Source: Candidatus Cloacimonadota bacterium
GTDB lineage: Bacteria; Muiribacteriota; UBA6191
DNA: 64,000 nt
Direction: 5' to 3'
Assembly: GCA_019454875.1 (NCBI GenBank)
Contig: JACFNL010000010.1
Coordinates: forward strand, 1-64,000
Each line of letters begins with the position of its first letter. The stretch's first letter is position 1. The translations under genes and the position numbers were made by a program. Of the stretch, positions 1 to 64,000 are shown one piece after another. The notes beneath the pieces were generated by a model. That model had not been told where the DNA came from and searched no databases. It saw nothing but the letters and a program-made list of their open reading frames with translations.

Positions 1-12
1 CAATATGCTCAA

Positions 13-135
13 CTATATTCCGAGTTCACATAAAATGGGGTGCGGAATGAGAGTTAAAAAAATAGCGGAGGCTGAACCTGCCAGAATCGCCACACACAGA
101 CTAAGACAGATCCACTTCACCAAAAACAGAAACAT
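13..135 (-). CDS. short hydrophobic ORF coupled to the upstream nucleotidase; possible broken gene
   Basis: A 40-codon reading frame starts with ATG in a TGATG overlap with the stop of the upstream nucleotidase gene, the arrangement of a translationally coupled gene. It encodes a hydrophobic segment (FLVKWICLSLCVAILAGSAS) and ends at a TAG. The segment resembles the first membrane helix of polytopic transporters such as ClC channels or cyclic-peptide ABC exporters. The protein stops right after that helix and no other frame stays open to the window edge. It may be a frameshifted transporter start, a real tiny membrane protein, or chance. The window edge prevents a decision. Confidence 0.3.
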   Translation of the reverse strand: MFLFLVKWICLSLCVAILAGSASAIFLTLIPHPILCELGI

Positions 136-2114
136 CAGGGTTTTCGGATGAGAGTCACAGGATGGTAGTCCAAAGGTTCCACCACAGACCTCTTTTCCGC
201 GATGTAACGAATCAGGGATTCAGCATCTGTATTACAGATAAAACCCTGGGCCTGACCAGCAACCGTACAATCGGGAGTTTCTCCTTGATAGACTGGCAGA
301 TAATGAATTACTTTGGTTTCACTCTCTGAACGGGTCAGATGTGATACCGGATATGCTGCCAGTTTTTCATTTTTATAGACCAGATCAATTCTATCAGTTG
401 CGGATTTCTGGATCTCATACATCAAATCCCATCCATCGTTGCCATTGGCTACAAAATGATTGGTGACCAGAGTATAGTTTTTATCATCCTCAATTTGCGC
501 CCAACGGCTACCCCGCCGGATCTCAAGCAAACGCAGATAACCATCTTTTCCCGTCTGAGTCTCCTCAAATACATAGCGCAGACGGGCAGCATAGGGAAAT
601 TTTCCGGCATGAGAACCCTTAGGCAGGGTTTTGATAAGAGCAGATGAAATCAGGTCTCTTATCTCCCGGCCTGTCACCGACAGAATGGAAATTCCATTTT
701 TAAACGGAATCATCTCCAGGGAGATATTGCCCCGTCGGATATTTCCAGCATTAAAATCGGAGCGAATTCCACCGGGGGTCACAAGGGCAAAATCAGCCCG
801 CTTTTTAGTGATTTCCCTGACCTCTGCCGAGTTAGCCCAATAGACCATGGCCTCTGCAACCAGGGGAGCAACCCTGGAGCCATGGGTATCTGAGCCAGCA
901 TCTCCGGGCCGCCTTGGATTTTTTAGGGTATGAGGAACAACCCCGATTACCGGACCATAAGCTGACTCCAGTCCCGGTTTGTACATGGCATCAATATGCG
1001 CCCGCATTGCCTTGTCTTCAGGCGTAATTTCCAGGTTATCCTGAGCCTGAATAAATCCAAGAATTGCATTTTTCTGATTCGCTATAAATGTATCTTCCGG
1101 CTTACGCAGGGCCGTTGTATAAAAGGCATCACTGCTCAACAGGATATTTTTGCCACCACAATCCTTCAATTGGCCATCTTCACTGAATTCGACAACTAAA
1201 TGCCCCACTGCCTGAGCATATTCCCCGGCCTGCACAATACAGGTTTTCCCCCGTGAGTCCGGATTAGTTAAAAGTTCAGCGTAAGTCCCGTTTTTTCCCA
1301 GATCCAGATTGGAAAAGTCTCCGAGCAGGGTATGGGAATGACCACCAACAATCAAATCAATCCCATTCACATTGCGCGCCAGATTCTGATCCCTCTCTAA
1401 ACCAATATGGGTAAGACCAATGATTTTATTGACTCCCATATTTTGCAGATGATCCACCACTTCCTGGGCCTTTTTAACCTCGGACAGAAATTCCAGCTTT
1501 CCCGTGTTAGGTGCCAGAGTCTTCATGTTTTCTAACACAACCCCAAAAATGCCAACCACCTTCATCTCGGGTTTTGCTTCTTTTATGGAAAACAGTCTGG
1601 TCTTTTTTTGCCCCTCAAATCCATAAAGTACATAGGGGTACAAGTTGGATATCTGATTCAGATCCTTATCCTGACTGGTGTCAATATTTGCTGCTAGTAC
1701 CGGAAAATTCACACCTGAAATAAATCGGGCCAGCAACTGATTGGTCAGATCAAACTCATGATTTCCAAGGGCAAATGCATCGATCTCCATACGGTTTAAA
1801 ATGTCTGCATTCATCTTTCCCAGATGCAGAAGAAAATATCCGGTTCCCTGCCATGCATCCCCACCATGTAAAAACAAAAATGGCAGACCCATCTCTTGGG
1901 CCTTTTGCCTATACTCCATGGCCTTTTGATGCAATCTGGGGTGGCCTCCAAAGTGGGTGTACACTGTAGATTTATCCGCAAGCCGAAAACTGGCATTCAC
2001 TGGATCAAACTGGGAATGTGTGTCATTGATATGGGCTATGGACAGTCTCAAAGCACAGGATTCAGTGATTAGAAAAATTACAAGTAACAGGCTAAACCAA
2101 TGCTGTTTTACCAT
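135..2114 (-). CDS. secreted 5'-nucleotidase / UDP-sugar hydrolase family metallophosphatase
   Basis: This is a two-domain UshA/NT5E-type enzyme that releases phosphate from extracytoplasmic nucleotides or UDP-sugars. The N-terminal calcineurin-like metallophosphatase domain carries HINDTH near residue 28, GNHEFD and GGHSHTL, the dimetal ligands of the family. The C-terminal half contains substrate-domain motifs including TPGGIRSDF and NHFVANGNDGWD. A signal peptide begins MVKQHWFSLLLVIFLI. The open frame extends to 2153, but a GGAGG sequence nine bases before the ATG at 2114 fixes the start there and gives 659 residues, longer than the usual 500-550. It lies 35 bases after the reductase gene on the same strand, so the two are probably co-transcribed. 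Substrate preference cannot be read from sequence. Confidence 0.9.
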   Translation of the reverse strand: MVKQHWFSLLLVIFLITESCALRLSIAHINDTHSQFDPVNASFRLADKSTVYTHFGGHPRLHQKAMEYRQKAQEMGLPFLFLHGGDAWQGTGYFLLHLGKMNADILNRMEIDAFALGNHEFDLTNQLLARFISGVNFPVLAANIDTSQDKDLNQISNLYPYVLYGFEGQKKTRLFSIKEAKPEMKVVGIFGVVLENMKTLAPNTGKLEFLSEVKKAQEVVDHLQNMGVNKIIGLTHIGLERDQNLARNVNGIDLIVGGHSHTLLGDFSNLDLGKNGTYAELLTNPDSRGKTCIVQAGEYAQAVGHLVVEFSEDGQLKDCGGKNILLSSDAFYTTALRKPEDTFIANQKNAILGFIQAQDNLEITPEDKAMRAHIDAMYKPGLESAYGPVIGVVPHTLKNPRRPGDAGSDTHGSRVAPLVAEAMVYWANSAEVREITKKRADFALVTPGGIRSDFNAGNIRRGNISLEMIPFKNGISILSVTGREIRDLISSALIKTLPKGSHAGKFPYAARLRYVFEETQTGKDGYLRLLEIRRGSRWAQIEDDKNYTLVTNHFVANGNDGWDLMYEIQKSATDRIDLVYKNEKLAAYPVSHLTRSESETKVIHYLPVYQGETPDCTVAGQAQGFICNTDAESLIRYIAEKRSVVEPLDYHPVTLIRKP

Positions 2115-2149
2115 AAGAAATGCACCTCCCAAAATCAGCGCAAATAGTA

Positions 2150-2668
2150 TCACAGATGGTAATGCATCTGAATCAGGCCCGAATCGTAAACCCTGTGATT
2201 TTTTAAGGTTACTGGTGTAATTCTTGCTTCCCTGCTAGAAAACAGTCTTATTCCCGTACCAAGCATCACAGGGACTAAAGATAGAACTATTTCAGTAATC
2301 AGGCCCTGAGACAACATGGTGGAAGCCAGCTTCCCCCCACCTACCAGCCATACATGCTGTTTGCCAGACCCATAAATCTGGCTTAACAATCGTGCCGGAG
2401 CCTCGTTGGTCTGTATCACGCCTTCTAATGGATCTGACACAGAGTTACTTAAAAGATAGGTTGGTTTGCCAGCATAGGGCCAGGTACCGAACTTTAACAG
2501 GGAGCGATATGTCCCGGCACCCATCATCAAAGCATCCACAGTGCTGTAAAATTCCTGATATCCGTAGTCCTCACCCTCGGAATCCACCTGCTTCAGAAAC
2601 TCAACACCACCAGAACTGTCTGCAATAAATCCATCCAGGGATGCTGCTACAAAATAGGTACAACGCAT
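2150..2668 (-). CDS. dihydrofolate reductase-like / RibD C-terminal domain protein
   Basis: The 172-residue protein is a single DHFR-fold domain of the RibD_C type (YwjB/YyaP group). It opens with the first strand and loop CTYFVAASLDGFIAD, followed by ALMMGAGTYRSLL for the nucleotide site and HVWLVGGGKLAS for the second NADPH-binding loop. Family members are NADPH-dependent reductases, usually of unknown substrate, and this one lacks the deaminase half of true RibD. The ATG at 2668 has a GGAG ten bases upstream. It is the first gene of a probable pair with the nucleotidase, and a terminator just upstream separates it from the trypsin gene. Confidence 0.85.
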   Translation of the reverse strand: MRCTYFVAASLDGFIADSSGGVEFLKQVDSEGEDYGYQEFYSTVDALMMGAGTYRSLLKFGTWPYAGKPTYLLSNSVSDPLEGVIQTNEAPARLLSQIYGSGKQHVWLVGGGKLASTMLSQGLITEIVLSLVPVMLGTGIRLFSSREARITPVTLKNHRVYDSGLIQMHYHL

Positions 2669-2694
2669 AAAAATACACTCCTGTCATAGAATAG

Positions 2695-2724
2695 AAAAAG
2701 GCTCCCTCTTTTGAAGGGAGCCTT
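2695..2724 (-). terminator. rho-independent terminator of the trypsin gene
   Basis: A perfect 10-bp stem (2698-2707 with 2715-2724) with a 7-base loop is followed on the minus strand by a run of five T. It sits 24 bases after the stop of the trypsin gene. Confidence 0.85.
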
Positions 2725-2747
2725 CTTAATTAAACCGATGGTTTAAA

Positions 2748-3626
2748 TTAGTTGGAAGCCATTGTAGACTCAACCCATCCGCGCAGCTTGTTTACATTGC
2801 TGTAAACTCCAAAAGCCTTAGGACGAGCACATCCAATGCCCCAGCTTACAACACCATTCTGAACATATTCAGAGCCTTCTTTTACGAAGAAAGGACCGCC
2901 GGAATCACCCTGGCAAGAATCTTTTTTACCTTCGTCAAATCCAGCACACAACATAGCGTCAGTTACACCGTAGTTAGGATTGAGAGCCTTCAAAGCAGCA
3001 TCACAAGTCTCATTAGAAACGATGGGTACTGTTACTTTCTGAAGAATGTTGGCACGAGCTCCACCCTCACGGGTGGTTCCCCAACCGATTACCTGAGCAT
3101 CGCGGCCAGCTGTATCGGTAGAAACATCAGAAGCAATTTTGATTGGAGTAACATCAGTAACTGGGGTTTCCAGTTTCAACAAAGCGATGTCATTGTCTAA
3201 AGTAGAGCTGCTGTACCCTTGGTGAGCAATTACTTTAGAAACATTTACGCGATAGCCGCTGTTAGCATCTCGTAGGTCATATCCACCAACATAAGCAGCC
3301 AGTGTGCTTGGGTTAGTAGTAGATCCGCCCCAACCAACTACACAGTGTGCAGCAGTAAGAACCCACTGAGGAGCAATCAAGCTTCCACCGCAGAACTGAC
3401 CAGCAAAGTTGGAAGGAGAGCTCTTGCGAACCATACCAACCATGAAGGGAAACTCACCAACAGCTGCATTGGTTCCGCCTACAATTCTAGACATACGAGA
3501 TACTTCACCCTGATAACGCATCATAGCGCCAACACTTGGCTTGATTGCATCAGAGCTATCGTTAGCCTGTACAACACCAACCTGAACCAAACCAGCAATT
3601 GCAAACGGCAGTACTTTTTTCAACAT
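2748..3626 (-). CDS. secreted trypsin-like serine protease (S1 family)
   Basis: The 292-residue precursor has a signal peptide (MLKKVLPFAIAGLVQVGVV) and a short pro-segment ending at RIVGGTNA, the classical trypsin activation site. The catalytic triad is visible: His in LTAAHCV, Asp in DNDIALLKL and Ser in GDSGGPFF. Paired cysteines flank the His and Ser. An Asp in the KKDSCQGDSGG segment is consistent with trypsin-like cleavage after Arg or Lys. AAAGGA lies upstream of the ATG and a strong terminator follows. Secreted S1 proteases are uncommon in most Gram-negatives but abundant in Bdellovibrio-type predators, so a digestive role is a reasonable inference. Confidence 0.93.
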   Translation of the reverse strand: MLKKVLPFAIAGLVQVGVVQANDSSDAIKPSVGAMMRYQGEVSRMSRIVGGTNAAVGEFPFMVGMVRKSSPSNFAGQFCGGSLIAPQWVLTAAHCVVGWGGSTTNPSTLAAYVGGYDLRDANSGYRVNVSKVIAHQGYSSSTLDNDIALLKLETPVTDVTPIKIASDVSTDTAGRDAQVIGWGTTREGGARANILQKVTVPIVSNETCDAALKALNPNYGVTDAMLCAGFDEGKKDSCQGDSGGPFFVKEGSEYVQNGVVSWGIGCARPKAFGVYSNVNKLRGWVESTMASN

Positions 3627-3761
3627 TAGAGGTTCCTTTCAACGAACAGTATTAGTTTTTTTTAACAGCCCGCTCTCGTTTACCAATACTTCAATCGCGG
3701 ACATGTTGATAATTGTAAGGAAAATTTTTCATCTGCCAAGTGTTTTTCAAAATTATTTTTC

Positions 3762-3800
3762 TAAAAACTAAAAAAGCCGCCCCGTTTCTACGGGACGGCT
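3762..3800 (-). terminator. rho-independent terminator of the 1111-residue surface protein gene
   Basis: A 10-bp stem with one wobble in the RNA (3775-3784 with 3791-3800) and a 6-base loop is followed on the minus strand by TTTTTTAGTTTTT. It lies 22 bases past the gene's stop. Confidence 0.85.
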
Positions 3801-3821
3801 CATTTCTGAATCCAATGCGGA

Positions 3822-6800
3822 TTACCAGTTACAAGGCTGGAACACATCCGTGGTTCTGGCCCAGGATGCTCCAGAAGTGCAGCTGCACAAGGCTCCAACC
3901 GAGGTCATGGCCAATGAGCCCAGGGTGTCTGTCACACAGGCTACAGGCTCAGCACTATGCATTCTAAGTTTGGCAAAACCATGAATGTCCAGGGTCGCTC
4001 TAGGCACTGCCGTCTGAATTCCTATCCAGCCCGTAGAAGAAACCGCAAGACTTGGTATGGCACTGATGGCCGCTGTTTCCACTGCAAAAGGCCAGACAGA
4101 GCTGTTATCTGCCTTAACCGTAAAAATCGCAGAAGGATTGGTTGTACCTACTCCCATGGAAACCCCAAGAAAGGAGGCCACACTGGATCGGGATATCATC
4201 ATAAGAGCCGTAGTCGTGCTTCCGTTGAAGCCAAAACTTCTGTCTCCAGTAATCATAAGGTTATGCCCACCAGGAATGGCTGAGAACTGACCACCAGCCC
4301 AGTTATTCCAACCGCCTCCTACCGCTCCGTAATTGGTAGCTGTATTGGATACCCCCCCAGCAACGGAGCCAGTAGTATTGGCCATGTTATTCATACCACC
4401 GCCTACAGAGGAATGCATCCCCGAGGTCCAGTTCATTTGACCACCAGAAATCGTATTGTACATACTATGCATTTCAGCGGTATTCCATCCACCGCCGGAT
4501 ACTGAAGAGTACCCACCCATAACACGGTTTGCATGACCACCCCCAATGACCGCATACTCGGCTGTTGCTGTGTTCCACGCTCCCCCACCTACTGATGCTC
4601 CTGTGGCCGATGCTGTATGGTGTACACCGCCAGAGATTGTTACATGGGTAGCAGTCACTGCTCCATGTCCGGCCTGACTCATCATGCCTAAATTGACAAA
4701 GGTCATGGTTTCAATACCAAGCATGGCATTGGAAAGATCCCGGCTGATAGAACCCTGTACTGTCAGTTTGGCATTAGCACCTGGGGCACCAATAGCTACC
4801 ATCTGAGTAGTTTCAGAAAGTGAGATTGTACTTGCCCCAGTAGTCCAGCCACCACCACTGGACTGTTGTGTCTGAAGATTAACCCAGCCTATTCCATTCC
4901 AGCCTACAAACTGATCGGCAACCCAGGCAATTGTACCGGTGACCGGGTTCATGGCATTACCAACCCGGATGCCACCATTTACATCAAGAGCCGCCATGGG
5001 ATTGGTGGTTCCAATTCCCACCGAAACACCTAAAAATGCCGCCACGCTTGTCTGGGAAATGGTCATCAGAGTGGAAGTAGAACTTCCGTTAAATCCAAAA
5101 CTTCTATCTCCGGTAATTTTTAAGTTATGACCACCTGGAATAGCAGAGTGCTGGCCACCGGCCCAATTATTCCAACCTCCACCAACAGCCCCGTAATTGG
5201 AAGCCGTATTCCAGCCACCACCTGCAACAGAACCATACATAGAGGCTTCATTTTTTTCTCCACCTGAAATGGTTCCTGTACTCCAGGCCATGTTCATTGC
5301 TCCACCACCAACCGAGGAATGCCAGCCAGAGGTCCAGTTCATGTGACCCCCAGAAATTGAGTTGTACTCCCCATGTGCGGCATTCGTGTTTAGACGACCA
5401 CCACCTATCGAAGAATACTGACCCCAGACCTGGTTCCAGCCACCACCGACAATGGAGTTGTACATACCAGAAGCCACATTGGAACTACCAGCACCAACAA
5501 AACCCCAGTCAGCCGCTGTATTCCAGCCGCCACCAGCCACGGAGCCGTACATCCATGCCTGATTTTTTTCTCCACCAGCAATAGTGCCTGTACTCCAGGC
5601 CATATTCATGGCACCACCACCAACAGATGAGTGATGACCAGATGTCCAGTTCATGTGACCACCAGATATGGTATTAAACCTGCCAGGTGCTGCATCCGTG
5701 TTCCATTTACCGCCGCCAATACTGGCATGCATCCCGTCGGCTTTATTGCCTTCTCCACCGCCAACAAAGGCATAGGACCCACTGGCATAGTTCATGACTC
5801 CGGCAGAAACCCCGGCCCCGGTACCAAGACCGGAACTGACTACCCCGATGGTCATCCCATTAGCATCAATAAAGCTGTTGGCACGAATGGTTCCATTCAC
5901 ATGCAGGGTGGACATGGGAACAGCGGTCATAATACCCACCATACCAGTACTGGAAACAGCAAGACTTACTGTGGCCGAGCCGCTTGTCATGACCGCCAGT
6001 GGCCATACCGAAGATGCCGACCCTTTCACAGTCAAATCTGCAATGGTGTTTGTAGTCATAATCCCGGTTTTACCCATCCCATCCACAAATAATGCAGGAG
6101 AGGTTTTTCCTGGGGTCCATACTGCTAAGGTGGGGGAAGCCGTAGAATGTCCATTCACCTGAAAATTGGCAGAAGGAACCATGGTCATAACCCCAACCAT
6201 ACCGGATGAGTGTACATACAAGGCCGGTTGCCCACCACCATTGGTTAATACCTGCATGGATGGATGAGATGCATGATGACCCCTGACATCCATAGTAGCC
6301 ACAGGGGTTATGGTTCCAAGCCCAAGGGGGCCGGACTGTTTGTAGGCCATCGGTCGGCTGCCTGTCATCCCTGCAATCAGCTCTGTATCCACTGTTAACA
6401 TTCCCTGAATGTGAGCTTGTTTTAAGGTGGCATCCTGTGAAGCAATCACTGTTGTCAGCCTTGCCGTACCTGATGAATCCACCACAAAAGTAGAGGTTCC
6501 CGAGCTGTTCTGCACCACAATTCTGGTAGTCACAGCCGCATTGGTTGTTGATAACATCAAAGCCGAAGTGGACATGATGTTCATACCGGAGCTTAATACG
6601 GCTTCTCTGGCCTTGGTCTGGAAATTAACTGTGTTCAGATTTGTAGTAAACTCGCTGATAAAATCATTACCCTTAACCACAAAACTGGTTGAGGATAATC
6701 CATTCAGTTGCGAAGCATTACTAGCCTGATTTGCTGTATCTGCTGTGGTGGCATGATTGGCCATCAAGGCTGTGTCTGATTTACTGGACCATAAAGCAGT

Positions 6801-7157
6801 ATGGGCCCTTGGCAACCAGGGAGAAGAGGTTCTCGGAGTCATGGATGAACCATTGATAACCAACTGAATCCAGGGAAAGCTAAGAAGATTTGTCCCTGAA
6901 CTACCCGTATTGACATGGAGCTGAAACACTCCCTGTTCCACGGGAACCGAGGTAAAACTTAAGGTGGTCAGGGTCTGTGTGCCGCTGGATTGAGCACTCC
7001 AGAGTGATATACTGACTGTGTTTAAAGTAGTGGTCAGGTTCAGTGCTTTCCCTGAGGTGTCCGTTAACACTCCCGTATACAAAAACTCATCTGCCTGTAC
7101 TCTGGATGAAACCAGCCCTAGAAGCATCATCAAACTCAGCATCATTATGCGTACCAT
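3822..7157 (-). CDS. large secreted repeat protein with YadA-head-like / tail-fibre-like modules
   Basis: The 1111-residue protein has a signal peptide ending near RVQADEF and an N-terminal beta-rich domain (about 25-110). An alpha/beta stalk rich in Ser, Thr and Asn follows, with repeats of the type GxVGIxTxxPxxxLxVNG (about 285-435). Two blocks of short GGGxxN repeats then occur, for example SVAGGGWNTA and SISGGHMNWTSG. Each block closes with SAIPGGHNL and GDRSFGFNG. The C-terminus has CVTDT, CSCTSGASW and a final CNW, a layout I associate with Bdellovibrio tail-fibre-like surface proteins. Met and Trp are strikingly frequent. GGAGG lies seven bases before the ATG. The gene follows a lipoprotein gene by 17 bases. 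No membrane anchor is visible, so surface attachment is inferred. Confidence 0.75.
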   Translation of the reverse strand: MVRIMMLSLMMLLGLVSSRVQADEFLYTGVLTDTSGKALNLTTTLNTVSISLWSAQSSGTQTLTTLSFTSVPVEQGVFQLHVNTGSSGTNLLSFPWIQLVINGSSMTPRTSSPWLPRAHTALWSSKSDTALMANHATTADTANQASNASQLNGLSSTSFVVKGNDFISEFTTNLNTVNFQTKAREAVLSSGMNIMSTSALMLSTTNAAVTTRIVVQNSSGTSTFVVDSSGTARLTTVIASQDATLKQAHIQGMLTVDTELIAGMTGSRPMAYKQSGPLGLGTITPVATMDVRGHHASHPSMQVLTNGGGQPALYVHSSGMVGVMTMVPSANFQVNGHSTASPTLAVWTPGKTSPALFVDGMGKTGIMTTNTIADLTVKGSASSVWPLAVMTSGSATVSLAVSSTGMVGIMTAVPMSTLHVNGTIRANSFIDANGMTIGVVSSGLGTGAGVSAGVMNYASGSYAFVGGGEGNKADGMHASIGGGKWNTDAAPGRFNTISGGHMNWTSGHHSSVGGGAMNMAWSTGTIAGGEKNQAWMYGSVAGGGWNTAADWGFVGAGSSNVASGMYNSIVGGGWNQVWGQYSSIGGGRLNTNAAHGEYNSISGGHMNWTSGWHSSVGGGAMNMAWSTGTISGGEKNEASMYGSVAGGGWNTASNYGAVGGGWNNWAGGQHSAIPGGHNLKITGDRSFGFNGSSTSTLMTISQTSVAAFLGVSVGIGTTNPMAALDVNGGIRVGNAMNPVTGTIAWVADQFVGWNGIGWVNLQTQQSSGGGWTTGASTISLSETTQMVAIGAPGANAKLTVQGSISRDLSNAMLGIETMTFVNLGMMSQAGHGAVTATHVTISGGVHHTASATGASVGGGAWNTATAEYAVIGGGHANRVMGGYSSVSGGGWNTAEMHSMYNTISGGQMNWTSGMHSSVGGGMNNMANTTGSVAGGVSNTATNYGAVGGGWNNWAGGQFSAIPGGHNLMITGDRSFGFNGSTTTALMMISRSSVASFLGVSMGVGTTNPSAIFTVKADNSSVWPFAVETAAISAIPSLAVSSTGWIGIQTAVPRATLDIHGFAKLRMHSAEPVACVTDTLGSLAMTSVGALCSCTSGASWARTTDVFQPCNW
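4216..4647 (-). repeat. second block of GGGxxN head repeats, with closing SFGFNG motif
   Basis: Encodes a run of VGGGxxNxA-type repeats closing with SAIPGGHNLMITGDRSFGF, nearly matching the closing segment of the other block at about 5090. This is an intragenic duplication. Confidence 0.7.
5086..5785 (-). repeat. first block of GGGxxN head repeats, with closing SFGFNG motif
   Basis: Encodes a longer array of about fifteen-residue repeats with GGG or SGG at the turn. The unit around ISGGHMNWTSG, SSVGGGAMNMAWSTGT and SGGEKN occurs twice almost unchanged inside the block. It closes with SAIPGGHNLKITGDRSFGF. Confidence 0.7.
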
Positions 7158-7174
7158 GAAAAACCTCCACCTAG

Positions 7175-8299
7175 CTAATTTGCAGGTATATATATCGATT
7201 TATTTGAACCTGGGTTAAATGCGGAACGAAATCTCAGCCCACCACCGGACGATATGGGTGAGGATGCTGCCGGAACAATACCATCCACTATATCCACCCC
7301 GTTTTCCGGGGCCACATCTAAAAGACTTGGCAGACGAATTACAGGAAGTGAAACAGTGGCAGCGGTTGATATGGATTGATTGGAAATACTTTGTATAACA
7401 GATGTAACCCCTGGATCAAAACCTGCACTGAATAAACTGGATGTCAAATCCTCAGAAACCCGGGCAGATAGCGTAGGAATTGCCTGCACAAACTGAGATG
7501 CCAAATTCAGATTAGTGGACTGTCCGAGTTCAAGCAGGATCTGATCACTCTGCTCCAGACCTGACTTGCCACCCTCAAGAATCTGGGTCATCCCATCCTC
7601 TACAATAGCCTTGGTTGCCATGGCAATCAGTTTGAACTTGCGGGCCACAGGTGATGTAGAATCGGCAATGTCTCTATTCACTGCATCCAGGGCATTAGAA
7701 AACAGATCAAGACCTGTTGAAGTTGTGATATCTGGTCGAATCGGCTCGGAACGACCTAATTTGGTTTCCACTATTACAAAAGCGGCATTGCTGAAATGGG
7801 AAACACTGCTTGTTTGAGGCGAAGGTACAAATGAGCCTAAACTGGCTCCAGCCCTCGCTTCAGAACCCTTGCCAATGATTGAACGGAAGCGGAACTGATT
7901 GGCCACAAGATCCTTATTCACTCCATTTACATTGACCTTGGAATCAGCCGTTGCCACCGCATACCAATAAAGAATGTCATCATCAGCCATGGTCATAAGA
8001 ACAGTATTTGGTACTGAAACACTGACATTGCCTGAAGCATCCGTAGACACAGGCTCTGTAGTCAGTGGGCCTTTCCTAACACTCGCGACCCAGACATTAG
8101 CTCCCTGAATAGGGCCATCAGCTACCTTAGATGATAACTTACTAAATGAGCCAAGAGGATTATCACCTCCGTCTCCACCACCGCCACCGCCTCCAACTGG
8201 AGGCGCATCAGAGGATTCATCATTGCCAGAACTAACCCCACCACACCCGTAAAACATCATGGATGTAAGTATTATCAGAAAGGTCAGAAAATAACGCAT
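7175..8299 (-). CDS. lipoprotein of unknown function with glycine-rich tether
   Basis: The 374-residue precursor starts with a lipoprotein signal peptide whose lipobox is FYGC (Cys near residue 19). An acidic, glycine-rich linker with a run of seven Gly and a second Gly/Asp stretch follows (about 25-50), a likely flexible tether from the membrane. The segment VADGPIQGANVWV matches the start of carboxypeptidase-regulatory-like beta domains. The rest is Ser/Thr-rich without a motif I recognise. GGGGGCAGG precedes the ATG. The gene is 17 bases upstream of the 1111-residue surface protein gene on the same strand, so joint expression is very likely and a role in its display or anchoring is a guess. 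Confidence 0.7.
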   Translation of the reverse strand: MRYFLTFLIILTSMMFYGCGGVSSGNDESSDAPPVGGGGGGGDGGDNPLGSFSKLSSKVADGPIQGANVWVASVRKGPLTTEPVSTDASGNVSVSVPNTVLMTMADDDILYWYAVATADSKVNVNGVNKDLVANQFRFRSIIGKGSEARAGASLGSFVPSPQTSSVSHFSNAAFVIVETKLGRSEPIRPDITTSTGLDLFSNALDAVNRDIADSTSPVARKFKLIAMATKAIVEDGMTQILEGGKSGLEQSDQILLELGQSTNLNLASQFVQAIPTLSARVSEDLTSSLFSAGFDPGVTSVIQSISNQSISTAATVSLPVIRLPSLLDVAPENGVDIVDGIVPAASSPISSGGGLRFRSAFNPGSNKSIYIPAN

Positions 8300-8390
8300 A
8301 CCTGCCCCCTCGAACCTAAAAACAGCTCTATATCTTTACATAAAGACTCTAATCTGTCGCCCATCTACCTTAAAAATTTCATACACGGAT

Positions 8391-8440
8391 AAAAAAAACA
8401 GGACAGAAGCCCACACAAATAGTATGAGTTTCTGTCCCGT
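8391..8440 (-). terminator. probable terminator of the 170-residue secreted protein gene
   Basis: A 10-bp stem with one G-U pair (8399-8408 with 8430-8439) and a long 21-base loop is followed on the minus strand by TG and eight T. It lies 17 bases past the stop. Confidence 0.7.
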
Positions 8441-8456
8441 ATCCCAAAAAATGAAA

Positions 8457-8969
8457 TTATTCTGGGGATTCAACCTGATGCAGCTCGTTGAATCGGATCT
8501 CCTGTGCCACCTTGGCCTGATCCCTAAGAATCAGACGGGCTTCCCTGCGATCCGTCCAGATGCCCACATAGTTCTCGGCAGATACCCATTTGAACCACAA
8601 AAAGCTCTTCATAGTGCCAATTTTAATGTCCTTGCCCTCGGCAACATAACGGACTTCTTTTCCCTGAATAGTTACTGACTCGGGTAGACGAAACAGAGTA
8701 GAGTCTGTGTCACAAACCCACTTAGGAACCATGGTACAATTCATACCACCGTTGGGCAGAGGAGTACACTGCTGCTCATGCTCATAGCGGCAGTTGCCCC
8801 GGGTATCCAGCTTAATCCAGGGTTTGTCCTTGTATACAATCACATCTTTGCCAATCAGTTCCCAGTTAGGATTTATATATCCTTCGCGAACCGCTGGAAT
8901 CACAATGTCCCCAGCCACTGTCAGGGACTGAAACAAAACCATCATCGCTAATAACACTATTCTATTCAT
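8457..8969 (-). CDS. small secreted protein of unknown function
   Basis: The 170-residue protein has a clear signal peptide (MNRIVLLAMMVLFQSLTVAG). The mature part is beta-rich, with three cysteines in a central region (EQQC, MNCTM, WVCD) that may form a disulfide loop, several Trp, and an acidic C-terminus. I do not recognise the family. The gene stands alone between its own strong promoter (8995-9022) and its terminator. AAGGAG lies upstream of the ATG. It is probably periplasmic or secreted. Confidence 0.75.
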   Translation of the reverse strand: MNRIVLLAMMVLFQSLTVAGDIVIPAVREGYINPNWELIGKDVIVYKDKPWIKLDTRGNCRYEHEQQCTPLPNGGMNCTMVPKWVCDTDSTLFRLPESVTIQGKEVRYVAEGKDIKIGTMKSFLWFKWVSAENYVGIWTDRREARLILRDQAKVAQEIRFNELHQVESPE

Positions 8970-8994
8970 TCTGATCTCCTTAAAAACTGCCTAC

Positions 8995-9022
8995 AGTATA
9001 TCCGGCGAAAATTCTTCGTCAA
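8995..9022 (-). promoter_or_regulatory. sigma-70-type promoter for the gene starting at 8969
   Basis: On the minus strand TTGACG (9022-9017), a 16-base spacer and TATACT (9000-8995) lie about 26 bases upstream of the ATG. Both hexamers are one base from consensus. Confidence 0.7.
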
Positions 9023-9062
9023 GCCCCTGAATCTGATAATTCTGTGATATCCTGCGACGGCT

Positions 9063-9974
9063 ATGTTGCCCTGGATTCGCTTACAGACCAGTTATCTGGC
9101 TTTTTGTGCAGCTCTTTGTCTGATTTGCCTGTTTTTGGGCATCTGTTTTTGGTATCAGGCCCTATTGATTTTTCTGCTTCTTGGCCTTAGTGACTGGATG
9201 TTGTCATCATTTAATCCCTATTCCCTGGGTCGAAAAACTCTGATTTTTTTAGGATTTTTCTTAATGCCTGGCTCTGAAGTTTTTTACAATGCCAGTACAC
9301 TCCTCTCTAGTTTTGGCTCCGTACTATTGATTCTGATTTTGGGGTTGGCATACCAGCACTTTGGCAATCATAGAAACTGGTTGCCTCTCATCCTGCTGCC
9401 TTCCCTGTTTTTAGGGCTTGTTGCCTGGGAGCTTGCTCTATTATGTGTGATTCTGGCTTTAACCTATTTTAAGGATCGTAGTGATGAAAGCTGGTTATGG
9501 ACTGGCTCTTTAATCCTACCACCGGTTATCCTTCTTGCTTTGAACAGGGAAAATGTTTTTATCGATTCCCCTATAATCAAACAGCTTGTGTCGGGATTTG
9601 AGATACCCCGGATTTTTTCTTATGACTGGAGCAGTGCCAGTAATTTTGCCCTGGTTCAGCACTATAACGGGGACTACTCTCTGTTTATGATTTTAGGGCT
9701 TCTGCTTCTTACCGGATTTCAACATGTTTTGCCAACCTATTTTCAAAGACTGATTGCGGCCTTATTTGTCACCATGATTGGTTTGAGTTTTTTCAGTCCT
9801 TTTGGAGCAATGCCTTCGGGTGTAATCTATCTTGGGATATTAAGTGTTGGCACAATCCTGATGCAACCAGGCACCGTACAGTACATTCGTTCCATGACCG
9901 TCCATCAGAAATGGGTGTTTGTTTTACTTCTGTTTTTTGGACTATTGCCCCTATACGCCCGTACCGGCTGGTGA
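9063..9974 (+). CDS. polytopic membrane protein of unknown function
   Basis: The 303-residue protein is almost entirely hydrophobic, with about eight or nine predicted membrane helices and one polar loop (about 155-200, FIDSPIIKQLVSGFEIPRIF). I do not recognise a family. It ends with TGA, and the next gene begins two codons later in the same frame, so the pair acts as a cotranscribed unit or one interrupted membrane module. No good Shine-Dalgarno precedes the ATG. Given the neighbour, a role in polyamine-type chemistry or export is possible but unsupported. Confidence 0.6.
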   Translation: MLPWIRLQTSYLAFCAALCLICLFLGICFWYQALLIFLLLGLSDWMLSSFNPYSLGRKTLIFLGFFLMPGSEVFYNASTLLSSFGSVLLILILGLAYQHFGNHRNWLPLILLPSLFLGLVAWELALLCVILALTYFKDRSDESWLWTGSLILPPVILLALNRENVFIDSPIIKQLVSGFEIPRIFSYDWSSASNFALVQHYNGDYSLFMILGLLLLTGFQHVLPTYFQRLIAALFVTMIGLSFFSPFGAMPSGVIYLGILSVGTILMQPGTVQYIRSMTVHQKWVFVLLLFFGLLPLYARTGW

Positions 9975-9980
9975 TTTAAG

Positions 9981-11627
9981 GTGGGTAGCAACCTTCTGAT
10001 TACCTGCATGTTATTGTCCGGCTTCTGCGGAATCCTGTCTGAACTTGCCCTATTTAATCTGGCATCCATGCTTTTAGGCGGCACCAACAAGACCCTTCTT
10101 TACACAATGGGAATCATGATGTTTTCGATGGGAATTGGCAGTCTTCTGACAGAAACCCGCTGGTTTCAGAAGCTTAGTTTTGACTATTTTGCCATCAATG
10201 AACTAAGCCTGTCCTTTTTGTGCATGACGGCTTTACCAGCCATATATCTGACAGCAAGCTACAATCCCCTGATGACTCTTCCCGCTGTCATTGGTTATTC
10301 GTTTTTAATCGGTATTCTGATTGGCATGGAAATTCCCCTGATCTTGAGGCTGAATGAACAGCTAGGCTTATCACTGCCCAAAAACTCGGCAAGGGTGCTT
10401 ATGGCTGATTATTTTGGATCCTTAATGGCATTTGCCGGGTTTCCCATGTTAATGCTTCCTCTTCTTGGCCTGCATTTCAGCGGATTTGCCGGAGGACTGA
10501 TCAATCTTATTCTGGCCCTCGTGGCAATTGTATACTTCAAACAGAACCTGCGCTGGCCCAGGCTGTGTTTTATACTTTGCTCTTTTCAGGTACTGTTCAG
10601 CTTATGGCTGGGCTTTACCCTTCCTTCAATCAAGGCCGATTCTGAGTCCAGGTTGTTTCGTGATCCGGTGCGATTTGAACACACTACTCCCTATCAAACC
10701 CTAGTGGTTACTGTGGATGATAACTCTTCTAAAACCTACCACACCCGCGACCATAAACTGGCTACGATACAAAGCACTGAAACTAGCCGTGGTCTAGTAG
10801 AGTTAAACCGCATTTTAACCCGTCATGGTTATAGCGATGTCAGGCTGTTTATCAATGGAGCACTTCAGTTTTCCACTAAAGATGAACACAGATATCACGA
10901 AACCCTGATTCATCCCCTTTTACAGCTTAAACCTGAGGCCGATCAGGCTTTGATACTAGGTGGCGGTGATGGGCTTGCTGCCCGTGAACTGTTAAAACAT
11001 AAGGGCATCAAAGACATTTTGCTTGTCGATCTGGATAGAGACCTGATTGAACTTTTTCAAAAGGAACCACTGGCAAGTATTAACAAAAACTCTCTGACTC
11101 ACCAAAGAGTCAGAGCAATCGGAGCAGATGCCTTCTGGTTTTTGCGGACTCAACCCATAAAAATGCCTCTGATTATCATAGACTTTCCCGATCCGGCCAG
11201 TCTGGAGACCGCAAGACTTTACAGCCGTGAGTTCTTCGTTTTGTTATCAGAAGCTTTGCATGATGACGGATGTTATGCCATCCAGTCCTCATCCCCACTG
11301 TTTCAACGAAAGGTATTTTTATCGGTGCGAAAGTCTATGGAAGCTGCCGGACTTAAGCCAGCATCCATGCATATCAATATGCAGACCTTTGAAGAATGGG
11401 GATTTCACATTGGCTGTAAAAATCTTGATCCTTCTGAGGTACAAAATAAATTGCAGACCTTTGATTATGAAAATCTGACTACATGGCTCAATCGTGATGC
11501 CCTCAAGGCAAGTCTTCTATTCGGCAAGGACACATTTGATGGTTATGAAAACATCCCTATCAATGAGCTGGAACACCTGGCAATTCTTGATTTACAGTCA
11601 AGACTCAACTTCAAAGCGACGAACTGA
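9981..11627 (+). CDS. membrane-anchored spermidine synthase-like aminopropyltransferase
   Basis: The 548-residue protein joins an N-terminal membrane domain (about six or seven helices, residues 1-210) to a cytoplasmic spermidine synthase-like Rossmann domain. The latter shows LILGGGDGLAARELL near 323, the acidic LVDLD near 350 and IIDFPDPASLETARLYS, where family enzymes bind decarboxylated SAM and polyamine. Fused membrane/SpeE-like proteins are known in many bacteria, but their substrates are mostly undefined. The earliest start is GTG at 9981, directly after the previous gene in the same frame. ATG at 10008 is an alternative. The 3' end overlaps the convergent TVP38 gene by 30 bases. Confidence 0.8.
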   Translation: MGSNLLITCMLLSGFCGILSELALFNLASMLLGGTNKTLLYTMGIMMFSMGIGSLLTETRWFQKLSFDYFAINELSLSFLCMTALPAIYLTASYNPLMTLPAVIGYSFLIGILIGMEIPLILRLNEQLGLSLPKNSARVLMADYFGSLMAFAGFPMLMLPLLGLHFSGFAGGLINLILALVAIVYFKQNLRWPRLCFILCSFQVLFSLWLGFTLPSIKADSESRLFRDPVRFEHTTPYQTLVVTVDDNSSKTYHTRDHKLATIQSTETSRGLVELNRILTRHGYSDVRLFINGALQFSTKDEHRYHETLIHPLLQLKPEADQALILGGGDGLAARELLKHKGIKDILLVDLDRDLIELFQKEPLASINKNSLTHQRVRAIGADAFWFLRTQPIKMPLIIIDFPDPASLETARLYSREFFVLLSEALHDDGCYAIQSSSPLFQRKVFLSVRKSMEAAGLKPASMHINMQTFEEWGFHIGCKNLDPSEVQNKLQTFDYENLTTWLNRDALKASLLFGKDTFDGYENIPINELEHLAILDLQSRLNFKATN

Positions 11628-12245
11628 TCTTAGAATGTATCCGGCACAGATTGGGGTCGCAATCAGAAAAACTGCCGGCCAGGGATTATCAAGTGTGCTT
11701 ATACTACCTACAAAGGCACATAAAACTGCGTGAGGCACTGTGCCTAGTCCAAACCACAATAAAAATCTGGAGAATGGCATTTTGGCACTGCCACAAAGAC
11801 AGGATAAAATCTCAGGCATTAACGGCATAAAACGAGCCATCATCACGGCAGGAAGCCCCCTATGCTCAAACCAGAGCTTCATAAGCTCGGCCTCTGTTTT
11901 TGTGACAATTTTTAAAAGCAGGGCATCACCATAACGAAAGCTAATCAGATAACCTGCCAAAACAGACAGAATACCGCCCAGACTTCCGGCAAGGGCACCA
12001 CTCCCAAAACCCATTACAAAGCCGGAAAGCATCATGACCGTCATAGTTGGAACAGGCAAAATAATGTCAGCAGCCAGAAGCAGCACAATTCCCCAGAACA
12101 CTAAAGGAGAAGATTCAAGTTCAGGTAGTGATTCCAGAAAATCAAACAGTGCTTGAAAGGACACAACCCCTAGATAACTCAAGACAAATGGAGTGGCTGT
12201 AAGTATCAGAAAAAGTACAAAACAATACTTTAAAAAGGCGCGCAA
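11598..12245 (-). CDS. TVP38/TMEM64 (VTT domain) membrane protein
   Basis: The 215-residue protein belongs to the DedA/TVP38 superfamily of inner-membrane proteins, some of which act in phospholipid movement. The VTT core is visible: a helix followed by ILPVPTMTVMMLSGF, the glycine-rich re-entrant region FGSGALAGSLGG, and ARFMPLMPEILSC. The start is TTG at 12245 with GGAAGG six bases upstream, inside the end of murI, so it is coupled to that gene and ends the operon. It overlaps the convergent spermidine synthase-like gene by 30 bases. Confidence 0.82.
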   Translation of the reverse strand: MRAFLKYCFVLFLILTATPFVLSYLGVVSFQALFDFLESLPELESSPLVFWGIVLLLAADIILPVPTMTVMMLSGFVMGFGSGALAGSLGGILSVLAGYLISFRYGDALLLKIVTKTEAELMKLWFEHRGLPAVMMARFMPLMPEILSCLCGSAKMPFSRFLLWFGLGTVPHAVLCAFVGSISTLDNPWPAVFLIATPICAGYILRSVRRFEVES

Positions 12246-13111
12246 TAGCTACCTTCCACCAAAACTTTAGATGCAGAAAATGTCTGACCTAAAAACATCT
12301 TGCCCTGCTCAGAAAAACTCTTTGGATCATCCGTAGTAAGATAGGAGCAGGTATTGCCCTGTTTCAAGCTTTGCTCAATTTCAGGATGCCTTTTTAAATA
12401 GTCCAGTAAAGACAAAGAAACCACTTTCCCCGAATCCAGGACCTTGATTGAGTTTCCAGCCTTGGCACAAAAGTTCCTGTACAAAAGTGGAAAATGTGTA
12501 CATCCAAGAATCAATGTATCAATTGCCTGCCGCTTTAATGGATTGAGGTAGCGACGCATCAAACGATTGCACTCCGGGCTTTTCTGAAGCCCCTCCTCAA
12601 CCATTCCTACTAAAAGCGGTGCTGCCTGCTGAAACACCTGCAACTCGGGCCTGCGTTTATGTACCTCGACCACAAAGCCACCACTGCGACAGGTGGCTTT
12701 GGTAGCCAGAATGCCAACCCTGTAGCGGGCTATTTTACAGGCAGCTTCAATCAGAGGAATGGTGACTCCCAGAATTCTTCGTTCTGGCCAGGGACTATTT
12801 GGCAGATAATCTCTTTGTAAAGACCGCAGGGCTACATTGGATGCCGTATGGCAGGCCACAATGATCAGATGACAGCCCCTTTCACGCATTAAAAAGTCTA
12901 CACATTCTCTGGTCCAGTCAAGAATTGTCTCGTCAGATCGGCTCCCATAGGGATTTCTTCTGGAGTCGCCAAGATAAACATAATCATACTGGGGTAATAC
13001 CTGACGCAATGCCTTCAGGATTGAAAGCCCCCCAAACCCTGAGTCCTTGTCCGACAGCGCCGCCACGGTCAGGCCACCAATGCCTGAGTCAAACACCCCG
13101 ATGGACGACAT
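12230..13111 (-). CDS. murI: glutamate racemase with duplicated catalytic-Asp loop
   Basis: This 293-residue enzyme interconverts L- and D-glutamate for peptidoglycan synthesis. The C-terminal catalytic cysteine lies in LGCTHFPLL near 201. The N-terminal one is in ACHTAS near 86, where most family members have ACNTAS. The first loop is present twice: DSGIGGL at 8-14 and DSGFGGL at 23-29, separated by a Val/Ala-rich stretch, so about fifteen residues are added to the usual N-terminus. YLGDSRRNPYG follows normally. The ATG overlaps the stop of the M16-like gene (TAATG), which indicates translational coupling. Function as a racemase is likely but should not be assumed with these changes. Confidence 0.88.
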   Translation of the reverse strand: MSSIGVFDSGIGGLTVAALSDKDSGFGGLSILKALRQVLPQYDYVYLGDSRRNPYGSRSDETILDWTRECVDFLMRERGCHLIIVACHTASNVALRSLQRDYLPNSPWPERRILGVTIPLIEAACKIARYRVGILATKATCRSGGFVVEVHKRRPELQVFQQAAPLLVGMVEEGLQKSPECNRLMRRYLNPLKRQAIDTLILGCTHFPLLYRNFCAKAGNSIKVLDSGKVVSLSLLDYLKRHPEIEQSLKQGNTCSYLTTDDPKSFSEQGKMFLGQTFSASKVLVEGSYCAPF

Positions 13112-15639
13112 TATTGTTTAGGCAATACCATTAACTGTAGTTGCCCCAAAACTCGTTTTTTAAGTACTTCCTGTACATCCTGAGGTTTTAGATCCTTAAT
13201 AGCCTGAACCAGCTCATCCGCCATGGTTGAACTCATATCAAAAACAGAATACAAGCCCATGTTCAAGGCTCTTAATCCCCGATTTAATGATTCCGTATCC
13301 TGTCCATAAATTATCATGCGGCGAAAGGCATCAAACTCCAGCCCATGGTCTTTAAAAGATGCTGCTTCAAGCATAGCTTCCTGCAAAAATTTCTTGGCTT
13401 TGTCTCTGCCTTCCGGCTTCCCACTCACCTGGGCCCAGAAAACAGGGTAAGGCATACTGGTAAAGGAGATATTCACCCCATCCACCCCTTCTGGTTTACC
13501 CTTGGGTTCATCTCCAAAAAGCATAAGCTGAAAGAACTTCAAAGCAATCAGAATCATGGAAGCCTGCTCCTTCACACTTAAATCAGAGCTTTTGTAAACA
13601 TCGGCCTGATAATATACAAACTCATCAGTATCTGATTTTACGGTTTTACTGACCGGGACAAGTTTTTCAGGATCCTGCTGAACTGCTGGTCTTGGAATTA
13701 TCGCTCCCCACTTACGATGGTTTTCCAGAACTGGCTTCAATTCAGACTCATAAAATCCATCTTTCAGATCTCCAGTAATTCCAATATCCAGATTGTGCGG
13801 CTGCAATGCTTCAGCAAGATACTTCTCCATCTCTTCAAATGAAACGGATGAGACCAGTTTTGGATCAAGAAGATCCTGATACCATGCTGGTAACGATGGG
13901 GCTACCTCCCTGTAAAAGTACTGTAGGTTCCCTGGATCCGCATTTAACCTCTTGTACTTCTGATGCCAGTTTTCCAAAACCAGATCAAAATCTGCTCTGG
14001 TCAACCTTCGATCAAACAAGACATGGGGCAGTGTTTTTAACAGCTCCTCAAGATTACCCCGAGGGACCGAAACCTCTCCTGCATAAAACCCCCGCATATC
14101 CCACATTTTCCACTGGGCATCAATAGCATTGAGCCGTTCAGAAGCTTCCGAATTCAAAAGGCGCATAGCAGTCATGTTCAAAAGGCGGTTGGCCAGCATG
14201 GGAATGGCCGGATTTTTATGCTGGGGGAGCCTGAATACAAACCCCACTCCAAACATATCCTGATTGGCATCAAATTCAAGATGGATTTTGGCAGATCTCC
14301 ATTCTTCACTGAATTTTGCTGCTGCGCTTTTTATCTGGTTCGACTCCGGTTCCATGGAAGTGAAATGGGCTTTTTCCGGGGCAAGATACTCGGAAAACAT
14401 TTCCTGAATTTTGGAGGATGTAATACCGTTTAAGTACTGTACATACTCCTCAATGGTCAAAAGACGATACTGATTTAATGCCATGCAGGCAAACAGTTCA
14501 AGTAATTCCATTCTGCTGGAAAGAGACCGAAGCATATGATTCTGACTTCTTTTTTTCATGCTGGACAGCTCGGAGGCACTCAAAGGCCGATTGGCAAATA
14601 GTCTGAGAACTTCCAAAAGACTCTGAGCTACTTCCTGAGGGCGGTTTTTGGTGTCACGAAAGTGAATGTTAAGCATACATTCATCTCCAACATCAAAAAC
14701 CTCAACATCAAAGTCTACTAACCCTTCCCGATTCTCAAGTGTCTTGAAAAAAATGCCCCCAAGCCCACTGCGCAGAATATGAACTACCTGCTTAAAAAGC
14801 ACCATATCTTCAGAATCCAGTTTAGGGCCACGAAAACTCAGGGAAGCCAAAGAAGACTTCACATCAAAAAATGTCCGTTGTGGTTTTTCCGGATGGACAA
14901 ACTTAAGTTCTGGCAATTCAGGCAGGGAGTTTTTTAGTTTTGAAAACAGTTCATCAAGTGATGATACCAGTGGCTTAAGCTCTTCCGCACCCACTACTGC
15001 CATAGAGAGATTAAGCGGCACAAAAACTCTGGCATGCAAATCCTTCATGTCCTTCAGTGTTAACTGGCTGATTTTAGCTACAGCCGCTCTTGGGGTATCG
15101 TAGCCACCAGAAGGAAGCCAGGCTCCTAAAATCTGATCCTTTAAGTGCCCACTACTGGTCTTCTCCTGATGCAATAGATTCTGTCGTTTTACAAATCTGT
15201 CCCTTTCTTCAATGAATCGTTTTTCATCCCAGACTGGATTCAGATAGACATTAAGATATGAATTCAGGACCTTGATTCCATCAGAGGACAAATAGGCCCC
15301 ATAAACTGAGGCCTTGGTGGGCGACACCGTATGACCGCCTTCATACACAGGCAGACCCTTGGGACTCAAAAAGTGCAGGGCCTTATCGTCGTAACAGTAA
15401 GACAGAAGTAAATCCAAAGCCCCGGGGATCAACTCCTTTTGGCTGGTTACAGGGATTTTAAAGGAGAGATTAAAATGCACAAGCTCGGAACGGTAATCCT
15501 TCTGATACATAAGGGATGGGCCACTTCTCAGTTTTACAAATCGTAATGGTCCTCTTGTTGTATCGAGCTCCTGGGCAACCCCCATCTGCAAAGAGATCAA
15601 CCAAAGAATCCCCGTAATAAATATGCGCAACCAGCTCAT
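13111..15639 (-). CDS. secreted M16 (insulinase-like) peptidase homologue lacking the zinc motif
   Basis: The 842-residue protein begins with a signal peptide (MSWLRIFITGILWLISLQMG) and has two tandem M16-type halves. The fold is indicated by ALDLLLSY early in the first half, VGAEELKPL at the end of the first subdomain, and the hallmark LENREGL near 305. The zinc-binding HxxEH expected in the first helix is absent, and I find none in the second half either. It therefore resembles the non-catalytic partner subunits seen in some M16 systems. GGGGAAG precedes the ATG. It is cotranscribed between a small secreted protein gene and murI. An envelope scaffold or chaperone role is inferred. Confidence 0.75.
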   Translation of the reverse strand: MSWLRIFITGILWLISLQMGVAQELDTTRGPLRFVKLRSGPSLMYQKDYRSELVHFNLSFKIPVTSQKELIPGALDLLLSYCYDDKALHFLSPKGLPVYEGGHTVSPTKASVYGAYLSSDGIKVLNSYLNVYLNPVWDEKRFIEERDRFVKRQNLLHQEKTSSGHLKDQILGAWLPSGGYDTPRAAVAKISQLTLKDMKDLHARVFVPLNLSMAVVGAEELKPLVSSLDELFSKLKNSLPELPELKFVHPEKPQRTFFDVKSSLASLSFRGPKLDSEDMVLFKQVVHILRSGLGGIFFKTLENREGLVDFDVEVFDVGDECMLNIHFRDTKNRPQEVAQSLLEVLRLFANRPLSASELSSMKKRSQNHMLRSLSSRMELLELFACMALNQYRLLTIEEYVQYLNGITSSKIQEMFSEYLAPEKAHFTSMEPESNQIKSAAAKFSEEWRSAKIHLEFDANQDMFGVGFVFRLPQHKNPAIPMLANRLLNMTAMRLLNSEASERLNAIDAQWKMWDMRGFYAGEVSVPRGNLEELLKTLPHVLFDRRLTRADFDLVLENWHQKYKRLNADPGNLQYFYREVAPSLPAWYQDLLDPKLVSSVSFEEMEKYLAEALQPHNLDIGITGDLKDGFYESELKPVLENHRKWGAIIPRPAVQQDPEKLVPVSKTVKSDTDEFVYYQADVYKSSDLSVKEQASMILIALKFFQLMLFGDEPKGKPEGVDGVNISFTSMPYPVFWAQVSGKPEGRDKAKKFLQEAMLEAASFKDHGLEFDAFRRMIIYGQDTESLNRGLRALNMGLYSVFDMSSTMADELVQAIKDLKPQDVQEVLKKRVLGQLQLMVLPKQ

Positions 15640-15660
15640 GGACTTCCCCTTTTGTGCTAT

Positions 15661-16014
15661 CTAAAAGTCATCAATTGAAGTACTGTTCACATTCTTGTAA
15701 AGAATCCGGTTAAAACGATCCTCGTAAATCATGTAATAAAAGTTGCCCAGTTCAATGTACTTAAAATTGTCTTCCCCATATACTTCTTCAGCGTAACCTC
15801 GCCTGGTAGCTATATCCTTGCGGGTTTTGATCCTGTACTGGTTGAGAATCTCCTCAAACTGCATGTCCAGGCGGTTAGCCTCTTTTTTTGTCAGGGTATA
15901 AACAAAGTCATATTTGCGCCTCTGCTCATCGGTAGCCTTGATTTTGATAAGGGTATCAGCGTACACAGATCCCGCCAGAAGCATTAAGAATAATGAGAGA
16001 AATTGCCTGAGCAT
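15661..16014 (-). CDS. small secreted protein of unknown function
   Basis: An open frame runs from 16113, but the ATG at 16014 begins a proper signal peptide (MLRQFLSLFLMLLAGSVYA) and gives 117 residues. The mature part is highly charged and aromatic (RRKYDFVYTLTKKEANRLD, then several Tyr near YIELGNFYYMIYEDRF). I do not recognise the family. It is the first gene of an operon with the M16-like protein, 21 bases apart. Its upstream region of fewer than 80 bases is shared with the divergent methyltransferase gene. Confidence 0.65.
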   Translation of the reverse strand: MLRQFLSLFLMLLAGSVYADTLIKIKATDEQRRKYDFVYTLTKKEANRLDMQFEEILNQYRIKTRKDIATRRGYAEEVYGEDNFKYIELGNFYYMIYEDRFNRILYKNVNSTSIDDF

Positions 16015-16056
16015 GGGCCCAATGATATCACATTCAAGCTGATATGATTTCAGCTG

Positions 16057-16065
16057 TGGTACAAT
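16057..16065 (+). promoter_or_regulatory. extended -10 promoter for the methyltransferase gene
   Basis: TGG followed by TACAAT forms an extended -10 element 27 bases before the ATG at 16093. No clear -35 is seen. AAGGA follows at about 16077. Confidence 0.4.
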
Positions 16066-16092
16066 TCGCCCAAAACAAGGAATAACACTGTG

Positions 16093-16866
16093 ATGGATGT
16101 CAGTCTCCCTCAATTTTTAAAGCTCCTGTCTGAAGAAGTACCCGCACAAAACCGGGAGGCCTTTCAGGGCCGGGAATGGAATGAACCAAGATTTGCAGAA
16201 TGGTTTTTTTCGGAAAACCGGCACGGCTACCTGGATCCTGTGGAAGAAGAAGAATTTCTTTTACAACATGCTGGAAGCGGCCCATTTCTTGATTTGGGCT
16301 GTGGCAACGGACGGCTTAGTGAACTGCTATCCGATCGGTTTAGTGGGTTGGCTCTTGACAGTTCTTTTGCCTCAATTGAAAAGGTAAAAACACCCTGCAT
16401 TCAGGCAGATATCCGCGATTTGCCAGTCACAGGTAAATTCTCCCTTATTCTTCTAGGCTTTGGGCAGCTCTGTTTTCTAAGCCGTGAAGAACATATGGAA
16501 CTCTTAAAAAAGTTAAAAAGGCTTTTGTTGCCTCAAGGTCGAATTTACCTTGATCTGCCCACCATTGAGCTGATTCAGGAAATGGACTCTCAGAACGAAT
16601 TTGGTCAGGACGGGGAAAACACAGTGTTTCTTGTAAGACAATATGACCCATCTTTATCCCGCCTCTACCAAAGAAGTATCGTTTTAAATCCCGAAGGAAA
16701 ACTTCTGGAAGACTTTTCCTTTGCCTATCAGCTGTATTCCCTGTACGAACTTCTGGAATCCTTCCGTGAACTACGGTTACGCGTGGAGTATGGAAGTGAG
16801 GATCTGCAGGGCAACCCAATCAAGGAGACCTCCGCATGGATGGTGTTTCTACTGCAAAAGATCTGA
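16093..16866 (+). CDS. class I SAM-dependent methyltransferase
   Basis: The roughly 257-residue protein has the class I methyltransferase core: motif I FLDLGCGNGRLSELL near 70, the acidic end of strand 2 in ALDSS, then CIQADIRDLP and LKRLLLPQGRIYLDLP for motifs II-III. The substrate is not evident. The first 60 residues are a helical extension rich in Glu. ATG at 16093 or the adjacent GTG at 16090 could start translation. AAGGA fits both. The gene overlaps the next by 31 bases in another frame. Confidence 0.82.
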   Translation: MDVSLPQFLKLLSEEVPAQNREAFQGREWNEPRFAEWFFSENRHGYLDPVEEEEFLLQHAGSGPFLDLGCGNGRLSELLSDRFSGLALDSSFASIEKVKTPCIQADIRDLPVTGKFSLILLGFGQLCFLSREEHMELLKKLKRLLLPQGRIYLDLPTIELIQEMDSQNEFGQDGENTVFLVRQYDPSLSRLYQRSIVLNPEGKLLEDFSFAYQLYSLYELLESFRELRLRVEYGSEDLQGNPIKETSAWMVFLLQKI

Positions 16867-17675
16867 TCCGTCATTTTTTTGAGGCCAGCAATGAATTGTT
16901 GAATCGTCACTCCCAGGCAGAAGCTTTTTTTTACTCCTGGCTTGAGGTGCTCGAGGAAGAACTGCAGTTTGGACCTCTATTATTGCATCTGCCACTGCTT
17001 GAGGGCCGGCAGACTTACTGTCTGGACAACCGTCTTGAAGAATCTCTGCGCCATGAAAAAATCAAGGAGGTTCACGAGGCAGAAAAAATTGGCCCCTGGT
17101 TGTATGTGCCCATTGAAGATTTGGGATCTACCTGCTTTATGATGATGGCTCCCTCCGTAGCTGAAAGCCCAATTTTTCAAACATTTTGTGACCTGTTTCC
17201 ATTTTATGTTGTCCAGATGGACAAAGTGGATCGGCTCGGACGCAGAGTTAAACTCTTACGATCCCAGATAGCGGTAAAAAAGGCCTTTGAAGATGATCTT
17301 CCCATAGGCGAAATTCTGGATGCACTAAGAGAATATTTTCTTAACGAACATGTGTTTTTGTATTCCCGCAAAATGGGCGAGTTTTACGCCCCGGATACTA
17401 CGCTTACCGCCCTGGATTCAGTCAGAGTCCCCATGCTCGATGCCCTGAACCAGACCTTTGAAAAAGGTGACTATCTAAAGAATCAGGAATTCCATGAGTC
17501 CATCAAGGCATTGATTCTTTATCCCCTGCTCATTGATGAGGAAAATGAATTGCTCCTGGGCAGTTTTTCTCAAAAAAACCGAATCATCAGCACGCTGGAC
17601 TTTAGTCTGATATGCGACTTTGCACTGGATACCCACAATATGCTAAGGCTTAAACGCCTCCTAGGCATCGGCTAG
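16836..17675 (+). CDS. unknown cytoplasmic protein, possibly GAF-like
   Basis: The 279-residue protein lacks signal or membrane segments. Its alternating beta and amphipathic segments (GPWLYVPIEDLGSTCFMMMA and LILYPLLIDEENELLLGSFS) resemble GAF sensory domains, but no signature supports this firmly. AAGGAG nine bases before ATG 16836 defines the start inside the methyltransferase gene, so the two are translated together. The 3' end overlaps the convergent histidine kinase gene by 15 bases. A regulatory or ligand-sensing role is a guess. Confidence 0.6.
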   Translation: MDGVSTAKDLIRHFFEASNELLNRHSQAEAFFYSWLEVLEEELQFGPLLLHLPLLEGRQTYCLDNRLEESLRHEKIKEVHEAEKIGPWLYVPIEDLGSTCFMMMAPSVAESPIFQTFCDLFPFYVVQMDKVDRLGRRVKLLRSQIAVKKAFEDDLPIGEILDALREYFLNEHVFLYSRKMGEFYAPDTTLTALDSVRVPMLDALNQTFEKGDYLKNQEFHESIKALILYPLLIDEENELLLGSFSQKNRIISTLDFSLICDFALDTHNMLRLKRLLGIG

Positions 17676-19367
17676 AAACTCTGTCATTATTTTTTTCAGT
17701 TCCAAGGGATCAATGGGTTTGGTTATATAGCCATCCATTCCTGCCTGCAGGCACTTTTCCCTGTCCCCGTGCATAGCATGAGCCGTCATGGCAATGATGG
17801 GTATGGATTTATTAAGCACATCCGATGAGGGATCGCGAATTGTTCTGGTGGCCTCAATTCCATCCATAATCGCCATTTGCACATCCATCAAAACCAGATC
17901 ATAACTGCTTATCTTTAGTGCCTCCACCGCCTCAAGACCATTGGAAACACAATCACACTGCAACTTCATCTGAAAAAGCATCGCTTCTGCAACCCGCTGG
18001 TTCACAGGATTATCATCCACAACCAGAATCTTCTTTCCCGCCTTGATCGGTAATACCGTCGGATCCACTTCTTTTTGTACTCGGGGCGGGACAGATTCCG
18101 ATACAAGCGGTATTGTAAACCAGAACTCGGATCCTGAGTTCAATTTACTAAGGACTCCGACCTGGCCTCCCATTAGCTGGACCAGCTGCTTTACAATAGC
18201 CAGACCCAGGCCCGTACCCCCATATTTTCTTGTACTGGAGCTATCTACCTGGGAAAACCGTTCAAATAGTCTGTCCTGCATTTCTTCACTAATTCCAATT
18301 CCGCTGTCTAAGACCCGGAAACAAAGCGTCTGGGAAACTGTTTCCACCTTGATGGCAACACTTCCTTGGTGGGTAAACTTGATGGCATTGCTTATGAGGT
18401 TGTATAGAACCTGACGCAAACGGATTGGATCGGCCTTGATAACGGTTGGAACCGTCTCATGACATTCAAACTCAAGACCTAATCCTTTCTCCAGTGCCTG
18501 AGCTGAGAAAACAGACCGCAATTCACTCAGAAAATCAAAAAGATCAAATTCATCCAGAACCAGAGCCAGTTTACCTGCCTCAATTTTAGAGAAATCAAGA
18601 ATATCATTGATTAAATTCAACAACAGTTTTGCACTATTTTGCCCAGTCAGCAGCATCTCCTTCTGATCTTCATCAAGACTGGTTTCAAGCATAAGACTGT
18701 TCATGCCAATCACGGCATTTAAGGGTGTTCGGATCTCATGACTCATATTGGCCAGAAACTCCCCTTTTATCAAATTGGCAGCTTCTGCCTTACGGGCTAA
18801 CTCCTGGGCAAGTGCAGTTGTGATCTCCAATTCTTTGTTCAGACGAATCAGGGCATCCTCAGCCTGTTTTTTTTCCGTAATATCTGTATCTGTTCCACGA
18901 TATCCCAAAAGTTCCCCATTCGCTGAGAGGATTGGACTGCCATTTGTGGAAAACCAGACAATCCTCCCGTCTTTACGAACCGCCGGATTTAACACATCTG
19001 CAAAAGATTTTTTTTGCGAAAAAACATCAAATGCCAGTTTGGCAAAATCTTCTCGGGTTTCTTCAGGATGCAGATCCACAAAACTGAGTTTACCCACAAG
19101 CTCGGACACCGTATATCCTAAAACCGGCTCACAGGAATCCGTCACATAGGTATATACGCCCTTGGGATCCATCTCCCAGATGATGACCCGGCCCTGGGCC
19201 GCAAGGGCTTGAAACCTCTCTTCATTCTGTCGGAATTTGATACTTGTCAATAGCAGAAACACACTTATGACTACAGCAAGCCAGTTCAAAAAATACAGGG
19301 CTATTCCAAGCAGAATTCCTATAGGAATATAGGACCATATGAAATGAACCGGAGACCGCAAATCCAA
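17661..19367 (-). CDS. membrane hybrid histidine kinase (PAS-HisKA-HATPase-REC)
   Basis: The 568-residue protein has two N-terminal membrane helices (about 10-40), a PAS domain with C-terminal PAC motif (about 50-170), a short coiled coil, a HisKA domain with the phosphoacceptor His in NMSHEIRTPLN near 210, an HATPase with NLISNAIKF and KYGGTGLGLAI, and a receiver domain (KKILVVDDNPVN near 444, phospho-acceptor Asp in LVLMDVQM near 495). It therefore autophosphorylates and relays to its own receiver. The next relay partner is unknown. Start codons are TTG at 19367 or TTG at 19361. AGAAGG spacing favours the latter. Confidence 0.9.
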   Translation of the reverse strand: MDLRSPVHFIWSYIPIGILLGIALYFLNWLAVVISVFLLLTSIKFRQNEERFQALAAQGRVIIWEMDPKGVYTYVTDSCEPVLGYTVSELVGKLSFVDLHPEETREDFAKLAFDVFSQKKSFADVLNPAVRKDGRIVWFSTNGSPILSANGELLGYRGTDTDITEKKQAEDALIRLNKELEITTALAQELARKAEAANLIKGEFLANMSHEIRTPLNAVIGMNSLMLETSLDEDQKEMLLTGQNSAKLLLNLINDILDFSKIEAGKLALVLDEFDLFDFLSELRSVFSAQALEKGLGLEFECHETVPTVIKADPIRLRQVLYNLISNAIKFTHQGSVAIKVETVSQTLCFRVLDSGIGISEEMQDRLFERFSQVDSSSTRKYGGTGLGLAIVKQLVQLMGGQVGVLSKLNSGSEFWFTIPLVSESVPPRVQKEVDPTVLPIKAGKKILVVDDNPVNQRVAEAMLFQMKLQCDCVSNGLEAVEALKISSYDLVLMDVQMAIMDGIEATRTIRDPSSDVLNKSIPIIAMTAHAMHGDREKCLQAGMDGYITKPIDPLELKKIMTEFLADA

Positions 19368-19402
19368 CCTTCTCTTATTACGATTATGTTACCATATTCA
19401 AC

Positions 19403-19669
19403 ATGAAAAAATGGCCGGTAAATTTGATGATTGGCAATACCACCGTTGAATTAAACGATGGAGATTTTATTCTCGAAGGACTGGAGTCTTTGGGAGTGGA
19501 AATGAGTGCTGACTGTAGAAATGGGGTCTGTGGGGCCTGTATGACCCGTTGTACTGGCCCTGTTGAATGGGCAACCAGCGAACACTGCCTTTCTGAGGAT
19601 ATGATAGAGTGTGGTTATATCCTCAGCTGCATTTGCAGAGTCAAGGGACCTTTGCAGATTGACGAATAG
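19403..19669 (+). CDS. plant-type [2Fe-2S] ferredoxin
   Basis: The 88-residue protein has the ferredoxin cluster motif CRNGVCGACMTRC (cysteines around 38, 43 and 46) and the distal cysteine in SCICRVKG near 75, giving four ligands for a [2Fe-2S] cluster. It is an electron carrier for an unidentified partner. No reductase or oxygenase lies nearby. The start is divergent from the histidine kinase with about 35 bases between and no evident Shine-Dalgarno. Its 3' end overlaps the convergent giant membrane protein gene by 29 bases. Confidence 0.85.
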   Translation: MKKWPVNLMIGNTTVELNDGDFILEGLESLGVEMSADCRNGVCGACMTRCTGPVEWATSEHCLSEDMIECGYILSCICRVKGPLQIDE

Positions 19670-22600
19670 TCTGTGTATAAAACCACCAGGCCATCACCAG
19701 ATATGCAAGGGGATGCAGGGCAAACACTAGCCCTATTCCACCAATTCCAAGAACAATATTTTGAAGGTTCACAGACAGTTTCAGAGTTCCTAAAAGGCAA
19801 AGTGCAAGGATCAGAATTTCAAGATAGGGCCATTCTGGAAGACTTGAATCCATTTCCAGTCCCAAAACTTCCTTAAATCGGATGGGCTGATCGGAAAGGC
19901 CCCCCTGCCTCTCTGATGTCCACATCAAACGACCCTGCTTTTTAAAACTTAGGGGTACAGGTTGAAACTCCAGTTCTTTAGCCGAGGTAAAAGTTAAGGT
20001 TAGTTTGTTAAGGCTGAGTTGGGGCCTGGGGATGCTAAGCTGCCATTCTGATGACTCTGCTTTAGTCAAGGCTTCCTCCCAGCGAAAGACTACGGACAGG
20101 TTCTTTGTAGCTAAAGAAACCTTTAATGGAATCAGCACCAGCCCATCTTCGGTTTTGGCAAGCCTTACACTCTGATTTTCCACCATAACCTGCCAAAGCT
20201 GGGCTGATTCGGGAATTCTTAGGGACAAAAACTGTCCCGAAGGGTTTGAAATCTGAAACTCCGCCTTTCCATGAATTCTGGAATCTCCGGCATAATGGTA
20301 ATGAATCCTGTAGTCCAAAATTCGGGCAGCAGACACTCCTACCTTCTCCCTCTCCCGGATTTCAATGTCAAACATGGGAACCCCACTTAAAGAAGGCTCA
20401 GGATTTATGATCTGCCATCCTTCCCGATGCGATACCAAAGACTGCCGAAATCTTGCCACATTGGCTTCATGAGGTTTTATCAAAAGCCTGGTCTGTAAAT
20501 AGGACTCCGCATTTACCAAAAGTTTTACAGTCCCCCCCTCCACAGGTACAAAGGGAAGAGTCTGAACCTGAGAGTTTCTGGGCAGTTTGTAACTGATCTT
20601 AAGATTTAAGGCCGTACTGATTGCCTTCCATTCCAGTACAAGGGCATTTTTTTTGTGGATTTCTACCCCATAATCCCTTCCCTGCATAAGCTCTTTACCA
20701 TTTGCACTCAGAGATAAAGCCACTACAAGAGAATCATCAGGAAGATTTAACTGAATAGAAGTAGTGGACTGAATGCTCAGGTTCATGCTGGATTCAATTC
20801 CCCATTCCTTGGCCACAAACTGCCAGGTACCCGTAAACTGCGGTTTTCTTGAGCCCGTTATCACTTCCCTGCCACTTGCAACCCCTGGTCTCCAACGGGT
20901 AACCCGGCGCAAAAGCAAAAGGTCCTCCCTGATCTTCCCGGTAGGAAAAACCCCGGAAAAATCGCCTGATTGCATACCACTAAGCTGGGGAAATCTGCCA
21001 ATTGCTCCTGCATCCACTGTGGATTTGACCGAAGCCATAAAAGGCAGCCGAACCCGTAGTACATCCCCATAATTTTCAGGTTTTACCGGTATGGTGAACC
21101 GTATTACCAAATCTTCGGTTTTATTGTTGTCAGGAAAAGGACCAAAGCTTACAGTTTCCCCATCCCTTTTGTAGGGATAGATGGAAGGAGATATTGTAAG
21201 CAAACCAGCATTTCTAGGCAGACCCGACATTAAAACAGCCAAACTTCCATTCAATTTGCAGGTATAAGAAACCTCGGCCAGATCCTGACCGATAAGGCGT
21301 AAAAACTCTATCTTCAGTTCATGGCAAAAGTTTTTGCTTTCCTCAATATCTGGCTTTTTTTCACGAAGGCTTTGAACCAGAACCTGATCCTCAAATACAA
21401 TTTTGCGGTTTTGTGCATCCCAGATCTGATACAGAGTAGATGAGGACACATCACAGGGCATACAAAGGATTAAAAATATCCACAATGCCTTGCGCTTCAA
21501 AAGCCCTAGCACAAGAACTGGAAGTAGAAGACCACTTAGAATCACCTGGGGAAATGGTAAAAAACCAAGACACAGACCTGATAATAGCAATAGTGCCAGC
21601 TTCTGATACAAAAGGGATAAAAATGCGATTCCTATGACCACCAGCCATAAAAGAGTCTGAAACTGAGGATTTTCAAACCAGAAAGAGGTGTCACTCAGTT
21701 CGATGCGTACAAAGCCAGCTTCCGAGAGGGGCTGTTCAGAGTACAGGATTTTTTTATTGGGAAGGGCTGGTAAAACCACTTGAACAGGTTTGATATTTCC
21801 CTTCTTGATTGCCTGTCCCACATCCAGCCTGGAAGGCTTTAAATTATAAGGAGATGCGGGGGGTGGAGGTGCCGCCGACTTACGCATTGACATGGATCTT
21901 TGGGCACTAAACTCCATTTCAGCCTTGCCCTCAAATCGTTGAGAATCTTCCATCATAGGCATTGATCCCAGATAGTCCGCCTCATTGGACTGCATAAGGT
22001 TTTGCATCTGGTTTCGTTTTTCAATACTTCGTTCTCTTGCCCTGCGAACATTAGGAATCAGTTCTTCCACCGTTTTTTTAGAAAACGACAGACCAAAAGA
22101 TAAAAGCCCAAGGCCAAGGACCCCCAGTACAACCACCATTCCGACTCCAACGATGCGCTTTAACCACAGTTGAAACACCGGACTCTTAATCCCCTGAAGC
22201 ACTTCAATAAGAGCCGAAAACAAAAAAGCCGTTATTCTGTAAAGAAGCCAGAGGATAAATCCAGCCATACAGACTGAGAATGTAATGAGCATTGCCCCAA
22301 AAAGATTTAATTTCAAGACTTCAGAGTCGTTGGCCTGAATCCAGTTTTTAGGATCGGATTCCTTCTCATGATTCAGGTTTGACTGCAAGGACTTTACATG
22401 AATTTCCTCGGGATACCAGACTTCCCAACTGGTTTTTAAGGCCTTTAATGACTCTGGCAGGGTCAACCACAACCGTCTGGATTCCTGCACTTTTTCCAAA
22501 AGTTTTACCTCAAGCTGAATCACCTGATCGGAAAGAGACACAGGAAACTGGATGGCTAAAAATCCGGATTCATTCATAAATGCCTTGGCTGGTTCAGAAT

Positions 22601-25600
22601 TGATATACACTCCCATCAACTCTGTACCAAGCTGCAAAGGCAAAGACAGCTCCAGGTTTTCTGGCACACGAATCCTGGCCTGATATGCCTGAGCCACACG
22701 ACCACGGCCGATCATCAGGGTTTTTACCGAAAGACTTTCTGCCAAACCGCTACCAAGGGCTAAAGATGGCAATGGATTGATACTGGCTTTAAAGCCTGGA
22801 AAGATTCCAGAAAATCTCCAGTGGCCCAAAACCGGCTCACTTAAGTTTTTCAAATCAGAATCCAGACTCTGTTCTACCATTTCGGGATTATTTTCTGGCT
22901 TCACTTTCAGATTCTCACGAACTGTCAGAACAAGTTCCCCACCAAGCGAAATCAGCTCGGAATTCTGCTTAGGAATAGAAACTTCTGTTCCGGTGGCCAG
23001 AATTTCCCCTTCCAGATGAATTCTGCCACTTCCCAGAATCCCCCCAGGGAACAACAGGGTATTGCCAGAGAGCTGAAAAGGCTGAGGCGGATGAATTGTC
23101 AGCTGGTGCAGGCGAAACCCTTCAACAACTGGTAAAACAATTTTTTGCAAGGACTGGTGTAAAACACTGACATGCAAAGACATTTTTAAATTATGGGCCG
23201 AAGACCCTACACTCAATTGGTAATTAACAAACTCAGTAGCCTGAGATGGTAACTTCTTAAAGTCTTTGACTTCCTCAACAATCGCTGGTTTTTCCTCATT
23301 TTGATAGGCCAGTTTGAGCTGTTTAATACGAAACAGGTAATAGGGTGCCAGGGAATCCTCTCCCCTCTCAGATAAAAGTCTGAGACTGGATTGGCCCTTA
23401 AGAGAGCGGATTTCAATAAAGGCTTCAGGAAGCTCAATTCTGGCCTCGGAAGCTCCAAAATAATACCATCCGGTAAACTGTATCCTTTGTGCGCTCTGTT
23501 TAAGTTCTATACAGACACCATCACCGCTATCCTGCTTTTTCCATGGAAGTGCGGGCAGCTTATGGTAGACAAGGCCCGGGGAAAGTACATCCACACAGTG
23601 CCCGGATTCTTTGCTGGCTGAAAGAAAAACCTCATGATCAATTCTTAAAACCCCGGTACTCTCCTCGGAGATATCAAGACCTATTACTGGTAGAGGATTC
23701 AAGCGATCCCCACCGTCCTTTTCTAAAGCCTTTACAAATTCTGGCAAACGGGATTTTGGAATTAACTCATATCCGGTAAGCTCGGAAACCTTATTCCAGT
23801 CCACAAGTTTTGTCTTCCAGTCCTGGGTATATGAGGGAAAACTGCTCAACAGGAGAATAAGGCCAGGAAACAGCCGTTTGAGCCATACCATGGGCTGACT
23901 GCATACCCGAAACAGAATCATTAACAAAGCCCCGGCATACACTGCTCCAGAATAGGCAAAAGGCATCTGAATCAAAAAGGGCAATAAAAACAGGATAGGA
24001 ATCAAGGTTTTAAGGCCGGGCAAAAGGCAAAAAATTGCCACACCTGCCACTATCAGGGCTACCCAGTTAGGCGAAATGCGTTCTGATACCTCAATATCCA
24101 TGGAAACATTGCGAAAAGCCGGTGTCAGAAACCAGGCAATCCTCTGCAAGGACTCATGTGGGATTGGCACAGGCATATCTGCCGCCGAGGACAATAATCT
24201 ACCCTGAAACGAATCCGGTAAAACCCCCTGAAACTCAGGGTTCATTCCACCAGGATGCCAATGAGGATTAACCATTTTTAATGTTCTGGAAGAATCTGTA
24301 CCTGCCCGCAAAGTGGCCTGAGCAATAGGAAGACTCAGATCGGCTGGTTGAATTGAAAGGATTCGTTTTCCAGAAGTCGGGATTTTTGTAGTCAGTTCCA
24401 GGGAAAACGGTATAACTTCACCCCCAGGACTAAGAACCATTTTTAAAGGTAACAGCCAGTTTTCTCCCTGAATCCCGATTGTTGCTCTCTGACCCTGAAT
24501 TCTTGCTGTCAAAAGCTCTTCCCCCGTCATAGGTTTAAGAACCAGAAACTGCTCAGCATGATTTCTTACCACCAGGGAGCGTCTCAGATACATAGTCCCA
24601 TCTGGTGCCAGATAGACATACATTTCCAACAGATCCACAAAAGCAGAAAAGGTGTTGATTCCTTCTCTGGCAACCACCGTAAGATAAAATGCCGAGGTTT
24701 TGTCCAGGCCTGCCTCGGTCTGGATTTCCTCCATTTCAAGTATGGTTTTGGCAGGATTTCTTTGTCTAAGGCTCTTTTTCATGGCCTCACTCATATCCAG
24801 ACGAAACTCAAGTCCCACCTCCGGCTCGAAGTTCCAGGTGCTTTCCAATGAGTTTGCCTGAGGAACAGAAAAAGGAGTCAATGTAGTTGTCCTTGTGCCC
24901 AATGCCTTTTCTGAGGCCATATCCAAAGTCACCTGTCCGGCTGTACCTGGGCGAAAATTAACGGTCAGAACCCCCTTTTCAAGAGAACTTGACCAGTCCA
25001 GAATCTCGGCCCCGCTGGCAGATACCGATTTAATCAATAAACCTTCCGGCAGACGAACCTGCAGGGCTTCGTTAAGGTTTCCCTCAATCGACATACGAAG
25101 CCGGGAACGGATTTCAGCCAGACCCTCCTTGATTTGCACCTTATGGTTGCCAAGAATCCTCATCCCGCGAAATTCCATTCTAGTGGTTGTCGGGGCCTCT
25201 GTCACAATCTGGTTGCCTAACTTCTTTAAGGTCACGGTAAAGTCACGGGACGAGGGTAAAGCATACTGGCATTGAGAAACCTGGGGCACTGTTGTTGCGA
25301 TTGAATAGTGATCACAGGGGAGTTCTAAAAAACTGATGGGAATGGAGGGGGCCTTCAGTCTAACAGAATACCCCGTAGCCAAAAGTCCATCCACATTTTC
25401 CATAAGCACAAGAGTCAATCGTAAAGAATCAGGCAGCTTTGAACCATAGTCCAGAATTCGCCTGCCATTCAAATCAAAAATTGTTTCAGGTTTCGGCTCA
25501 ATGTCTGTATGCAGGTATCCGCTGTAAAACGAGTCAAGCTCCATGGTGCTGAATCGCTCGTGAGGTCTGGAATAAACCATATCCAGAAAAAGACGGTTTT

Positions 25601-28016
25601 CCTTCACATACAGATAAAGATTGCTGGTCTTAAAGGCCGGATACACGCGGTCTTTGGCCGTGGTTCTTGAAAAAACCATTTCATAATCTGCTTCAGAAAC
25701 AAAGTGAAGACGGCTTCCATCTGCCTGTGGCACAATCTGCACATCTATAGCATAAGTTGGAATGATCAGAACCAGAGCCCCTGCAATCTGTCTGCGAATT
25801 TTAAAGAAAATTCCACCCATACCCCATAGACCAATCATAAGAGGCTGAGCTACTAGCCAAACAAAACCACTTAACAGGTTCATCAGATAAAATGCCACCC
25901 AGAACAGGGCGCAAAACCCAAGGCCAGGCCCAAAAAGTTTTGTATTTTTCTGAATAAGAATAACCAGTCCCACTGCCCAAAACATACTGAACAATAGCTG
26001 TAAACCAGGTCCTAGAGGAAATATGGATGCTCCAAAGTCAACCTCAACCCAGTGTCCCTCCTGCCGTCCCATCAGGGAATACAGAAAAAACCCTTCTCCC
26101 GAGGGCATATGCACCCCGTTTCCATGACTCCAGGTATAAGTAGACTGTGGCAAGGGAAGAATATCGTAGTATTGTAGTACCTGCGAGCTTAACAATAAGA
26201 CCCAGGAACCCAGAAACAAACCCAGCACCAGTCTTTTTATCAGGCCATAAAAATTCAGCTCTCCCAACCAGAAAGCCTGAACCCATCCAGCCTTAAGAAA
26301 CAGAAAAAACAAAAGGACAGCCAAAATAATCACCCAGCCGAAACGGGCATACTGCAAACCATTTCGCACCAGGGCCTGTGCCCTCTCCCATCCCGGATTT
26401 TCAAAACTGGATCGCACTGAAACCATGCTGGAGTCTTCTTCAACCTGTACGGTGAAACTGATATTCTGGGCATGGGCGGGCAGGGGTAAATCAATCTTTA
26501 CTTTGTCCTGATCTACAGGAGGAGCTATAAGCGACAATTCCAATTTCTGATTCTGAAGACCACCAATCATCTGCCTGTTCTGCAAAAGATTGTAGCTTTG
26601 ATTTTCTCCAGATCTGAGAATCTGTGAGGATTTTAAGTCAACCCCAATCTTGCCCTCCCCTTCTGAAAACACGGGCACCTCACTGCCGTTTAAGCGAGCG
26701 GAACGAAATTCATAGTTTTTGGGAAATTCAAAAATATAACTACCGGGTTTCTCAACCTGTAGATTATAAGTCCAGCTATGGATTGCTCCCCGGTCTGCCT
26801 GAAAACGGGCCACTCCAAAAAACCCAGCTATCACCAGAGAAACTGGTTCTAGTCTGGTAAAAAGCTCAGAATCAATATGTACGGAACCAGAGTCTCCCAG
26901 AATCCGACAGGCATATAGAACCGGCTCTCCATTTTCAGGTTTTAATTCGGAAGGTAGTTCTGTCACATCCACGCGGGACACCCTCTCCGTATGATCAAAC
27001 CGGACTTCCCGAACCCTTAAAACATCAGAGGCTTCCAGGGCCAAAAAGGATCTTTGAGATGCGACTTCATGCATGCGGATCAGCCCCGGTAAGTGTATGG
27101 GGATATCTGGATTTTCTCTGACAAAACGGCCCACCATCTTAAATGAGGCCAGGTCTCTTTGGTCACGATGAAATCGGATCATGCCATTATGCTTAACAAA
27201 ACTAAGACCCAGACCATTTAACCCAGTAACTTCGGAAACCTCAAAACCCTGAGGAACCAAAAGACTGATTTCCCTGACAGGATGGCGGGAGATCGTGAGA
27301 TGTGTCACCATCTCATAAACTACCTCGCTCCTGCTTAAACGCAAACGGTGGGACGACTCTGCAAAAATCTGGGGTTTCAAAACATCATCCCCAACTACCG
27401 AAACAGGCTTCACTGGATCCATCTGGGCCAATCCCTGACGACGGGCCCGGATACGAAGCCCCTGGATCCCTTCAGTCGAGACCATAACCGGTATGGCAAG
27501 TTCCGTTCGCAATGACTCCAGATAGACTCGAGGCTGTAGCCAGTCCCCGTCTAACTGTAAATTCAGTTCTCCTGCCCATGAATAGATAAAGGGCACTAGA
27601 AGATCCAAATCCCTCTGATTGGCAGGAATTGGAAAAACAGCTACAAAATCCACCTGTTCTTCCGTGTCACTTTGTAATTTCCAGGTATCTGCATCATAAA
27701 TCAGTTCAGGGCCCGTATATTTTGTCAATGCAAAACCGGCTGGCAATAACTGCATCGGCTCAGGACTTGTAACCTGGGCCTTAAAGCTTAGAAACAGTGC
27801 CGCCTGCCCCAGCCCAAGAGTCAATTTCATATCCTTGATACGGGCAGGCACAGGGACCTTTGGCTCAAAATCCTTTATGGCATTCAGTTCTTCATTTGAA
27901 ATCAGGACATGGGATGAACCAGGAATCTGACCTGGCCCCAGAAGTTTTTCCCTGACTGGTAGTGCCTTTAAAGACACCACAAATAACAACAGAAACAGAA
28001 GCCTTAGAGCCAACAT
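19641..28016 (-). CDS. giant 2791-residue multi-ectodomain membrane protein, unknown function
   Basis: A signal peptide (MLALRLLFLLLFVVSLKALP) is followed by four large beta-rich regions alternating with clusters of membrane helices. Rough layout: ectodomain 21-555, helices 557-765, ectodomain 765-1310, helices 1313-1400, ectodomain 1400-1900, helices 1902-1985, a linker with Met/Gln/Glu-rich and Pro-rich parts (APPPPASP near 2048), helices 2117-2200, ectodomain 2200-2725, and a last pair of helices. The ectodomains share phrases of the form LPxxxxxxxVxVxG (about 508, 987, 1781 and 2598), suggesting repeated beta-sandwich modules. GGAGG lies five bases before the ATG. I do not recognise the family. 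An envelope-spanning structural or transport role is speculation. It is monocistronic. Confidence 0.8.
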   Translation of the reverse strand: MLALRLLFLLLFVVSLKALPVREKLLGPGQIPGSSHVLISNEELNAIKDFEPKVPVPARIKDMKLTLGLGQAALFLSFKAQVTSPEPMQLLPAGFALTKYTGPELIYDADTWKLQSDTEEQVDFVAVFPIPANQRDLDLLVPFIYSWAGELNLQLDGDWLQPRVYLESLRTELAIPVMVSTEGIQGLRIRARRQGLAQMDPVKPVSVVGDDVLKPQIFAESSHRLRLSRSEVVYEMVTHLTISRHPVREISLLVPQGFEVSEVTGLNGLGLSFVKHNGMIRFHRDQRDLASFKMVGRFVRENPDIPIHLPGLIRMHEVASQRSFLALEASDVLRVREVRFDHTERVSRVDVTELPSELKPENGEPVLYACRILGDSGSVHIDSELFTRLEPVSLVIAGFFGVARFQADRGAIHSWTYNLQVEKPGSYIFEFPKNYEFRSARLNGSEVPVFSEGEGKIGVDLKSSQILRSGENQSYNLLQNRQMIGGLQNQKLELSLIAPPVDQDKVKIDLPLPAHAQNISFTVQVEEDSSMVSVRSSFENPGWERAQALVRNGLQYARFGWVIILAVLLFFLFLKAGWVQAFWLGELNFYGLIKRLVLGLFLGSWVLLLSSQVLQYYDILPLPQSTYTWSHGNGVHMPSGEGFFLYSLMGRQEGHWVEVDFGASIFPLGPGLQLLFSMFWAVGLVILIQKNTKLFGPGLGFCALFWVAFYLMNLLSGFVWLVAQPLMIGLWGMGGIFFKIRRQIAGALVLIIPTYAIDVQIVPQADGSRLHFVSEADYEMVFSRTTAKDRVYPAFKTSNLYLYVKENRLFLDMVYSRPHERFSTMELDSFYSGYLHTDIEPKPETIFDLNGRRILDYGSKLPDSLRLTLVLMENVDGLLATGYSVRLKAPSIPISFLELPCDHYSIATTVPQVSQCQYALPSSRDFTVTLKKLGNQIVTEAPTTTRMEFRGMRILGNHKVQIKEGLAEIRSRLRMSIEGNLNEALQVRLPEGLLIKSVSASGAEILDWSSSLEKGVLTVNFRPGTAGQVTLDMASEKALGTRTTTLTPFSVPQANSLESTWNFEPEVGLEFRLDMSEAMKKSLRQRNPAKTILEMEEIQTEAGLDKTSAFYLTVVAREGINTFSAFVDLLEMYVYLAPDGTMYLRRSLVVRNHAEQFLVLKPMTGEELLTARIQGQRATIGIQGENWLLPLKMVLSPGGEVIPFSLELTTKIPTSGKRILSIQPADLSLPIAQATLRAGTDSSRTLKMVNPHWHPGGMNPEFQGVLPDSFQGRLLSSAADMPVPIPHESLQRIAWFLTPAFRNVSMDIEVSERISPNWVALIVAGVAIFCLLPGLKTLIPILFLLPFLIQMPFAYSGAVYAGALLMILFRVCSQPMVWLKRLFPGLILLLSSFPSYTQDWKTKLVDWNKVSELTGYELIPKSRLPEFVKALEKDGGDRLNPLPVIGLDISEESTGVLRIDHEVFLSASKESGHCVDVLSPGLVYHKLPALPWKKQDSGDGVCIELKQSAQRIQFTGWYYFGASEARIELPEAFIEIRSLKGQSSLRLLSERGEDSLAPYYLFRIKQLKLAYQNEEKPAIVEEVKDFKKLPSQATEFVNYQLSVGSSAHNLKMSLHVSVLHQSLQKIVLPVVEGFRLHQLTIHPPQPFQLSGNTLLFPGGILGSGRIHLEGEILATGTEVSIPKQNSELISLGGELVLTVRENLKVKPENNPEMVEQSLDSDLKNLSEPVLGHWRFSGIFPGFKASINPLPSLALGSGLAESLSVKTLMIGRGRVAQAYQARIRVPENLELSLPLQLGTELMGVYINSEPAKAFMNESGFLAIQFPVSLSDQVIQLEVKLLEKVQESRRLWLTLPESLKALKTSWEVWYPEEIHVKSLQSNLNHEKESDPKNWIQANDSEVLKLNLFGAMLITFSVCMAGFILWLLYRITAFLFSALIEVLQGIKSPVFQLWLKRIVGVGMVVVLGVLGLGLLSFGLSFSKKTVEELIPNVRRARERSIEKRNQMQNLMQSNEADYLGSMPMMEDSQRFEGKAEMEFSAQRSMSMRKSAAPPPPASPYNLKPSRLDVGQAIKKGNIKPVQVVLPALPNKKILYSEQPLSEAGFVRIELSDTSFWFENPQFQTLLWLVVIGIAFLSLLYQKLALLLLSGLCLGFLPFPQVILSGLLLPVLVLGLLKRKALWIFLILCMPCDVSSSTLYQIWDAQNRKIVFEDQVLVQSLREKKPDIEESKNFCHELKIEFLRLIGQDLAEVSYTCKLNGSLAVLMSGLPRNAGLLTISPSIYPYKRDGETVSFGPFPDNNKTEDLVIRFTIPVKPENYGDVLRVRLPFMASVKSTVDAGAIGRFPQLSGMQSGDFSGVFPTGKIREDLLLLRRVTRWRPGVASGREVITGSRKPQFTGTWQFVAKEWGIESSMNLSIQSTTSIQLNLPDDSLVVALSLSANGKELMQGRDYGVEIHKKNALVLEWKAISTALNLKISYKLPRNSQVQTLPFVPVEGGTVKLLVNAESYLQTRLLIKPHEANVARFRQSLVSHREGWQIINPEPSLSGVPMFDIEIREREKVGVSAARILDYRIHYHYAGDSRIHGKAEFQISNPSGQFLSLRIPESAQLWQVMVENQSVRLAKTEDGLVLIPLKVSLATKNLSVVFRWEEALTKAESSEWQLSIPRPQLSLNKLTLTFTSAKELEFQPVPLSFKKQGRLMWTSERQGGLSDQPIRFKEVLGLEMDSSLPEWPYLEILILALCLLGTLKLSVNLQNIVLGIGGIGLVFALHPLAYLVMAWWFYTQTIRQSAKVP

Positions 28017-28089
28017 AAAAACCTCCAGGATGCAATAATATCACAGGAATTTAGTTTTGAATTATCGGTTTGCGGAAAAGCCATAACTG

Positions 28090-28118
28090 TTGAGTGATTT
28101 AGAAAACCCCTATATTAT
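28090..28118 (+). promoter_or_regulatory. sigma-70-type promoter for the chemoreceptor gene
   Basis: TTGAGT (28090-28095), a 17-base spacer and TATTAT (28113-28118) lie upstream of GGGAGG and the ATG at 28146. Confidence 0.65.
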
Positions 28119-28145
28119 AGGAAAATCTTTCCCGGGAGGCTTTGT

Positions 28146-30002
28146 ATGAAATCGTTTAGTGTTGCTACAAAAATCTGGCTTAGCATGCTGGTTTTGGTTC
28201 TGGCATATTTAGGCTCTCAGGTTCTGGCCTGGAAACTGGAAAAAAACCTGGAGACCCAGCTAAGACTGATTGACAGCACCTATTTTGTGTTATCACGCAA
28301 CTCAGAACGATTGATTGGTACATTTGAAGAAATTCAACAAGACTTTATGACCGCTGTCATGACAGGAGAAACAGCAGCCCTTCAGGACAGTATTCCTAAA
28401 AAAAATGCCCTGCTTCAAGAGATGGGCCATCTTCTGAATTTACCCTCCCTCCCGGTAAACACAAGTACTCACCTCAGTAAGCTGCTTGAGGATTTTAAAA
28501 CCCATTTTGAAGCAGCCCTCCCGTTATATACTGCCATGATTCGCAATGAACATGGAGCTGATGCCACCGCTAAAGCTGAGGAGCTTCGTTTAGGTAAAGA
28601 GTCCTTGCACTCCCGGTTTACTGAATTGCGAAACTCTAGCCAGGAGGCCCTTCAATTAAGAATGGATGCAATTCTATCCGATCAGGCAGCCTCAAGAAAT
28701 CTGCAGTGGATCGTATTTGTTCTAGTGCTTTTAGTGACCTGGTTGACCACAAGTATTGTGATTCGAAACTTTATCTGCAAACCTCTTCTTATGGCCACGG
28801 AACTGGCTGCAACCGTGGAGCAGGGTAACCTCGACATGCGTATAGAGATTGACAGTGAAGATGAAATCGGTGTGCTGGTCAGAACCCTGAATCGTATGGC
28901 CGAAGGGTTAAAGCAGAAGGCTGAAGCAGCCCAGGCCATTGCCAGTGGGGATTTAACCAGGCAGATAGTTTTAAGCTCCTCACAGGATATGCTGGGTCAG
29001 GCATTTTCCAATATGAGTAATAATCTCAATCATTTTCTCTCTGAGGTTCATGAAAGTGTGGTTCAGGTAGCATCGGGGGCATCCCAGCTTCACGGCGCAT
29101 CTCAGGAGCTGTCCTCCGGTGCATCCAGACAGGCATCGTCCCTGGAACAGATATCAAGCTCCATGGTGGAAATCGGGGCACAGACCAAGGCCAATGCCCA
29201 ATCCGCCCACAAGGCTAACGATCTGGCGGTACAATCAAGGCAGCTTGGAGAAAATGGACACCAGCAAATGGCCCGCCTTCTGGAGGCCATAGATGCAATT
29301 GCCAAATCCAGTCGTGAAATTGCTAAAATCAACCGGGTGATTGATGATATTGCCTTTCAAACCAACCTTTTGGCACTTAATGCCGCAGTAGAGGCTGCCA
29401 GAGCTGGCAAACACGGCAAAGGTTTTGCAGTTGTAGCGGACGAGGTCAGAAATCTTGCTGCCCGAAGTGCCAAAGCTGCCAAGGAAACTGCGGACCTGAT
29501 TGATGGCTCCGTTCGCAGAGTGGAAAATGGTACGGAAGCAGCCAATTCCACCTCAGTTGCTTTAAATGAAATTGTATCTGGAGTGTCCCAGGTAGCTGAT
29601 CTGATCCATCAGATATCCCAGGCAAGCTCAGAACAGGAAAAGGGTATCAGCGAAATTAATAAAAGTCTGGTGCATGTGGAAGAAGTTACGCAAAGCTTCA
29701 CGGCCAATGCCGAAGAGACAGCCGCCGCATCCAATGAGCTGTCCCGACAGTCTACGGTTGTAGAAAACCTTTTGGGTAATTTCAAAATCATCAAATCGGA
29801 TTCTGTCAAAACCAAACAGGTTCTTGGTAATAAACCAGCAGCAGCCAAGATTCCCCCTCCAAAAACCGTAACGGCTCAAGGTGTCAAAAACCAATCAAAA
29901 GGCTGGGAAGAGTTAAAAGCCAATGCCAACAGTCAGGTTCACAGCTCCAAGGCCAAGGACTTAATCAGCTTTGGTGATGATGAAGAGTTTGACAGATACT
30001 AG
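28146..30002 (+). CDS. methyl-accepting chemotaxis protein
   Basis: The 618-residue chemoreceptor has two membrane helices (about 10-28 and 190-208) enclosing a helical ligand-binding region of about 155 residues of four-helix-bundle type. A HAMP domain (about 210-262) and a long coiled-coil signalling domain follow, with the conserved hairpin tip DDIAFQTNLLALNAAVEAA near 402-420. It signals to CheA/CheW, which are not in this window. The C-terminus (DEEFDRY) lacks the NWETF-type pentapeptide for CheR/CheB tethering. It has its own promoter and GGGAGG before ATG. A CheD-like gene lies at 59.6 kb. The 3' end overlaps the convergent rhomboid gene by four bases. Confidence 0.95.
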   Translation: MKSFSVATKIWLSMLVLVLAYLGSQVLAWKLEKNLETQLRLIDSTYFVLSRNSERLIGTFEEIQQDFMTAVMTGETAALQDSIPKKNALLQEMGHLLNLPSLPVNTSTHLSKLLEDFKTHFEAALPLYTAMIRNEHGADATAKAEELRLGKESLHSRFTELRNSSQEALQLRMDAILSDQAASRNLQWIVFVLVLLVTWLTTSIVIRNFICKPLLMATELAATVEQGNLDMRIEIDSEDEIGVLVRTLNRMAEGLKQKAEAAQAIASGDLTRQIVLSSSQDMLGQAFSNMSNNLNHFLSEVHESVVQVASGASQLHGASQELSSGASRQASSLEQISSSMVEIGAQTKANAQSAHKANDLAVQSRQLGENGHQQMARLLEAIDAIAKSSREIAKINRVIDDIAFQTNLLALNAAVEAARAGKHGKGFAVVADEVRNLAARSAKAAKETADLIDGSVRRVENGTEAANSTSVALNEIVSGVSQVADLIHQISQASSEQEKGISEINKSLVHVEEVTQSFTANAEETAAASNELSRQSTVVENLLGNFKIIKSDSVKTKQVLGNKPAAAKIPPPKTVTAQGVKNQSKGWEELKANANSQVHSSKAKDLISFGDDEEFDRY

Positions 30003-30562
30003 GTTCGACTTTTACCGCTATCGGTGATGTAACCAAAAAATGCCCCGGCCAGTCCCCCTACTATGTGGGCAAACTGGGAAATGTTGTTGTTTCCAAAGGC
30101 CTGGGCTACTTCTGATCCTAGATAGAGGGTAGCCAGAAGTACAAATGTCAAAGGAATGGTTCCACTGACACGGTTAGCAAATGAAGATAGCAGAATGAAC
30201 ATAAAAACTATGCCCGAAGCTCCATGAAGAGCCGTACTTAAAAACATGGCATTCAAGACTGCTGTGACCACGGCCGTACACACCATCATTATCATAAGAT
30301 CCCGTGAGCCGTATTTTTCCTCAAGAATTGGTCCTAGCAAAAGAAGATAGGTGAGATTTCCCATCAGATGACCCATGTCAGCATGCCCAAAAATATGACC
30401 AACGGATCGAATCCAGCTCAAAATATCCAGGGGTGAAAACTGGGGAAAAGTTGTGAAATAGGTTTTTATGACAGAAGGAAGCAGGGTTCTGTCCAGTAAA
30501 AGAATCAAGGCACAAATCAGACAGAATGTCAGGGTGACTGGAGCATTATAATGAATACGCAT
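29999..30562 (-). CDS. rhomboid-family intramembrane serine protease
   Basis: The 187-residue protein is a minimal six-helix rhomboid. Catalytic Ser is in HGASGIVF near 117 and His in AHIVGGLAGAFFG near 166. The conserved HADMGHLMGNLTYL, giving the HxxxxHxxxN motif, precedes them at about 61-74. It cleaves single-pass membrane proteins within the bilayer. The substrate is unknown. It follows the DinB-like gene by three bases and probably shares its transcript. Confidence 0.92.
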   Translation of the reverse strand: MRIHYNAPVTLTFCLICALILLLDRTLLPSVIKTYFTTFPQFSPLDILSWIRSVGHIFGHADMGHLMGNLTYLLLLGPILEEKYGSRDLMIMMVCTAVVTAVLNAMFLSTALHGASGIVFMFILLSSFANRVSGTIPLTFVLLATLYLGSEVAQAFGNNNISQFAHIVGGLAGAFFGYITDSGKSRT

Positions 30563-30565
30563 GGC

Positions 30566-31198
30566 TCAATTCGCAAACACTGGTAAAAAATACCGCCCCA
30601 GATTCGCAGGCTCCATACGGACATGCACCCGATTTGATGCAGGCCCTGTCACAGGTTCATCATAACCGTAGCGTAAAACCATGCCCCTTAGAAAGGCTGA
30701 GTGCACATAATTGTGATTCACAATTGCAAACAGAACCTCCCGCTTTTTGTGGTACTTGAGTTCGCTCATAAATACATCATGAATTTCCCCTACAAAAACA
30801 TACAGTTCATCTCTTTTTGGCATTTCCTCTTTTGGTGACGGATAAGATACTGTGGAAAATACATCGTCAAACAAATCCAGTTTAAAAGGAAAGGACATTC
30901 CAATCTTTTTACCAAGTTCCTTTTCAGTGTAGGCGATATGCCCGATGTGTTGGGCCGGGCTGGCGGAACAGCCGGAAGGCACACGAAACAGCTCCTCATC
31001 GCTGAAACAATCCCAATAGGCCTTGATATAATCCCGGCTGATCTTCAGCTCTTCCAAAAGAATTGTATGGTCATACATGACCTGATCCAGCTCAAGATTA
31101 CCTAACAGATTGTTTTCGTCATGATCCAAATCCACAACTTCCCTTTCGCTTTTATAAACACCGGTTTTTGATCTCCTGGAAATGGAGTATGATACCAT
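30566..31198 (-). CDS. DinB-superfamily (four-helix bundle) protein
   Basis: The 210-residue protein contains a DinB-like bundle from about residue 38. LEELKISRDYIKAYWDCFSD forms the first helices, ASPAQHIGHIAYTE carries candidate metal-binding His residues, and HNYVHSAFLRGM supplies the distal His. DinB-family members are metal-binding proteins that include thiol-dependent transferases. No particular reaction can be assigned. The first 35 residues are charged and may be an extension, because no strong ribosome binding site precedes ATG 31198. It is divergent from the next gene with a 36-base gap. Confidence 0.7.
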   Translation of the reverse strand: MVSYSISRRSKTGVYKSEREVVDLDHDENNLLGNLELDQVMYDHTILLEELKISRDYIKAYWDCFSDEELFRVPSGCSASPAQHIGHIAYTEKELGKKIGMSFPFKLDLFDDVFSTVSYPSPKEEMPKRDELYVFVGEIHDVFMSELKYHKKREVLFAIVNHNYVHSAFLRGMVLRYGYDEPVTGPASNRVHVRMEPANLGRYFLPVFAN

Positions 31199-31234
31199 GC
31201 TCTGTAGTTCTTAATCGAAAGGAGTTCTTCAGGC

Positions 31235-32101
31235 ATGGAGCAAGATTATTCCAAACGCCATAGTATGCCCTCCAAAGAGGAGCAGCACACGCTCACCGGA
31301 ATTGTCATTCTGGATAAAATGATTCATAAGAAACGGACCTTTCTGACTAGCTTGGAAGGTGATGATACTCACCTGGAGGATGTCCTTGATTTTCTCTCAA
31401 AGAACGGAGTTTTGGACATAGATGTTGAATCCGCTCAATATACAGTTACGCCGAAGGGCAAATCTCTATATGAAACTTTTTTAAAAAAGTACAAAGAATA
31501 TTTGCGGGTCTATGATGTGTTTTGTGCAGTGGATCTCGGGTCGGGCGAATTTGGATTCGATAAAATATTTGATTATCAGGCAGATGTATTCCAGCAGTAC
31601 ATCCATGAAGAACGGTTTCAAGATTTAAGAGTTACAGTCTGTGAGTTCAAAAAAATGAACCCGATTGAAGTCGTCTTCATTTCATTTCTGATAGAAAAAC
31701 GCTTCCGGGAACCCAAAGACAGAAGTACGGTACTGGGTGAAAAGTCTTGGCAATTCAGTCTGGTATATGGGGAAATTTTTCGCGAGATTCTTGGTATCTG
31801 CAACCGATCCCTGCACTTTGAAGAACTGGGTTATGAAGATGAACTTGGTAAAGTATCAGGGGAAGCTGTGATTCGGGATGTTGTAGAGCAGGGATGTAAA
31901 CTTGCCCGTGAAATTCATATGCATCGTCTTGAGCTTCAGAAAGAAAGGGAAGAGGAGGAAAAGGAACAGAGGCTTAAAGATCTTGAGCCTGTTTCACAGA
32001 CCACAACCGTCTCAGAATATGAATCCTACTACGCACCCTATCACGATCCCTATTACCGTTCCCCACTATGGGATCTTGCCTTATTGGCAATAATTTTATG
32101 A
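31235..32101 (+). CDS. unknown protein with winged-helix-like N-terminus and Tyr-rich tail
   Basis: The 288-residue protein has an N-terminal segment compatible with a winged helix (VLDFLSKNGVLDIDVESAQ then YTVTPKGKSLYE), a central mixed region, a charged coiled coil rich in Glu, Lys and Arg (about 225-250), and a Tyr/Pro-rich tail (YESYYAPYHDPYYRSP) ending in a short hydrophobic stretch. I do not recognise it. AAAGGAG precedes the ATG. Its stop overlaps the start of the HD-GYP gene (ATGA), so it is probably cotranslated with that signalling enzyme. Confidence 0.6.
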   Translation: MEQDYSKRHSMPSKEEQHTLTGIVILDKMIHKKRTFLTSLEGDDTHLEDVLDFLSKNGVLDIDVESAQYTVTPKGKSLYETFLKKYKEYLRVYDVFCAVDLGSGEFGFDKIFDYQADVFQQYIHEERFQDLRVTVCEFKKMNPIEVVFISFLIEKRFREPKDRSTVLGEKSWQFSLVYGEIFREILGICNRSLHFEELGYEDELGKVSGEAVIRDVVEQGCKLAREIHMHRLELQKEREEEEKEQRLKDLEPVSQTTTVSEYESYYAPYHDPYYRSPLWDLALLAIIL

Positions 32102-33189
32102 GCAAAGGTACCATTACACTAACCCAGGATATCTGCGAGCGGCTCAATTCAACCTTCTTAAAACAGGCCGAACAGACGACCATTCCCTGGAAGCTGGTAC
32201 TCGAAGATATCTGCAATGTGTTAAATGATGTTTTGGACGCAGAAATTCTTTTGCTTGACTCTTCGCTGCAAGTCATTCTGCGCAAGAGTTTTTCAGAGTT
32301 GAATGATTCAAATTCAGAATTGCTCAAGCCCTTGGAACCACTGCTTAGAAGACAGTTTCAGCAGATGCAGGCCATATTCCCTCCCGATAAGTTTCTGGAT
32401 CGTGTTCACATGCTGCTTCCCCTGACCTGGGGTAGAAAAAAACCAACCACCATAATGCTGATTCGTTTCCCCAAAACTTCTACATCCCAGGGCCTTGCCG
32501 TGATGGAAAGGTTAACCCCTGCTCTGGAAATGATAGTTCATGCCCACGATGCCAGATTTACTGAAAAATTGTTTCAGCAGGAATATGTAGAAACCCTGGG
32601 CCAGATTTTGAAGTCCAAGTCCACCATGCTTCATGAACACTGTGAGAGGGTGACTGAGCACTGCCGCCTGCTGGCCAATATGTGCCAACTGGCCAAGGAA
32701 GAAAAGGAACTTCTGATTCAGGCTGCCAGTATTCATGACATCGGCCTGATTCATGTGCCTCGGGAATTGCTTCTGCGCCCGGAAAAATTAAGCCCTACAG
32801 AAATGCTTCTGGTTCGTGAATCCGTTGAGGAAGGATATCGGTTTATCACCTCACGAAACATTTTTGCTCTTGAAGCTATGGCCAGAATTGTATTGAACCA
32901 TAACGAAAGAATGGACGGTAGCGGATACCCTAAGGGTTTAAAAGGCGATTCCATTCCAAAGTCGTCCCGAATTCTGGCTGTGGCCAATGCCTACGATGCC
33001 ATGACATCTCCAAAACCCTACAAGTCAAAACTTAGTGCTGAGGCAGCTGCCGAAGAGCTGAGACGATGTGCCGGCCTACCATTTGACAGTCAGAAAACAG
33101 CTTCGTCCCAGTCCTGCGAACATTTTGATAAAGAAGTTGTGGGTAAATTCTGTGAGCACCTAAGCAGTCTTCTGGTTCCTCGGGCTTAG
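32098..33189 (+). CDS. HD-GYP domain protein, probable cyclic-di-GMP phosphodiesterase
   Basis: The roughly 363-residue protein has an N-terminal GAF-like region (about 1-165) and a C-terminal HD-GYP domain. Visible motifs are HCERVTEHCRLL, the metal-binding HDIGLIHVPRELL near 213, and HNERMDGSGYPKGL, the HHExxDGxGYP motif with Asn at the second position. ANAYDAMTSPKPYK follows as expected. It should hydrolyse c-di-GMP in a motility or attachment pathway. The open frame begins at 32068, but the ATG at 32098 overlapping the previous stop is the better start. Confidence 0.87.
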   Translation: MSKGTITLTQDICERLNSTFLKQAEQTTIPWKLVLEDICNVLNDVLDAEILLLDSSLQVILRKSFSELNDSNSELLKPLEPLLRRQFQQMQAIFPPDKFLDRVHMLLPLTWGRKKPTTIMLIRFPKTSTSQGLAVMERLTPALEMIVHAHDARFTEKLFQQEYVETLGQILKSKSTMLHEHCERVTEHCRLLANMCQLAKEEKELLIQAASIHDIGLIHVPRELLLRPEKLSPTEMLLVRESVEEGYRFITSRNIFALEAMARIVLNHNERMDGSGYPKGLKGDSIPKSSRILAVANAYDAMTSPKPYKSKLSAEAAAEELRRCAGLPFDSQKTASSQSCEHFDKEVVGKFCEHLSSLLVPRA

Positions 33190-33199
33190 TTCCCTTCCC

Positions 33200-34216
33200 A
33201 TGAACATACAAATTGATCCACACCAAAAAATTGTAATTCGCCTGCCAAACTGGGTAGGCGATATCGCCATGCTTACTCCAACCCTTAGAAATCTGCGCCT
33301 GGCATACCCTAACAATCCAATGATTGGAGTGGGCAAGGGCTTTTGCAAAGATATTTTATCCCCCAATCAAATCTTTGACGAATTTGTCGCCCTACCCGGT
33401 AAATCCATTATAAAAAATGCCCGTGCCCTAAGACACCTCAAGGGTGGAGCAGGCATACTGTTTACAAATTCCTTCGGATCGGCACTGGAGTTTTTTTTAG
33501 CCGGTATGGGCCCAAGGATCGGATACGCAAATGATGGCCGCTCCCTCTTTCTTTCTCACGCAGTGCCTAAATTAAAAGTCCCCATGGATCAGTATTATGG
33601 CCATTTAGGACAGTTATGTGGGGCCAAGCCAGTTTGTGATTCTTTGGAACTGTTAACCGAACAGCAAAGTACCGAAATTGCCAGCCACTATCTTTCAAAA
33701 TTTGATCTGCGGCCTGGGTGCAAAATAATAGGACTCAATCCAGGAGCCGGATTTGGTGAAACCAAACGCTGGTTCAAGGAATATTTTGTTGAACTGGCAA
33801 AAATGAGCCTGAAGTATGACCCCGAGGTGCGATTTTTTGTCTTTGCCGGCCCGGGAGAAGAACACTTAGGTGAATTTATCGCACAAGGAATAGGAGATTC
33901 TGCCGTCCCCATCTGGCAGGCAAATCCTGGCCTGAATCATATCCGTGCGTATATTGACAGGCTTTCGGTAATGGTAACCAACGACTCCGGCTTGCGCTGG
34001 TACTCCCTGGCCAAAAATATTCCAACCCTGGTATTGTTTGGATCAAGCGATCCGAATCTTACCAACTGTTTCACAAAACATCTTTTGCCCCTACAGCATC
34101 CTGTCTCCTGTTCTCCTTGTAAACACAGGGTTTGTCCCACAAAACACGAATGTATGCTCCACCTTACCCCAAACAATGTTTTTAAAATTTTGAAACAGAC
34201 CCTTGACGAAATTTGA
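33200..34216 (+). CDS. glycosyltransferase family 9 (lipopolysaccharide heptosyltransferase)
   Basis: The 338-residue protein fits GT9 enzymes that add heptose to the LPS inner core. Motifs include IRLPNWVGDIAMLTPTLRNL at the N-terminus, LNPGAGFGETKRWF near 175 and the donor-binding VTNDSGLRWYSLA followed by PTLVLFGSSDP. The gene follows the HD-GYP gene after ten bases on the same strand. The terminal CSPCKHRVCP segment with cysteines is typical of the family. It acts on the cytoplasmic face of the inner membrane. Confidence 0.9.
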   Translation: MNIQIDPHQKIVIRLPNWVGDIAMLTPTLRNLRLAYPNNPMIGVGKGFCKDILSPNQIFDEFVALPGKSIIKNARALRHLKGGAGILFTNSFGSALEFFLAGMGPRIGYANDGRSLFLSHAVPKLKVPMDQYYGHLGQLCGAKPVCDSLELLTEQQSTEIASHYLSKFDLRPGCKIIGLNPGAGFGETKRWFKEYFVELAKMSLKYDPEVRFFVFAGPGEEHLGEFIAQGIGDSAVPIWQANPGLNHIRAYIDRLSVMVTNDSGLRWYSLAKNIPTLVLFGSSDPNLTNCFTKHLLPLQHPVSCSPCKHRVCPTKHECMLHLTPNNVFKILKQTLDEI

Positions 34217-34230
34217 AAATTGATTAGACT
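34203..34230 (+). promoter_or_regulatory. sigma-70-type promoter for a 50-residue gene
   Basis: TTGACG (34203-34208), a 16-base spacer and TAGACT (34225-34230) lie at the 3' end of the heptosyltransferase gene, with a start of transcription expected about 32 bases before ATG 34269. Confidence 0.55.
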
Positions 34231-34268
34231 GTAGTCCTTGGTAATTTTGTACTACATAGAGGGTGGCA

Positions 34269-34421
34269 ATGTCAGGAAAAATCCGTCAACAGTTGCAGGA
34301 AGTAAGCGAGAATCTGGAAATGCAAAACTGGCTGAAAAAACGCTCTGAAAAAGATGTGTCCAGTTCTTCAAAGACACCGGCAACCAGCACGGATACCAAA
34401 GGTAGCAACCATACTTTATAG
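34269..34421 (+). CDS. 50-residue hydrophilic protein of unknown function
   Basis: A short frame starts at ATG 34269 after GAGGG and downstream of a good promoter. It encodes an amphipathic helix (KIRQQLQEVSENLEMQNWLK) followed by a Ser/Thr/Lys-rich tail (SSSSKTPATSTDTKGSN). No signal peptide or membrane segment is present. Position, promoter and ribosome binding site support a real gene although it is below usual length cut-offs. The 3' end overlaps the convergent lipoprotein gene by six bases. Confidence 0.6.
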   Translation: MSGKIRQQLQEVSENLEMQNWLKKRSEKDVSSSSKTPATSTDTKGSNHTL

Positions 34422-35630
34422 ACCAAGCTCAAGCTGCATTTTTGCGAACAGATAATCATCACGCAGCGGATCTATTTGCCTAGCACTCTGATTTAACACA
34501 AAAATCACTGCTCCGTAATTCAAATCCCAGTCATTTGGCCTGATCAGCAAGGTTACTTCCTTATCGGAAAATGTTGGCATCAGGGATACTAGAGGAATTT
34601 TTATGGTTCGCATGCCCTGAGTCACCAAAAAGTGGGCATCCTGAAGGAGGATTGCTTCCATTTCCGGCCCAATCGCCTTGTTAAGACGCAAGACCACTTC
34701 AAACCGTACAATGGATGTTTTGGCATACTGCTCACCTAATTGAGACCAGGGCCTATAAAGCAAAATGTCCTGTGGTGTTGCCTTCAAAAATGCCGCATCC
34801 AAAAGATTGGTCCGACTCATGATGGGATTTGTCTCTATAACTTCAACCGTATCCGTCTCCTCGGTAGAAGGTTCGGTGGCTTTAGTAGATACAGGCGATG
34901 GATCTACTGACTGAACTTCTGTCAGAATGGGAATACCCTCATCCTGCATTGACTCCCAGGCCAGTTTCTTTTTGGGAGCGCGATATAGAACCGGATCGTA
35001 TGTTGTATCCATGATTTGTAGTTTGCCACTGGAGTTAACACCAAGCCGATGGTAGTTCTGAATCAATTCCCCTGGAGCCTGTTTTAAGGATTCCGCCAGG
35101 GGCAAGAGTGTTTTTTTAATCTGGGCAAAACTTAAGGAACGGATCTCAGAATAGGTGCTTGTCTGCTCCAGCCATCTAGTAGCTAAAGCAAACGCATAAA
35201 AATCAGAAATCTCTACCTCAACAACCTTTTGATCGGGAGTCCCTAATGCAATTTCCAATGCCTGATCCGAATCATATATCACCAGTCTAATCGGTTCCCT
35301 AGGAAACAGTCCCTCAAATGAGAATGAATATCCCCCATCGGCCTGACGGGTAGCAAATGACTTCTTTTGAATCAGTGTGCCTGATTCTGACTGCAAGGCA
35401 ATATCTAAGGCCACAAAACTGGACTGGGTTGTTCCTGTCACCACACCCGTAGATACTAAGGATTTGGAATAGCGCAGGGAGTCAGAATAAACCAGACCCT
35501 GAATCACAGACAGGGAGGATAGATTGCCAACCCCGCTTAGATTCTCCACAGTGCCTGAGTTACACCCATAAAACCACAAGGAAACAAAAAACAGGACAAA
35601 TAATAATGGTTTTCGCCAAATTTCGCTCAT
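34416..35630 (-). CDS. lipoprotein of unknown function
   Basis: The 404-residue precursor carries a lipoprotein signal peptide with lipobox FYGC (Cys near 23), as in the other lipoprotein at 7.2-8.3 kb. The mature protein has a beta-rich N-terminal region (about 40-140), a helical middle and a Ser/Thr/Glu/Pro-rich linker (about 240-265). A C-terminal domain with ILLQDAHFLVTQGMRTI and VTLLIRPNDWDLNYG follows. I do not recognise a family. It follows the outer-membrane-like gene by 21 bases on the same strand, so the two probably form an envelope operon. Confidence 0.7.
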   Translation of the reverse strand: MSEIWRKPLLFVLFFVSLWFYGCNSGTVENLSGVGNLSSLSVIQGLVYSDSLRYSKSLVSTGVVTGTTQSSFVALDIALQSESGTLIQKKSFATRQADGGYSFSFEGLFPREPIRLVIYDSDQALEIALGTPDQKVVEVEISDFYAFALATRWLEQTSTYSEIRSLSFAQIKKTLLPLAESLKQAPGELIQNYHRLGVNSSGKLQIMDTTYDPVLYRAPKKKLAWESMQDEGIPILTEVQSVDPSPVSTKATEPSTEETDTVEVIETNPIMSRTNLLDAAFLKATPQDILLYRPWSQLGEQYAKTSIVRFEVVLRLNKAIGPEMEAILLQDAHFLVTQGMRTIKIPLVSLMPTFSDKEVTLLIRPNDWDLNYGAVIFVLNQSARQIDPLRDDYLFAKMQLELGL

Positions 35631-35651
35631 ATATCATGAGCTATCGGCAGC

Positions 35652-36404
35652 CTAAAATTTAAATCCAACCTTCAGACCCACAGAAAATCCCGAAGGATCA
35701 AATTCTGTATGTCCCAAAGGATGGATTGAAGGGTACCTGAAGTCATCACTGATTGTATAACTTGCGGCCAGAACCAGGGGCCTGTGCACAATCGGCAGTT
35801 TTTTTATCAACAGATAACCTAGACCAAAAGAAATGTAAGGATCGCTTTGTGAGATGAACTGCTGGTTCCTGACAGTATAAAAATTACGAATCGCCTGATT
35901 GGGTTTGTAGTGTCTGACTCCGATTTGAGCCTGGGCATAAAGCCTCGGACGAAGAAATCGGCGACCACTGACGGCAAAATCCACCAGATGTACTCTTTGG
36001 GAATCATAGGGTTCATTGAGAGTATAAGGGGAATAACGGGCCTCCACAGACAACCCGTCCCTCTCATTTAAAGCCCAGTTTTTAGTCAGGCTGAACCCCA
36101 GGGCCGTTTCATACCCAGAACCTCGAACCAGACGGATATTAAAGGCCTTTGGTTTAATCTTGTTCCCATCAAACTTCTCTTTGAACATTTTTAAGGAGTG
36201 AATACCCCTATGCAAACGCCCTTCCAGGTTATCCGACTCCATAGCCTTTTTGCTAGCTTCACGGGAATAAGCTTCAAAGTCATACAAAGTGGATTTTGCA
36301 GTAGCTTTTTGGGATTGCAACTCAGTGCCAAAGACCGGAAGGCACAATCCAGAAATGAACAGACATGTCACCAGAATACGATTCATGAGCTGATAAGATC
36401 GCAT
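35652..36404 (-). CDS. probable outer-membrane beta-barrel protein
   Basis: The 250-residue protein starts with a signal peptide (MNRILVTCLFISGLCLPVFG after a six-residue extension). The mature part begins with a helical, charged stretch of about 50 residues. Alternating polar and aromatic beta-strands follow, ending in SVGLKVGFKF, with the C-terminal Phe typical of outer-membrane barrels. Strands such as LYAQAQIGVRHYKP and YISFGLGYLLI support an eight-stranded barrel of OmpA or OmpW size. AGGTAAGG precedes ATG 36404. ATG 36386 is an alternative. No specific function is assigned. Confidence 0.7.
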   Translation of the reverse strand: MRSYQLMNRILVTCLFISGLCLPVFGTELQSQKATAKSTLYDFEAYSREASKKAMESDNLEGRLHRGIHSLKMFKEKFDGNKIKPKAFNIRLVRGSGYETALGFSLTKNWALNERDGLSVEARYSPYTLNEPYDSQRVHLVDFAVSGRRFLRPRLYAQAQIGVRHYKPNQAIRNFYTVRNQQFISQSDPYISFGLGYLLIKKLPIVHRPLVLAASYTISDDFRYPSIHPLGHTEFDPSGFSVGLKVGFKF

Positions 36405-36480
36405 CCTTACCTGTCATTAGTCAACCACGATATTTTTGTATATAATCAAAAATCATTCTTTGCGAATTCAAAGGAAGTCT

Positions 36481-37890
36481 ATGAAAGAACCCAAAAAACA
36501 ACTCACTGTACTAGACACTCCCCTGCCCAAAACCTTTGCTCAGGCTGAAAAGGAGATGGAAGACTGGATGATGGCCCATCCAAAGGAAGTCATTGCCCAG
36601 CGCATGACCTTTTTAGAAAAGCTCAATAAAAAACGCTGTAGTTATGGTGAAGGAACTACCCTTCCTATAACCCTGACCCCATTATTTTTAAAAGACAGTT
36701 CCCAGAAACTGATCGCGAATGTGGCTGAGGTACTGGAAAGGGCCCTGGATAAAACCATTGATGCCTACCGCAGCGACGAGAAAGTAAGAAGTTATTTCCC
36801 CTATACGGATTTGCCCAAGGAATGGATCGAATGGGATCCGGGTTATAAAAAACCTACCATCATCAACCGCCATGATGCCCTGTTTGATGGTACAAACCTG
36901 AAGTTCATAGAATTTAACACAGATAATCCCGGAGGCCGTGGCTGGACTGGGGTATACGAACAGCTTTTTATGAATCAGGAGTTCTGTTCCGAGCTTATGA
37001 AAACCTGGGTGAACCCAGATCGTCCGCATATGCTGCGCATGTTTCTGGACGCTCACTTAAACTGCTACAAGGAATACGGGGGCAAAAAAGAAAAGCCCCG
37101 TATTGGTCTGGCCTCATTTAAACGCTATTTGGTCGGATCGGATGCTGAAATTGTGAGGGACTATTGTATTGAACAGGGTTACGAATCCCATTTTGTGGAT
37201 CCTAGGGAGCTGGAATACCATGATAATGCTCTTTGGTCCAATGGAGTGCAGTTTGACATCATCAACATGAGTCTAAGGTTTGTCTTTTTTAAACGCTACC
37301 CCAGAGAAATGAAGGAATTTCTGGCCGCAATGCGCGATCGTGCCATGTGTACAGTAAATCCCTTTCGAGCCCTGATTGGTTCCCATAAAGAAATTATGGC
37401 CCTGATGACAAACGAGGACATGCACTATCTCTACAATGAGGAAGAAAGGGAATATATTAAAAAATATGTACCCTGGACCAGAAAGCTTGATGAGACCATC
37501 ACCCTCTCCCCGGAAGGTGTGGATATTTCCATGCATGAATATCTTCTGAAAAATAAGGACAAAGTGGTGTTAAAACCTACAGGCGGGGCTGGTGGACAGG
37601 ATGTTTATGTAGGAAAAATCACAGACTATGCCAAATGGGAAGCTGTAGTGGATCATTGTATGGGATGCTCCTGGTGGATTGCCCAGGAAGTCATGGAAAT
37701 TCCAGAGTATGAATTCCCCATTTTAAAGGATGGCAAAGTCATTAAGGAAAAACGAAACCTCAATATCAACCCTTATATCTTTAATGGAAAGTATGCGGGA
37801 ATGTTGGGTCGAATCTCCTCAAGTAAAGTGGTCAATGTTTCTTCAGGCGGCGGAATCATCCCTATTTTTCCGTTAAAACCAGGATCCTAA
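36481..37890 (+). CDS. circularly permuted ATP-grasp-like / glutathionylspermidine synthase-like enzyme
   Basis: AAGGAAG directly upstream supports ATG 36481 and a 469-residue protein. The open frame itself begins at 36436. Features suggesting the circularly permuted ATP-grasp superfamily include the acidic metal-site-like IEFNTDNPGGRGWTG near 141, the Arg/Asn-containing INRHDALFDG and the Gly-rich nucleotide loop VLKPTGGAGGQDVYVG near 365. These enzymes form peptide-like bonds using ATP. The substrate is unknown. A C-terminal NVSSGGGIIPIFPL is also typical. It stands alone and its 3' end overlaps the convergent kinase gene by four bases. Confidence 0.65.
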   Translation: MKEPKKQLTVLDTPLPKTFAQAEKEMEDWMMAHPKEVIAQRMTFLEKLNKKRCSYGEGTTLPITLTPLFLKDSSQKLIANVAEVLERALDKTIDAYRSDEKVRSYFPYTDLPKEWIEWDPGYKKPTIINRHDALFDGTNLKFIEFNTDNPGGRGWTGVYEQLFMNQEFCSELMKTWVNPDRPHMLRMFLDAHLNCYKEYGGKKEKPRIGLASFKRYLVGSDAEIVRDYCIEQGYESHFVDPRELEYHDNALWSNGVQFDIINMSLRFVFFKRYPREMKEFLAAMRDRAMCTVNPFRALIGSHKEIMALMTNEDMHYLYNEEEREYIKKYVPWTRKLDETITLSPEGVDISMHEYLLKNKDKVVLKPTGGAGGQDVYVGKITDYAKWEAVVDHCMGCSWWIAQEVMEIPEYEFPILKDGKVIKEKRNLNINPYIFNGKYAGMLGRISSSKVVNVSSGGGIIPIFPLKPGS

Positions 37891-39029
37891 ACCGACTTGC
37901 CTGAGGGCAGGGTAAAAGAAAAGGTGGAACCCTTGGATGGCACACTCGTAACCCTAAGGGTTCCACCCCATTTTTCAATATATTCACGGCACAGAATCAG
38001 ACCAAGACCTGTACCTTTTTCGTCCTGGGTACCCTGTCTGGTAGTAATTTTATCAATTCGGAACAGATCCTGAAGCAAGGATTCATCCATACCGATACCG
38101 GTATCGGATATCTGGACTTGTGGCAAAACCTCATCTTGACTAGTCTCAATCGTCACAACTCCACCCTGGTGTGTGAACTTTAATGCATTGCTTATCAGAT
38201 TTCTCAAAACCGCCCGCAGCAGATTTTTGTCCACAAAAACCTTTTGTTTGTTTGACTGCTGCCTGATTTCTATGGATTTGACTCCCGCCAGATCCTGAAG
38301 CTGCTCCACGACAACCCTGATCTCAAAATCAAGATCCAGTATCTCGGCATTGTAGCTGATGCGATTTCTCTGCAAAAGCCCCCATTCCAACAGGTTTTCC
38401 AAAAGCGAATATATCCGTTTGACCAGGCTATGCAAATTTTTGGAAGATACCTCCATCTTTTCCCAGGCCTTGTTTTTAGCCTGCATCTGCAACAGATCCG
38501 CCATGCTTAAAAACACAGTAAATGGCCCCCTTAAATCATGGGCTAATATGGAAAAAAATCTGTCCTTGGCCTGATTGGATGCCTTAAGTTCGGCATTGAT
38601 TCTCAAAATCTCATCCTTGGACTGTTTTAAGGACACATGGGTTTTAACTCTGGCCAGTAGCTCTACACTGTTAAACGGCTTGGAAACATAATCTACGGCC
38701 CCGCACTCAAATCCCTTTAACACATCCTTTTCTGCTTTCATGGCAGTGAGAAACAAAACCGGGATATGTCTAGTCTGCAAGGACTCCTTCAAACGCATAC
38801 AAACTGTATATCCATCCATTTCTGGCATCATGACATCAAGCAGTATCACATCAGGCTTTCGGGCTGAAACCATAGAAAGTGCCTGAGCCCCGCTGGAGGC
38901 AAATGCCACATCATATCCGTTTTCTCTTAACAGGTGTCCTAAGAGCTGTAAATTGGTGGGAACATCATCCACAATCAAAACCAGACCCTGTTTAGTGTCA
39001 GGCTGGATTTCAGGTTCAGGTGCACTCAT
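37887..39029 (-). CDS. response regulator-histidine kinase hybrid (REC-HisKA-HATPase)
   Basis: The 380-residue cytoplasmic protein begins with a receiver domain (LIVDDVPTNLQLL, phosphorylated Asp in VILLDVMMPEMDG near 61). A HisKA domain follows with His in LAHDLRGPFTVF near 160, then an HATPase with NLISNALKF, DTGIGMD and KGTGLGLIL. It likely receives phosphate from the upstream kinase and passes it on. Its start overlaps the end of the upstream hybrid kinase by 14 bases, so they are cotranslated as a relay pair. Confidence 0.92.
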   Translation of the reverse strand: MSAPEPEIQPDTKQGLVLIVDDVPTNLQLLGHLLRENGYDVAFASSGAQALSMVSARKPDVILLDVMMPEMDGYTVCMRLKESLQTRHIPVLFLTAMKAEKDVLKGFECGAVDYVSKPFNSVELLARVKTHVSLKQSKDEILRINAELKASNQAKDRFFSILAHDLRGPFTVFLSMADLLQMQAKNKAWEKMEVSSKNLHSLVKRIYSLLENLLEWGLLQRNRISYNAEILDLDFEIRVVVEQLQDLAGVKSIEIRQQSNKQKVFVDKNLLRAVLRNLISNALKFTHQGGVVTIETSQDEVLPQVQISDTGIGMDESLLQDLFRIDKITTRQGTQDEKGTGLGLILCREYIEKWGGTLRVTSVPSKGSTFSFTLPSGKSV

Positions 39030-41523
39030 GTTTCACCATCCCTACCATATTTGGGTATTGTTCCAAAAGTTTTTGCAGGCATTCGATATCAAAAGTCTTG
39101 GCTGCATGAACAAGTTTATTGCTGTAGTTCATAAGTACTGGGCACTGACATTGATTCCCATAATGATTGAGTTGCACCGCAAAATCTTCAATCTCGCTGA
39201 TTACCAGAGTGGATAAAATAAAATTAAGTCGATTGAGCATAGGCCCGGTAAGCTCCTGAATCACATTTTCAGGCAGATGTTTGGGAAACGGTGCTCCCTC
39301 AGGAACAAGATTTTCCCAGGGTTCAGCCACAGCTTTTATCCCCTCGACCAGCTGCCGGGGCTCATCTATCCAATTTTCTGTGCTTAGTACCTCAAGATCA
39401 TTTAGCCGGATCTCAAAGGTAGAACCAATTCCTGGCTTGCTTTGAAGATGGACTGTTCCGCCCATAAGTTCCACAAGTCTTTTGGTAATAGATAAGCCTA
39501 ATCCAGTGCCCCCATAGCGACGGGAGGACTGCCCGCTCTGCTGACGGAAGGCTTCAAAAATCACCTGCTGCTCGGAAGCAGGAATCCCAATTCCTGTATC
39601 CTTGATTTCAAGAACAAGATTAAGCCTGCTTTTGGAAACATGGACTACTCTGGCACTGACACAAATTCTGCCATGGTCAGTAAACTTCACCGCATTGCCT
39701 AAAAGATTAAAAAGAATCTGTCTGGTGCGGATCTCGTCAAGCATTAACAGGGAAGGTAGCTGGGGATCAATCTCCACCACTATGGCAATCCCTTTTTCCT
39801 CAGCCTTGAACAAAAACATCTGCCGTATATCCTCAATCAGATTCCTAAGGCATACAGGCTCAAGATTCAAATCCATGCGGCCTGCCTCGATCTTGGACAA
39901 ATCCAGAATATCGTTGATCAGGGCCAAAAGAGTTTTACCTGAGGATGATATGGCTGCTAGCCAGGATCGTTCCCTTTCCGGCAGATCCGAGTGACTCAAA
40001 AGATCGCTAAATCCCAGAATCGAGTTCATGGGTGTACGAATCTCATGGCTCATATTGGCCAGAAATTCAGATTTGGCCTTGGTGGCCGCCTCTGCTAGAT
40101 CTCTGGCATGCTGCAATTCAAATCGGGACTTTAATTCAAGAGTCACATCCCGAATCACGGCCACACCTATGGCCTTTCCATTCAGGGTAAACATACCCCC
40201 TGCCACAATCACTGGGAAACAGACCCCATCCTTGCGCCTCTGGATACGAAATCCCCCCTGAGCAGGAGGCACAAAACCATCCGGCAGTTTCAGTTCCTGG
40301 TTGGTGCTCAAATCCCTGCCCTGAAGCTCGGTAAGTTTCATGCTCAAAAACTCATCTCTGGTATAGCCGTATACCCGCTTGGCCGCCTCATTTACATCAG
40401 TAATTATTCTGGTCTCCAGTTCATAAACCAGGATGGGATCACTCACTGTAGAAAAGAGCTGCTGGTATTTTTCCGCACTTTCTCTTAATGCATCTTCGTA
40501 CCGTCTCCGCTCCCGGATTTCAGTAGCGAGCTCGACAGTTCTTTCACGAACCTTGCCCTCCAGTTCCTCATTATAGCGACCCAGGGCATCCTGGGACTCC
40601 TTCAGACTGCTGACATCCACAGCAAAGGTGAACAGACCAATAATTTTACCCTGAGAGTCACGGTGGGGAACCTTGTCCACTTTAAGCCACACGGAACCAC
40701 CAGAAGGAATCTCAAGGACTTCCATCTGCCCCAGAACAGGCTTGCCGTTTTTCAAAACCATCTCATTATCACTGCCATATCTCTGCCAGTAGGAAGGAAG
40801 CACCTCGCACATTAAACGGCCCTGGATTTCCTGAGGGCGAAGACAGGATGTTTCAAACATGGCCTGATTAGCCCTTAACATCCTTCCCTCAAGATTGGTA
40901 TACCAAATCAGTGCTGGCACAAAATCCAGTACAATTTCGTGCTCATTAAACACGCGATGGCAAACAGAATTACTCTTTTGAAGTCTCTGTAAATTCAGGG
41001 TCTGGGATAAAAGCTCGCATATACTTAAGGCAAACCACTTTTCCTCAGGTTTGATATTAATTTCTCCCTGTTTTCCTTCCAGCGTCCAGATGCCAAGAAT
41101 CTTGTCCTCATATACCAGGGCCACATCAATAAAAACCTCTGGCATTCGCGACATTCCCCGGCTTAGAAGTATGTTGTCTAGCACATCTCTATCGCGGCGG
41201 GAACAGACTACAGAACGGGAGAGAATTGATTGAACCCATATTCCGTCCTCAACAGGTCTGGCCCGGGCCCCGCTGTAAAACTCACCGCTTCGTCGATCGT
41301 AAGTGACAGTTTCACAAAGACAAAAACTATCAAAATCTTCTCTTTCCCATAGGGTTGCGTGGCTTGCTTCAAAACACTCGGCAAGCTCCTGCATCACAAT
41401 CCTTAAGAACTCATGATACTCCTGAGCCCGAAAGGTCGGGTGCAGTGCCAGCTTTAAAAGCAGAGCCGACAGGGAACGAACCCGGGCACATTCGCGAGCG
41501 TCATCAACACAGGGGTCGGTCAT
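39016..41523 (-). CDS. soluble sensor histidine kinase (GAF-PAS-PAS-HisKA-HATPase)
   Basis: The 835-residue protein has an N-terminal GAF domain (about 10-175), a PAS domain (about 195-310), a short coiled coil, a second PAS (about 350-465), a HisKA with NMSHEIRTPMN near 489, an HATPase with NLLGNAVKF and RYGGTGLGLSI, and an unrecognised helical C-terminal domain of about 90 residues (PMLNRLNFIL near 757). No receiver or membrane helix is present. It sits in an operon with four-base overlap to the upstream S41 protease gene and 14-base overlap with the downstream REC-kinase. Confidence 0.92.
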   Translation of the reverse strand: MTDPCVDDARECARVRSLSALLLKLALHPTFRAQEYHEFLRIVMQELAECFEASHATLWEREDFDSFCLCETVTYDRRSGEFYSGARARPVEDGIWVQSILSRSVVCSRRDRDVLDNILLSRGMSRMPEVFIDVALVYEDKILGIWTLEGKQGEINIKPEEKWFALSICELLSQTLNLQRLQKSNSVCHRVFNEHEIVLDFVPALIWYTNLEGRMLRANQAMFETSCLRPQEIQGRLMCEVLPSYWQRYGSDNEMVLKNGKPVLGQMEVLEIPSGGSVWLKVDKVPHRDSQGKIIGLFTFAVDVSSLKESQDALGRYNEELEGKVRERTVELATEIRERRRYEDALRESAEKYQQLFSTVSDPILVYELETRIITDVNEAAKRVYGYTRDEFLSMKLTELQGRDLSTNQELKLPDGFVPPAQGGFRIQRRKDGVCFPVIVAGGMFTLNGKAIGVAVIRDVTLELKSRFELQHARDLAEAATKAKSEFLANMSHEIRTPMNSILGFSDLLSHSDLPERERSWLAAISSSGKTLLALINDILDLSKIEAGRMDLNLEPVCLRNLIEDIRQMFLFKAEEKGIAIVVEIDPQLPSLLMLDEIRTRQILFNLLGNAVKFTDHGRICVSARVVHVSKSRLNLVLEIKDTGIGIPASEQQVIFEAFRQQSGQSSRRYGGTGLGLSITKRLVELMGGTVHLQSKPGIGSTFEIRLNDLEVLSTENWIDEPRQLVEGIKAVAEPWENLVPEGAPFPKHLPENVIQELTGPMLNRLNFILSTLVISEIEDFAVQLNHYGNQCQCPVLMNYSNKLVHAAKTFDIECLQKLLEQYPNMVGMVKHECT

Positions 41524-42812
41524 ATGGAACCAAAAATGCTGACAGCTTTCATGAGTTCCTGTGCTCTTTTTAGTTGCGGATCAAATTGGGAAATTGGGAT
41601 CTGCCCCGGTGGAAGTTTGACCTTTTCTCCCTTTTCCAAAAGGGCTTTCTGCTTTTCCGTAAGCTCCTTGATGTTTTCCTGGTTATGTTTCACAAGCTCT
41701 TCACGGTACTTTTTCATTTCTTCTTCTTTGAGCTTGGGAAACTCTACCTTTACATCCGGCTCAATACCTTTCCCATGAATTCTGATACCAGCAGGCGTAA
41801 AATAATAGGCTGTAGTCAAAGCTATGGCTGAACCGTCTCCAAGAGGCATCACAGTCTGTACAGACCCCTTGCCAAATGATTTCATACCCAAAAGCAACCC
41901 TCGGCCCGTATCCTTGATTGCTCCCGCCACAATCTCGGCCGCAGATGCCGAACCCTGATCAATCAAAACCACAATCGGATAGGTTCTGCTGCCACTGCCT
42001 TTTCCAAGAAGTTTTGTCTCAGCACCCTTACGATCCCGAATGGAAACCACTAGTTCATCTTTTTTTAAAAACTGTTCGCTCACAGCCACAGCTGCCTCTA
42101 AAAGACCTCCTGGATTTCCCCGCAAATCCATAACCAGCCCTTTTATAGCCGTACTGTTTTCCATGGCCTCCAGGCTCTCCTGCAAATCTTCTCCCGTGGT
42201 CGCCGTAAATCCGGTCAGACGGACATAACCAAAACCAGTTTCTAAAAAGCCGGAACGAACGCTGGTCACCTCAATAAAATCTCTGGTGATTTCATAGGCA
42301 ATAGGCTCATCTTCACCTTCCCTGCCAATGAGAAGTTTTACCTTGGACTTAACTTCGCCCTTCATCAATTTAGAACCTTCTTCAATGGTCATTTCCTTAG
42401 TGTCATGACCATCGATCTGCAAGATTTTGTCCTGGGCACGGATGCCAGCCATAAAAGCCGGGGTGCCTTCCATTGGAGAAATCACCCGAAAACAGTCTTC
42501 TTCACGGGTCCAGGTTATTCCAATACCCCCAAATCCTCCCCCGATATCTTCCTGCATGGATTCATAATTTCTGGCAGGGATATAACGGGTAAACGGATCT
42601 TCAAGCTTCTTTAATATTCCCTCAATCGCACCTTCCACAAAGGGCAAGGTATCTTTTGCCTTGTCTTCCTCGACATAACCCTGTTTTACGATCCGTACTA
42701 CATCAGAAATTTTGCTAAGCTCTGTAAAGTAGCTGACATTGGCCTTAGCGGCAAAGGACACGGTGTTTAGAGCTATATTCAAAAACATGCTCAGGATTAC
42801 AATTCGATTCAC
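41520..42812 (-). CDS. S41 family C-terminal processing peptidase (Ctp/Prc type)
   Basis: The 430-residue precursor has a signal peptide (MNRIVILSMFLNIALNTVSFA), an N-terminal helical region, a PDZ domain (about 85-165, GGFGGIGITW and AGIRAQDKILQIDG) and the S41 catalytic core. Catalytic Ser is in DQGSASAAEIV near 287 and the general-base Lys in SFGKGSVQT near 314. It cleaves C-termini of periplasmic substrates. Its stop overlaps the start of the downstream sensor kinase (four bases), an uncommon partnership that suggests functional linkage. Confidence 0.93.
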   Translation of the reverse strand: MNRIVILSMFLNIALNTVSFAAKANVSYFTELSKISDVVRIVKQGYVEEDKAKDTLPFVEGAIEGILKKLEDPFTRYIPARNYESMQEDIGGGFGGIGITWTREEDCFRVISPMEGTPAFMAGIRAQDKILQIDGHDTKEMTIEEGSKLMKGEVKSKVKLLIGREGEDEPIAYEITRDFIEVTSVRSGFLETGFGYVRLTGFTATTGEDLQESLEAMENSTAIKGLVMDLRGNPGGLLEAAVAVSEQFLKKDELVVSIRDRKGAETKLLGKGSGSRTYPIVVLIDQGSASAAEIVAGAIKDTGRGLLLGMKSFGKGSVQTVMPLGDGSAIALTTAYYFTPAGIRIHGKGIEPDVKVEFPKLKEEEMKKYREELVKHNQENIKELTEKQKALLEKGEKVKLPPGQIPISQFDPQLKRAQELMKAVSIFGSI

Positions 42813-42871
42813 TCAATTCTCCTCTGATAAACCTGACTCATCACAACTGTTTATGATAGCCTTTCACGGAA

Positions 42872-43885
42872 ATGAAAGCATGGCTATCTGCATTTTTTGC
42901 CCCCAAAGCAGCCTACAAACTGCTTCGGCACAATTCATCATTACAAAAACTCATGATAGTGCCCTGCATTCTACATCTTTTTGTATTTTTTCTCTCCCTG
43001 TACGCCACTTTGAACTGGTTTGGATATCTGTTCCCTGTTGGCTGGCCAGAACTCCCGCAAAATATTGCTGAACTCGGCTCCTTCTTTTGGCAGATTTTGG
43101 TATCTATCTCCATGCTTCTGGGAAGGGGAATCATCTTTTTGGCCTGCTGGCTACTGGGATTTTCTGTCTTCTGCTCTATTTATTACACCTGGATGCTTGA
43201 AAAAGTGGAAGGTGTTTTAGGGGTAGAAACCTGTAATAAAAACACATTAAGCCCTATCCGTCAGATCCTGGATATGGCCGGAATTGGCTTGATTCTTTTG
43301 GTTGGCAATGCCGCTGCCGGTATATTTTCTCTTCTTCCCGTACTTGGAATTGCTGGTTTTTTTGCATTTGGGACAGTTTTGCAGGCCTTACTTTTAGGTT
43401 GTGAGTTTTTTGACTGTGCCCTGAGTCTTCGTGGCAAATCGTTTACCCAAAAGCTCAATTTTTTTTATACACAGTCCGGTTCCGTTTTAGGAATTGGAGC
43501 GGTTTCCCTGATTTTTTTACCCATTCCCATCCTGAATGCCGCCCTGTTTACACTCTCCATTGTTGGGGCAACCATCCGGCTAAGAACCATGGAAGTCAGA
43601 CAAAAGACCCTGGAATGTCTGGGTTCCGAATGGGTTGCTTTAATCCGTGATGATACGGCCATGATGTTTCCCGATTTTCTTTCCGGTCGTTTTAAATCAG
43701 ACACACAATCTGACTGGAACGGTCCCTGTTACCTTGCCCTGAATCAGGAAACTAACAAAATTGTGGCATTTGATTCCCTGAGTGTGCGCTGGGAATCAGA
43801 GAATGGGCTGCAAATATGGTCAGAAATTCAAGAAGTTTCGCTAAGCACATTGCGCTCTGCTAAAATTGGGAAATGCGAGCCATGA
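42872..43885 (+). CDS. EI24/CysZ-like integral membrane protein
   Basis: The 337-residue protein starts with the family-like KAWLSAFFAPKAAYKLLRHN segment, a cytosolic amphipathic stretch followed by several hydrophobic helices (about 25-250). The order and loops resemble EI24-domain proteins (CysZ and relatives). CysZ acts in sulfate uptake, but many members have unknown roles. A C-terminal cytosolic extension of about 100 residues (ECLGSEWVALIRDDTAMMF) is longer than usual. It overlaps the downstream HEAT protein gene by 13 bases. Confidence 0.7.
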   Translation: MKAWLSAFFAPKAAYKLLRHNSSLQKLMIVPCILHLFVFFLSLYATLNWFGYLFPVGWPELPQNIAELGSFFWQILVSISMLLGRGIIFLACWLLGFSVFCSIYYTWMLEKVEGVLGVETCNKNTLSPIRQILDMAGIGLILLVGNAAAGIFSLLPVLGIAGFFAFGTVLQALLLGCEFFDCALSLRGKSFTQKLNFFYTQSGSVLGIGAVSLIFLPIPILNAALFTLSIVGATIRLRTMEVRQKTLECLGSEWVALIRDDTAMMFPDFLSGRFKSDTQSDWNGPCYLALNQETNKIVAFDSLSVRWESENGLQIWSEIQEVSLSTLRSAKIGKCEP

Positions 43886-45399
43886 AACGAAGCCTTCAAG
43901 ACATCATGTTTGATATTAAAAGCCATGATGCCGACATCCGCCGATTTGCAGTAAGAGATCTATGTGTTTCTGACATCCCCGATAAAGTCAGGATTCTTGA
44001 GGACTTTCTGGTTGCTGAGACGGATATTCAGATCAAATATGAAATCCGCAAATCAATCAATGAATTACAATCCTTAAACCGCCCCGTCAAAAAAAATCTG
44101 GATTCAGAGAACCTAAGAAACCTGGACAGGGCCTTTCAGGCCACTGACCCTGAAATTGTCAACCGTGCCTATATTTATGCCGTCAAACACAGGCTGGAAG
44201 AATTTCTTCCTGAAATGCTTCTAATCGAAAGTTATACCCAGGATACTTTCCATAAAGTGTGTAACATTCGTCTGCTTCTGGTTTCAGGGGACAAACATTT
44301 TGATCACATCCTCGGATACCTTGAAGACCCTGAGCCCCGTGTCATCTCCACGGCTATTGAGGCTCTGGAAATCATTGGAAACACACAGGCTCTAGCCTCC
44401 ATTACCCAGTTTTCCGGGCACGAACATAACCGGGTTCGCGCCACAGCCATCAAGGCATTGCACAATCTTGGCGATGCCAGATCCTTTGCGTTTTTTACCA
44501 GAATGGTGCAATCTCCTCACTCTGCCTTTCGTGATTCCGCCGCCTTTGCACTAGCCCAGATTAATCTGGAGCAAGGGCCACAACTTTTGGCCATTCTTTT
44601 AATGGATGAGGTTGAGAGTGTAAGAGTCAAAGCTTTACGGGGTCTGGAAAAACTGGCTGATGAAGGCAATGGTCGGGCCAGAGAAATTCTTGAAAATGTG
44701 GAGAAACAAAACCCTTTTGGACTCTGGCCAGACAAAATTTTTCACAAATTCCAGGGTATTAAAGTAGAAGTCCCCATCAAAAAAGAAGGGCCTGCTGCTC
44801 TCGATTCAGATATTCAGGAATTCCGTATGAGTGCGGTGCAGTCCTTGGTTGAACAGGAAGATGGAACCGACCCATCCATAATTATTAATCGCCTGAAGCT
44901 TGAGAAGGACTATAAGGTCATTGCCGCTCTTGTGGTCAGTTTAGGAAGAATTAAGGGTGATCCCAAAATCATTGTGCCCGTTTTGGAAAAGTATCTGTCT
45001 CATCACAATGATAGAGTCCGAGCCAATGCTGTAGAGGCGATTACCTGTATCGTACCTCCTGCCAACCGTCAGATTTTGTTTCGCTGCCTGGATGACACTA
45101 GCAATCGCGTCGTAGGCAATGCCATTTTAGCCCTGTATAAAGTGTTTCGCAAAAAAACGGATGCGGCCCTGAACCGTCTCGCCGACTCCCCGCATAAACT
45201 GAACAATCTGACAGCCGCTTTCTGCATCGGAGAACTTGCGGATCACAACCTTCACATTCTGGCCACCAAACTTCTTAGAAACCGACATCCTGAAGTCCGT
45301 GAAAAAACCGAAACAATTCTTAAGATCCTGGAAAAAGATATCCCCGCATTTCGTACAACTCTGGAAAACTACAAAAAGGAAAAAGAGGCTTTTGCCTGA
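43873..45399 (+). CDS. HEAT-repeat protein
   Basis: The 508-residue soluble protein is built of HEAT or PBS-lyase-type repeats. Helical pairs such as PRVISTAIEALEIIGNTQAL, NRVRATAIKALHNLGDA and DRVRANAVEAIT recur at about 30-35 residues through most of the length, forming a solenoid for protein binding. No catalytic motif is seen. ATG 43873 lies inside the previous gene. ATG 43882 is an alternative. A partner for this scaffold is not evident. A second HEAT protein is encoded at 49.1 kb. Confidence 0.85.
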   Translation: MRAMKRSLQDIMFDIKSHDADIRRFAVRDLCVSDIPDKVRILEDFLVAETDIQIKYEIRKSINELQSLNRPVKKNLDSENLRNLDRAFQATDPEIVNRAYIYAVKHRLEEFLPEMLLIESYTQDTFHKVCNIRLLLVSGDKHFDHILGYLEDPEPRVISTAIEALEIIGNTQALASITQFSGHEHNRVRATAIKALHNLGDARSFAFFTRMVQSPHSAFRDSAAFALAQINLEQGPQLLAILLMDEVESVRVKALRGLEKLADEGNGRAREILENVEKQNPFGLWPDKIFHKFQGIKVEVPIKKEGPAALDSDIQEFRMSAVQSLVEQEDGTDPSIIINRLKLEKDYKVIAALVVSLGRIKGDPKIIVPVLEKYLSHHNDRVRANAVEAITCIVPPANRQILFRCLDDTSNRVVGNAILALYKVFRKKTDAALNRLADSPHKLNNLTAAFCIGELADHNLHILATKLLRNRHPEVREKTETILKILEKDIPAFRTTLENYKKEKEAFA

Positions 45400-45960
45400 T
45401 TATAGTTCCTCCTGCATGTTTTGATAAAACTCCTGCAACCGGTGATGACGAATCTGGGCCATGTTTTTACCAGTCACGGTGTTAAACAACCCTTCAAGCA
45501 ATAGCAGTTTTTCATCAAAATGCTTCAGCGAATCTCTTAAAGACCTGCCTTTATGCCCCCCATAAGCAAAACAACGGGCAATACCAATGGCTCCGATTGC
45601 ATCAAGACGATCCGCATCCTGAACAACCCGTCCTTCCAGGCTTTGCGGTCCAGCCTGACCATTGGAGGCTGAAAAGCTCATCAAAGCCACTTCCCTGCTA
45701 TACCAGTCCGCCTTATCAGCCTCAACCCCAGCCCTGATTAAAAGACCTACCAATGAAAGTTTTTGCAGATTGTGGCCTAACTTTTTATCCCCATAATCAT
45801 GCACCAAAGCCAGCATTTCACAAACAATCGGATCGGCTCCCTCTTTTAAAGCTATTATTTTGGAATTTCTCACAACCCGCAAAACATGCTCATAGTCATG
45901 CGAGCCTTCTTTTCCCTCAAACAACTCCCGAACAAACTCGTATAGAAACTCAATATTCAT
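45400..45960 (-). CDS. HD-domain phosphohydrolase
   Basis: The 186-residue protein has the HD metal ligands in SHDYEHVLRVV (first His near 20), CEMLALVHDYGDKK (HD near 54-55) and RVVQDADRLDAIGAIGIARC (Asp near 115), matching small YedJ-like HD hydrolases. The substrate is probably a nucleotide or small phosphate ester. The gene overlaps the epimerase gene by 11 bases and ends immediately next to the convergent HEAT gene. Confidence 0.87.
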   Translation of the reverse strand: MNIEFLYEFVRELFEGKEGSHDYEHVLRVVRNSKIIALKEGADPIVCEMLALVHDYGDKKLGHNLQKLSLVGLLIRAGVEADKADWYSREVALMSFSASNGQAGPQSLEGRVVQDADRLDAIGAIGIARCFAYGGHKGRSLRDSLKHFDEKLLLLEGLFNTVTGKNMAQIRHHRLQEFYQNMQEEL

Positions 45961-46834
45961 GTTCTTTTAACCACTGCAGGACATCAAGCATGGTCTGGCG
46001 ATGCGATCGAAGAACCAGGCCGGATTCAATGGCCTTCTGGCTGTTGATACGAAACAGAACTTCCTGCTCTGGGGGTAAAATCAGAGGCTGGGGTGACAAA
46101 GGACTACCATTTAAAAACTGAAGGCTGATGTTTTTTCCCATCACCAGAGAGGACTGTTCCAGCCAGTCCTTAAAATTTAGTTTTTCCAGGGGACCGGCCA
46201 GATTAAATACCCCTCTGAGGTCCTCTTCCAAAGCGTGCAAGATAAAAGCTGCCATATCTGAAACATCCAGAAACTGAATGGGTTGAGCCGGGTTTCCAAA
46301 CACCTCAATGCTGTCAGTATCACAGATTTTTTGCATCCACCAGGCATAACGGTTGGTGGGGTCCCAAACCCCAGCCAGGATTCCCGGTCGTAAAATGAGG
46401 GCATCGGGAAAATATTTCAGAACTTCCTGTTCGCACTGCACCTTTTTTGCACCATAATCAAGAGCCGGATTTCCTCGTTCCGTACCCAGGTAGGTTTCTG
46501 TGTTCTCGTCAATCTCTATAGCAGATGGAGCGGGATTGTAAACGGAAATGGTACTGATAAGTACATAATGCGAAACCCTATTGTGTAGACCCGGAAGTAT
46601 CTTTTCCAGATCCTCAAGAGAATAAGCACAAAAATCAACGATACAGTCAAACTCTCCCTCAAGGCTGTCAGGAATTCCAAGTTTTCTATCCCCGATATGC
46701 TGGATCAAAAAGGTGTAGGTCTGATGGTTGGTTTGACCTCTGTTCCACAATTCCGGTTCAAGTCCTGATCTAAGGCACTGCTCTACAAACTGCCTACCCA
46801 CAAATCGGGTTCCGCCAAGAACTAATATCCTCAC
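45950..46834 (-). CDS. NAD-dependent epimerase/dehydratase family protein
   Basis: The 294-residue protein has the extended SDR Rossmann motif LVLGGTRFVGRQFVEQ at the N-terminus, an active-site YxxxK (DYGAKKVQCEQEVLK near 137-141) and RPGILAGVWDPTNRY. Several features resemble the chloroplast RNA-binding or nucleoside-sugar epimerase subgroup. The start is GTG at 46834 in a GTGA overlap with the upstream aspartyl-protease-like gene. Substrate unknown. Confidence 0.85.
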   Translation of the reverse strand: MRILVLGGTRFVGRQFVEQCLRSGLEPELWNRGQTNHQTYTFLIQHIGDRKLGIPDSLEGEFDCIVDFCAYSLEDLEKILPGLHNRVSHYVLISTISVYNPAPSAIEIDENTETYLGTERGNPALDYGAKKVQCEQEVLKYFPDALILRPGILAGVWDPTNRYAWWMQKICDTDSIEVFGNPAQPIQFLDVSDMAAFILHALEEDLRGVFNLAGPLEKLNFKDWLEQSSLVMGKNISLQFLNGSPLSPQPLILPPEQEVLFRINSQKAIESGLVLRSHRQTMLDVLQWLKEHEY

Positions 46835-47592
46835 CGCAAGGCCATCCTCTTTTGGCGATATGACAAAAACAATCGCCCGTTAAGGCAGGTCTGCAAGCCC
46901 AAAATGGCGTTGGTACCCAGACTTTCAAACCTGAGGGCATTATCAAAAGCCTTGGATGCCGCAACTCTTTGGACCCCAAGATTGCCCCCACCTAACACAA
47001 GTTCAGGAGCATCGTACAAGCGGGCTTCAAACCAGCCAATGACGGGATGGAATTCACGGATGGTTCTCACAAACTGAAAGTCATCTGCAACCAGTGATGT
47101 GTGTACCATGGTATACATGGAGCCAGTATCCACAAATGCCCGAAGTTCCTGATTGCCTAATCGCATGGGAACTACTGGTGCATGGCTTGATCGAACCGTT
47201 TCAGATGGGGTGGGGAGTTCAAACAGATCCACTTCCACAGACTCTTCGGGCAGGGGTAACAATCCATCACTTAAACTGAAGGAACCCTGGCTAAAATCTA
47301 CTTCCACATCACAGGACTGGAAAAAGTCTGCCCCAAGGACTCCATCAATCGGCATACCTATCAAAAACCCGATATCCTCAACCATATCCCCGGAAAAAAA
47401 CTGTAACAGCATCTGCCCTACCAGATTCTGTCCAGGATCAAATGCTAACTCTCCAAACCAGATTTTCCCACCCAGGGGGTTTTTCATGGTAGTGACTGGC
47501 ATTCCAGTGTCCGCTAACAGGGCAAGCTCTATTCCTTCTTCATCCTCAGCCCATAAAATCCAGTGATTGTTGACAATTTCTGAGCGCAACAT
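46831..47592 (-). CDS. single-chain bilobal retropepsin-like aspartic protease
   Basis: GAGGAAGC before ATG 47592 gives a 253-residue protein, and an upstream part of the open frame lies in the terminator of the preceding gene. Two retropepsin-like halves are visible. The first has LLADTGMPVTTM (Asp near 28) and later DGVLGADFF. The second has AFVDTGSMYTMVH (Asp near 155) and later AILGLQTCL. The paired Asp-Thr-Gly loops, each followed by a hydrophobic-hydrophobic-Gly motif, match the two catalytic halves of aspartic proteases. There is no signal peptide, so the enzyme is probably cytoplasmic. The SDR gene follows with a four-base overlap. Confidence 0.75.
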   Translation of the reverse strand: MLRSEIVNNHWILWAEDEEGIELALLADTGMPVTTMKNPLGGKIWFGELAFDPGQNLVGQMLLQFFSGDMVEDIGFLIGMPIDGVLGADFFQSCDVEVDFSQGSFSLSDGLLPLPEESVEVDLFELPTPSETVRSSHAPVVPMRLGNQELRAFVDTGSMYTMVHTSLVADDFQFVRTIREFHPVIGWFEARLYDAPELVLGGGNLGVQRVAASKAFDNALRFESLGTNAILGLQTCLNGRLFLSYRQKRMALR

Positions 47593-47603
47593 GCTTCCTC
47601 GCA

Positions 47604-47654
47604 AAGTAAAAAGGGCCTGCCGCATGGGACAACACCCACAACTCGCAGGCCCTT
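47604..47654 (-). terminator. rho-independent terminator of the deiminase gene
   Basis: A perfect 10-bp stem (47611-47620 with 47645-47654) with a 24-base loop is followed on the minus strand by TTTACTTT. It lies 21 bases past the deiminase stop and ends before the next start. Confidence 0.75.
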
Positions 47655-47674
47655 AGGGCTATTTTAACCGTTTT

Positions 47675-49084
47675 TCAACGATTCTGAAACAAGCGCTGAA
47701 AATTCTCTACAGACTTCAGAGGTTTTCGCATAATAACCTCTGGCTTGACGGCATACCCTTCGGTTTCCCTCATGACATTGGTTCCACAATGAATCTGGCC
47801 GTTGGAATAGTGATAAGCCAGGTTTTCCAGAAAATGAGGTACAATTTTTGTGGATGCAGTGGTTTGACGGATATGATCGTTAAACAAAGGGAACTGAGCA
47901 TCAGGAATCACAGCGTGATGACCTAATACCAGCATATTCACTGTGCCTGGCAATAGTGCCACACAGCCATACAGTCCACCACCACTTTTGCGACCCTGAA
48001 AGATTGTGGGAAAAGAAACCACTCTGAACTCGGTTCTGCGACCTTTGGTGGCCGCTGTAATACTCTGCTTCAGAGTCTCAATATTTCTGTCAATCAACTC
48101 AGAAATACTGCGATTCAAATCCACAAGCTGATTCATTCTTAATGGATCAGAATTTCTGGCAACCGGTTCGGTAAGAATATTTCCCTCGCTCAGATCGTAG
48201 TCATCAAGCCCCATCCTGGAAATACCTTCTTCCTTCAAAGAGTTATGCATATTGATAATCTGGGAACGGTAGGAAGAATGGATGGCGTTCAACTGTTCTG
48301 GACTAGCATTTTTGATTAAATCTATCGCCAGACCTGGATCGGCCTTGACAATAGCATAACCACCGGGAGCTGAGGCGTCGGGTACAAAGGAGACATATTC
48401 ATCAACATGCCCTACTGTAAGCCAGCGGGTTTCCAGAAGGGCTGTTTTATCTGCATACCCTCTCTGGGCAAAAAACTGCCGTAAATCCTGAGTGGATGTA
48501 TCACCAATCACTAAAACATTGTCGGGGGATACTTCAATATTGCCGCCGTAATCCCCTTTGATTCCCTGATTATTGGGGTTTTTCAGATAGTGGGCACCCC
48601 ACATATCGGCAAACAGCTTTGGCAGGCCACGAAGACCACGACCACGGTTGGAGTCAAATATAGTCAGCTCCGGTTCAGATTTACCAGAAACTTCCGCCAC
48701 CAGAATTTCGCCCCAGTCCTGCATCCACTGATCGGATGTAAAAAACTGTTCGTTGATTTCAACCAATGAACCATAAAGACCAGCATCTTCCATCTGCTTT
48801 TTAAAGCTTCGGTATGAAGAAGACGAGTCTACAATCACATGTAATTTTATGGGATTGGCAAAATCCTTGTTGATACTCTGAATGGTGCGTACCAGATTGT
48901 CTACAAACCCTGAGGTCGAGTAGTTTCTGACCACAATCACCTTTTTTGGCAGATTGTTATTGGACATCATACGCAGTTTGGTTACCTGCTCAGGCTGAAT
49001 TTCACGACTCAGAGTTTCATCTGCGTTCAGTGGGGCTGCCACAGCCATAACAGCCATTATTGAATTACGAATCAGGCGTTTCAT
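47675..49084 (-). CDS. secreted protein-arginine deiminase of the eukaryotic PAD type
   Basis: GGGAG before ATG 49084 gives 469 residues with a signal peptide (MKRLIRNSIMAVMAVAAPLNA). PAD-family catalytic motifs are present in order: WMQDWGEI (Asp123), GNIEVSP, WLTVGHVDEYVSF (His226 and Asp228) and GQIHCGTNV (Cys433). These correspond to Asp350, His471, Asp473 and Cys645 of human PAD4. The enzyme should convert protein arginine to citrulline outside the cytoplasm, unlike PPAD or agmatine deiminases, which are a different subfamily. The N-terminal immunoglobulin-like PAD domains are not apparent. It follows the HEAT gene by 52 bases on the same strand and is terminated by a strong hairpin. Confidence 0.88.
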   Translation of the reverse strand: MKRLIRNSIMAVMAVAAPLNADETLSREIQPEQVTKLRMMSNNNLPKKVIVVRNYSTSGFVDNLVRTIQSINKDFANPIKLHVIVDSSSSYRSFKKQMEDAGLYGSLVEINEQFFTSDQWMQDWGEILVAEVSGKSEPELTIFDSNRGRGLRGLPKLFADMWGAHYLKNPNNQGIKGDYGGNIEVSPDNVLVIGDTSTQDLRQFFAQRGYADKTALLETRWLTVGHVDEYVSFVPDASAPGGYAIVKADPGLAIDLIKNASPEQLNAIHSSYRSQIINMHNSLKEEGISRMGLDDYDLSEGNILTEPVARNSDPLRMNQLVDLNRSISELIDRNIETLKQSITAATKGRRTEFRVVSFPTIFQGRKSGGGLYGCVALLPGTVNMLVLGHHAVIPDAQFPLFNDHIRQTTASTKIVPHFLENLAYHYSNGQIHCGTNVMRETEGYAVKPEVIMRKPLKSVENFQRLFQNR

Positions 49085-49136
49085 TGGAATTCTCCCTTGC
49101 CAGCGGATCCTAAGCATAAGGATTCCAGCGAATATG

Positions 49137-50330
49137 TCAACCCTTGGGCAAAAGTTTTAAAAAAGATGCGATTTGACTTTCTGCCTTGTGACACTGTTCA
49201 AAAAAGTAGTCGCGATTTTTGTGTAAATCAAAGGCAGACTTGCCCAAAGCAATGTAGCCCTGCTTCAAGCCCTTTTGTACGGACTGTAAACTCATTTGTA
49301 ATGCAGGATCGGCCCCTTTGCTTCCCGCCCCGGAATCCATGAGCACCTTCATTTCATCTTTCATGCGCACAATCAGAAAATAGTGAGCCTTTAACCTCGG
49401 ATCATAAATCTCCACCGAGCCTAGCTCCTGAAACAGTTCCGTTCCAATATGATAGAGCTTCTGCTTCATCAGAAGGTTTACCACTTCTGCCTTCTGGGCC
49501 TCCGGCAATCCGTGTGTTTGCCAGTAGGAATAAATTTTTTGACGAACAGAGCGCGAGGTCGTTTCAAAAAATACGGACTGCATGGCATCAAGAACCGCTG
49601 GCTCAACATAATGGTTGGCAGCAGAAATAGCCCTGACGACCAGCGGGGAATAGGTTTCTAAAAGGGCTGTTCTTATCCAGGGGGCAAACACGGAATTATG
49701 AGGCAGATTCTCAAGACAGTACATTCCCGATTCCCTCATGGCCAAAGAGGACTCCGAGAGCATTTCCACCAGAGGGTCAACTACTAGTTGCGGCTTTCGT
49801 TTTCCTAGAGTCACCACTGTGTTGGCCCGCACCCGATTGGAAGGATCCTTTAAAAGCTTTTCCAAAGGGCTGTCAAAATCCGGTCTCCAGTGTCTATCCA
49901 AAAATTCAACCAGATTGGCTCGCACCCTCTCATCCTCATGCTCCACTAGAGCCAGAAGGATTTCCCATTGTTTTTTATCCGTAGGCCGTTCCAGAAATAC
50001 AAAGGATTTAGCCAAAGACATGGAGTCCGCTTCGTGACGGATCTTTTCATAAGTCTGGGCTGTACTCAGACCAAAATAGGGATTTTTGGGCCCATCGGTG
50101 GCCTCAAACACTCTTTGCAATCTGCCGACAATTTTAGCCGACAAAAAACGAATGTCCCTCTCCTTGGCCTGTTTGAGATGAATCAAATCAACCAAAAGCT
50201 CCTCAAATCCTGCGCATTGCTCCAGAATTTCTGAGTCGGCTGACTGGATCTGCATCAGACTTAATATCTTAAGTCCAGGATCCTGAGTCTTTAAGTTACG
50301 AATGCTTTTTTCCAGCCTGTGCTTTTCCAC
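49137..50330 (-). CDS. HEAT-repeat protein upstream of the deiminase
   Basis: The 397-residue soluble protein has HEAT-like helical repeats in its central half, for example DERVRANLVEFLDRHW, SNRVRANTVVTLGKRK and AMRESGMYCLENLPHNS. The C-terminal 120 residues are helical with basic and acidic patches. It lacks a signal peptide. The start is a GTG at 50330 and the ribosome binding site is poor. It is in the same orientation as the deiminase with a 52-base gap, so the pair is likely one operon, divergent from the triple radical-SAM gene. Confidence 0.75.
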   Translation of the reverse strand: MEKHRLEKSIRNLKTQDPGLKILSLMQIQSADSEILEQCAGFEELLVDLIHLKQAKERDIRFLSAKIVGRLQRVFEATDGPKNPYFGLSTAQTYEKIRHEADSMSLAKSFVFLERPTDKKQWEILLALVEHEDERVRANLVEFLDRHWRPDFDSPLEKLLKDPSNRVRANTVVTLGKRKPQLVVDPLVEMLSESSLAMRESGMYCLENLPHNSVFAPWIRTALLETYSPLVVRAISAANHYVEPAVLDAMQSVFFETTSRSVRQKIYSYWQTHGLPEAQKAEVVNLLMKQKLYHIGTELFQELGSVEIYDPRLKAHYFLIVRMKDEMKVLMDSGAGSKGADPALQMSLQSVQKGLKQGYIALGKSAFDLHKNRDYFFEQCHKAESQIASFLKLLPKG

Positions 50331-50433
50331 GATCCTAGCTTAAATCCACAGCCACTGGACCTGCAACCTCTAAATCCAGCTTTAATAGTCATTTTATGCC
50401 CTATTTATCGGAAGTTGGTATGGTGAAATTTTT

Positions 50434-50463
50434 CAGACAGACCCTACCGCTTGCTGATATAAT
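50434..50463 (+). promoter_or_regulatory. promoter giving a leaderless mRNA for the triple radical-SAM gene
   Basis: A perfect TATAAT (50458-50463) lies exactly six bases before the ATG at 50470, placing the expected transcription start at the start codon. The -35 is weak (CAGACA at 50434-50439, 18-base spacer). No Shine-Dalgarno is present; the bases between are all T. Confidence 0.55.
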
Positions 50464-50469
50464 TTTTTT

Positions 50470-53400
50470 ATGAAAGCCATCGTATTACTGCTGGGCAATC
50501 CCGCACCCTCCCCTCGCCTCAGAATTCAGAATTTCTCTAAAGTCCATAATCTGACGGTACAGAAGATCTCCCTTCCTCTCTCCATTGATTTGGAGATTGC
50601 AGACTTTTATGTTCTCTTTGGATTAGGAATTAGCCTGACGGATCAGCTGGAGGCCGGACGATCCATCAAGGCACTCATCGGAGAAACCCCCCTGTTTTTT
50701 GCCAATGAAACAAGCCTTGACCCAAGGGTCCAAGCCAAAATACCCACCAGTGTCTGTGATGGATTTATTGCTCTTAATGAACTGGAATCCACCATTCATG
50801 ACATGCTTGTCTGTGCCAGGTTGACCGATTTAGCAGATGTAGCTGGAGTGACAATCAACCAGAAGAGACAGGTTATCAGTACCAGTCCCCGCAAACCAAA
50901 CACCCATCGTCTACCGGCTGAACACTTCCGGGCAAATCTGACGGATCAGATGGATAGCTCCGGATTTTACCCTGTACTGAGTTCACTTGGATGCTCAGAA
51001 CGGTGTCATCACTGCAACATTGTATCCAGAGAGGGGTTCCGTCGCCAGATGAGTACAGAGGATTTGGCAACTCTGGCAATATCCTTGAACCGTGAGCAGG
51101 GAGTTCGCAAAATCTCCTTTCTTGATCAGGACTTTAACCAGGATCATGAATCGCTGCGACTGTTTTCAGAAAAACTGATCGAGTCCAATTGTGGTATCGA
51201 ATGGAAGGCAGGCTTTTTCTTCCGTGAATTTTCCGAGACCCTGGTGACACTTCTTAAGGAAAGCGGACTTAAGGAGGCTCACTTTGTAATTTTTAGCGGA
51301 TCCGATCGGGTTTTAAAAAGAAATAACATAAAACAGACCGTCAAACTGATTCGCAACACATTAAGGCAGTTCTTTAGTTCAGGCATCGTAGTCCGTCTAA
51401 AAGTTATGGTTGGACTTCCTTATGAAAACTGGGTTGATTATCACCGAACCCTGGCATTTCTGGAATCTGTCAGACCACTGGTTCATGAAGTGCAGGAAAT
51501 TCGCAGTATCTCCATGGAAGCCAACAGCTTCTACTCCCGTCGGCATGAAGAATTCGGGATACAGATAAACCCCGGAGACTACACTGGCTGGGTAAGGCAG
51601 GAGCGGGATCATTTAAATGATCATTCATCCCGGATCATGAAACAGGCATTTATTGAGCACAAACTCAAGGGCATGGGACTGTTTCATAAAAAAGGTATTT
51701 CTGAACAGTACGATCTGTTTGAAATGCAAAAAAGGTATGACGAATTTAAAGCCTCCCGTAAGGACATCAGTCTTGTCACCTGCCCCCCCTGGGGATATCT
51801 GAATCCCCCTGTAGGTATTGCTAAACTGGCTGGATACCTAAACTCCAAGGGTAGATCCTGTGCCGTATTTGACTTCAATGTGGATTTGTACCTCAAGTAT
51901 GAAGATTTTCAAAGACTTTGGCATGTGGAGAACAAATCCTACTGGTCCAATGATTTAACCTTTGATGTGATTCGTTCGATTTACGATCAGGATATTGATG
52001 AGGCTATTGATCAGATTCTTGATATCAATACCGATTTAATCGGCTTTTCTGCAGTGGATCCCAAAGAAAGAATGACCATAGAATTTATGCAAAGACTGAG
52101 GGAAAACCACAGTGAACTTACTATCATTTTAGGTGGTCAGGTTTGTGGAACCAAGGAATACAGGCATATCTTTTTTGATAAATTAGGCCCTGGCGGGGTG
52201 GATTGTTATGTGGTCGGTGAGGGAGAAGATACCCTCATGGATATTCTGACTGCTTTAGATAACAATCAGAGCTTAAAAGATATCCCCGGCACCTGCCATG
52301 TCGATGCCAATGGAGAATGGTCGTTTGCCCCATCCCGTCCCAAGGTGGATTTGTGGAATTTGCCAATCACGACCTTTGAAGAATTTGACCTGACTAAATA
52401 CTCCTGTCAGGAGCTTTTACTGGAATGGTCCCGTGGCTGTATTGGAACCTGTTCTTTCTGCAAAGCCAAGGTTCTTGATGGAAAGTTTCGCTCCTATAGC
52501 CCAGAACATGTCGTGGAGTCCCTTCGTTATTATGTGGGAAATTATGGAATCCGCAAATACACCATCTGCGATCTTGCCGTAAATGGAAACTGGAAACTTC
52601 TGGAAAAAACCTGTGATGCCATTATTGAATCGGGGATCAAGGTGGAGCTTAGGGCCCAGGGAATTCCACGCCGGCAGATGAAACTTCCCCTGCTGCAAAA
52701 AATGAAGGCCGCTGGTTTTGTAGAAATGCAATGGGGAGTTGAGTCCGGCTCAGACAAGGTTTTAAAGGCAATGGACAAGGACTGGATGTTTACCATCGCC
52801 GAGGCCCAGGAAGTGATTCGCAACAGCCATATTGCTCAAATCAAAACCTGCATGTTCTGTATGGTCGGTTATCCCACAGAAGAAGAAGAAGATCATCGCA
52901 TGACCTATGACTTTATTGACAGAAATGCGGAATACATGGATATGGTCAAATCTGTCAATAGCCTGCACATCATTACAGATACACCGTTACATCACAAAGC
53001 CCAGGAGTTTGGACTAGTACTTCCCGAACGGGATTATCACTACCTCTGGTCCATGCCCGGCAATACTCATGAAATCCGCCAAAGAAGGGTTAAGGAACTT
53101 CTGGATTTAATTAAAATCAAAAATCTGGAATGTGTGGAAACCAACTTCCTTGAGGGCCGTCAGTATGAAATGGTCAAAGACTACAGGGAAGAATATGTCC
53201 CAATGGATGAAAAAATTGCCAGGCTCAGAAAGGATATCAACCAGCTGATTGACTACCGTATGAATCAGTCCGAACAATGGGAAGGTGATGATAATCCCCG
53301 CGAGGAATTTCTAGCCAATCACCGGGATCTTCTAGGAGTCATTCACGGAAAACAGGCTTTTGTGGGACCAAAAATTGTGGAGATCGATCTGTCCAACAAC

Positions 53401-54792
53401 TGCAATTTCAACTGTGTTGGCTGCTGGTGTCATTGTGATCACTTAGAAGAGTTAAAAACCCCTGCCCAGAAACGCAAAAACTTTCTACCTTTGGAGACCA
53501 TTCAGGGCCTTATCAAGGATCTGGCCGATTTAGGCACTAAAACCATACAGCTTGCTGGCCCGGGCGAACCCTTCACCCATCCCCAGATCATGGATATCAT
53601 TCGATATATCAAGGGAAACGGTCTGGAACTTCACATCATCACCAATTTTTCCTACATTGATTTTCCAGTGGCCCAGGAGCTGATGGATCTCAGGGTAGAC
53701 TCCCTGACATGCTCACTTTGGGCTGGTAGTGAAGAGGCATTTTTACGCACGCATCCGAATCAGACCGCAAAAGCCTTCCATGATATTAAAAACATCCTGA
53801 CTTTTTTTGGAAACAACAAGAAGTACAACCGCTATCCCAGGATCAAAATTTATAATGTGATAAACCATCTAAATGCCAATGACATTGAAAACATGGTGCA
53901 ATTCGGCCGCGAAGTACGGGCTGATACCATGGAATTTACGGTTGTGGATACAGTTCCTGGAAAGACCGAGTTTCTAAGTCTGACCCTGGATGATGTTAAA
54001 ATCATTGAGGAACAGTTCAGCCGGGTTTCTGCCTCTGCCACTTACCCTGATCCCCCAGGACACAAACACCTGGCAGGACTGAGTAAAGAACAGATGGAGG
54101 AACACTATGAGCTTCATGCCAAGTTTTTTACAGACATGGGAGACTATCAGGGATTTGATTACGAACCGGTTAATAAGGTCATGACATGCAAGGCCGGTGT
54201 TTCCAATGAAAGAATGGTGCATGATCCTGAATGGCTCTGTGCCAATGTTTTTTATTTTCCATCTCAGGGCTGTATGAGCTGCTCCCAGTTTAATGAATGT
54301 CAGATTGATAAACAGGATTTTAGTATCAAAACCCGGTTTTTTGCCGTTTTAGGATTTGGGTCTTTTATTCGCCGGGCCCGTGCTTCTGCTGTAGAACGCA
54401 GCCGCAAGGAAGGACGAGGCCGTGAGGTTGCCAAACTGAATCTTTTGCCAGCCACTCCCTTTGTGGATACCTTGCCCTGTACCATTGGATGGAGCTACAG
54501 TAGAATTACAACCTCAGGTGATGTGATCCCCTGCTGCAAGGGGTATAACAAACCACTAGGCAATCTTTATGAGAACCATTTTAAACACATATGGAATGAT
54601 CATAAAATGCGCGAGTTTCGCTTCCGTGCTAAAAATATCAGCAAGGGAGATGCCTACTTTGAGCCGATAGGATGTTATAAGGCCTGTGATAATGTCGGAA
54701 ACAACATGGAAATTCACAAACGCCTAAAGAAACTTAAGCCAAGAGAACTGTCATGGCTTCAGGAAGAAGCCAAAAGGGTGGACCAAACATGA
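50470..54792 (+). CDS. triple radical-SAM protein with B12-binding-like and SPASM-like domains
   Basis: The 1440-residue soluble protein contains three CxxxCxxC motifs in the right setting for radical-SAM [4Fe-4S] clusters: Cys175/179/182 (GCSERCHHC), Cys657/661/664 (RGCIGTCSFC) and Cys978/982/985 (NNCNFNCVGC). Between the first and second is a Rossmann-like B12-binding-type domain (about 430-600, TCPPWGYLNPPVG and GLIGFSAVDP-like strands), without an obvious DxHxxG. The second rSAM has WGVESGSDKVLKAMDKD, typical of B12-radical-SAM enzymes. The third has LAGPGEPFTHP and is followed by a cysteine-rich SPASM-like end (GCMSCSQFNEC, PCTIGWSY, VIPCCKGYNKPLGNLYE). Residues 1-160 are unassigned. Chemistry is unknown. 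The gene is transcribed apparently without a leader and coupled to a 59-residue ORF. Confidence 0.9.
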   Translation: MKAIVLLLGNPAPSPRLRIQNFSKVHNLTVQKISLPLSIDLEIADFYVLFGLGISLTDQLEAGRSIKALIGETPLFFANETSLDPRVQAKIPTSVCDGFIALNELESTIHDMLVCARLTDLADVAGVTINQKRQVISTSPRKPNTHRLPAEHFRANLTDQMDSSGFYPVLSSLGCSERCHHCNIVSREGFRRQMSTEDLATLAISLNREQGVRKISFLDQDFNQDHESLRLFSEKLIESNCGIEWKAGFFFREFSETLVTLLKESGLKEAHFVIFSGSDRVLKRNNIKQTVKLIRNTLRQFFSSGIVVRLKVMVGLPYENWVDYHRTLAFLESVRPLVHEVQEIRSISMEANSFYSRRHEEFGIQINPGDYTGWVRQERDHLNDHSSRIMKQAFIEHKLKGMGLFHKKGISEQYDLFEMQKRYDEFKASRKDISLVTCPPWGYLNPPVGIAKLAGYLNSKGRSCAVFDFNVDLYLKYEDFQRLWHVENKSYWSNDLTFDVIRSIYDQDIDEAIDQILDINTDLIGFSAVDPKERMTIEFMQRLRENHSELTIILGGQVCGTKEYRHIFFDKLGPGGVDCYVVGEGEDTLMDILTALDNNQSLKDIPGTCHVDANGEWSFAPSRPKVDLWNLPITTFEEFDLTKYSCQELLLEWSRGCIGTCSFCKAKVLDGKFRSYSPEHVVESLRYYVGNYGIRKYTICDLAVNGNWKLLEKTCDAIIESGIKVELRAQGIPRRQMKLPLLQKMKAAGFVEMQWGVESGSDKVLKAMDKDWMFTIAEAQEVIRNSHIAQIKTCMFCMVGYPTEEEEDHRMTYDFIDRNAEYMDMVKSVNSLHIITDTPLHHKAQEFGLVLPERDYHYLWSMPGNTHEIRQRRVKELLDLIKIKNLECVETNFLEGRQYEMVKDYREEYVPMDEKIARLRKDINQLIDYRMNQSEQWEGDDNPREEFLANHRDLLGVIHGKQAFVGPKIVEIDLSNNCNFNCVGCWCHCDHLEELKTPAQKRKNFLPLETIQGLIKDLADLGTKTIQLAGPGEPFTHPQIMDIIRYIKGNGLELHIITNFSYIDFPVAQELMDLRVDSLTCSLWAGSEEAFLRTHPNQTAKAFHDIKNILTFFGNNKKYNRYPRIKIYNVINHLNANDIENMVQFGREVRADTMEFTVVDTVPGKTEFLSLTLDDVKIIEEQFSRVSASATYPDPPGHKHLAGLSKEQMEEHYELHAKFFTDMGDYQGFDYEPVNKVMTCKAGVSNERMVHDPEWLCANVFYFPSQGCMSCSQFNECQIDKQDFSIKTRFFAVLGFGSFIRRARASAVERSRKEGRGREVAKLNLLPATPFVDTLPCTIGWSYSRITTSGDVIPCCKGYNKPLGNLYENHFKHIWNDHKMREFRFRAKNISKGDAYFEPIGCYKACDNVGNNMEIHKRLKKLKPRELSWLQEEAKRVDQT

Positions 54793-54968
54793 TGGAAGAT
54801 AATTTGCGCCATGAGCTGCTTGCATACTCACTGGAAGAATTGGAGCAAATGCTACACCGGGGGATGATTCCTGAACATCTTCAGGAAGATCGGAAGGTGA
54901 TTCTGGCCACCCTGATTGAAGTCATCAAGGAAAAAAAGAGGGACCAGCCCTTTTACCCTGTTTTTTGA
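54789..54968 (+). CDS. 59-residue protein coupled to the triple radical-SAM gene
   Basis: The ATG at 54789 overlaps the radical-SAM stop (ATGA), which is typical of translational coupling. The product is acidic and helical (MMEDNLRHELLAYSLEELEQ then EVIKEKKRDQPFYPVF), with no Cys. It may be a partner subunit, a regulator or a substrate peptide of the radical-SAM enzyme. None of these can be chosen from sequence. The open frame also extends upstream to 54753 inside the enzyme gene. Its 3' end overlaps the convergent glycosyltransferase gene by 16 bases. Confidence 0.6.
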   Translation: MMEDNLRHELLAYSLEELEQMLHRGMIPEHLQEDRKVILATLIEVIKEKKRDQPFYPVF

Positions 54969-56233
54969 GCTCCCAGTCTTTTAATATCACGACTCCAGCG
55001 CAAGGCCAGTTCTGACTTTTCTTCCTGCTGTATTCGCAGATCAGAGAGAAGTTTTTTCTGTACTCTTAAAAGGTGTTCATTTTCATCCATCAAAGCTTGG
55101 TTTTTTTGTACCAGCTGGCGTTTTTCAGCCTCCAGGGCCGCCATCCCATCATAAGAAACCCCCAACGCCTTAGGATTTTTGATAAACCCCATCAAGTTCT
55201 CGTAAATGGTTTCGGGTTTCAGATACTCATGCAAACCGGCCCTTAAATTATCTCTTGCCTGAAGCAGACGATTTTCTAAATTTTTTACATTCTCCAGGTC
55301 TTTGGGTTCGGAAAGTAAAATTCCAAGCCCATGTTTTTCAATAAACTCAGATAACTCCAGACCCTGTGGATAAAACACCGGAATACCACAGTATAAATAT
55401 TCCACCGTCCTTGTTGTAATGGCTAGTTCTCTTTCGCGATTACCTGCGTACCAGTCCCAGGCAGCCATCGCCCTGGAATAGAGCTTTGGAATCCTTTGGT
55501 GAGGGACTCCAGAATCAGAAGTCTGGGATTTTAGATGATCGGGATTGAGTGCTGACTGTTGAGCCACACAGGTAAATTCCTTGAACAAAAGTCCTTTTGA
55601 CTGAAACCATTCCTTAACCCAGTCTCTGTCCCCCATATCGATCCAGGGCCAGTTTCCACCACCGCAGATCACATCCGGTTCGGGTTCCTTTTGTCTATAA
55701 CCCTTGTACCATTCCTCAGGCAAAAGCAGGGGAACATGCAAAATCCTCTCCTGAGCCATATCCATACCAGCTGCCATGGCAAAGGCCAGAAAATAGTATT
55801 TTTGACGCAGGCCCGGAACCAGAAATCCATTACATCGTGAAAGAGCCATCATTTTTGCTCTAAGATCGTATTTTCCCCTCTGTCCCCGATAATAATTCTC
55901 CCAAAGTAAAGAACCATGCAAATCACAAAATATCGGGGTTTTAATTCCTTCGAGCTGATCCAGAAGTCCCCACTGCTCCACGATAATTACATCTGGATTG
56001 ATCTCTGAAATCCTGGCTGCCAGATTCATGCGGATCAGTCCATCCTTACAAATTTCTTCCAGTTCAAAAAGTTCTTCAAATGGGGAAGGTTCCACCTTTG
56101 ATTTCTGGCGTAAAAATGATACCCTGCACCCGGATTTTTTGAAGGCATCTGCCAGGCCCATAACCCGCAATGCCCCACCAGATAAGGCGTAGTCGCGATT
56201 TAAATGCTCGATTGTGACCAGACAGACATGCAT
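54953..56233 (-). CDS. glycosyltransferase (GT-B fold) with coiled-coil tail
   Basis: GGGAGG five bases before ATG 56233 gives a 426-residue protein. The GT-B fold is suggested by the N-terminal VCLVTIEHLNRDYALSGGAL (glycine-rich loop after the first strand), DVIIVEQWG and CDLHGSLLWENYYRG. A C-terminal donor-site-like part (ELAITTRTVEYLYCGIPVFY with later LSEFIEKHGLGILL) follows. The last 60 residues form a coiled coil. The sugar and acceptor are unknown. The radical-SAM gene and its small partner converge on its end. Confidence 0.75.
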   Translation of the reverse strand: MHVCLVTIEHLNRDYALSGGALRVMGLADAFKKSGCRVSFLRQKSKVEPSPFEELFELEEICKDGLIRMNLAARISEINPDVIIVEQWGLLDQLEGIKTPIFCDLHGSLLWENYYRGQRGKYDLRAKMMALSRCNGFLVPGLRQKYYFLAFAMAAGMDMAQERILHVPLLLPEEWYKGYRQKEPEPDVICGGGNWPWIDMGDRDWVKEWFQSKGLLFKEFTCVAQQSALNPDHLKSQTSDSGVPHQRIPKLYSRAMAAWDWYAGNRERELAITTRTVEYLYCGIPVFYPQGLELSEFIEKHGLGILLSEPKDLENVKNLENRLLQARDNLRAGLHEYLKPETIYENLMGFIKNPKALGVSYDGMAALEAEKRQLVQKNQALMDENEHLLRVQKKLLSDLRIQQEEKSELALRWSRDIKRLGAQKTG

Positions 56234-56430
56234 TTTTTCCTCCCTGCTTGACAAACATCATACAAGAAGTTGTCAAGAAAAAACCTTTTGGTACGATATA
56301 AAATTAGGGTCAGACACAAGAGTTGAAATCAGGCCAAAAATTGTCTTGATCTTTAAGCAGTCGGTTTAGTATGCTCGCATCGGAATTTAGACAGAGACTT
56401 TAAACAATTGAATGTAGAAAGGTTAAGTTT

Positions 56431-56592
56431 ATGAGCGCAGTTACCACCTCCAGAGAAGAAATCGTGACCAACTATTATGATGGCAAGAAGTTCTTTCTGG
56501 TCTCGGTCAATGGCAATGAAATGTATGTGTCTGAGGAAAAATTTGGTGCCATGAATGCTTCGCACAAACTCTCTGTGAAAAACAGCCGCTAA
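56431..56592 (+). CDS. 53-residue hydrophilic protein of unknown function
   Basis: The frame starts at ATG 56431 after GAAAGG and ends before a textbook terminator, giving a complete short transcription unit. The peptide contains VTNYYDGKKFFLVSVNGNEM, which resembles a small beta-hairpin, and ends with KLSVKNSR. No signal peptide or membrane helix is present. A possible -10 (TAGTAT at about 56368) lies upstream. The compact unit argues for a real, probably well-expressed gene. I do not recognise it. Confidence 0.7.
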   Translation: MSAVTTSREEIVTNYYDGKKFFLVSVNGNEMYVSEEKFGAMNASHKLSVKNSR

Positions 56593-56611
56593 TCATCCGT
56601 TGACTTAAAGG

Positions 56612-56643
56612 AAGCTGCCCCAAGTTTGGGCAGCTTTTTTTTT
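56612..56643 (+). terminator. rho-independent terminator of the 53-residue gene
   Basis: A perfect 9-bp stem (56612-56620 with 56628-56636) with a 7-base loop is followed by a run of nine T. Confidence 0.92.
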
Positions 56644-56649
56644 CTTCAA

Positions 56650-56678
56650 TTGCCCAAAAAGCCTGAACCAGCTATGCT
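56650..56678 (+). promoter_or_regulatory. promoter giving a leaderless mRNA for the sensor pseudokinase gene
   Basis: TTGCCC (56650-56655), a 17-base spacer and TATGCT (56673-56678) end exactly six bases before the ATG at 56685. There is no Shine-Dalgarno. Confidence 0.6.
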
Positions 56679-56684
56679 TTACCC

Positions 56685-59084
56685 ATGCTTTTTGGTATAT
56701 CCCTAAGAAACAGACTTCTTCTGGCTTTTATTCTGGTATCAATAATTCCTGTACTTATTCTTACCCGGCATTTTTACACACATGTAAAAAAAGTCCTCAT
56801 CCAGTCAGAATTTGCCACCCTCCTGACCGCTAGGGAGTCCAAACGGCAACAGCTCGAATCCCAGTTTTCGGCCCTGTATAATCAATTAAGTCTTTTGGGT
56901 TCTTCCCCTGCCACCATCGAAGCTATGACTGCATTTGGCAAAATGCAAAACAGCCAGTCCCAATCCTCACTTAAAATCAGCTCCGAAAGCATGCGTGATG
57001 AGCTACTTTCCTGGTACAGACAGGAATTGGAGGGACACTTAAAACTGTCTGAAAACACCCCCGCTTCGGTTCATGAACTGATTCCAGATGCATCTAAAAC
57101 CATGGAGTTGCAGATTGCCTACATTGCCAGAAACTCCTATCCATTTTCACAGAAATTCCTGCTCTCCTCCGCTGATTTACTGCCTGAATACGATCCGGTG
57201 CATCGCGAGATCCACGGGCATTTTCTCGAATTTCGCCAAAGGTTCAACTTTCGTGATATCAGCCTGATTGATACCGAGGGAAACATCCTGTACTCTACCG
57301 ATAAACTACCTACCTTCGCCACCAATATCCTAACGGGACCCTGGGCAGAGACTCATTTATCCCGTTGCTACAAAAACGCATTGGTGCGGGACTTTGCTGT
57401 GGAGGACTTCGAGCCCTTTTTACCTGCTCTGCTCGAGTCCTCGGCCTTTCTTTGCAAAGCTCTAATCCAGGACAACCGAATCATTGGCGTGATATCCGTA
57501 CAGTTAAACAGCCAGATTCTAAACCGAATTTTAGGAGATAATCCTAAATGGGAAGAGGAACAGATTTCAGGAAGCTGGAAATCCTATATCGTTGGTGGAG
57601 ATTTTCGTATCCGTAGCGAAAGCGGAACCGCTTATGAAGAATTCAACCCGTTTGACAGTGACCAAACTTATATTTCAGCAATTTCACCCCCAACAAGAAT
57701 GAACACGGATGCCGTCAGGGCTGCCTTAAGAGGAGAATCCGGAACCACGATTCTAAAGGGACAAAACGGGAAGCAGGTTCTGAGTGCTTACACTCATGTA
57801 AGGCTTGGAAACGGCCTATGGGCAGTTCTTTGCGAAAAAGAACTAAGTGAAACTCTAAAAGCTTTAGAAGTCAGCCTGGATCATTTATGGCCCGTACTTC
57901 TAATACTTTTAACCATTGTTGTAATTTTTGCACTCTTAATCTCAAAGTCCATTCTAAACCCGATATCTATGATAACCGAGGGGATGAACCGTATCGTAAG
58001 AGACGAGCCCGTAGAGTGGATACCCTTTACCACAAACCATGAAGCCGGCAGAATGCTACAGGCCTTTAACAGGATGCAGGAATATATTCTGAACCAGAAA
58101 AACTCACTCAGTTCACGCATACAAGCTTTGAGTCATTCCGAATCCGTGGCTCACCAGTCCGAACGGGACATACAAAAAATTCTACAGGAACTGCCTTACG
58201 GTATTCAATGGAAGAATCTGGAGGGGCTAGTTCTTGGTACCAATATCATCCATGAGCTTAATTTCTCCAGACACAGACTACCGGAACTCCAGTCCACAGT
58301 TCGCACCCTGGAATCTGAATTTCTGGATCAGGGTAAAGGCAGTGTTTCCAAGGTTCTTTCCCTGTTTGATAACGACCAGAACCCTGTGCATATTTTTTGC
58401 CATTTAAAACTAAGACTCGATTCCGGGGCCAATCCAGTGGGAGTTTTGGTATGTCTGATGGAAATTACAGACCAGGTACGGGATCAGGCCAGGGATCTCA
58501 TGGAAAACAAACTGAGGGCACTAAAAGATTTTGCCAATGGCATTTGTGCGGAACTGCCCCCAATCACTGAAAACCAGAAAATCATTTCCCTGCTTAAAAG
58601 ATATACCTTCCCCGATGTTGCATCTGTACAGGCAGTAAATCTTGTGGAAATTATCGAAGATGCCATAAAGATGCATTTAACCGGTGCTTCAATTCATGTC
58701 AACATGACCATGAACAGCCAGATTCGTTTTGTAGCCGGAAATCAGGCGTTATTGCAGGAAGCCTTCAGAACCTTTGCTAAAAGAGCCAGACAGATGATGC
58801 CTCAAGGGGGAGCAATCAAGCTTGATCTGCGCAATGACCCCTTAAATGAGCTAGTAATCCTGCGGGTCATGGAGCAGGCAGCGGAACAGGGCAAGGCAAT
58901 ACCCGACATAAAAAGTACATTTGATCCCTATTGCGGTTTTGGCATTGCTGAATGTGGGATGGCTTTGCCCACAGCACTGGCCATCATCCGTGCCCATGGT
59001 GGTACAATGGAAGTGGAATCCTATACAAACATCGGAACCTGCTTTGAAATACGGCTGCCTATACATGACACAATCACAAACTAA
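56685..59084 (+). CDS. membrane sensor protein with degenerate histidine kinase end (pseudokinase)
   Basis: The 799-residue protein has a membrane helix (about 12-28), a large extracytoplasmic dCache-like region (to about 400), a second helix (about 405-425, LLILLTIVVIFALLI) and a HAMP domain. A PAS-like domain (about 500-600) precedes a degenerate kinase core. Where kinases have AHE in the DHp helix, this protein has GICAEL (near 618), so the phospho-acceptor His is missing. The HATPase is also eroded: the N-box reads FRTFAKRARQM, though the final LPTALAIIRAHGGTMEVES remains. It probably acts as a non-phosphorylating sensor. The gene is 15 bases upstream of phaR. Confidence 0.8.
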   Translation: MLFGISLRNRLLLAFILVSIIPVLILTRHFYTHVKKVLIQSEFATLLTARESKRQQLESQFSALYNQLSLLGSSPATIEAMTAFGKMQNSQSQSSLKISSESMRDELLSWYRQELEGHLKLSENTPASVHELIPDASKTMELQIAYIARNSYPFSQKFLLSSADLLPEYDPVHREIHGHFLEFRQRFNFRDISLIDTEGNILYSTDKLPTFATNILTGPWAETHLSRCYKNALVRDFAVEDFEPFLPALLESSAFLCKALIQDNRIIGVISVQLNSQILNRILGDNPKWEEEQISGSWKSYIVGGDFRIRSESGTAYEEFNPFDSDQTYISAISPPTRMNTDAVRAALRGESGTTILKGQNGKQVLSAYTHVRLGNGLWAVLCEKELSETLKALEVSLDHLWPVLLILLTIVVIFALLISKSILNPISMITEGMNRIVRDEPVEWIPFTTNHEAGRMLQAFNRMQEYILNQKNSLSSRIQALSHSESVAHQSERDIQKILQELPYGIQWKNLEGLVLGTNIIHELNFSRHRLPELQSTVRTLESEFLDQGKGSVSKVLSLFDNDQNPVHIFCHLKLRLDSGANPVGVLVCLMEITDQVRDQARDLMENKLRALKDFANGICAELPPITENQKIISLLKRYTFPDVASVQAVNLVEIIEDAIKMHLTGASIHVNMTMNSQIRFVAGNQALLQEAFRTFAKRARQMMPQGGAIKLDLRNDPLNELVILRVMEQAAEQGKAIPDIKSTFDPYCGFGIAECGMALPTALAIIRAHGGTMEVESYTNIGTCFEIRLPIHDTITN

Positions 59085-59099
59085 ATATAAGGGCCAGAT

Positions 59100-59618
59100 A
59101 TGAGTACTCCTCTTGTCATAAAAAAATACAAAAACCGTCGGCTCTATGACACAGAACGGTCCTGCTTTTTAACCCGTGAGGAGCTTCTTGAGATCGTCCG
59201 CAATGGACGGGATGTTAAGGTTGAGGATCCCGAAGGCCTTGATGCCACTGTAGAGGTGCTTTTGCAGATGATGCTTGAAACCGGAACCGATGGTAAGGAG
59301 CGCATCATCCCTTCAGATTTTGTGCATTTCCTGATCCGGGCCAATAAAAACTCCCTGCATAGTTTCTTTCATCAGTTTTTGCCCAATGCAATGCAAAACT
59401 ATCAGGAATCCCTGCAAAATATTCAGAAAACACAAACGGATATGGCCACGGGAATTCTACAGGGCATCACCACCTTAAACCCCTTTGCCAGCGCATTCCA
59501 GGCGTTTCTTCCCAAAACCCAGTCCAAACAGGATGACACAAAAAAAGAGGTCGATGAGTTAAAGAAAAAACTTGATGAAATGCAAAAAGCCCTGGAACGC
59601 ATCAGTAAAAACAGCTAG
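59100..59618 (+). CDS. phaR: polyhydroxyalkanoate synthesis regulator PhaR-like protein
   Basis: The 172-residue protein has the PHB_acc_N DNA-binding domain (KKYKNRRLYDTERSCFLTRE at the N-terminus). A PHB_acc-type helical part follows (FVHFLIRANKNSLHSFF) and then a coiled-coil tail (EVDELKKKLDEMQKALERI). PhaR proteins bind PHA granules and repress phasin genes. No PHA synthase or phasin is in this window. AAGGG precedes ATG. It may share a transcript with the pseudokinase gene. Confidence 0.88.
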   Translation: MSTPLVIKKYKNRRLYDTERSCFLTREELLEIVRNGRDVKVEDPEGLDATVEVLLQMMLETGTDGKERIIPSDFVHFLIRANKNSLHSFFHQFLPNAMQNYQESLQNIQKTQTDMATGILQGITTLNPFASAFQAFLPKTQSKQDDTKKEVDELKKKLDEMQKALERISKNS

Positions 59619-59627
59619 GGCCTGCCC

Positions 59628-60107
59628 CTATGTCACATCTTCATCACGGCGGCGCAGACGGCGCAAAAGTACTACTCCAGTGTCTGAGGTGATTTTTAAT
59701 TCTCTACCCCAGGCCCCGCCAACATCGTAGGCCGCCGGGGTCAAAGACAGGGATTTTAGAACCTGTTGGGCCAGAATTACATTATCTAGCCCTTCTGTCT
59801 GTTCCAGATGAGATTCCCTAGGTGAACTTGCCCCACCAAAAATTTTAATAACCAGCTCAAAAAAATCTATGTTCTGTTGTTTAAAAATCTCAAAAGCATA
59901 AGCAAATGCCGTGTCTAAAAAACGAAATGAAGGCTCAGAGTCAGGGTGACGACAGGCAGGTGCCAGATCACTGTGAAAAATTACGGTCTGAGAGGTAGGC
60001 GGATGCATCATTAGCACCACAAGCCCAGGACCAACCGTAGCCACAACATCCACAGGCTCAGATCCGTGATAAAACACACCAGGCTTCAGATGTAATACAG
60101 GCAACAC
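59628..60107 (-). CDS. CheD-like protein without the catalytic cysteine
   Basis: The 159-residue protein aligns over its length with chemoreceptor glutamine deamidase CheD: LKPGVFYHGSEP, TVGPGLVVLMM, IFHSDLAP, IKIFGGA, YDVGGAWGRELKI and SDTGVVLLRR. The expected LGSCV is TVGPGLV, so Gly28 replaces the catalytic cysteine. The His (His45) and Thr24 are kept. It may bind receptors or CheC without deamidating them. The start is GTG 60107 with GGAGG ten bases upstream. It converges with phaR. Confidence 0.8.
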   Translation of the reverse strand: MLPVLHLKPGVFYHGSEPVDVVATVGPGLVVLMMHPPTSQTVIFHSDLAPACRHPDSEPSFRFLDTAFAYAFEIFKQQNIDFFELVIKIFGGASSPRESHLEQTEGLDNVILAQQVLKSLSLTPAAYDVGGAWGRELKITSDTGVVLLRRLRRRDEDVT

Positions 60108-60143
60108 AACAAATCATCCTCCTGAGTTATTCTACAGTAAGCC

Positions 60144-60172
60144 TTGACGATCCATAAATTATCATTATTATC
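60144..60172 (+). promoter_or_regulatory. promoter for the endonuclease gene
   Basis: TTGACG (60144-60149), a 17-base spacer and ATTATC (60167-60172) lie upstream of AAGGAG and ATG 60204. The -10 is weak. Confidence 0.45.
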
Positions 60173-60203
60173 AGTAACCTGACCATATACTTAAGGAGCC
60201 TGA

Positions 60204-61043
60204 ATGAAAAAATTAATCGGGGCTACTGCGATTAGCCTACAACTTTTAACCCCTACGGCATTTGCCGCCGATCAATCAGAGCAGGAGAATCACTTCCGTG
60301 AATTATACGGAATTGAAGTGCAAAATGAATCGGTCTCCTCGTATTATGCAGATGCCGAAGGCTTAAAAGGTCGACAACTGTTTGATGCCCTGCATGAAAT
60401 TACAGGCAGAAACTACAGAAGCTTCAGCTACGGAGAAGCCAGAGACATCCTCTATAACAAAGCAGATAACCAGAATGGCAAAGTTTATGCCCATTATTCT
60501 GACTTGTGGGTGACTGGCAGAGGACGAGACTGGAAAGAACAGGGTGATGCCAACCGTGATGGTACCGGCAATGACTTTATTAACTGTGAGCATATCTGGC
60601 CCCAAAGTAAATTTGGCAAGTCTTTGCCTATGGTATCCGATATTCACCACCTGTTTTCTACCTTCTCCAAACCCAACGGGATGCGCAGTCATTATGCATT
60701 TGGAGAGGTGAATCGATCCCTTTACAGTACATCTGCTGGTTCCAAACTTGGGGAAGGCGAGATTTTTGAGCCTGCGGATACAGCCAAGGGAAATGTAGCC
60801 CGGGCCATGCTCTACTTTTATACCCGTTACCACAATAGAAACATCTGGGCTCAGAACACCAGCAAAGATGAGTTTTTCTTCGATAATCTGGAAACATTTA
60901 TGCGCTGGCATGCAGCTGATCCAGTGGACGAGAAGGAAAAACATCGTAATGAAGTGATTTACCAAAATCAGCGCAACCGCAACCCCTTTATTGACAGACC
61001 TGAGTTTGTTACACAAATTGGAATTGATGGTTTTGCCCGTTAA
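60204..61043 (+). CDS. secreted endonuclease I family nuclease
   Basis: The 279-residue protein has a signal peptide (MKKLIGATAISLQLLTPTAFA) and the beta-beta-alpha-metal nuclease core of the EndA/NucM family. The motif CEHIWPQSKFGKS near 127 carries the catalytic His, followed by VSDIHHLFSTFSKPNGMRSH and later RAMLYFYTRY. It degrades DNA or RNA in the periplasm or outside the cell, and fits a nucleic-acid scavenging or predatory life together with the secreted nucleotidase and trypsin. AAGGAG precedes the ATG and a strong terminator follows. Confidence 0.92.
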   Translation: MKKLIGATAISLQLLTPTAFAADQSEQENHFRELYGIEVQNESVSSYYADAEGLKGRQLFDALHEITGRNYRSFSYGEARDILYNKADNQNGKVYAHYSDLWVTGRGRDWKEQGDANRDGTGNDFINCEHIWPQSKFGKSLPMVSDIHHLFSTFSKPNGMRSHYAFGEVNRSLYSTSAGSKLGEGEIFEPADTAKGNVARAMLYFYTRYHNRNIWAQNTSKDEFFFDNLETFMRWHAADPVDEKEKHRNEVIYQNQRNRNPFIDRPEFVTQIGIDGFAR

Positions 61044-61076
61044 TTGCTGAATTTGTTGGTACTCGTTTGCCGATAT

Positions 61077-61113
61077 AAGCCCTGCCAAAATGTGGATTTG
61101 GCAGGGCTTTTTT
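61077..61113 (+). terminator. rho-independent terminator of the endonuclease gene
   Basis: A perfect 13-bp stem (61077-61089 with 61097-61109) with a 7-base loop is followed by six T. The symmetric A/T flanks also allow use from the other strand. Confidence 0.93.
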
Positions 61114-61153
61114 GATCCTAACAGCCCTGCCATTTCCTGCCGATGATCGTCTT

Positions 61154-62566
61154 GTGAAACGAATAGAATTACCAATTCAATTACTGCCACTACTCCTTTG
61201 TGCGCTCGGAAGCACACACTATGGGGCCAATCAGCAGTCCGATATTAAACTTCTTAGGGAATCCAATGCCCTCATGATTCAGAAGCTGTTTGATATGCAG
61301 TCCGAAATCGAGAGGCTGCAGACCAGCCTCAACCAGAAAGTAGTGGAAAAAGAAACCCAGTCCATGATACAGCCAAATGCTCCCAAGGATTTTATGGACA
61401 GGTTAACGGCTACCGGAGATATTCGGCATCGCCACGAAAATCGCGACTTTGGAAAAACCCTGGGTGTAACTCCAGCAGATCAAAGCTTCTTTTCTCAAAG
61501 AGCCAGAATCAATTTATCAGGCGAATTAAGGGACAATCTAAAATTTGACATGCAACTTATGGATCTGCGGCAATGGGGGAGCAATCGCAGTGTCTTAAGA
61601 AACAACAACGACGATTTTACGGGAGTTCAGTTGTTGCATGTAACTCACACGGACTGGATTGACAATGCGGATGTAATTCTAGGAAGGCAGCAGCTCGTCT
61701 TTGGAGACAATCTGGTATTAAGTCACGGAAACTGGGTTAGCAGACCTAAGGTCTTTGATGGTGTACGGGTTCATAAACGCCGAGGCCGGGATCAGGAGAG
61801 TGTGGATTTTTTCTACACCAAGGTAAATGCGGGAGTAGTTGCCAATAGAAGCACCGGAGATGATGTAGATCTGGGTGGCATTTATGCCCAGTTTCAACCA
61901 GGTAAAAACACCCGTTGGGCCAGTTATGGTCTAATAAGACGCGATGGGGTTATTGATGAAACCCGTTATCAACTTGGGGTAGAAGGCTCATTAAAAAGCC
62001 GTAAGATGGATTATGAACTGCATCTTGGCATGCAGGAGGGCAATACCAGTGCCCAGGATATTGGAGCATCAATGACTAAGGTTTCGGCCCGTTATACAAC
62101 CCAGAGTGCCAAACAGCACAGGGTTTACAGTAACTATTATCGGGCCAGTGGGGACACCAACGGATTAGACAGAAAATCAGAAACCTGGGATCCAATGTAT
62201 GGAACCCGACATGGACGGTTTGGAATTGCCGATCACTTCCGCTTCTCAAATCTGGTTTCCATGCAGCTTGGTATGGATTTTAAACCACAACGAGACACTA
62301 AGGTTGAAGTGTCCGTAACTGATATGGGCCTTGACTCCCATAATGACCGTATTATGAACGACTACAGCATCAACACGGCCAATCGCGGCTCTGGACTTAC
62401 GGATCTTGGCTGGGAGTTAGGTGTAAGCTGGCATCAGCAGCACCAGAAGGATCATGCCTGGTTTGCAGGATTTTCGAGGTTTGACGGAGCCGAAGCAGCC
62501 AAACGATTCCTTCCTGGGCTGGATGGTGCCAACTTCTTCTACGCAGGCTCAGAACTTACCTTCTAA
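61154..62566 (+). CDS. outer-membrane porin-like protein with N-terminal coiled coil
   Basis: The open frame begins with TTG at 61112 inside the preceding terminator. GTG 61154 is a better start, giving 470 residues and a signal peptide (MKRIELPIQLLPLLLCALGS), though no good ribosome binding site is present. A coiled coil follows (about 28-62, ALMIQKLFDMQSEIERLQTS). The rest is a beta-barrel resembling alginate-export porins of the AlgE type, with strands such as ATGDIRHRHENR, LILGRQQL-like VILGRQQLVFGDN and VDFFYTKVN. The protein ends ELTF, with a terminal Phe. The substrate is unknown. Confidence 0.8.
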   Translation: MKRIELPIQLLPLLLCALGSTHYGANQQSDIKLLRESNALMIQKLFDMQSEIERLQTSLNQKVVEKETQSMIQPNAPKDFMDRLTATGDIRHRHENRDFGKTLGVTPADQSFFSQRARINLSGELRDNLKFDMQLMDLRQWGSNRSVLRNNNDDFTGVQLLHVTHTDWIDNADVILGRQQLVFGDNLVLSHGNWVSRPKVFDGVRVHKRRGRDQESVDFFYTKVNAGVVANRSTGDDVDLGGIYAQFQPGKNTRWASYGLIRRDGVIDETRYQLGVEGSLKSRKMDYELHLGMQEGNTSAQDIGASMTKVSARYTTQSAKQHRVYSNYYRASGDTNGLDRKSETWDPMYGTRHGRFGIADHFRFSNLVSMQLGMDFKPQRDTKVEVSVTDMGLDSHNDRIMNDYSINTANRGSGLTDLGWELGVSWHQQHQKDHAWFAGFSRFDGAEAAKRFLPGLDGANFFYAGSELTF

Positions 62567-62914
62567 CTAATTGTATTCGTCCCAGAATGCGCTCAGGGCT
62601 TCCATTAAGTCAAGGAAGGCCGCACGCAAAGCATCAAGGCTTTGAGCTTCAGGTATCGCTTTGGCCTCAAGGACTTCCTCGATGTCTCTGGCTGCCAACT
62701 GACAATCATCTGCACAGATGTTAAGACATACTCCCTTAATGGCATGGGCAATCCGGCCCACCTGAGTCCAGTCAGAACAAAGAAGAGCCTCCTCAAACTG
62801 TTTCATCTGATTCGTCAAATCTTCACGAGCCAGAGAAACTATCTCCAGCATCAATGGCAAATCTCCCCCTAAATACTCCGAAAATCTCTCACGACAAAAT
62901 ACAGAATCTGTCAA
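62567..62914 (-). CDS. Hpt-domain phosphotransfer protein
   Basis: The 115-residue protein is a single histidine phosphotransfer domain with the phosphorylated His in IAHAIKGVCLNICAD near 57. Helices on either side (LPLMLEIVSLAREDLTNQMK and AARDIEEVLEAKA) match the family. It can carry phosphate between receivers of hybrid kinases such as the one at 17.7-19.4 kb, but pairing is inferred. The gene ends next to the convergent porin gene. Confidence 0.87.
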   Translation of the reverse strand: MTDSVFCRERFSEYLGGDLPLMLEIVSLAREDLTNQMKQFEEALLCSDWTQVGRIAHAIKGVCLNICADDCQLAARDIEEVLEAKAIPEAQSLDALRAAFLDLMEALSAFWDEYN

Positions 62915-62979
62915 GCCCTCTCCCTTAGGTCCACTAGCCTCATAATATCCAATTTCCGGGAATTAGGCAAAGTTCATGG

Positions 62980-62985
62980 TATATT
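62980..62985 (+). promoter_or_regulatory. -10-like element for the nucleotidyltransferase gene
   Basis: TATATT ends six bases before the ATG at 62992, as in two other + strand genes here. No -35 or Shine-Dalgarno is recognised. Confidence 0.4.
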
Positions 62986-62991
62986 CCAGGC

Positions 62992-64000
62992 ATGAATCTG
63001 AACCATTTGGAATCCTATTTGAATACACATAAGCCTCTAAAAGACTTCCTTATGTCTTTGGCCAATATAATCCGGGGCAATGCCTCTGTTTACCTGGTAG
63101 GCGGGCTGATTCGTGACTGTCTGAGGGGAGATTTTTCCTTTAAAGACATTGATGTAATGCTGGACTGTAGCTCTGAGGCTGAGCTTATGGAATACTTAAA
63201 AACCTTGAAATCAGAAAACATCATCCGTTTCTGGCAAAAGGTGGGTCGCAGTTTTCCTGTATTTAAAATTCACTTGCCCGGCTGTGACGAGCCCTTAGAC
63301 ATTGCCTTGGCCAGACAGGAAGTCTCAACGGGATTCGGTCACAGGGATTTTCATTTTAATGCGGAAGGCATTACCGCTAAAGAGGATGGAGAAAGACGGG
63401 ATTTTACAGTAAATGCCCTGTTTGCCAGAATTGTTCCCGATCAAAAGTCAAAACTGACACTTCAGCTTGTAGACTATTTTGGTGGCCTGGAAGACCTTAA
63501 AAACCTGAATCTAAAAGCAGTGGGCGATACCAAAAAACGCTTTGAAGAAGACCCTTTAAGAATGCTTCGTGCCATCCGCTTCCAATACCAGAAAGGCTTT
63601 ACACCAGACCCACAAATCCTGTTAGCAATCACCAGGGATGGGCCAGAGCTTTTGCCTCATCTGTCCTATGATCGCATCCAGGACGAAATTTTAAAGACCC
63701 TGATGGCCAATCCCAAAAATGCCCTGCAAACACTTCTTGATCTGAACATATTTCCATCCTGTCTGAAACCACTGTGTGACTACCTTCCCCAAGCAGCACC
63801 AGACTGGATTCCAGAAACTCCCTTAAAGTCCAGGGAACAGGCTCTGATTTGCATCCTTTTACCCTGGCTCTCTCAAATTGAGTTTTCACCCAAAAATCAA
63901 CAACTCCGTATTCTGGAACAAACATTAACAGAACTGCATTTTCCCAACCCCAGAAAGATCCGAACCTGTCTTCAAGGGATCTGCGACCTCGTATCTATCC
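62992..64000 (+). CDS. tRNA nucleotidyltransferase / poly(A) polymerase family protein (3' end beyond window)
   Basis: The frame is open from ATG 62992 to the window edge (336 codons seen). Class II nucleotidyltransferase motifs are present: VYLVGGLIRDCLRGD near 33, the catalytic DIDVMLDC near 53, RRDFTVNALFARI near 138, and the RNA-binding start RFEEDPLRMLRAIRFQ near 185. This supports a CCA-adding enzyme or poly(A) polymerase of the PcnB/Cca superfamily. The two cannot be told apart from the part seen. Confidence 0.9.
   Translation, partial: MNLNHLESYLNTHKPLKDFLMSLANIIRGNASVYLVGGLIRDCLRGDFSFKDIDVMLDCSSEAELMEYLKTLKSENIIRFWQKVGRSFPVFKIHLPGCDEPLDIALARQEVSTGFGHRDFHFNAEGITAKEDGERRDFTVNALFARIVPDQKSKLTLQLVDYFGGLEDLKNLNLKAVGDTKKRFEEDPLRMLRAIRFQYQKGFTPDPQILLAITRDGPELLPHLSYDRIQDEILKTLMANPKNALQTLLDLNIFPSCLKPLCDYLPQAAPDWIPETPLKSREQALICILLPWLSQIEFSPKNQQLRILEQTLTELHFPNPRKIRTCLQGICDLVSI

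Follow-up and report, generated by a model that had tools for sequence, protein, structure and literature searches.

A radical-SAM protein with three tandem modules, and its longer relatives, in uncultured bacteria

The locus and its long gene

The window (the whole stretch of DNA that was analysed, 64,000 nucleotides) holds one uninterrupted open reading frame that encodes a protein of 1440 residues with three radical-SAM (rSAM) domains. Its parts, and the two genes that follow it, are these (with the evidence for each in parentheses):

50470..54792, + strand: gene of the 1440-residue triple rSAM protein (open frame, Pfam, full-length orthologs, dN/dS)
50470..50859, + strand: Rossmann domain of degenerate B12 type in module 1, residues 1-130 (predicted secondary structure, hhalign, motif table)
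50983..51462, + strand: rSAM domain 1, residues 172-331, CX3CX2C at 175-182 (PF04055, E 3.3e-14; invariant Cys in homologs)
51757..52269, + strand: cobalamin-binding Rossmann domain of module 2, approximately residues 430-600, Pfam match 498-592 (PF02310, conserved signatures)
52426..52917, + strand: rSAM domain 2, residues 653-816, CX3CX2C at 657-664 (PF04055, E 2.4e-15; Foldseek)
53389..53904, + strand: rSAM domain 3, approximately residues 974-1145, CX3CX2C at 978-985 (PF04055, E 3.9e-13; profile relatives, Foldseek)
54175..54309, + strand: Cys-rich insert, approximately residues 1236-1280, with C1240 and C1268-x2-C1271-x5-C1277 (invariance in C-terminal modules)
54478..54687, + strand: SPASM-type end with C1337, C1355, C1356, C1402 and C1406 (PF13186, invariant Cys)
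54789..54968, + strand: 59-codon gene that overlaps the rSAM stop codon (ATGA) (conserved homologs)
54953..56254, - strand: convergent gene, its product glycosyltransferase-like and ending in a coiled coil (PF13524)

Is a chain of this length and composition real? Full-length orthologs of 1440-1450 residues are found in three other MAGs (G001-G003; 90, 61 and 59% identity), with a dN/dS of about 0.03 between the two closest orthologs, and base composition is even over all modules: the same chain in independent MAGs at 59-90% identity, together with this uniform composition, rules out an assembly or frameshift artefact. Chance occurrence of the CX3CX2C motifs is likewise discounted: Pfam finds Radical_SAM in three stretches of the protein (whole-protein E 1.4e-44), and each third taken alone is still recognized by PF04055 with the E-values listed above (53.8, 57.5 and 50.4 bits against a cut-off of 29.5). 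The motif cysteines (175/179/182, 657/661/664 and 978/982/985), noted in the initial annotation, are invariant among the full-length orthologs. In AlphaFold2 models of two segments, residues 1-945 and residues 945-1440 (mean pLDDT 78 each; pTM 0.73 and 0.80), strands alternate with helices in all three rSAM domains, and Foldseek matches rSAM structures; confidence is low for the linker and rSAM cluster loop of module 1 (residues ~132-192). Origin from a mobile element was also considered and rejected, plasmid and phage records containing no full-length match; Foldseek matches among viral structures are ordinary rSAM/SPASM-type proteins only.

Three modules and their slots

Module 2 has the layout of the class B methylases, an N-terminal cobalamin-binding Rossmann domain ahead of an rSAM core. 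The match to PF02310 at residues 498-592 scores 36.4 bits (cut-off 32.1), bearing out the B12-type region proposed ahead of the second motif. The WHVENKSYWS and DPKERMT signatures of this domain are kept across lineages, and the combination WHVENK..DPKERMT..EWSRGC is specific to the slot (that is, to the position of the module in the chain; here slot -1). Structural matches in Foldseek include TsrM (E 5e-18), OxsB (E 1.6e-17), MgmA and AprD4. Three NCBIfam models are scored below their cut-offs by the whole protein (PhpK 152.3 vs 600; rSAM_ocin_1 122.6 vs 281.85; ApyD 124.8 vs 750), and per-module scores are lower still (for module 2 alone, ApyD 114.5 and rSAM_ocin_1 114.0 bits).

Module 1 lacks a recognizable cobalamin-binding domain of the class B type: PF02310 does not match it, and residues 1-130 have none of the features CPPWG, GG and GEGE that module 2 shows. 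Yet this segment, which the initial annotation missed, is modelled as an alternation of strands and helices (E3-8, H13-25, E29-33, E46-50, H56-70, E75-78, H85-90, E98-100, H102-113), and modules 1 and 2 align in hhalign across 416 columns (E 1.7e-31; E 1.8e-25 for single sequences of the two modules in G004). Since the first rSAM domain, too, bears a Rossmann domain of B12 type, albeit degenerate, modules 1 and 2 are, on this sequence evidence, a single B12-rSAM module that was duplicated in tandem and has since diverged. The loss of the B12 signature is specific to the slot: in other lineages the module-1 slot reaches at most 28.4 bits with PF02310 (cut-off 32.1), and the signatures are gone. 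Module 1 is also the fastest evolving (dN 0.12-0.16 vs 0.03-0.04 in modules 2 and 3), with a branch length of 3.35 in the module tree.

Module 3 has BtrN and BlsE (sugar or cyclitol enzymes) as its best PDB profile matches, and DesII, SuiB, BlsE and also SkfB as Foldseek matches. Its rSAM core is followed, as the initial annotation had it, by a SPASM-type end (PF13186 at residues 1337-1387, 43 bits vs a cut-off of 21.5), the five cysteines of which are kept by all 11 of the C-terminal modules compared. The Cys-rich insert had escaped that annotation; its four cysteines are invariant in the same proportion (11/11, several lineages), and it is missing from related stand-alone rSAM/SPASM proteins. 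The last module consequently has 12 invariant cysteines, 9 of them auxiliary, with 4 of these 9 lying in the insert, ahead of the Pfam match to SPASM; their spacing (C-x27-C-x2-C-x5-C, then C-x17-CC-x45-C-x3-C) differs from that of the textbook seven-Cys SPASM domain. The extended region likely provides two auxiliary Fe-S cluster sites.

A scan of fewer than 1000 genomes places this protein among relatives: orthologs of the same size in its own family, a form with four rSAM domains in a sister family of the same class, and three-, four- and five-rSAM forms of 1544-2361 residues in at least one other phylum (phylum being assigned by computed kinship). The window protein is the short form in a family with three to five rSAM modules rather than a lone oddity. 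In the per-domain phylogeny the modules cluster by slot (21 label changes; minimum possible 19; mean of shuffled labels 50.7), and the likelihood gains 4.65 when module 1 of the window family is constrained to group with slot -2 (AU p 0.665). Because modules group by chain position and not by protein, each slot is an old, specialized unit, and recent internal duplication of domains is excluded. The CX3CX2C motif is intact in every slot of all intact homologs; synonymous change is saturated and protein change limited.

(A technical note: NCBIfam TIGR03975 scores above its cut-off for 2 of 3 giants tested, only through summing several modules; membership was not accepted on that basis.)

The papers searched on tandem, multiple or giant rSAM proteins yielded nothing relevant, the two-rSAM case being FbiC, and no described enzyme with this exact order of domains, in line with what had been claimed for it. 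The tandem rSAM family is apparently undescribed.

Partner genes and the proposed mechanism

The 59-codon gene is conserved: its product in G001 is 98% identical (13 synonymous vs 1 non-synonymous codon differences), and homologs occupy the same position in G002 and G003. A small gene thus immediately follows the chain in each of the four family members, with stop-codon overlap in two. No convincing homolog follows the chain in G004, in other lineages or in the other phylum. The middle of the 59-residue product is conserved in the manner of a folded helical protein.

The convergent neighbour (PF13524 at E 1.4e-4 and 22.3 bits, below the cut-off of 25) is present in G000-G004, its homolog standing first in the G004 cluster; a related reading frame adjoins an rSAM fragment in G227. 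Otherwise the genes flanking the rSAM gene in the window are unrelated, and the partner cluster is on another contig (G000:C95), with the glycosyltransferase-rSAM fusion at 40654-43146 and the rSAM/SPASM partner at about 43146-44309. A fusion of a glycosyltransferase with an rSAM/SPASM protein occurs, within the phylum, in 6/6 genomes with the chain vs 1/34 others; outside it, both halves of the fusion are found in 9/9 chain-member genomes, and the fusion in 0/41 others. Neighbours of the chain in sampled genomes include Wzz/Wzc, SLBB export, GT2, Wzy_C (O-antigen ligase), SDR epimerase and carbamoyltransferase genes.

The reading that we prefer, at a probability of roughly 0.5, is that of a tandem rSAM enzyme carrying out successive radical steps on a sugar or glycan. 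The chain (degenerate Rossmann plus rSAM; B12-binding plus rSAM; rSAM with an extended SPASM region) would generate 5'-deoxyadenosyl radicals at three "stations", each with its own [4Fe-4S] SAM-cleaving motif. Module 2, by its class B layout, would probably methylate an unactivated carbon, with methylcobalamin as the donor. Module 1 would probably execute a cobalamin-free radical step (dehydration, epimerization or cleavage), because none of the lineages tested has kept the B12 signature at its slot. Module 3 would probably oxidize, its auxiliary clusters accepting an electron, as its BtrN-, BlsE- and PqqE-like relatives suggest. The fixed order of modules suggests that the stations may act in sequence on a single substrate or a single class of substrates. 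The likeliest would be a sugar linked to a nucleotide or lipid, or a glycan under construction, with the glycosyltransferase-rSAM/SPASM fusion as partner; the four- and five-rSAM homologs would extend this scheme. A sugar or glycan is favoured over a peptide because glycosyltransferase and polysaccharide genes are the conserved neighbours.

Some observations sit less easily with this reading: in the window the rSAM gene has unrelated neighbours apart from the convergent one, its partner cluster being on a different contig; part of module 1 is modelled with low confidence; RiPP enzymes are among the NCBIfam models nearest module 2; and a small gene is conserved downstream. The modules might instead methylate and cross-link one RiPP precursor at several sites, with the 59-residue product as the precursor or an accessory binding protein. 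Those nearest models are RiPP C-methyltransferases (ApyD, rSAM_ocin_1), and the SPASM enzymes SuiB and SkfB match module 3 structurally; but the ApyD and rSAM_ocin_1 scores are far under their cut-offs, the limited distribution of the small protein and the conservation pattern of its middle fit poorly, and the surroundings of the rSAM gene show neither a RiPP recognition domain nor a peptidase or exporter. Modification of a peptide at several sites, as the initial annotation had suggested, is conceivable; with glycosyltransferases as the shared neighbours we judge it improbable.

Are these, then, independent enzymes strung together for co-expression only, acting on unrelated or loosely related substrates and not in sequence, like many gene fusions in metabolism? 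Single B12-rSAM and rSAM/SPASM relatives are indeed present in the same genomes, and the number of modules differs among lineages; the conservation of slot order across lineages, the tracking of position rather than genome by the modules, and the constant company of chain and glycosyltransferase-rSAM fusion in the sampled genomes make this unlikely as well. Still less likely is a chain with only one or two active stations, in which module 1, and possibly others, would be catalytically dead and serve as scaffold or regulator: lost B12 signature and fast evolution of module 1 would fit this, but the intact CX3CX2C in every slot and the limited protein change against saturated synonymous change speak for retained function.

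The preferred reading of successive steps on a sugar or glycan can be extended, tentatively and with more doubt than conviction, to a new kind of enzyme organization, that of assembly-line-like rSAM "megaenzymes" of uncultured bacteria, in which three to five slot-specialized modules (B12-dependent, B12-free, SPASM) in fixed order would act on one substrate to produce a multiply modified sugar or glycan. Such a layout would be analogous to that of modular synthases, with radical chemistry at every station.

Described rSAM enzymes normally have one unit per chain, FbiC being an exception with two. With three to five units in an order that is both conserved and slot-specific, the family would demonstrate that a single polypeptide can organize radical steps. 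The tandem chain, the glycosyltransferase-rSAM fusion and the rSAM/SPASM partner would constitute a defined enzyme set for a product search; although the chain-bearing organisms are known here from MAGs alone, the tight linkage of the set opens the question to tests by anaerobic expression in a heterologous host.

Comparison with known systems

The nearest precedent to the tandem chain is FbiC (F0 synthase, a CofG-CofH fusion), which also has several rSAM domains on one polypeptide. It is not known to carry a cobalamin or SPASM domain. Neither a CofG nor a CofH model stands among the best 25 of 59 NCBIfam hits to the window protein, which thus does not qualify as an FbiC. Within a single step of its pathway, the two rSAM domains of FbiC make use of two distinct 5'-deoxyadenosyl radicals (PMC11917521); the window family has three to five rSAM domains.

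The class B methylases and their relatives (TsrM, OxsB, TokK, CysS and MgmA, with PhpK and ApyD as sequence models) share the B12 Rossmann plus rSAM layout of module 2. Those covered by one review have a single rSAM domain each (PMC13331322); in the window protein the unit is instead duplicated in tandem, one copy lacks the B12 signature, and scores are far below the cut-offs. AprD4 (paromamine diol dehydratase) matches the model of residues 1-945, with a B12-rSAM-like fold and a sugar substrate. It is not known to use cobalamin; it may be a model for the cobalamin-free module 1, although it is a single-module enzyme. Finally, BtrN, BlsE, DesII, SuiB, PqqE and anSME resemble module 3 in fold and in their auxiliary cluster region, but module 3 has the additional four-Cys insert and follows two modules of the B12-rSAM type.

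A chain of three radical SAM modules

50470-54792, + strand: radical SAM (rSAM) chain gene, an uninterrupted frame of 1440 aa

The initial annotation had assigned three CxxxCxxC rSAM domains, a B12-like domain and a SPASM-like end to a single protein, and this assignment holds: the frame is open throughout; Pfam finds three Radical_SAM stretches, a B12-binding domain (residues 498-592) and a SPASM domain (residues 1337-1387) in the whole protein; every third of it, taken singly, gives a Radical_SAM match above the curated cut-off; and the CX3CX2C motifs lie where they had been placed (Cys175/179/182, 657/661/664 and 978/982/985). What had been missed is the Rossmann domain of module 1, which precedes the first rSAM domain as residues 1-130, with strands and helices alternating in the AlphaFold2 model (the models drew on an input of 12-13 sequences, and prediction is poor for module 1 residues 132-192). 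Modules 1 and 2 align over 416 columns profile to profile (E 1.7e-31), and in the four-rSAM homolog of G004, a genome of the sister family, the same two modules align in a single-sequence comparison along their entire B12+rSAM length (E 1.8e-25). Domains 1 and 2 are therefore copies of one B12-rSAM module, the first of which has lost its B12 signature. Besides its three rSAM Cys, module 3 (rSAM + SPASM) carries nine that are invariant in 11/11 homologs. An insert holds four of these (C1240, C1268, C1271, C1277) and the SPASM end the other five, a number that would be sufficient to bind two auxiliary [4Fe-4S] clusters.

Three other genomes encode full-length orthologs, 1440-1450 aa long: G001 (locus L019, UBP17_UBA6191; 90% identity) and two Candidatus Cloacimonadota genomes, G002 (L020/L030; 61%) and G003 (L021; 59%). 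Across the gene, dN/dS is ~0.03 between the window's genome (G000) and G001. A second frame overlaps the stop codon:

54789 (ATG), + strand: 59-codon frame overlapping the rSAM gene stop codon (ATGA)

Thirteen codons of its G001 counterpart differ synonymously and one differs in the amino acid encoded, and shorter relatives occupy the same place in G002 and G003; no convincing relative was found downstream of the gene in G004 or other lineages, and the product has no significant Pfam match. Partner, activator and peptide substrate are candidate roles. At the other end of the rSAM gene (50458-50469), a TATAAT ends 6 nt upstream of the ATG, and G001 shares the stretch TGATATAATTTTTTTATG unchanged, the sequence diverging farther upstream; this spacing and conservation suggest a leaderless or nearly leaderless transcript. 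A cobalamin riboswitch (RF00174) is present in G002 and G003; the same search did not find it in G000 or G001.

The window also holds a secreted-looking 480-aa protein (47675-49117, - strand) with a full protein-arginine deiminase match (PF03068, E 1.7e-25), an enzyme that is, to our knowledge, unusual in bacteria, and two frames without a Pfam match at E 1e-5: a giant one of 2791 aa (19641-28016, - strand) and one of 1111 aa (3822-7157, - strand).

The wider family and its slots

The 1440-aa protein is a member of a family, not an oddity. The search covered 382 genomes sampled as relatives, then one other phylum; the proteins have 3, 4 or 5 rSAM stretches by Pfam count, in a module order established with custom profiles. 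The T class has two or three B12-rSAM-type modules followed by rSAM/SPASM, with three rSAM domains in G385 (1544 aa) and four in G353, G219, G382, G074 and G384 (1945-2104 aa). The F class has rSAM/SPASM followed by four B12-rSAM modules (G074, G219, G353, G382, G384 and G385; 2288-2361 aa for those with a clear start). Members occur in 7/7 genomes sampled from that other phylum, those of G383 being fragmentary; partial members occur outside it in G227 and G421. Each of the seven (G074, G219, G353, G382-G385) yielded 64-111 first-look candidate places with this query, which suggests an unusually large rSAM set. In the sister family, the 2074-aa protein of G004 has four rSAM and two SPASM domains, and G006 has the same N-terminal part at a contig end: an F-type beginning is joined to T-type modules, the T-type end being visible solely in G004 because the G006 contig stops short of it. 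In a tree of rSAM/SPASM modules, the N-terminal module of both groups with F-class ones (support 100).

Counted by position, the slots of the chain are specialised. In a quick tree of 64 B12-rSAM-type modules, clustering follows chain position, not protein or genome (21 label changes; minimum 19, shuffled mean 50.7). The penultimate slot (module 2 in the window, module 3 in the four-rSAM T class) is one group (support 100) with a near-invariant signature, WHVENK[SN][YF]WS ... DPKER ... EWSRGC. Module 1 of the window family is a long branch; constraining it to group with the antepenultimate slot raises the likelihood by 4.65 (AU p 0.665), a result that allows, and does not prove, one origin. 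In that slot the B12 domain falls below the Pfam cut-off in all lineages tested (13.6-28.4 bits or no match); on both sides of it the domain passes. The rSAM Cys are intact in all slots of intact proteins.

Two other multidomain rSAM proteins were seen. One, from the window's phylum (L070:1650-4940 in G009; L071:1414-4668 in G013), lies beside further rSAM genes, reads SPASM, B12, rSAM, rSAM, SPASM (Pfam-checked in G009) and is probably a separate fusion. The other is a B12-rSAM protein in a single frame of 1085-1111 aa (L065, L067 and L068, in G004 and G005), with HEAT repeats C-terminal to the rSAM domain in L067 (Pfam).

Partner genes

40654-43146 of C95, another G000 contig: glycosyltransferase-rSAM/SPASM fusion, 831 aa

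The fusion is clustered with an rSAM/SPASM gene (387 aa), an rSAM gene (464 aa), a second rSAM/SPASM gene (348 aa) and a coiled-coil gene, in an order repeated in G002 and G003. The coiled-coil gene, amid this cluster (L022:8277-9312), encodes near-identical 21-residue repeats (GLEKAHLDLQKHFAEREQSRE) and contains a run of N; G002 and G003 retain it. Immediately before the four-rSAM gene of G004 lie the fusion and the rSAM/SPASM gene, and ahead of them stands a glycosyltransferase-coiled-coil gene homologous to 54953-56254 of the window. Within the window's phylum the fusion accompanies the chain in 6/6 genomes and occurs in 1/34 others (G005, 72% complete; hypergeometric p 1.8e-6, ignoring shared ancestry). 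Outside it, each of the nine chain-bearing genomes has both halves, mostly in one frame, and the fusion was not found in 41 other genomes, two of which gave an rSAM-only match. In G074, G219 and G382 the fusion shares a contig with the F-class gene and lies ~8-9 kb upstream of it.

Other neighbours include a Wzz/Wzc chain-length protein, an SLBB export protein and GT2 adjoining the G385 three-rSAM gene, a Wzy_C O-antigen ligase following the G004 gene, GT2 genes in G353, an SDR epimerase near the F-class gene in G074, and, immediately upstream of the F-class gene, a carbamoyltransferase (Pfam confirms it in G353, and other genomes have similar frames).

Proposed chemistry and precedents

What might such a chain do? 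The protein has three rSAM sites, one canonical and one degenerate B12-type domain, and invariant auxiliary Cys; module order and partners are fixed. The neighbours, the top PDB profile hits for module 3 (BtrN and BlsE) and the presence of AprD4 among the Foldseek matches of residues 1-945 (modules 1 and 2 not separated) point to a sugar or glycan substrate, on which module 2 would act as a B12-dependent methylase, module 1 would carry out a cobalamin-free radical step, and module 3 an oxidative or auxiliary-cluster-assisted one. The main rival is a RiPP pathway, because the curated models closest to module 2 are RiPP methyltransferases and because there is a small overlapping gene.

The initial annotation had named no described enzyme with this exact domain order. 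No described protein with at least three rSAM domains appeared in the literature searched, which is weak evidence, most subscription journals being outside its scope. Parts of the design have precedents: the B12+rSAM layout is that of class B methylases (PMC9692996, PMC13331322), and FbiC already shows a single polypeptide with two rSAM domains (PMC11917521), as against three in the window's protein.
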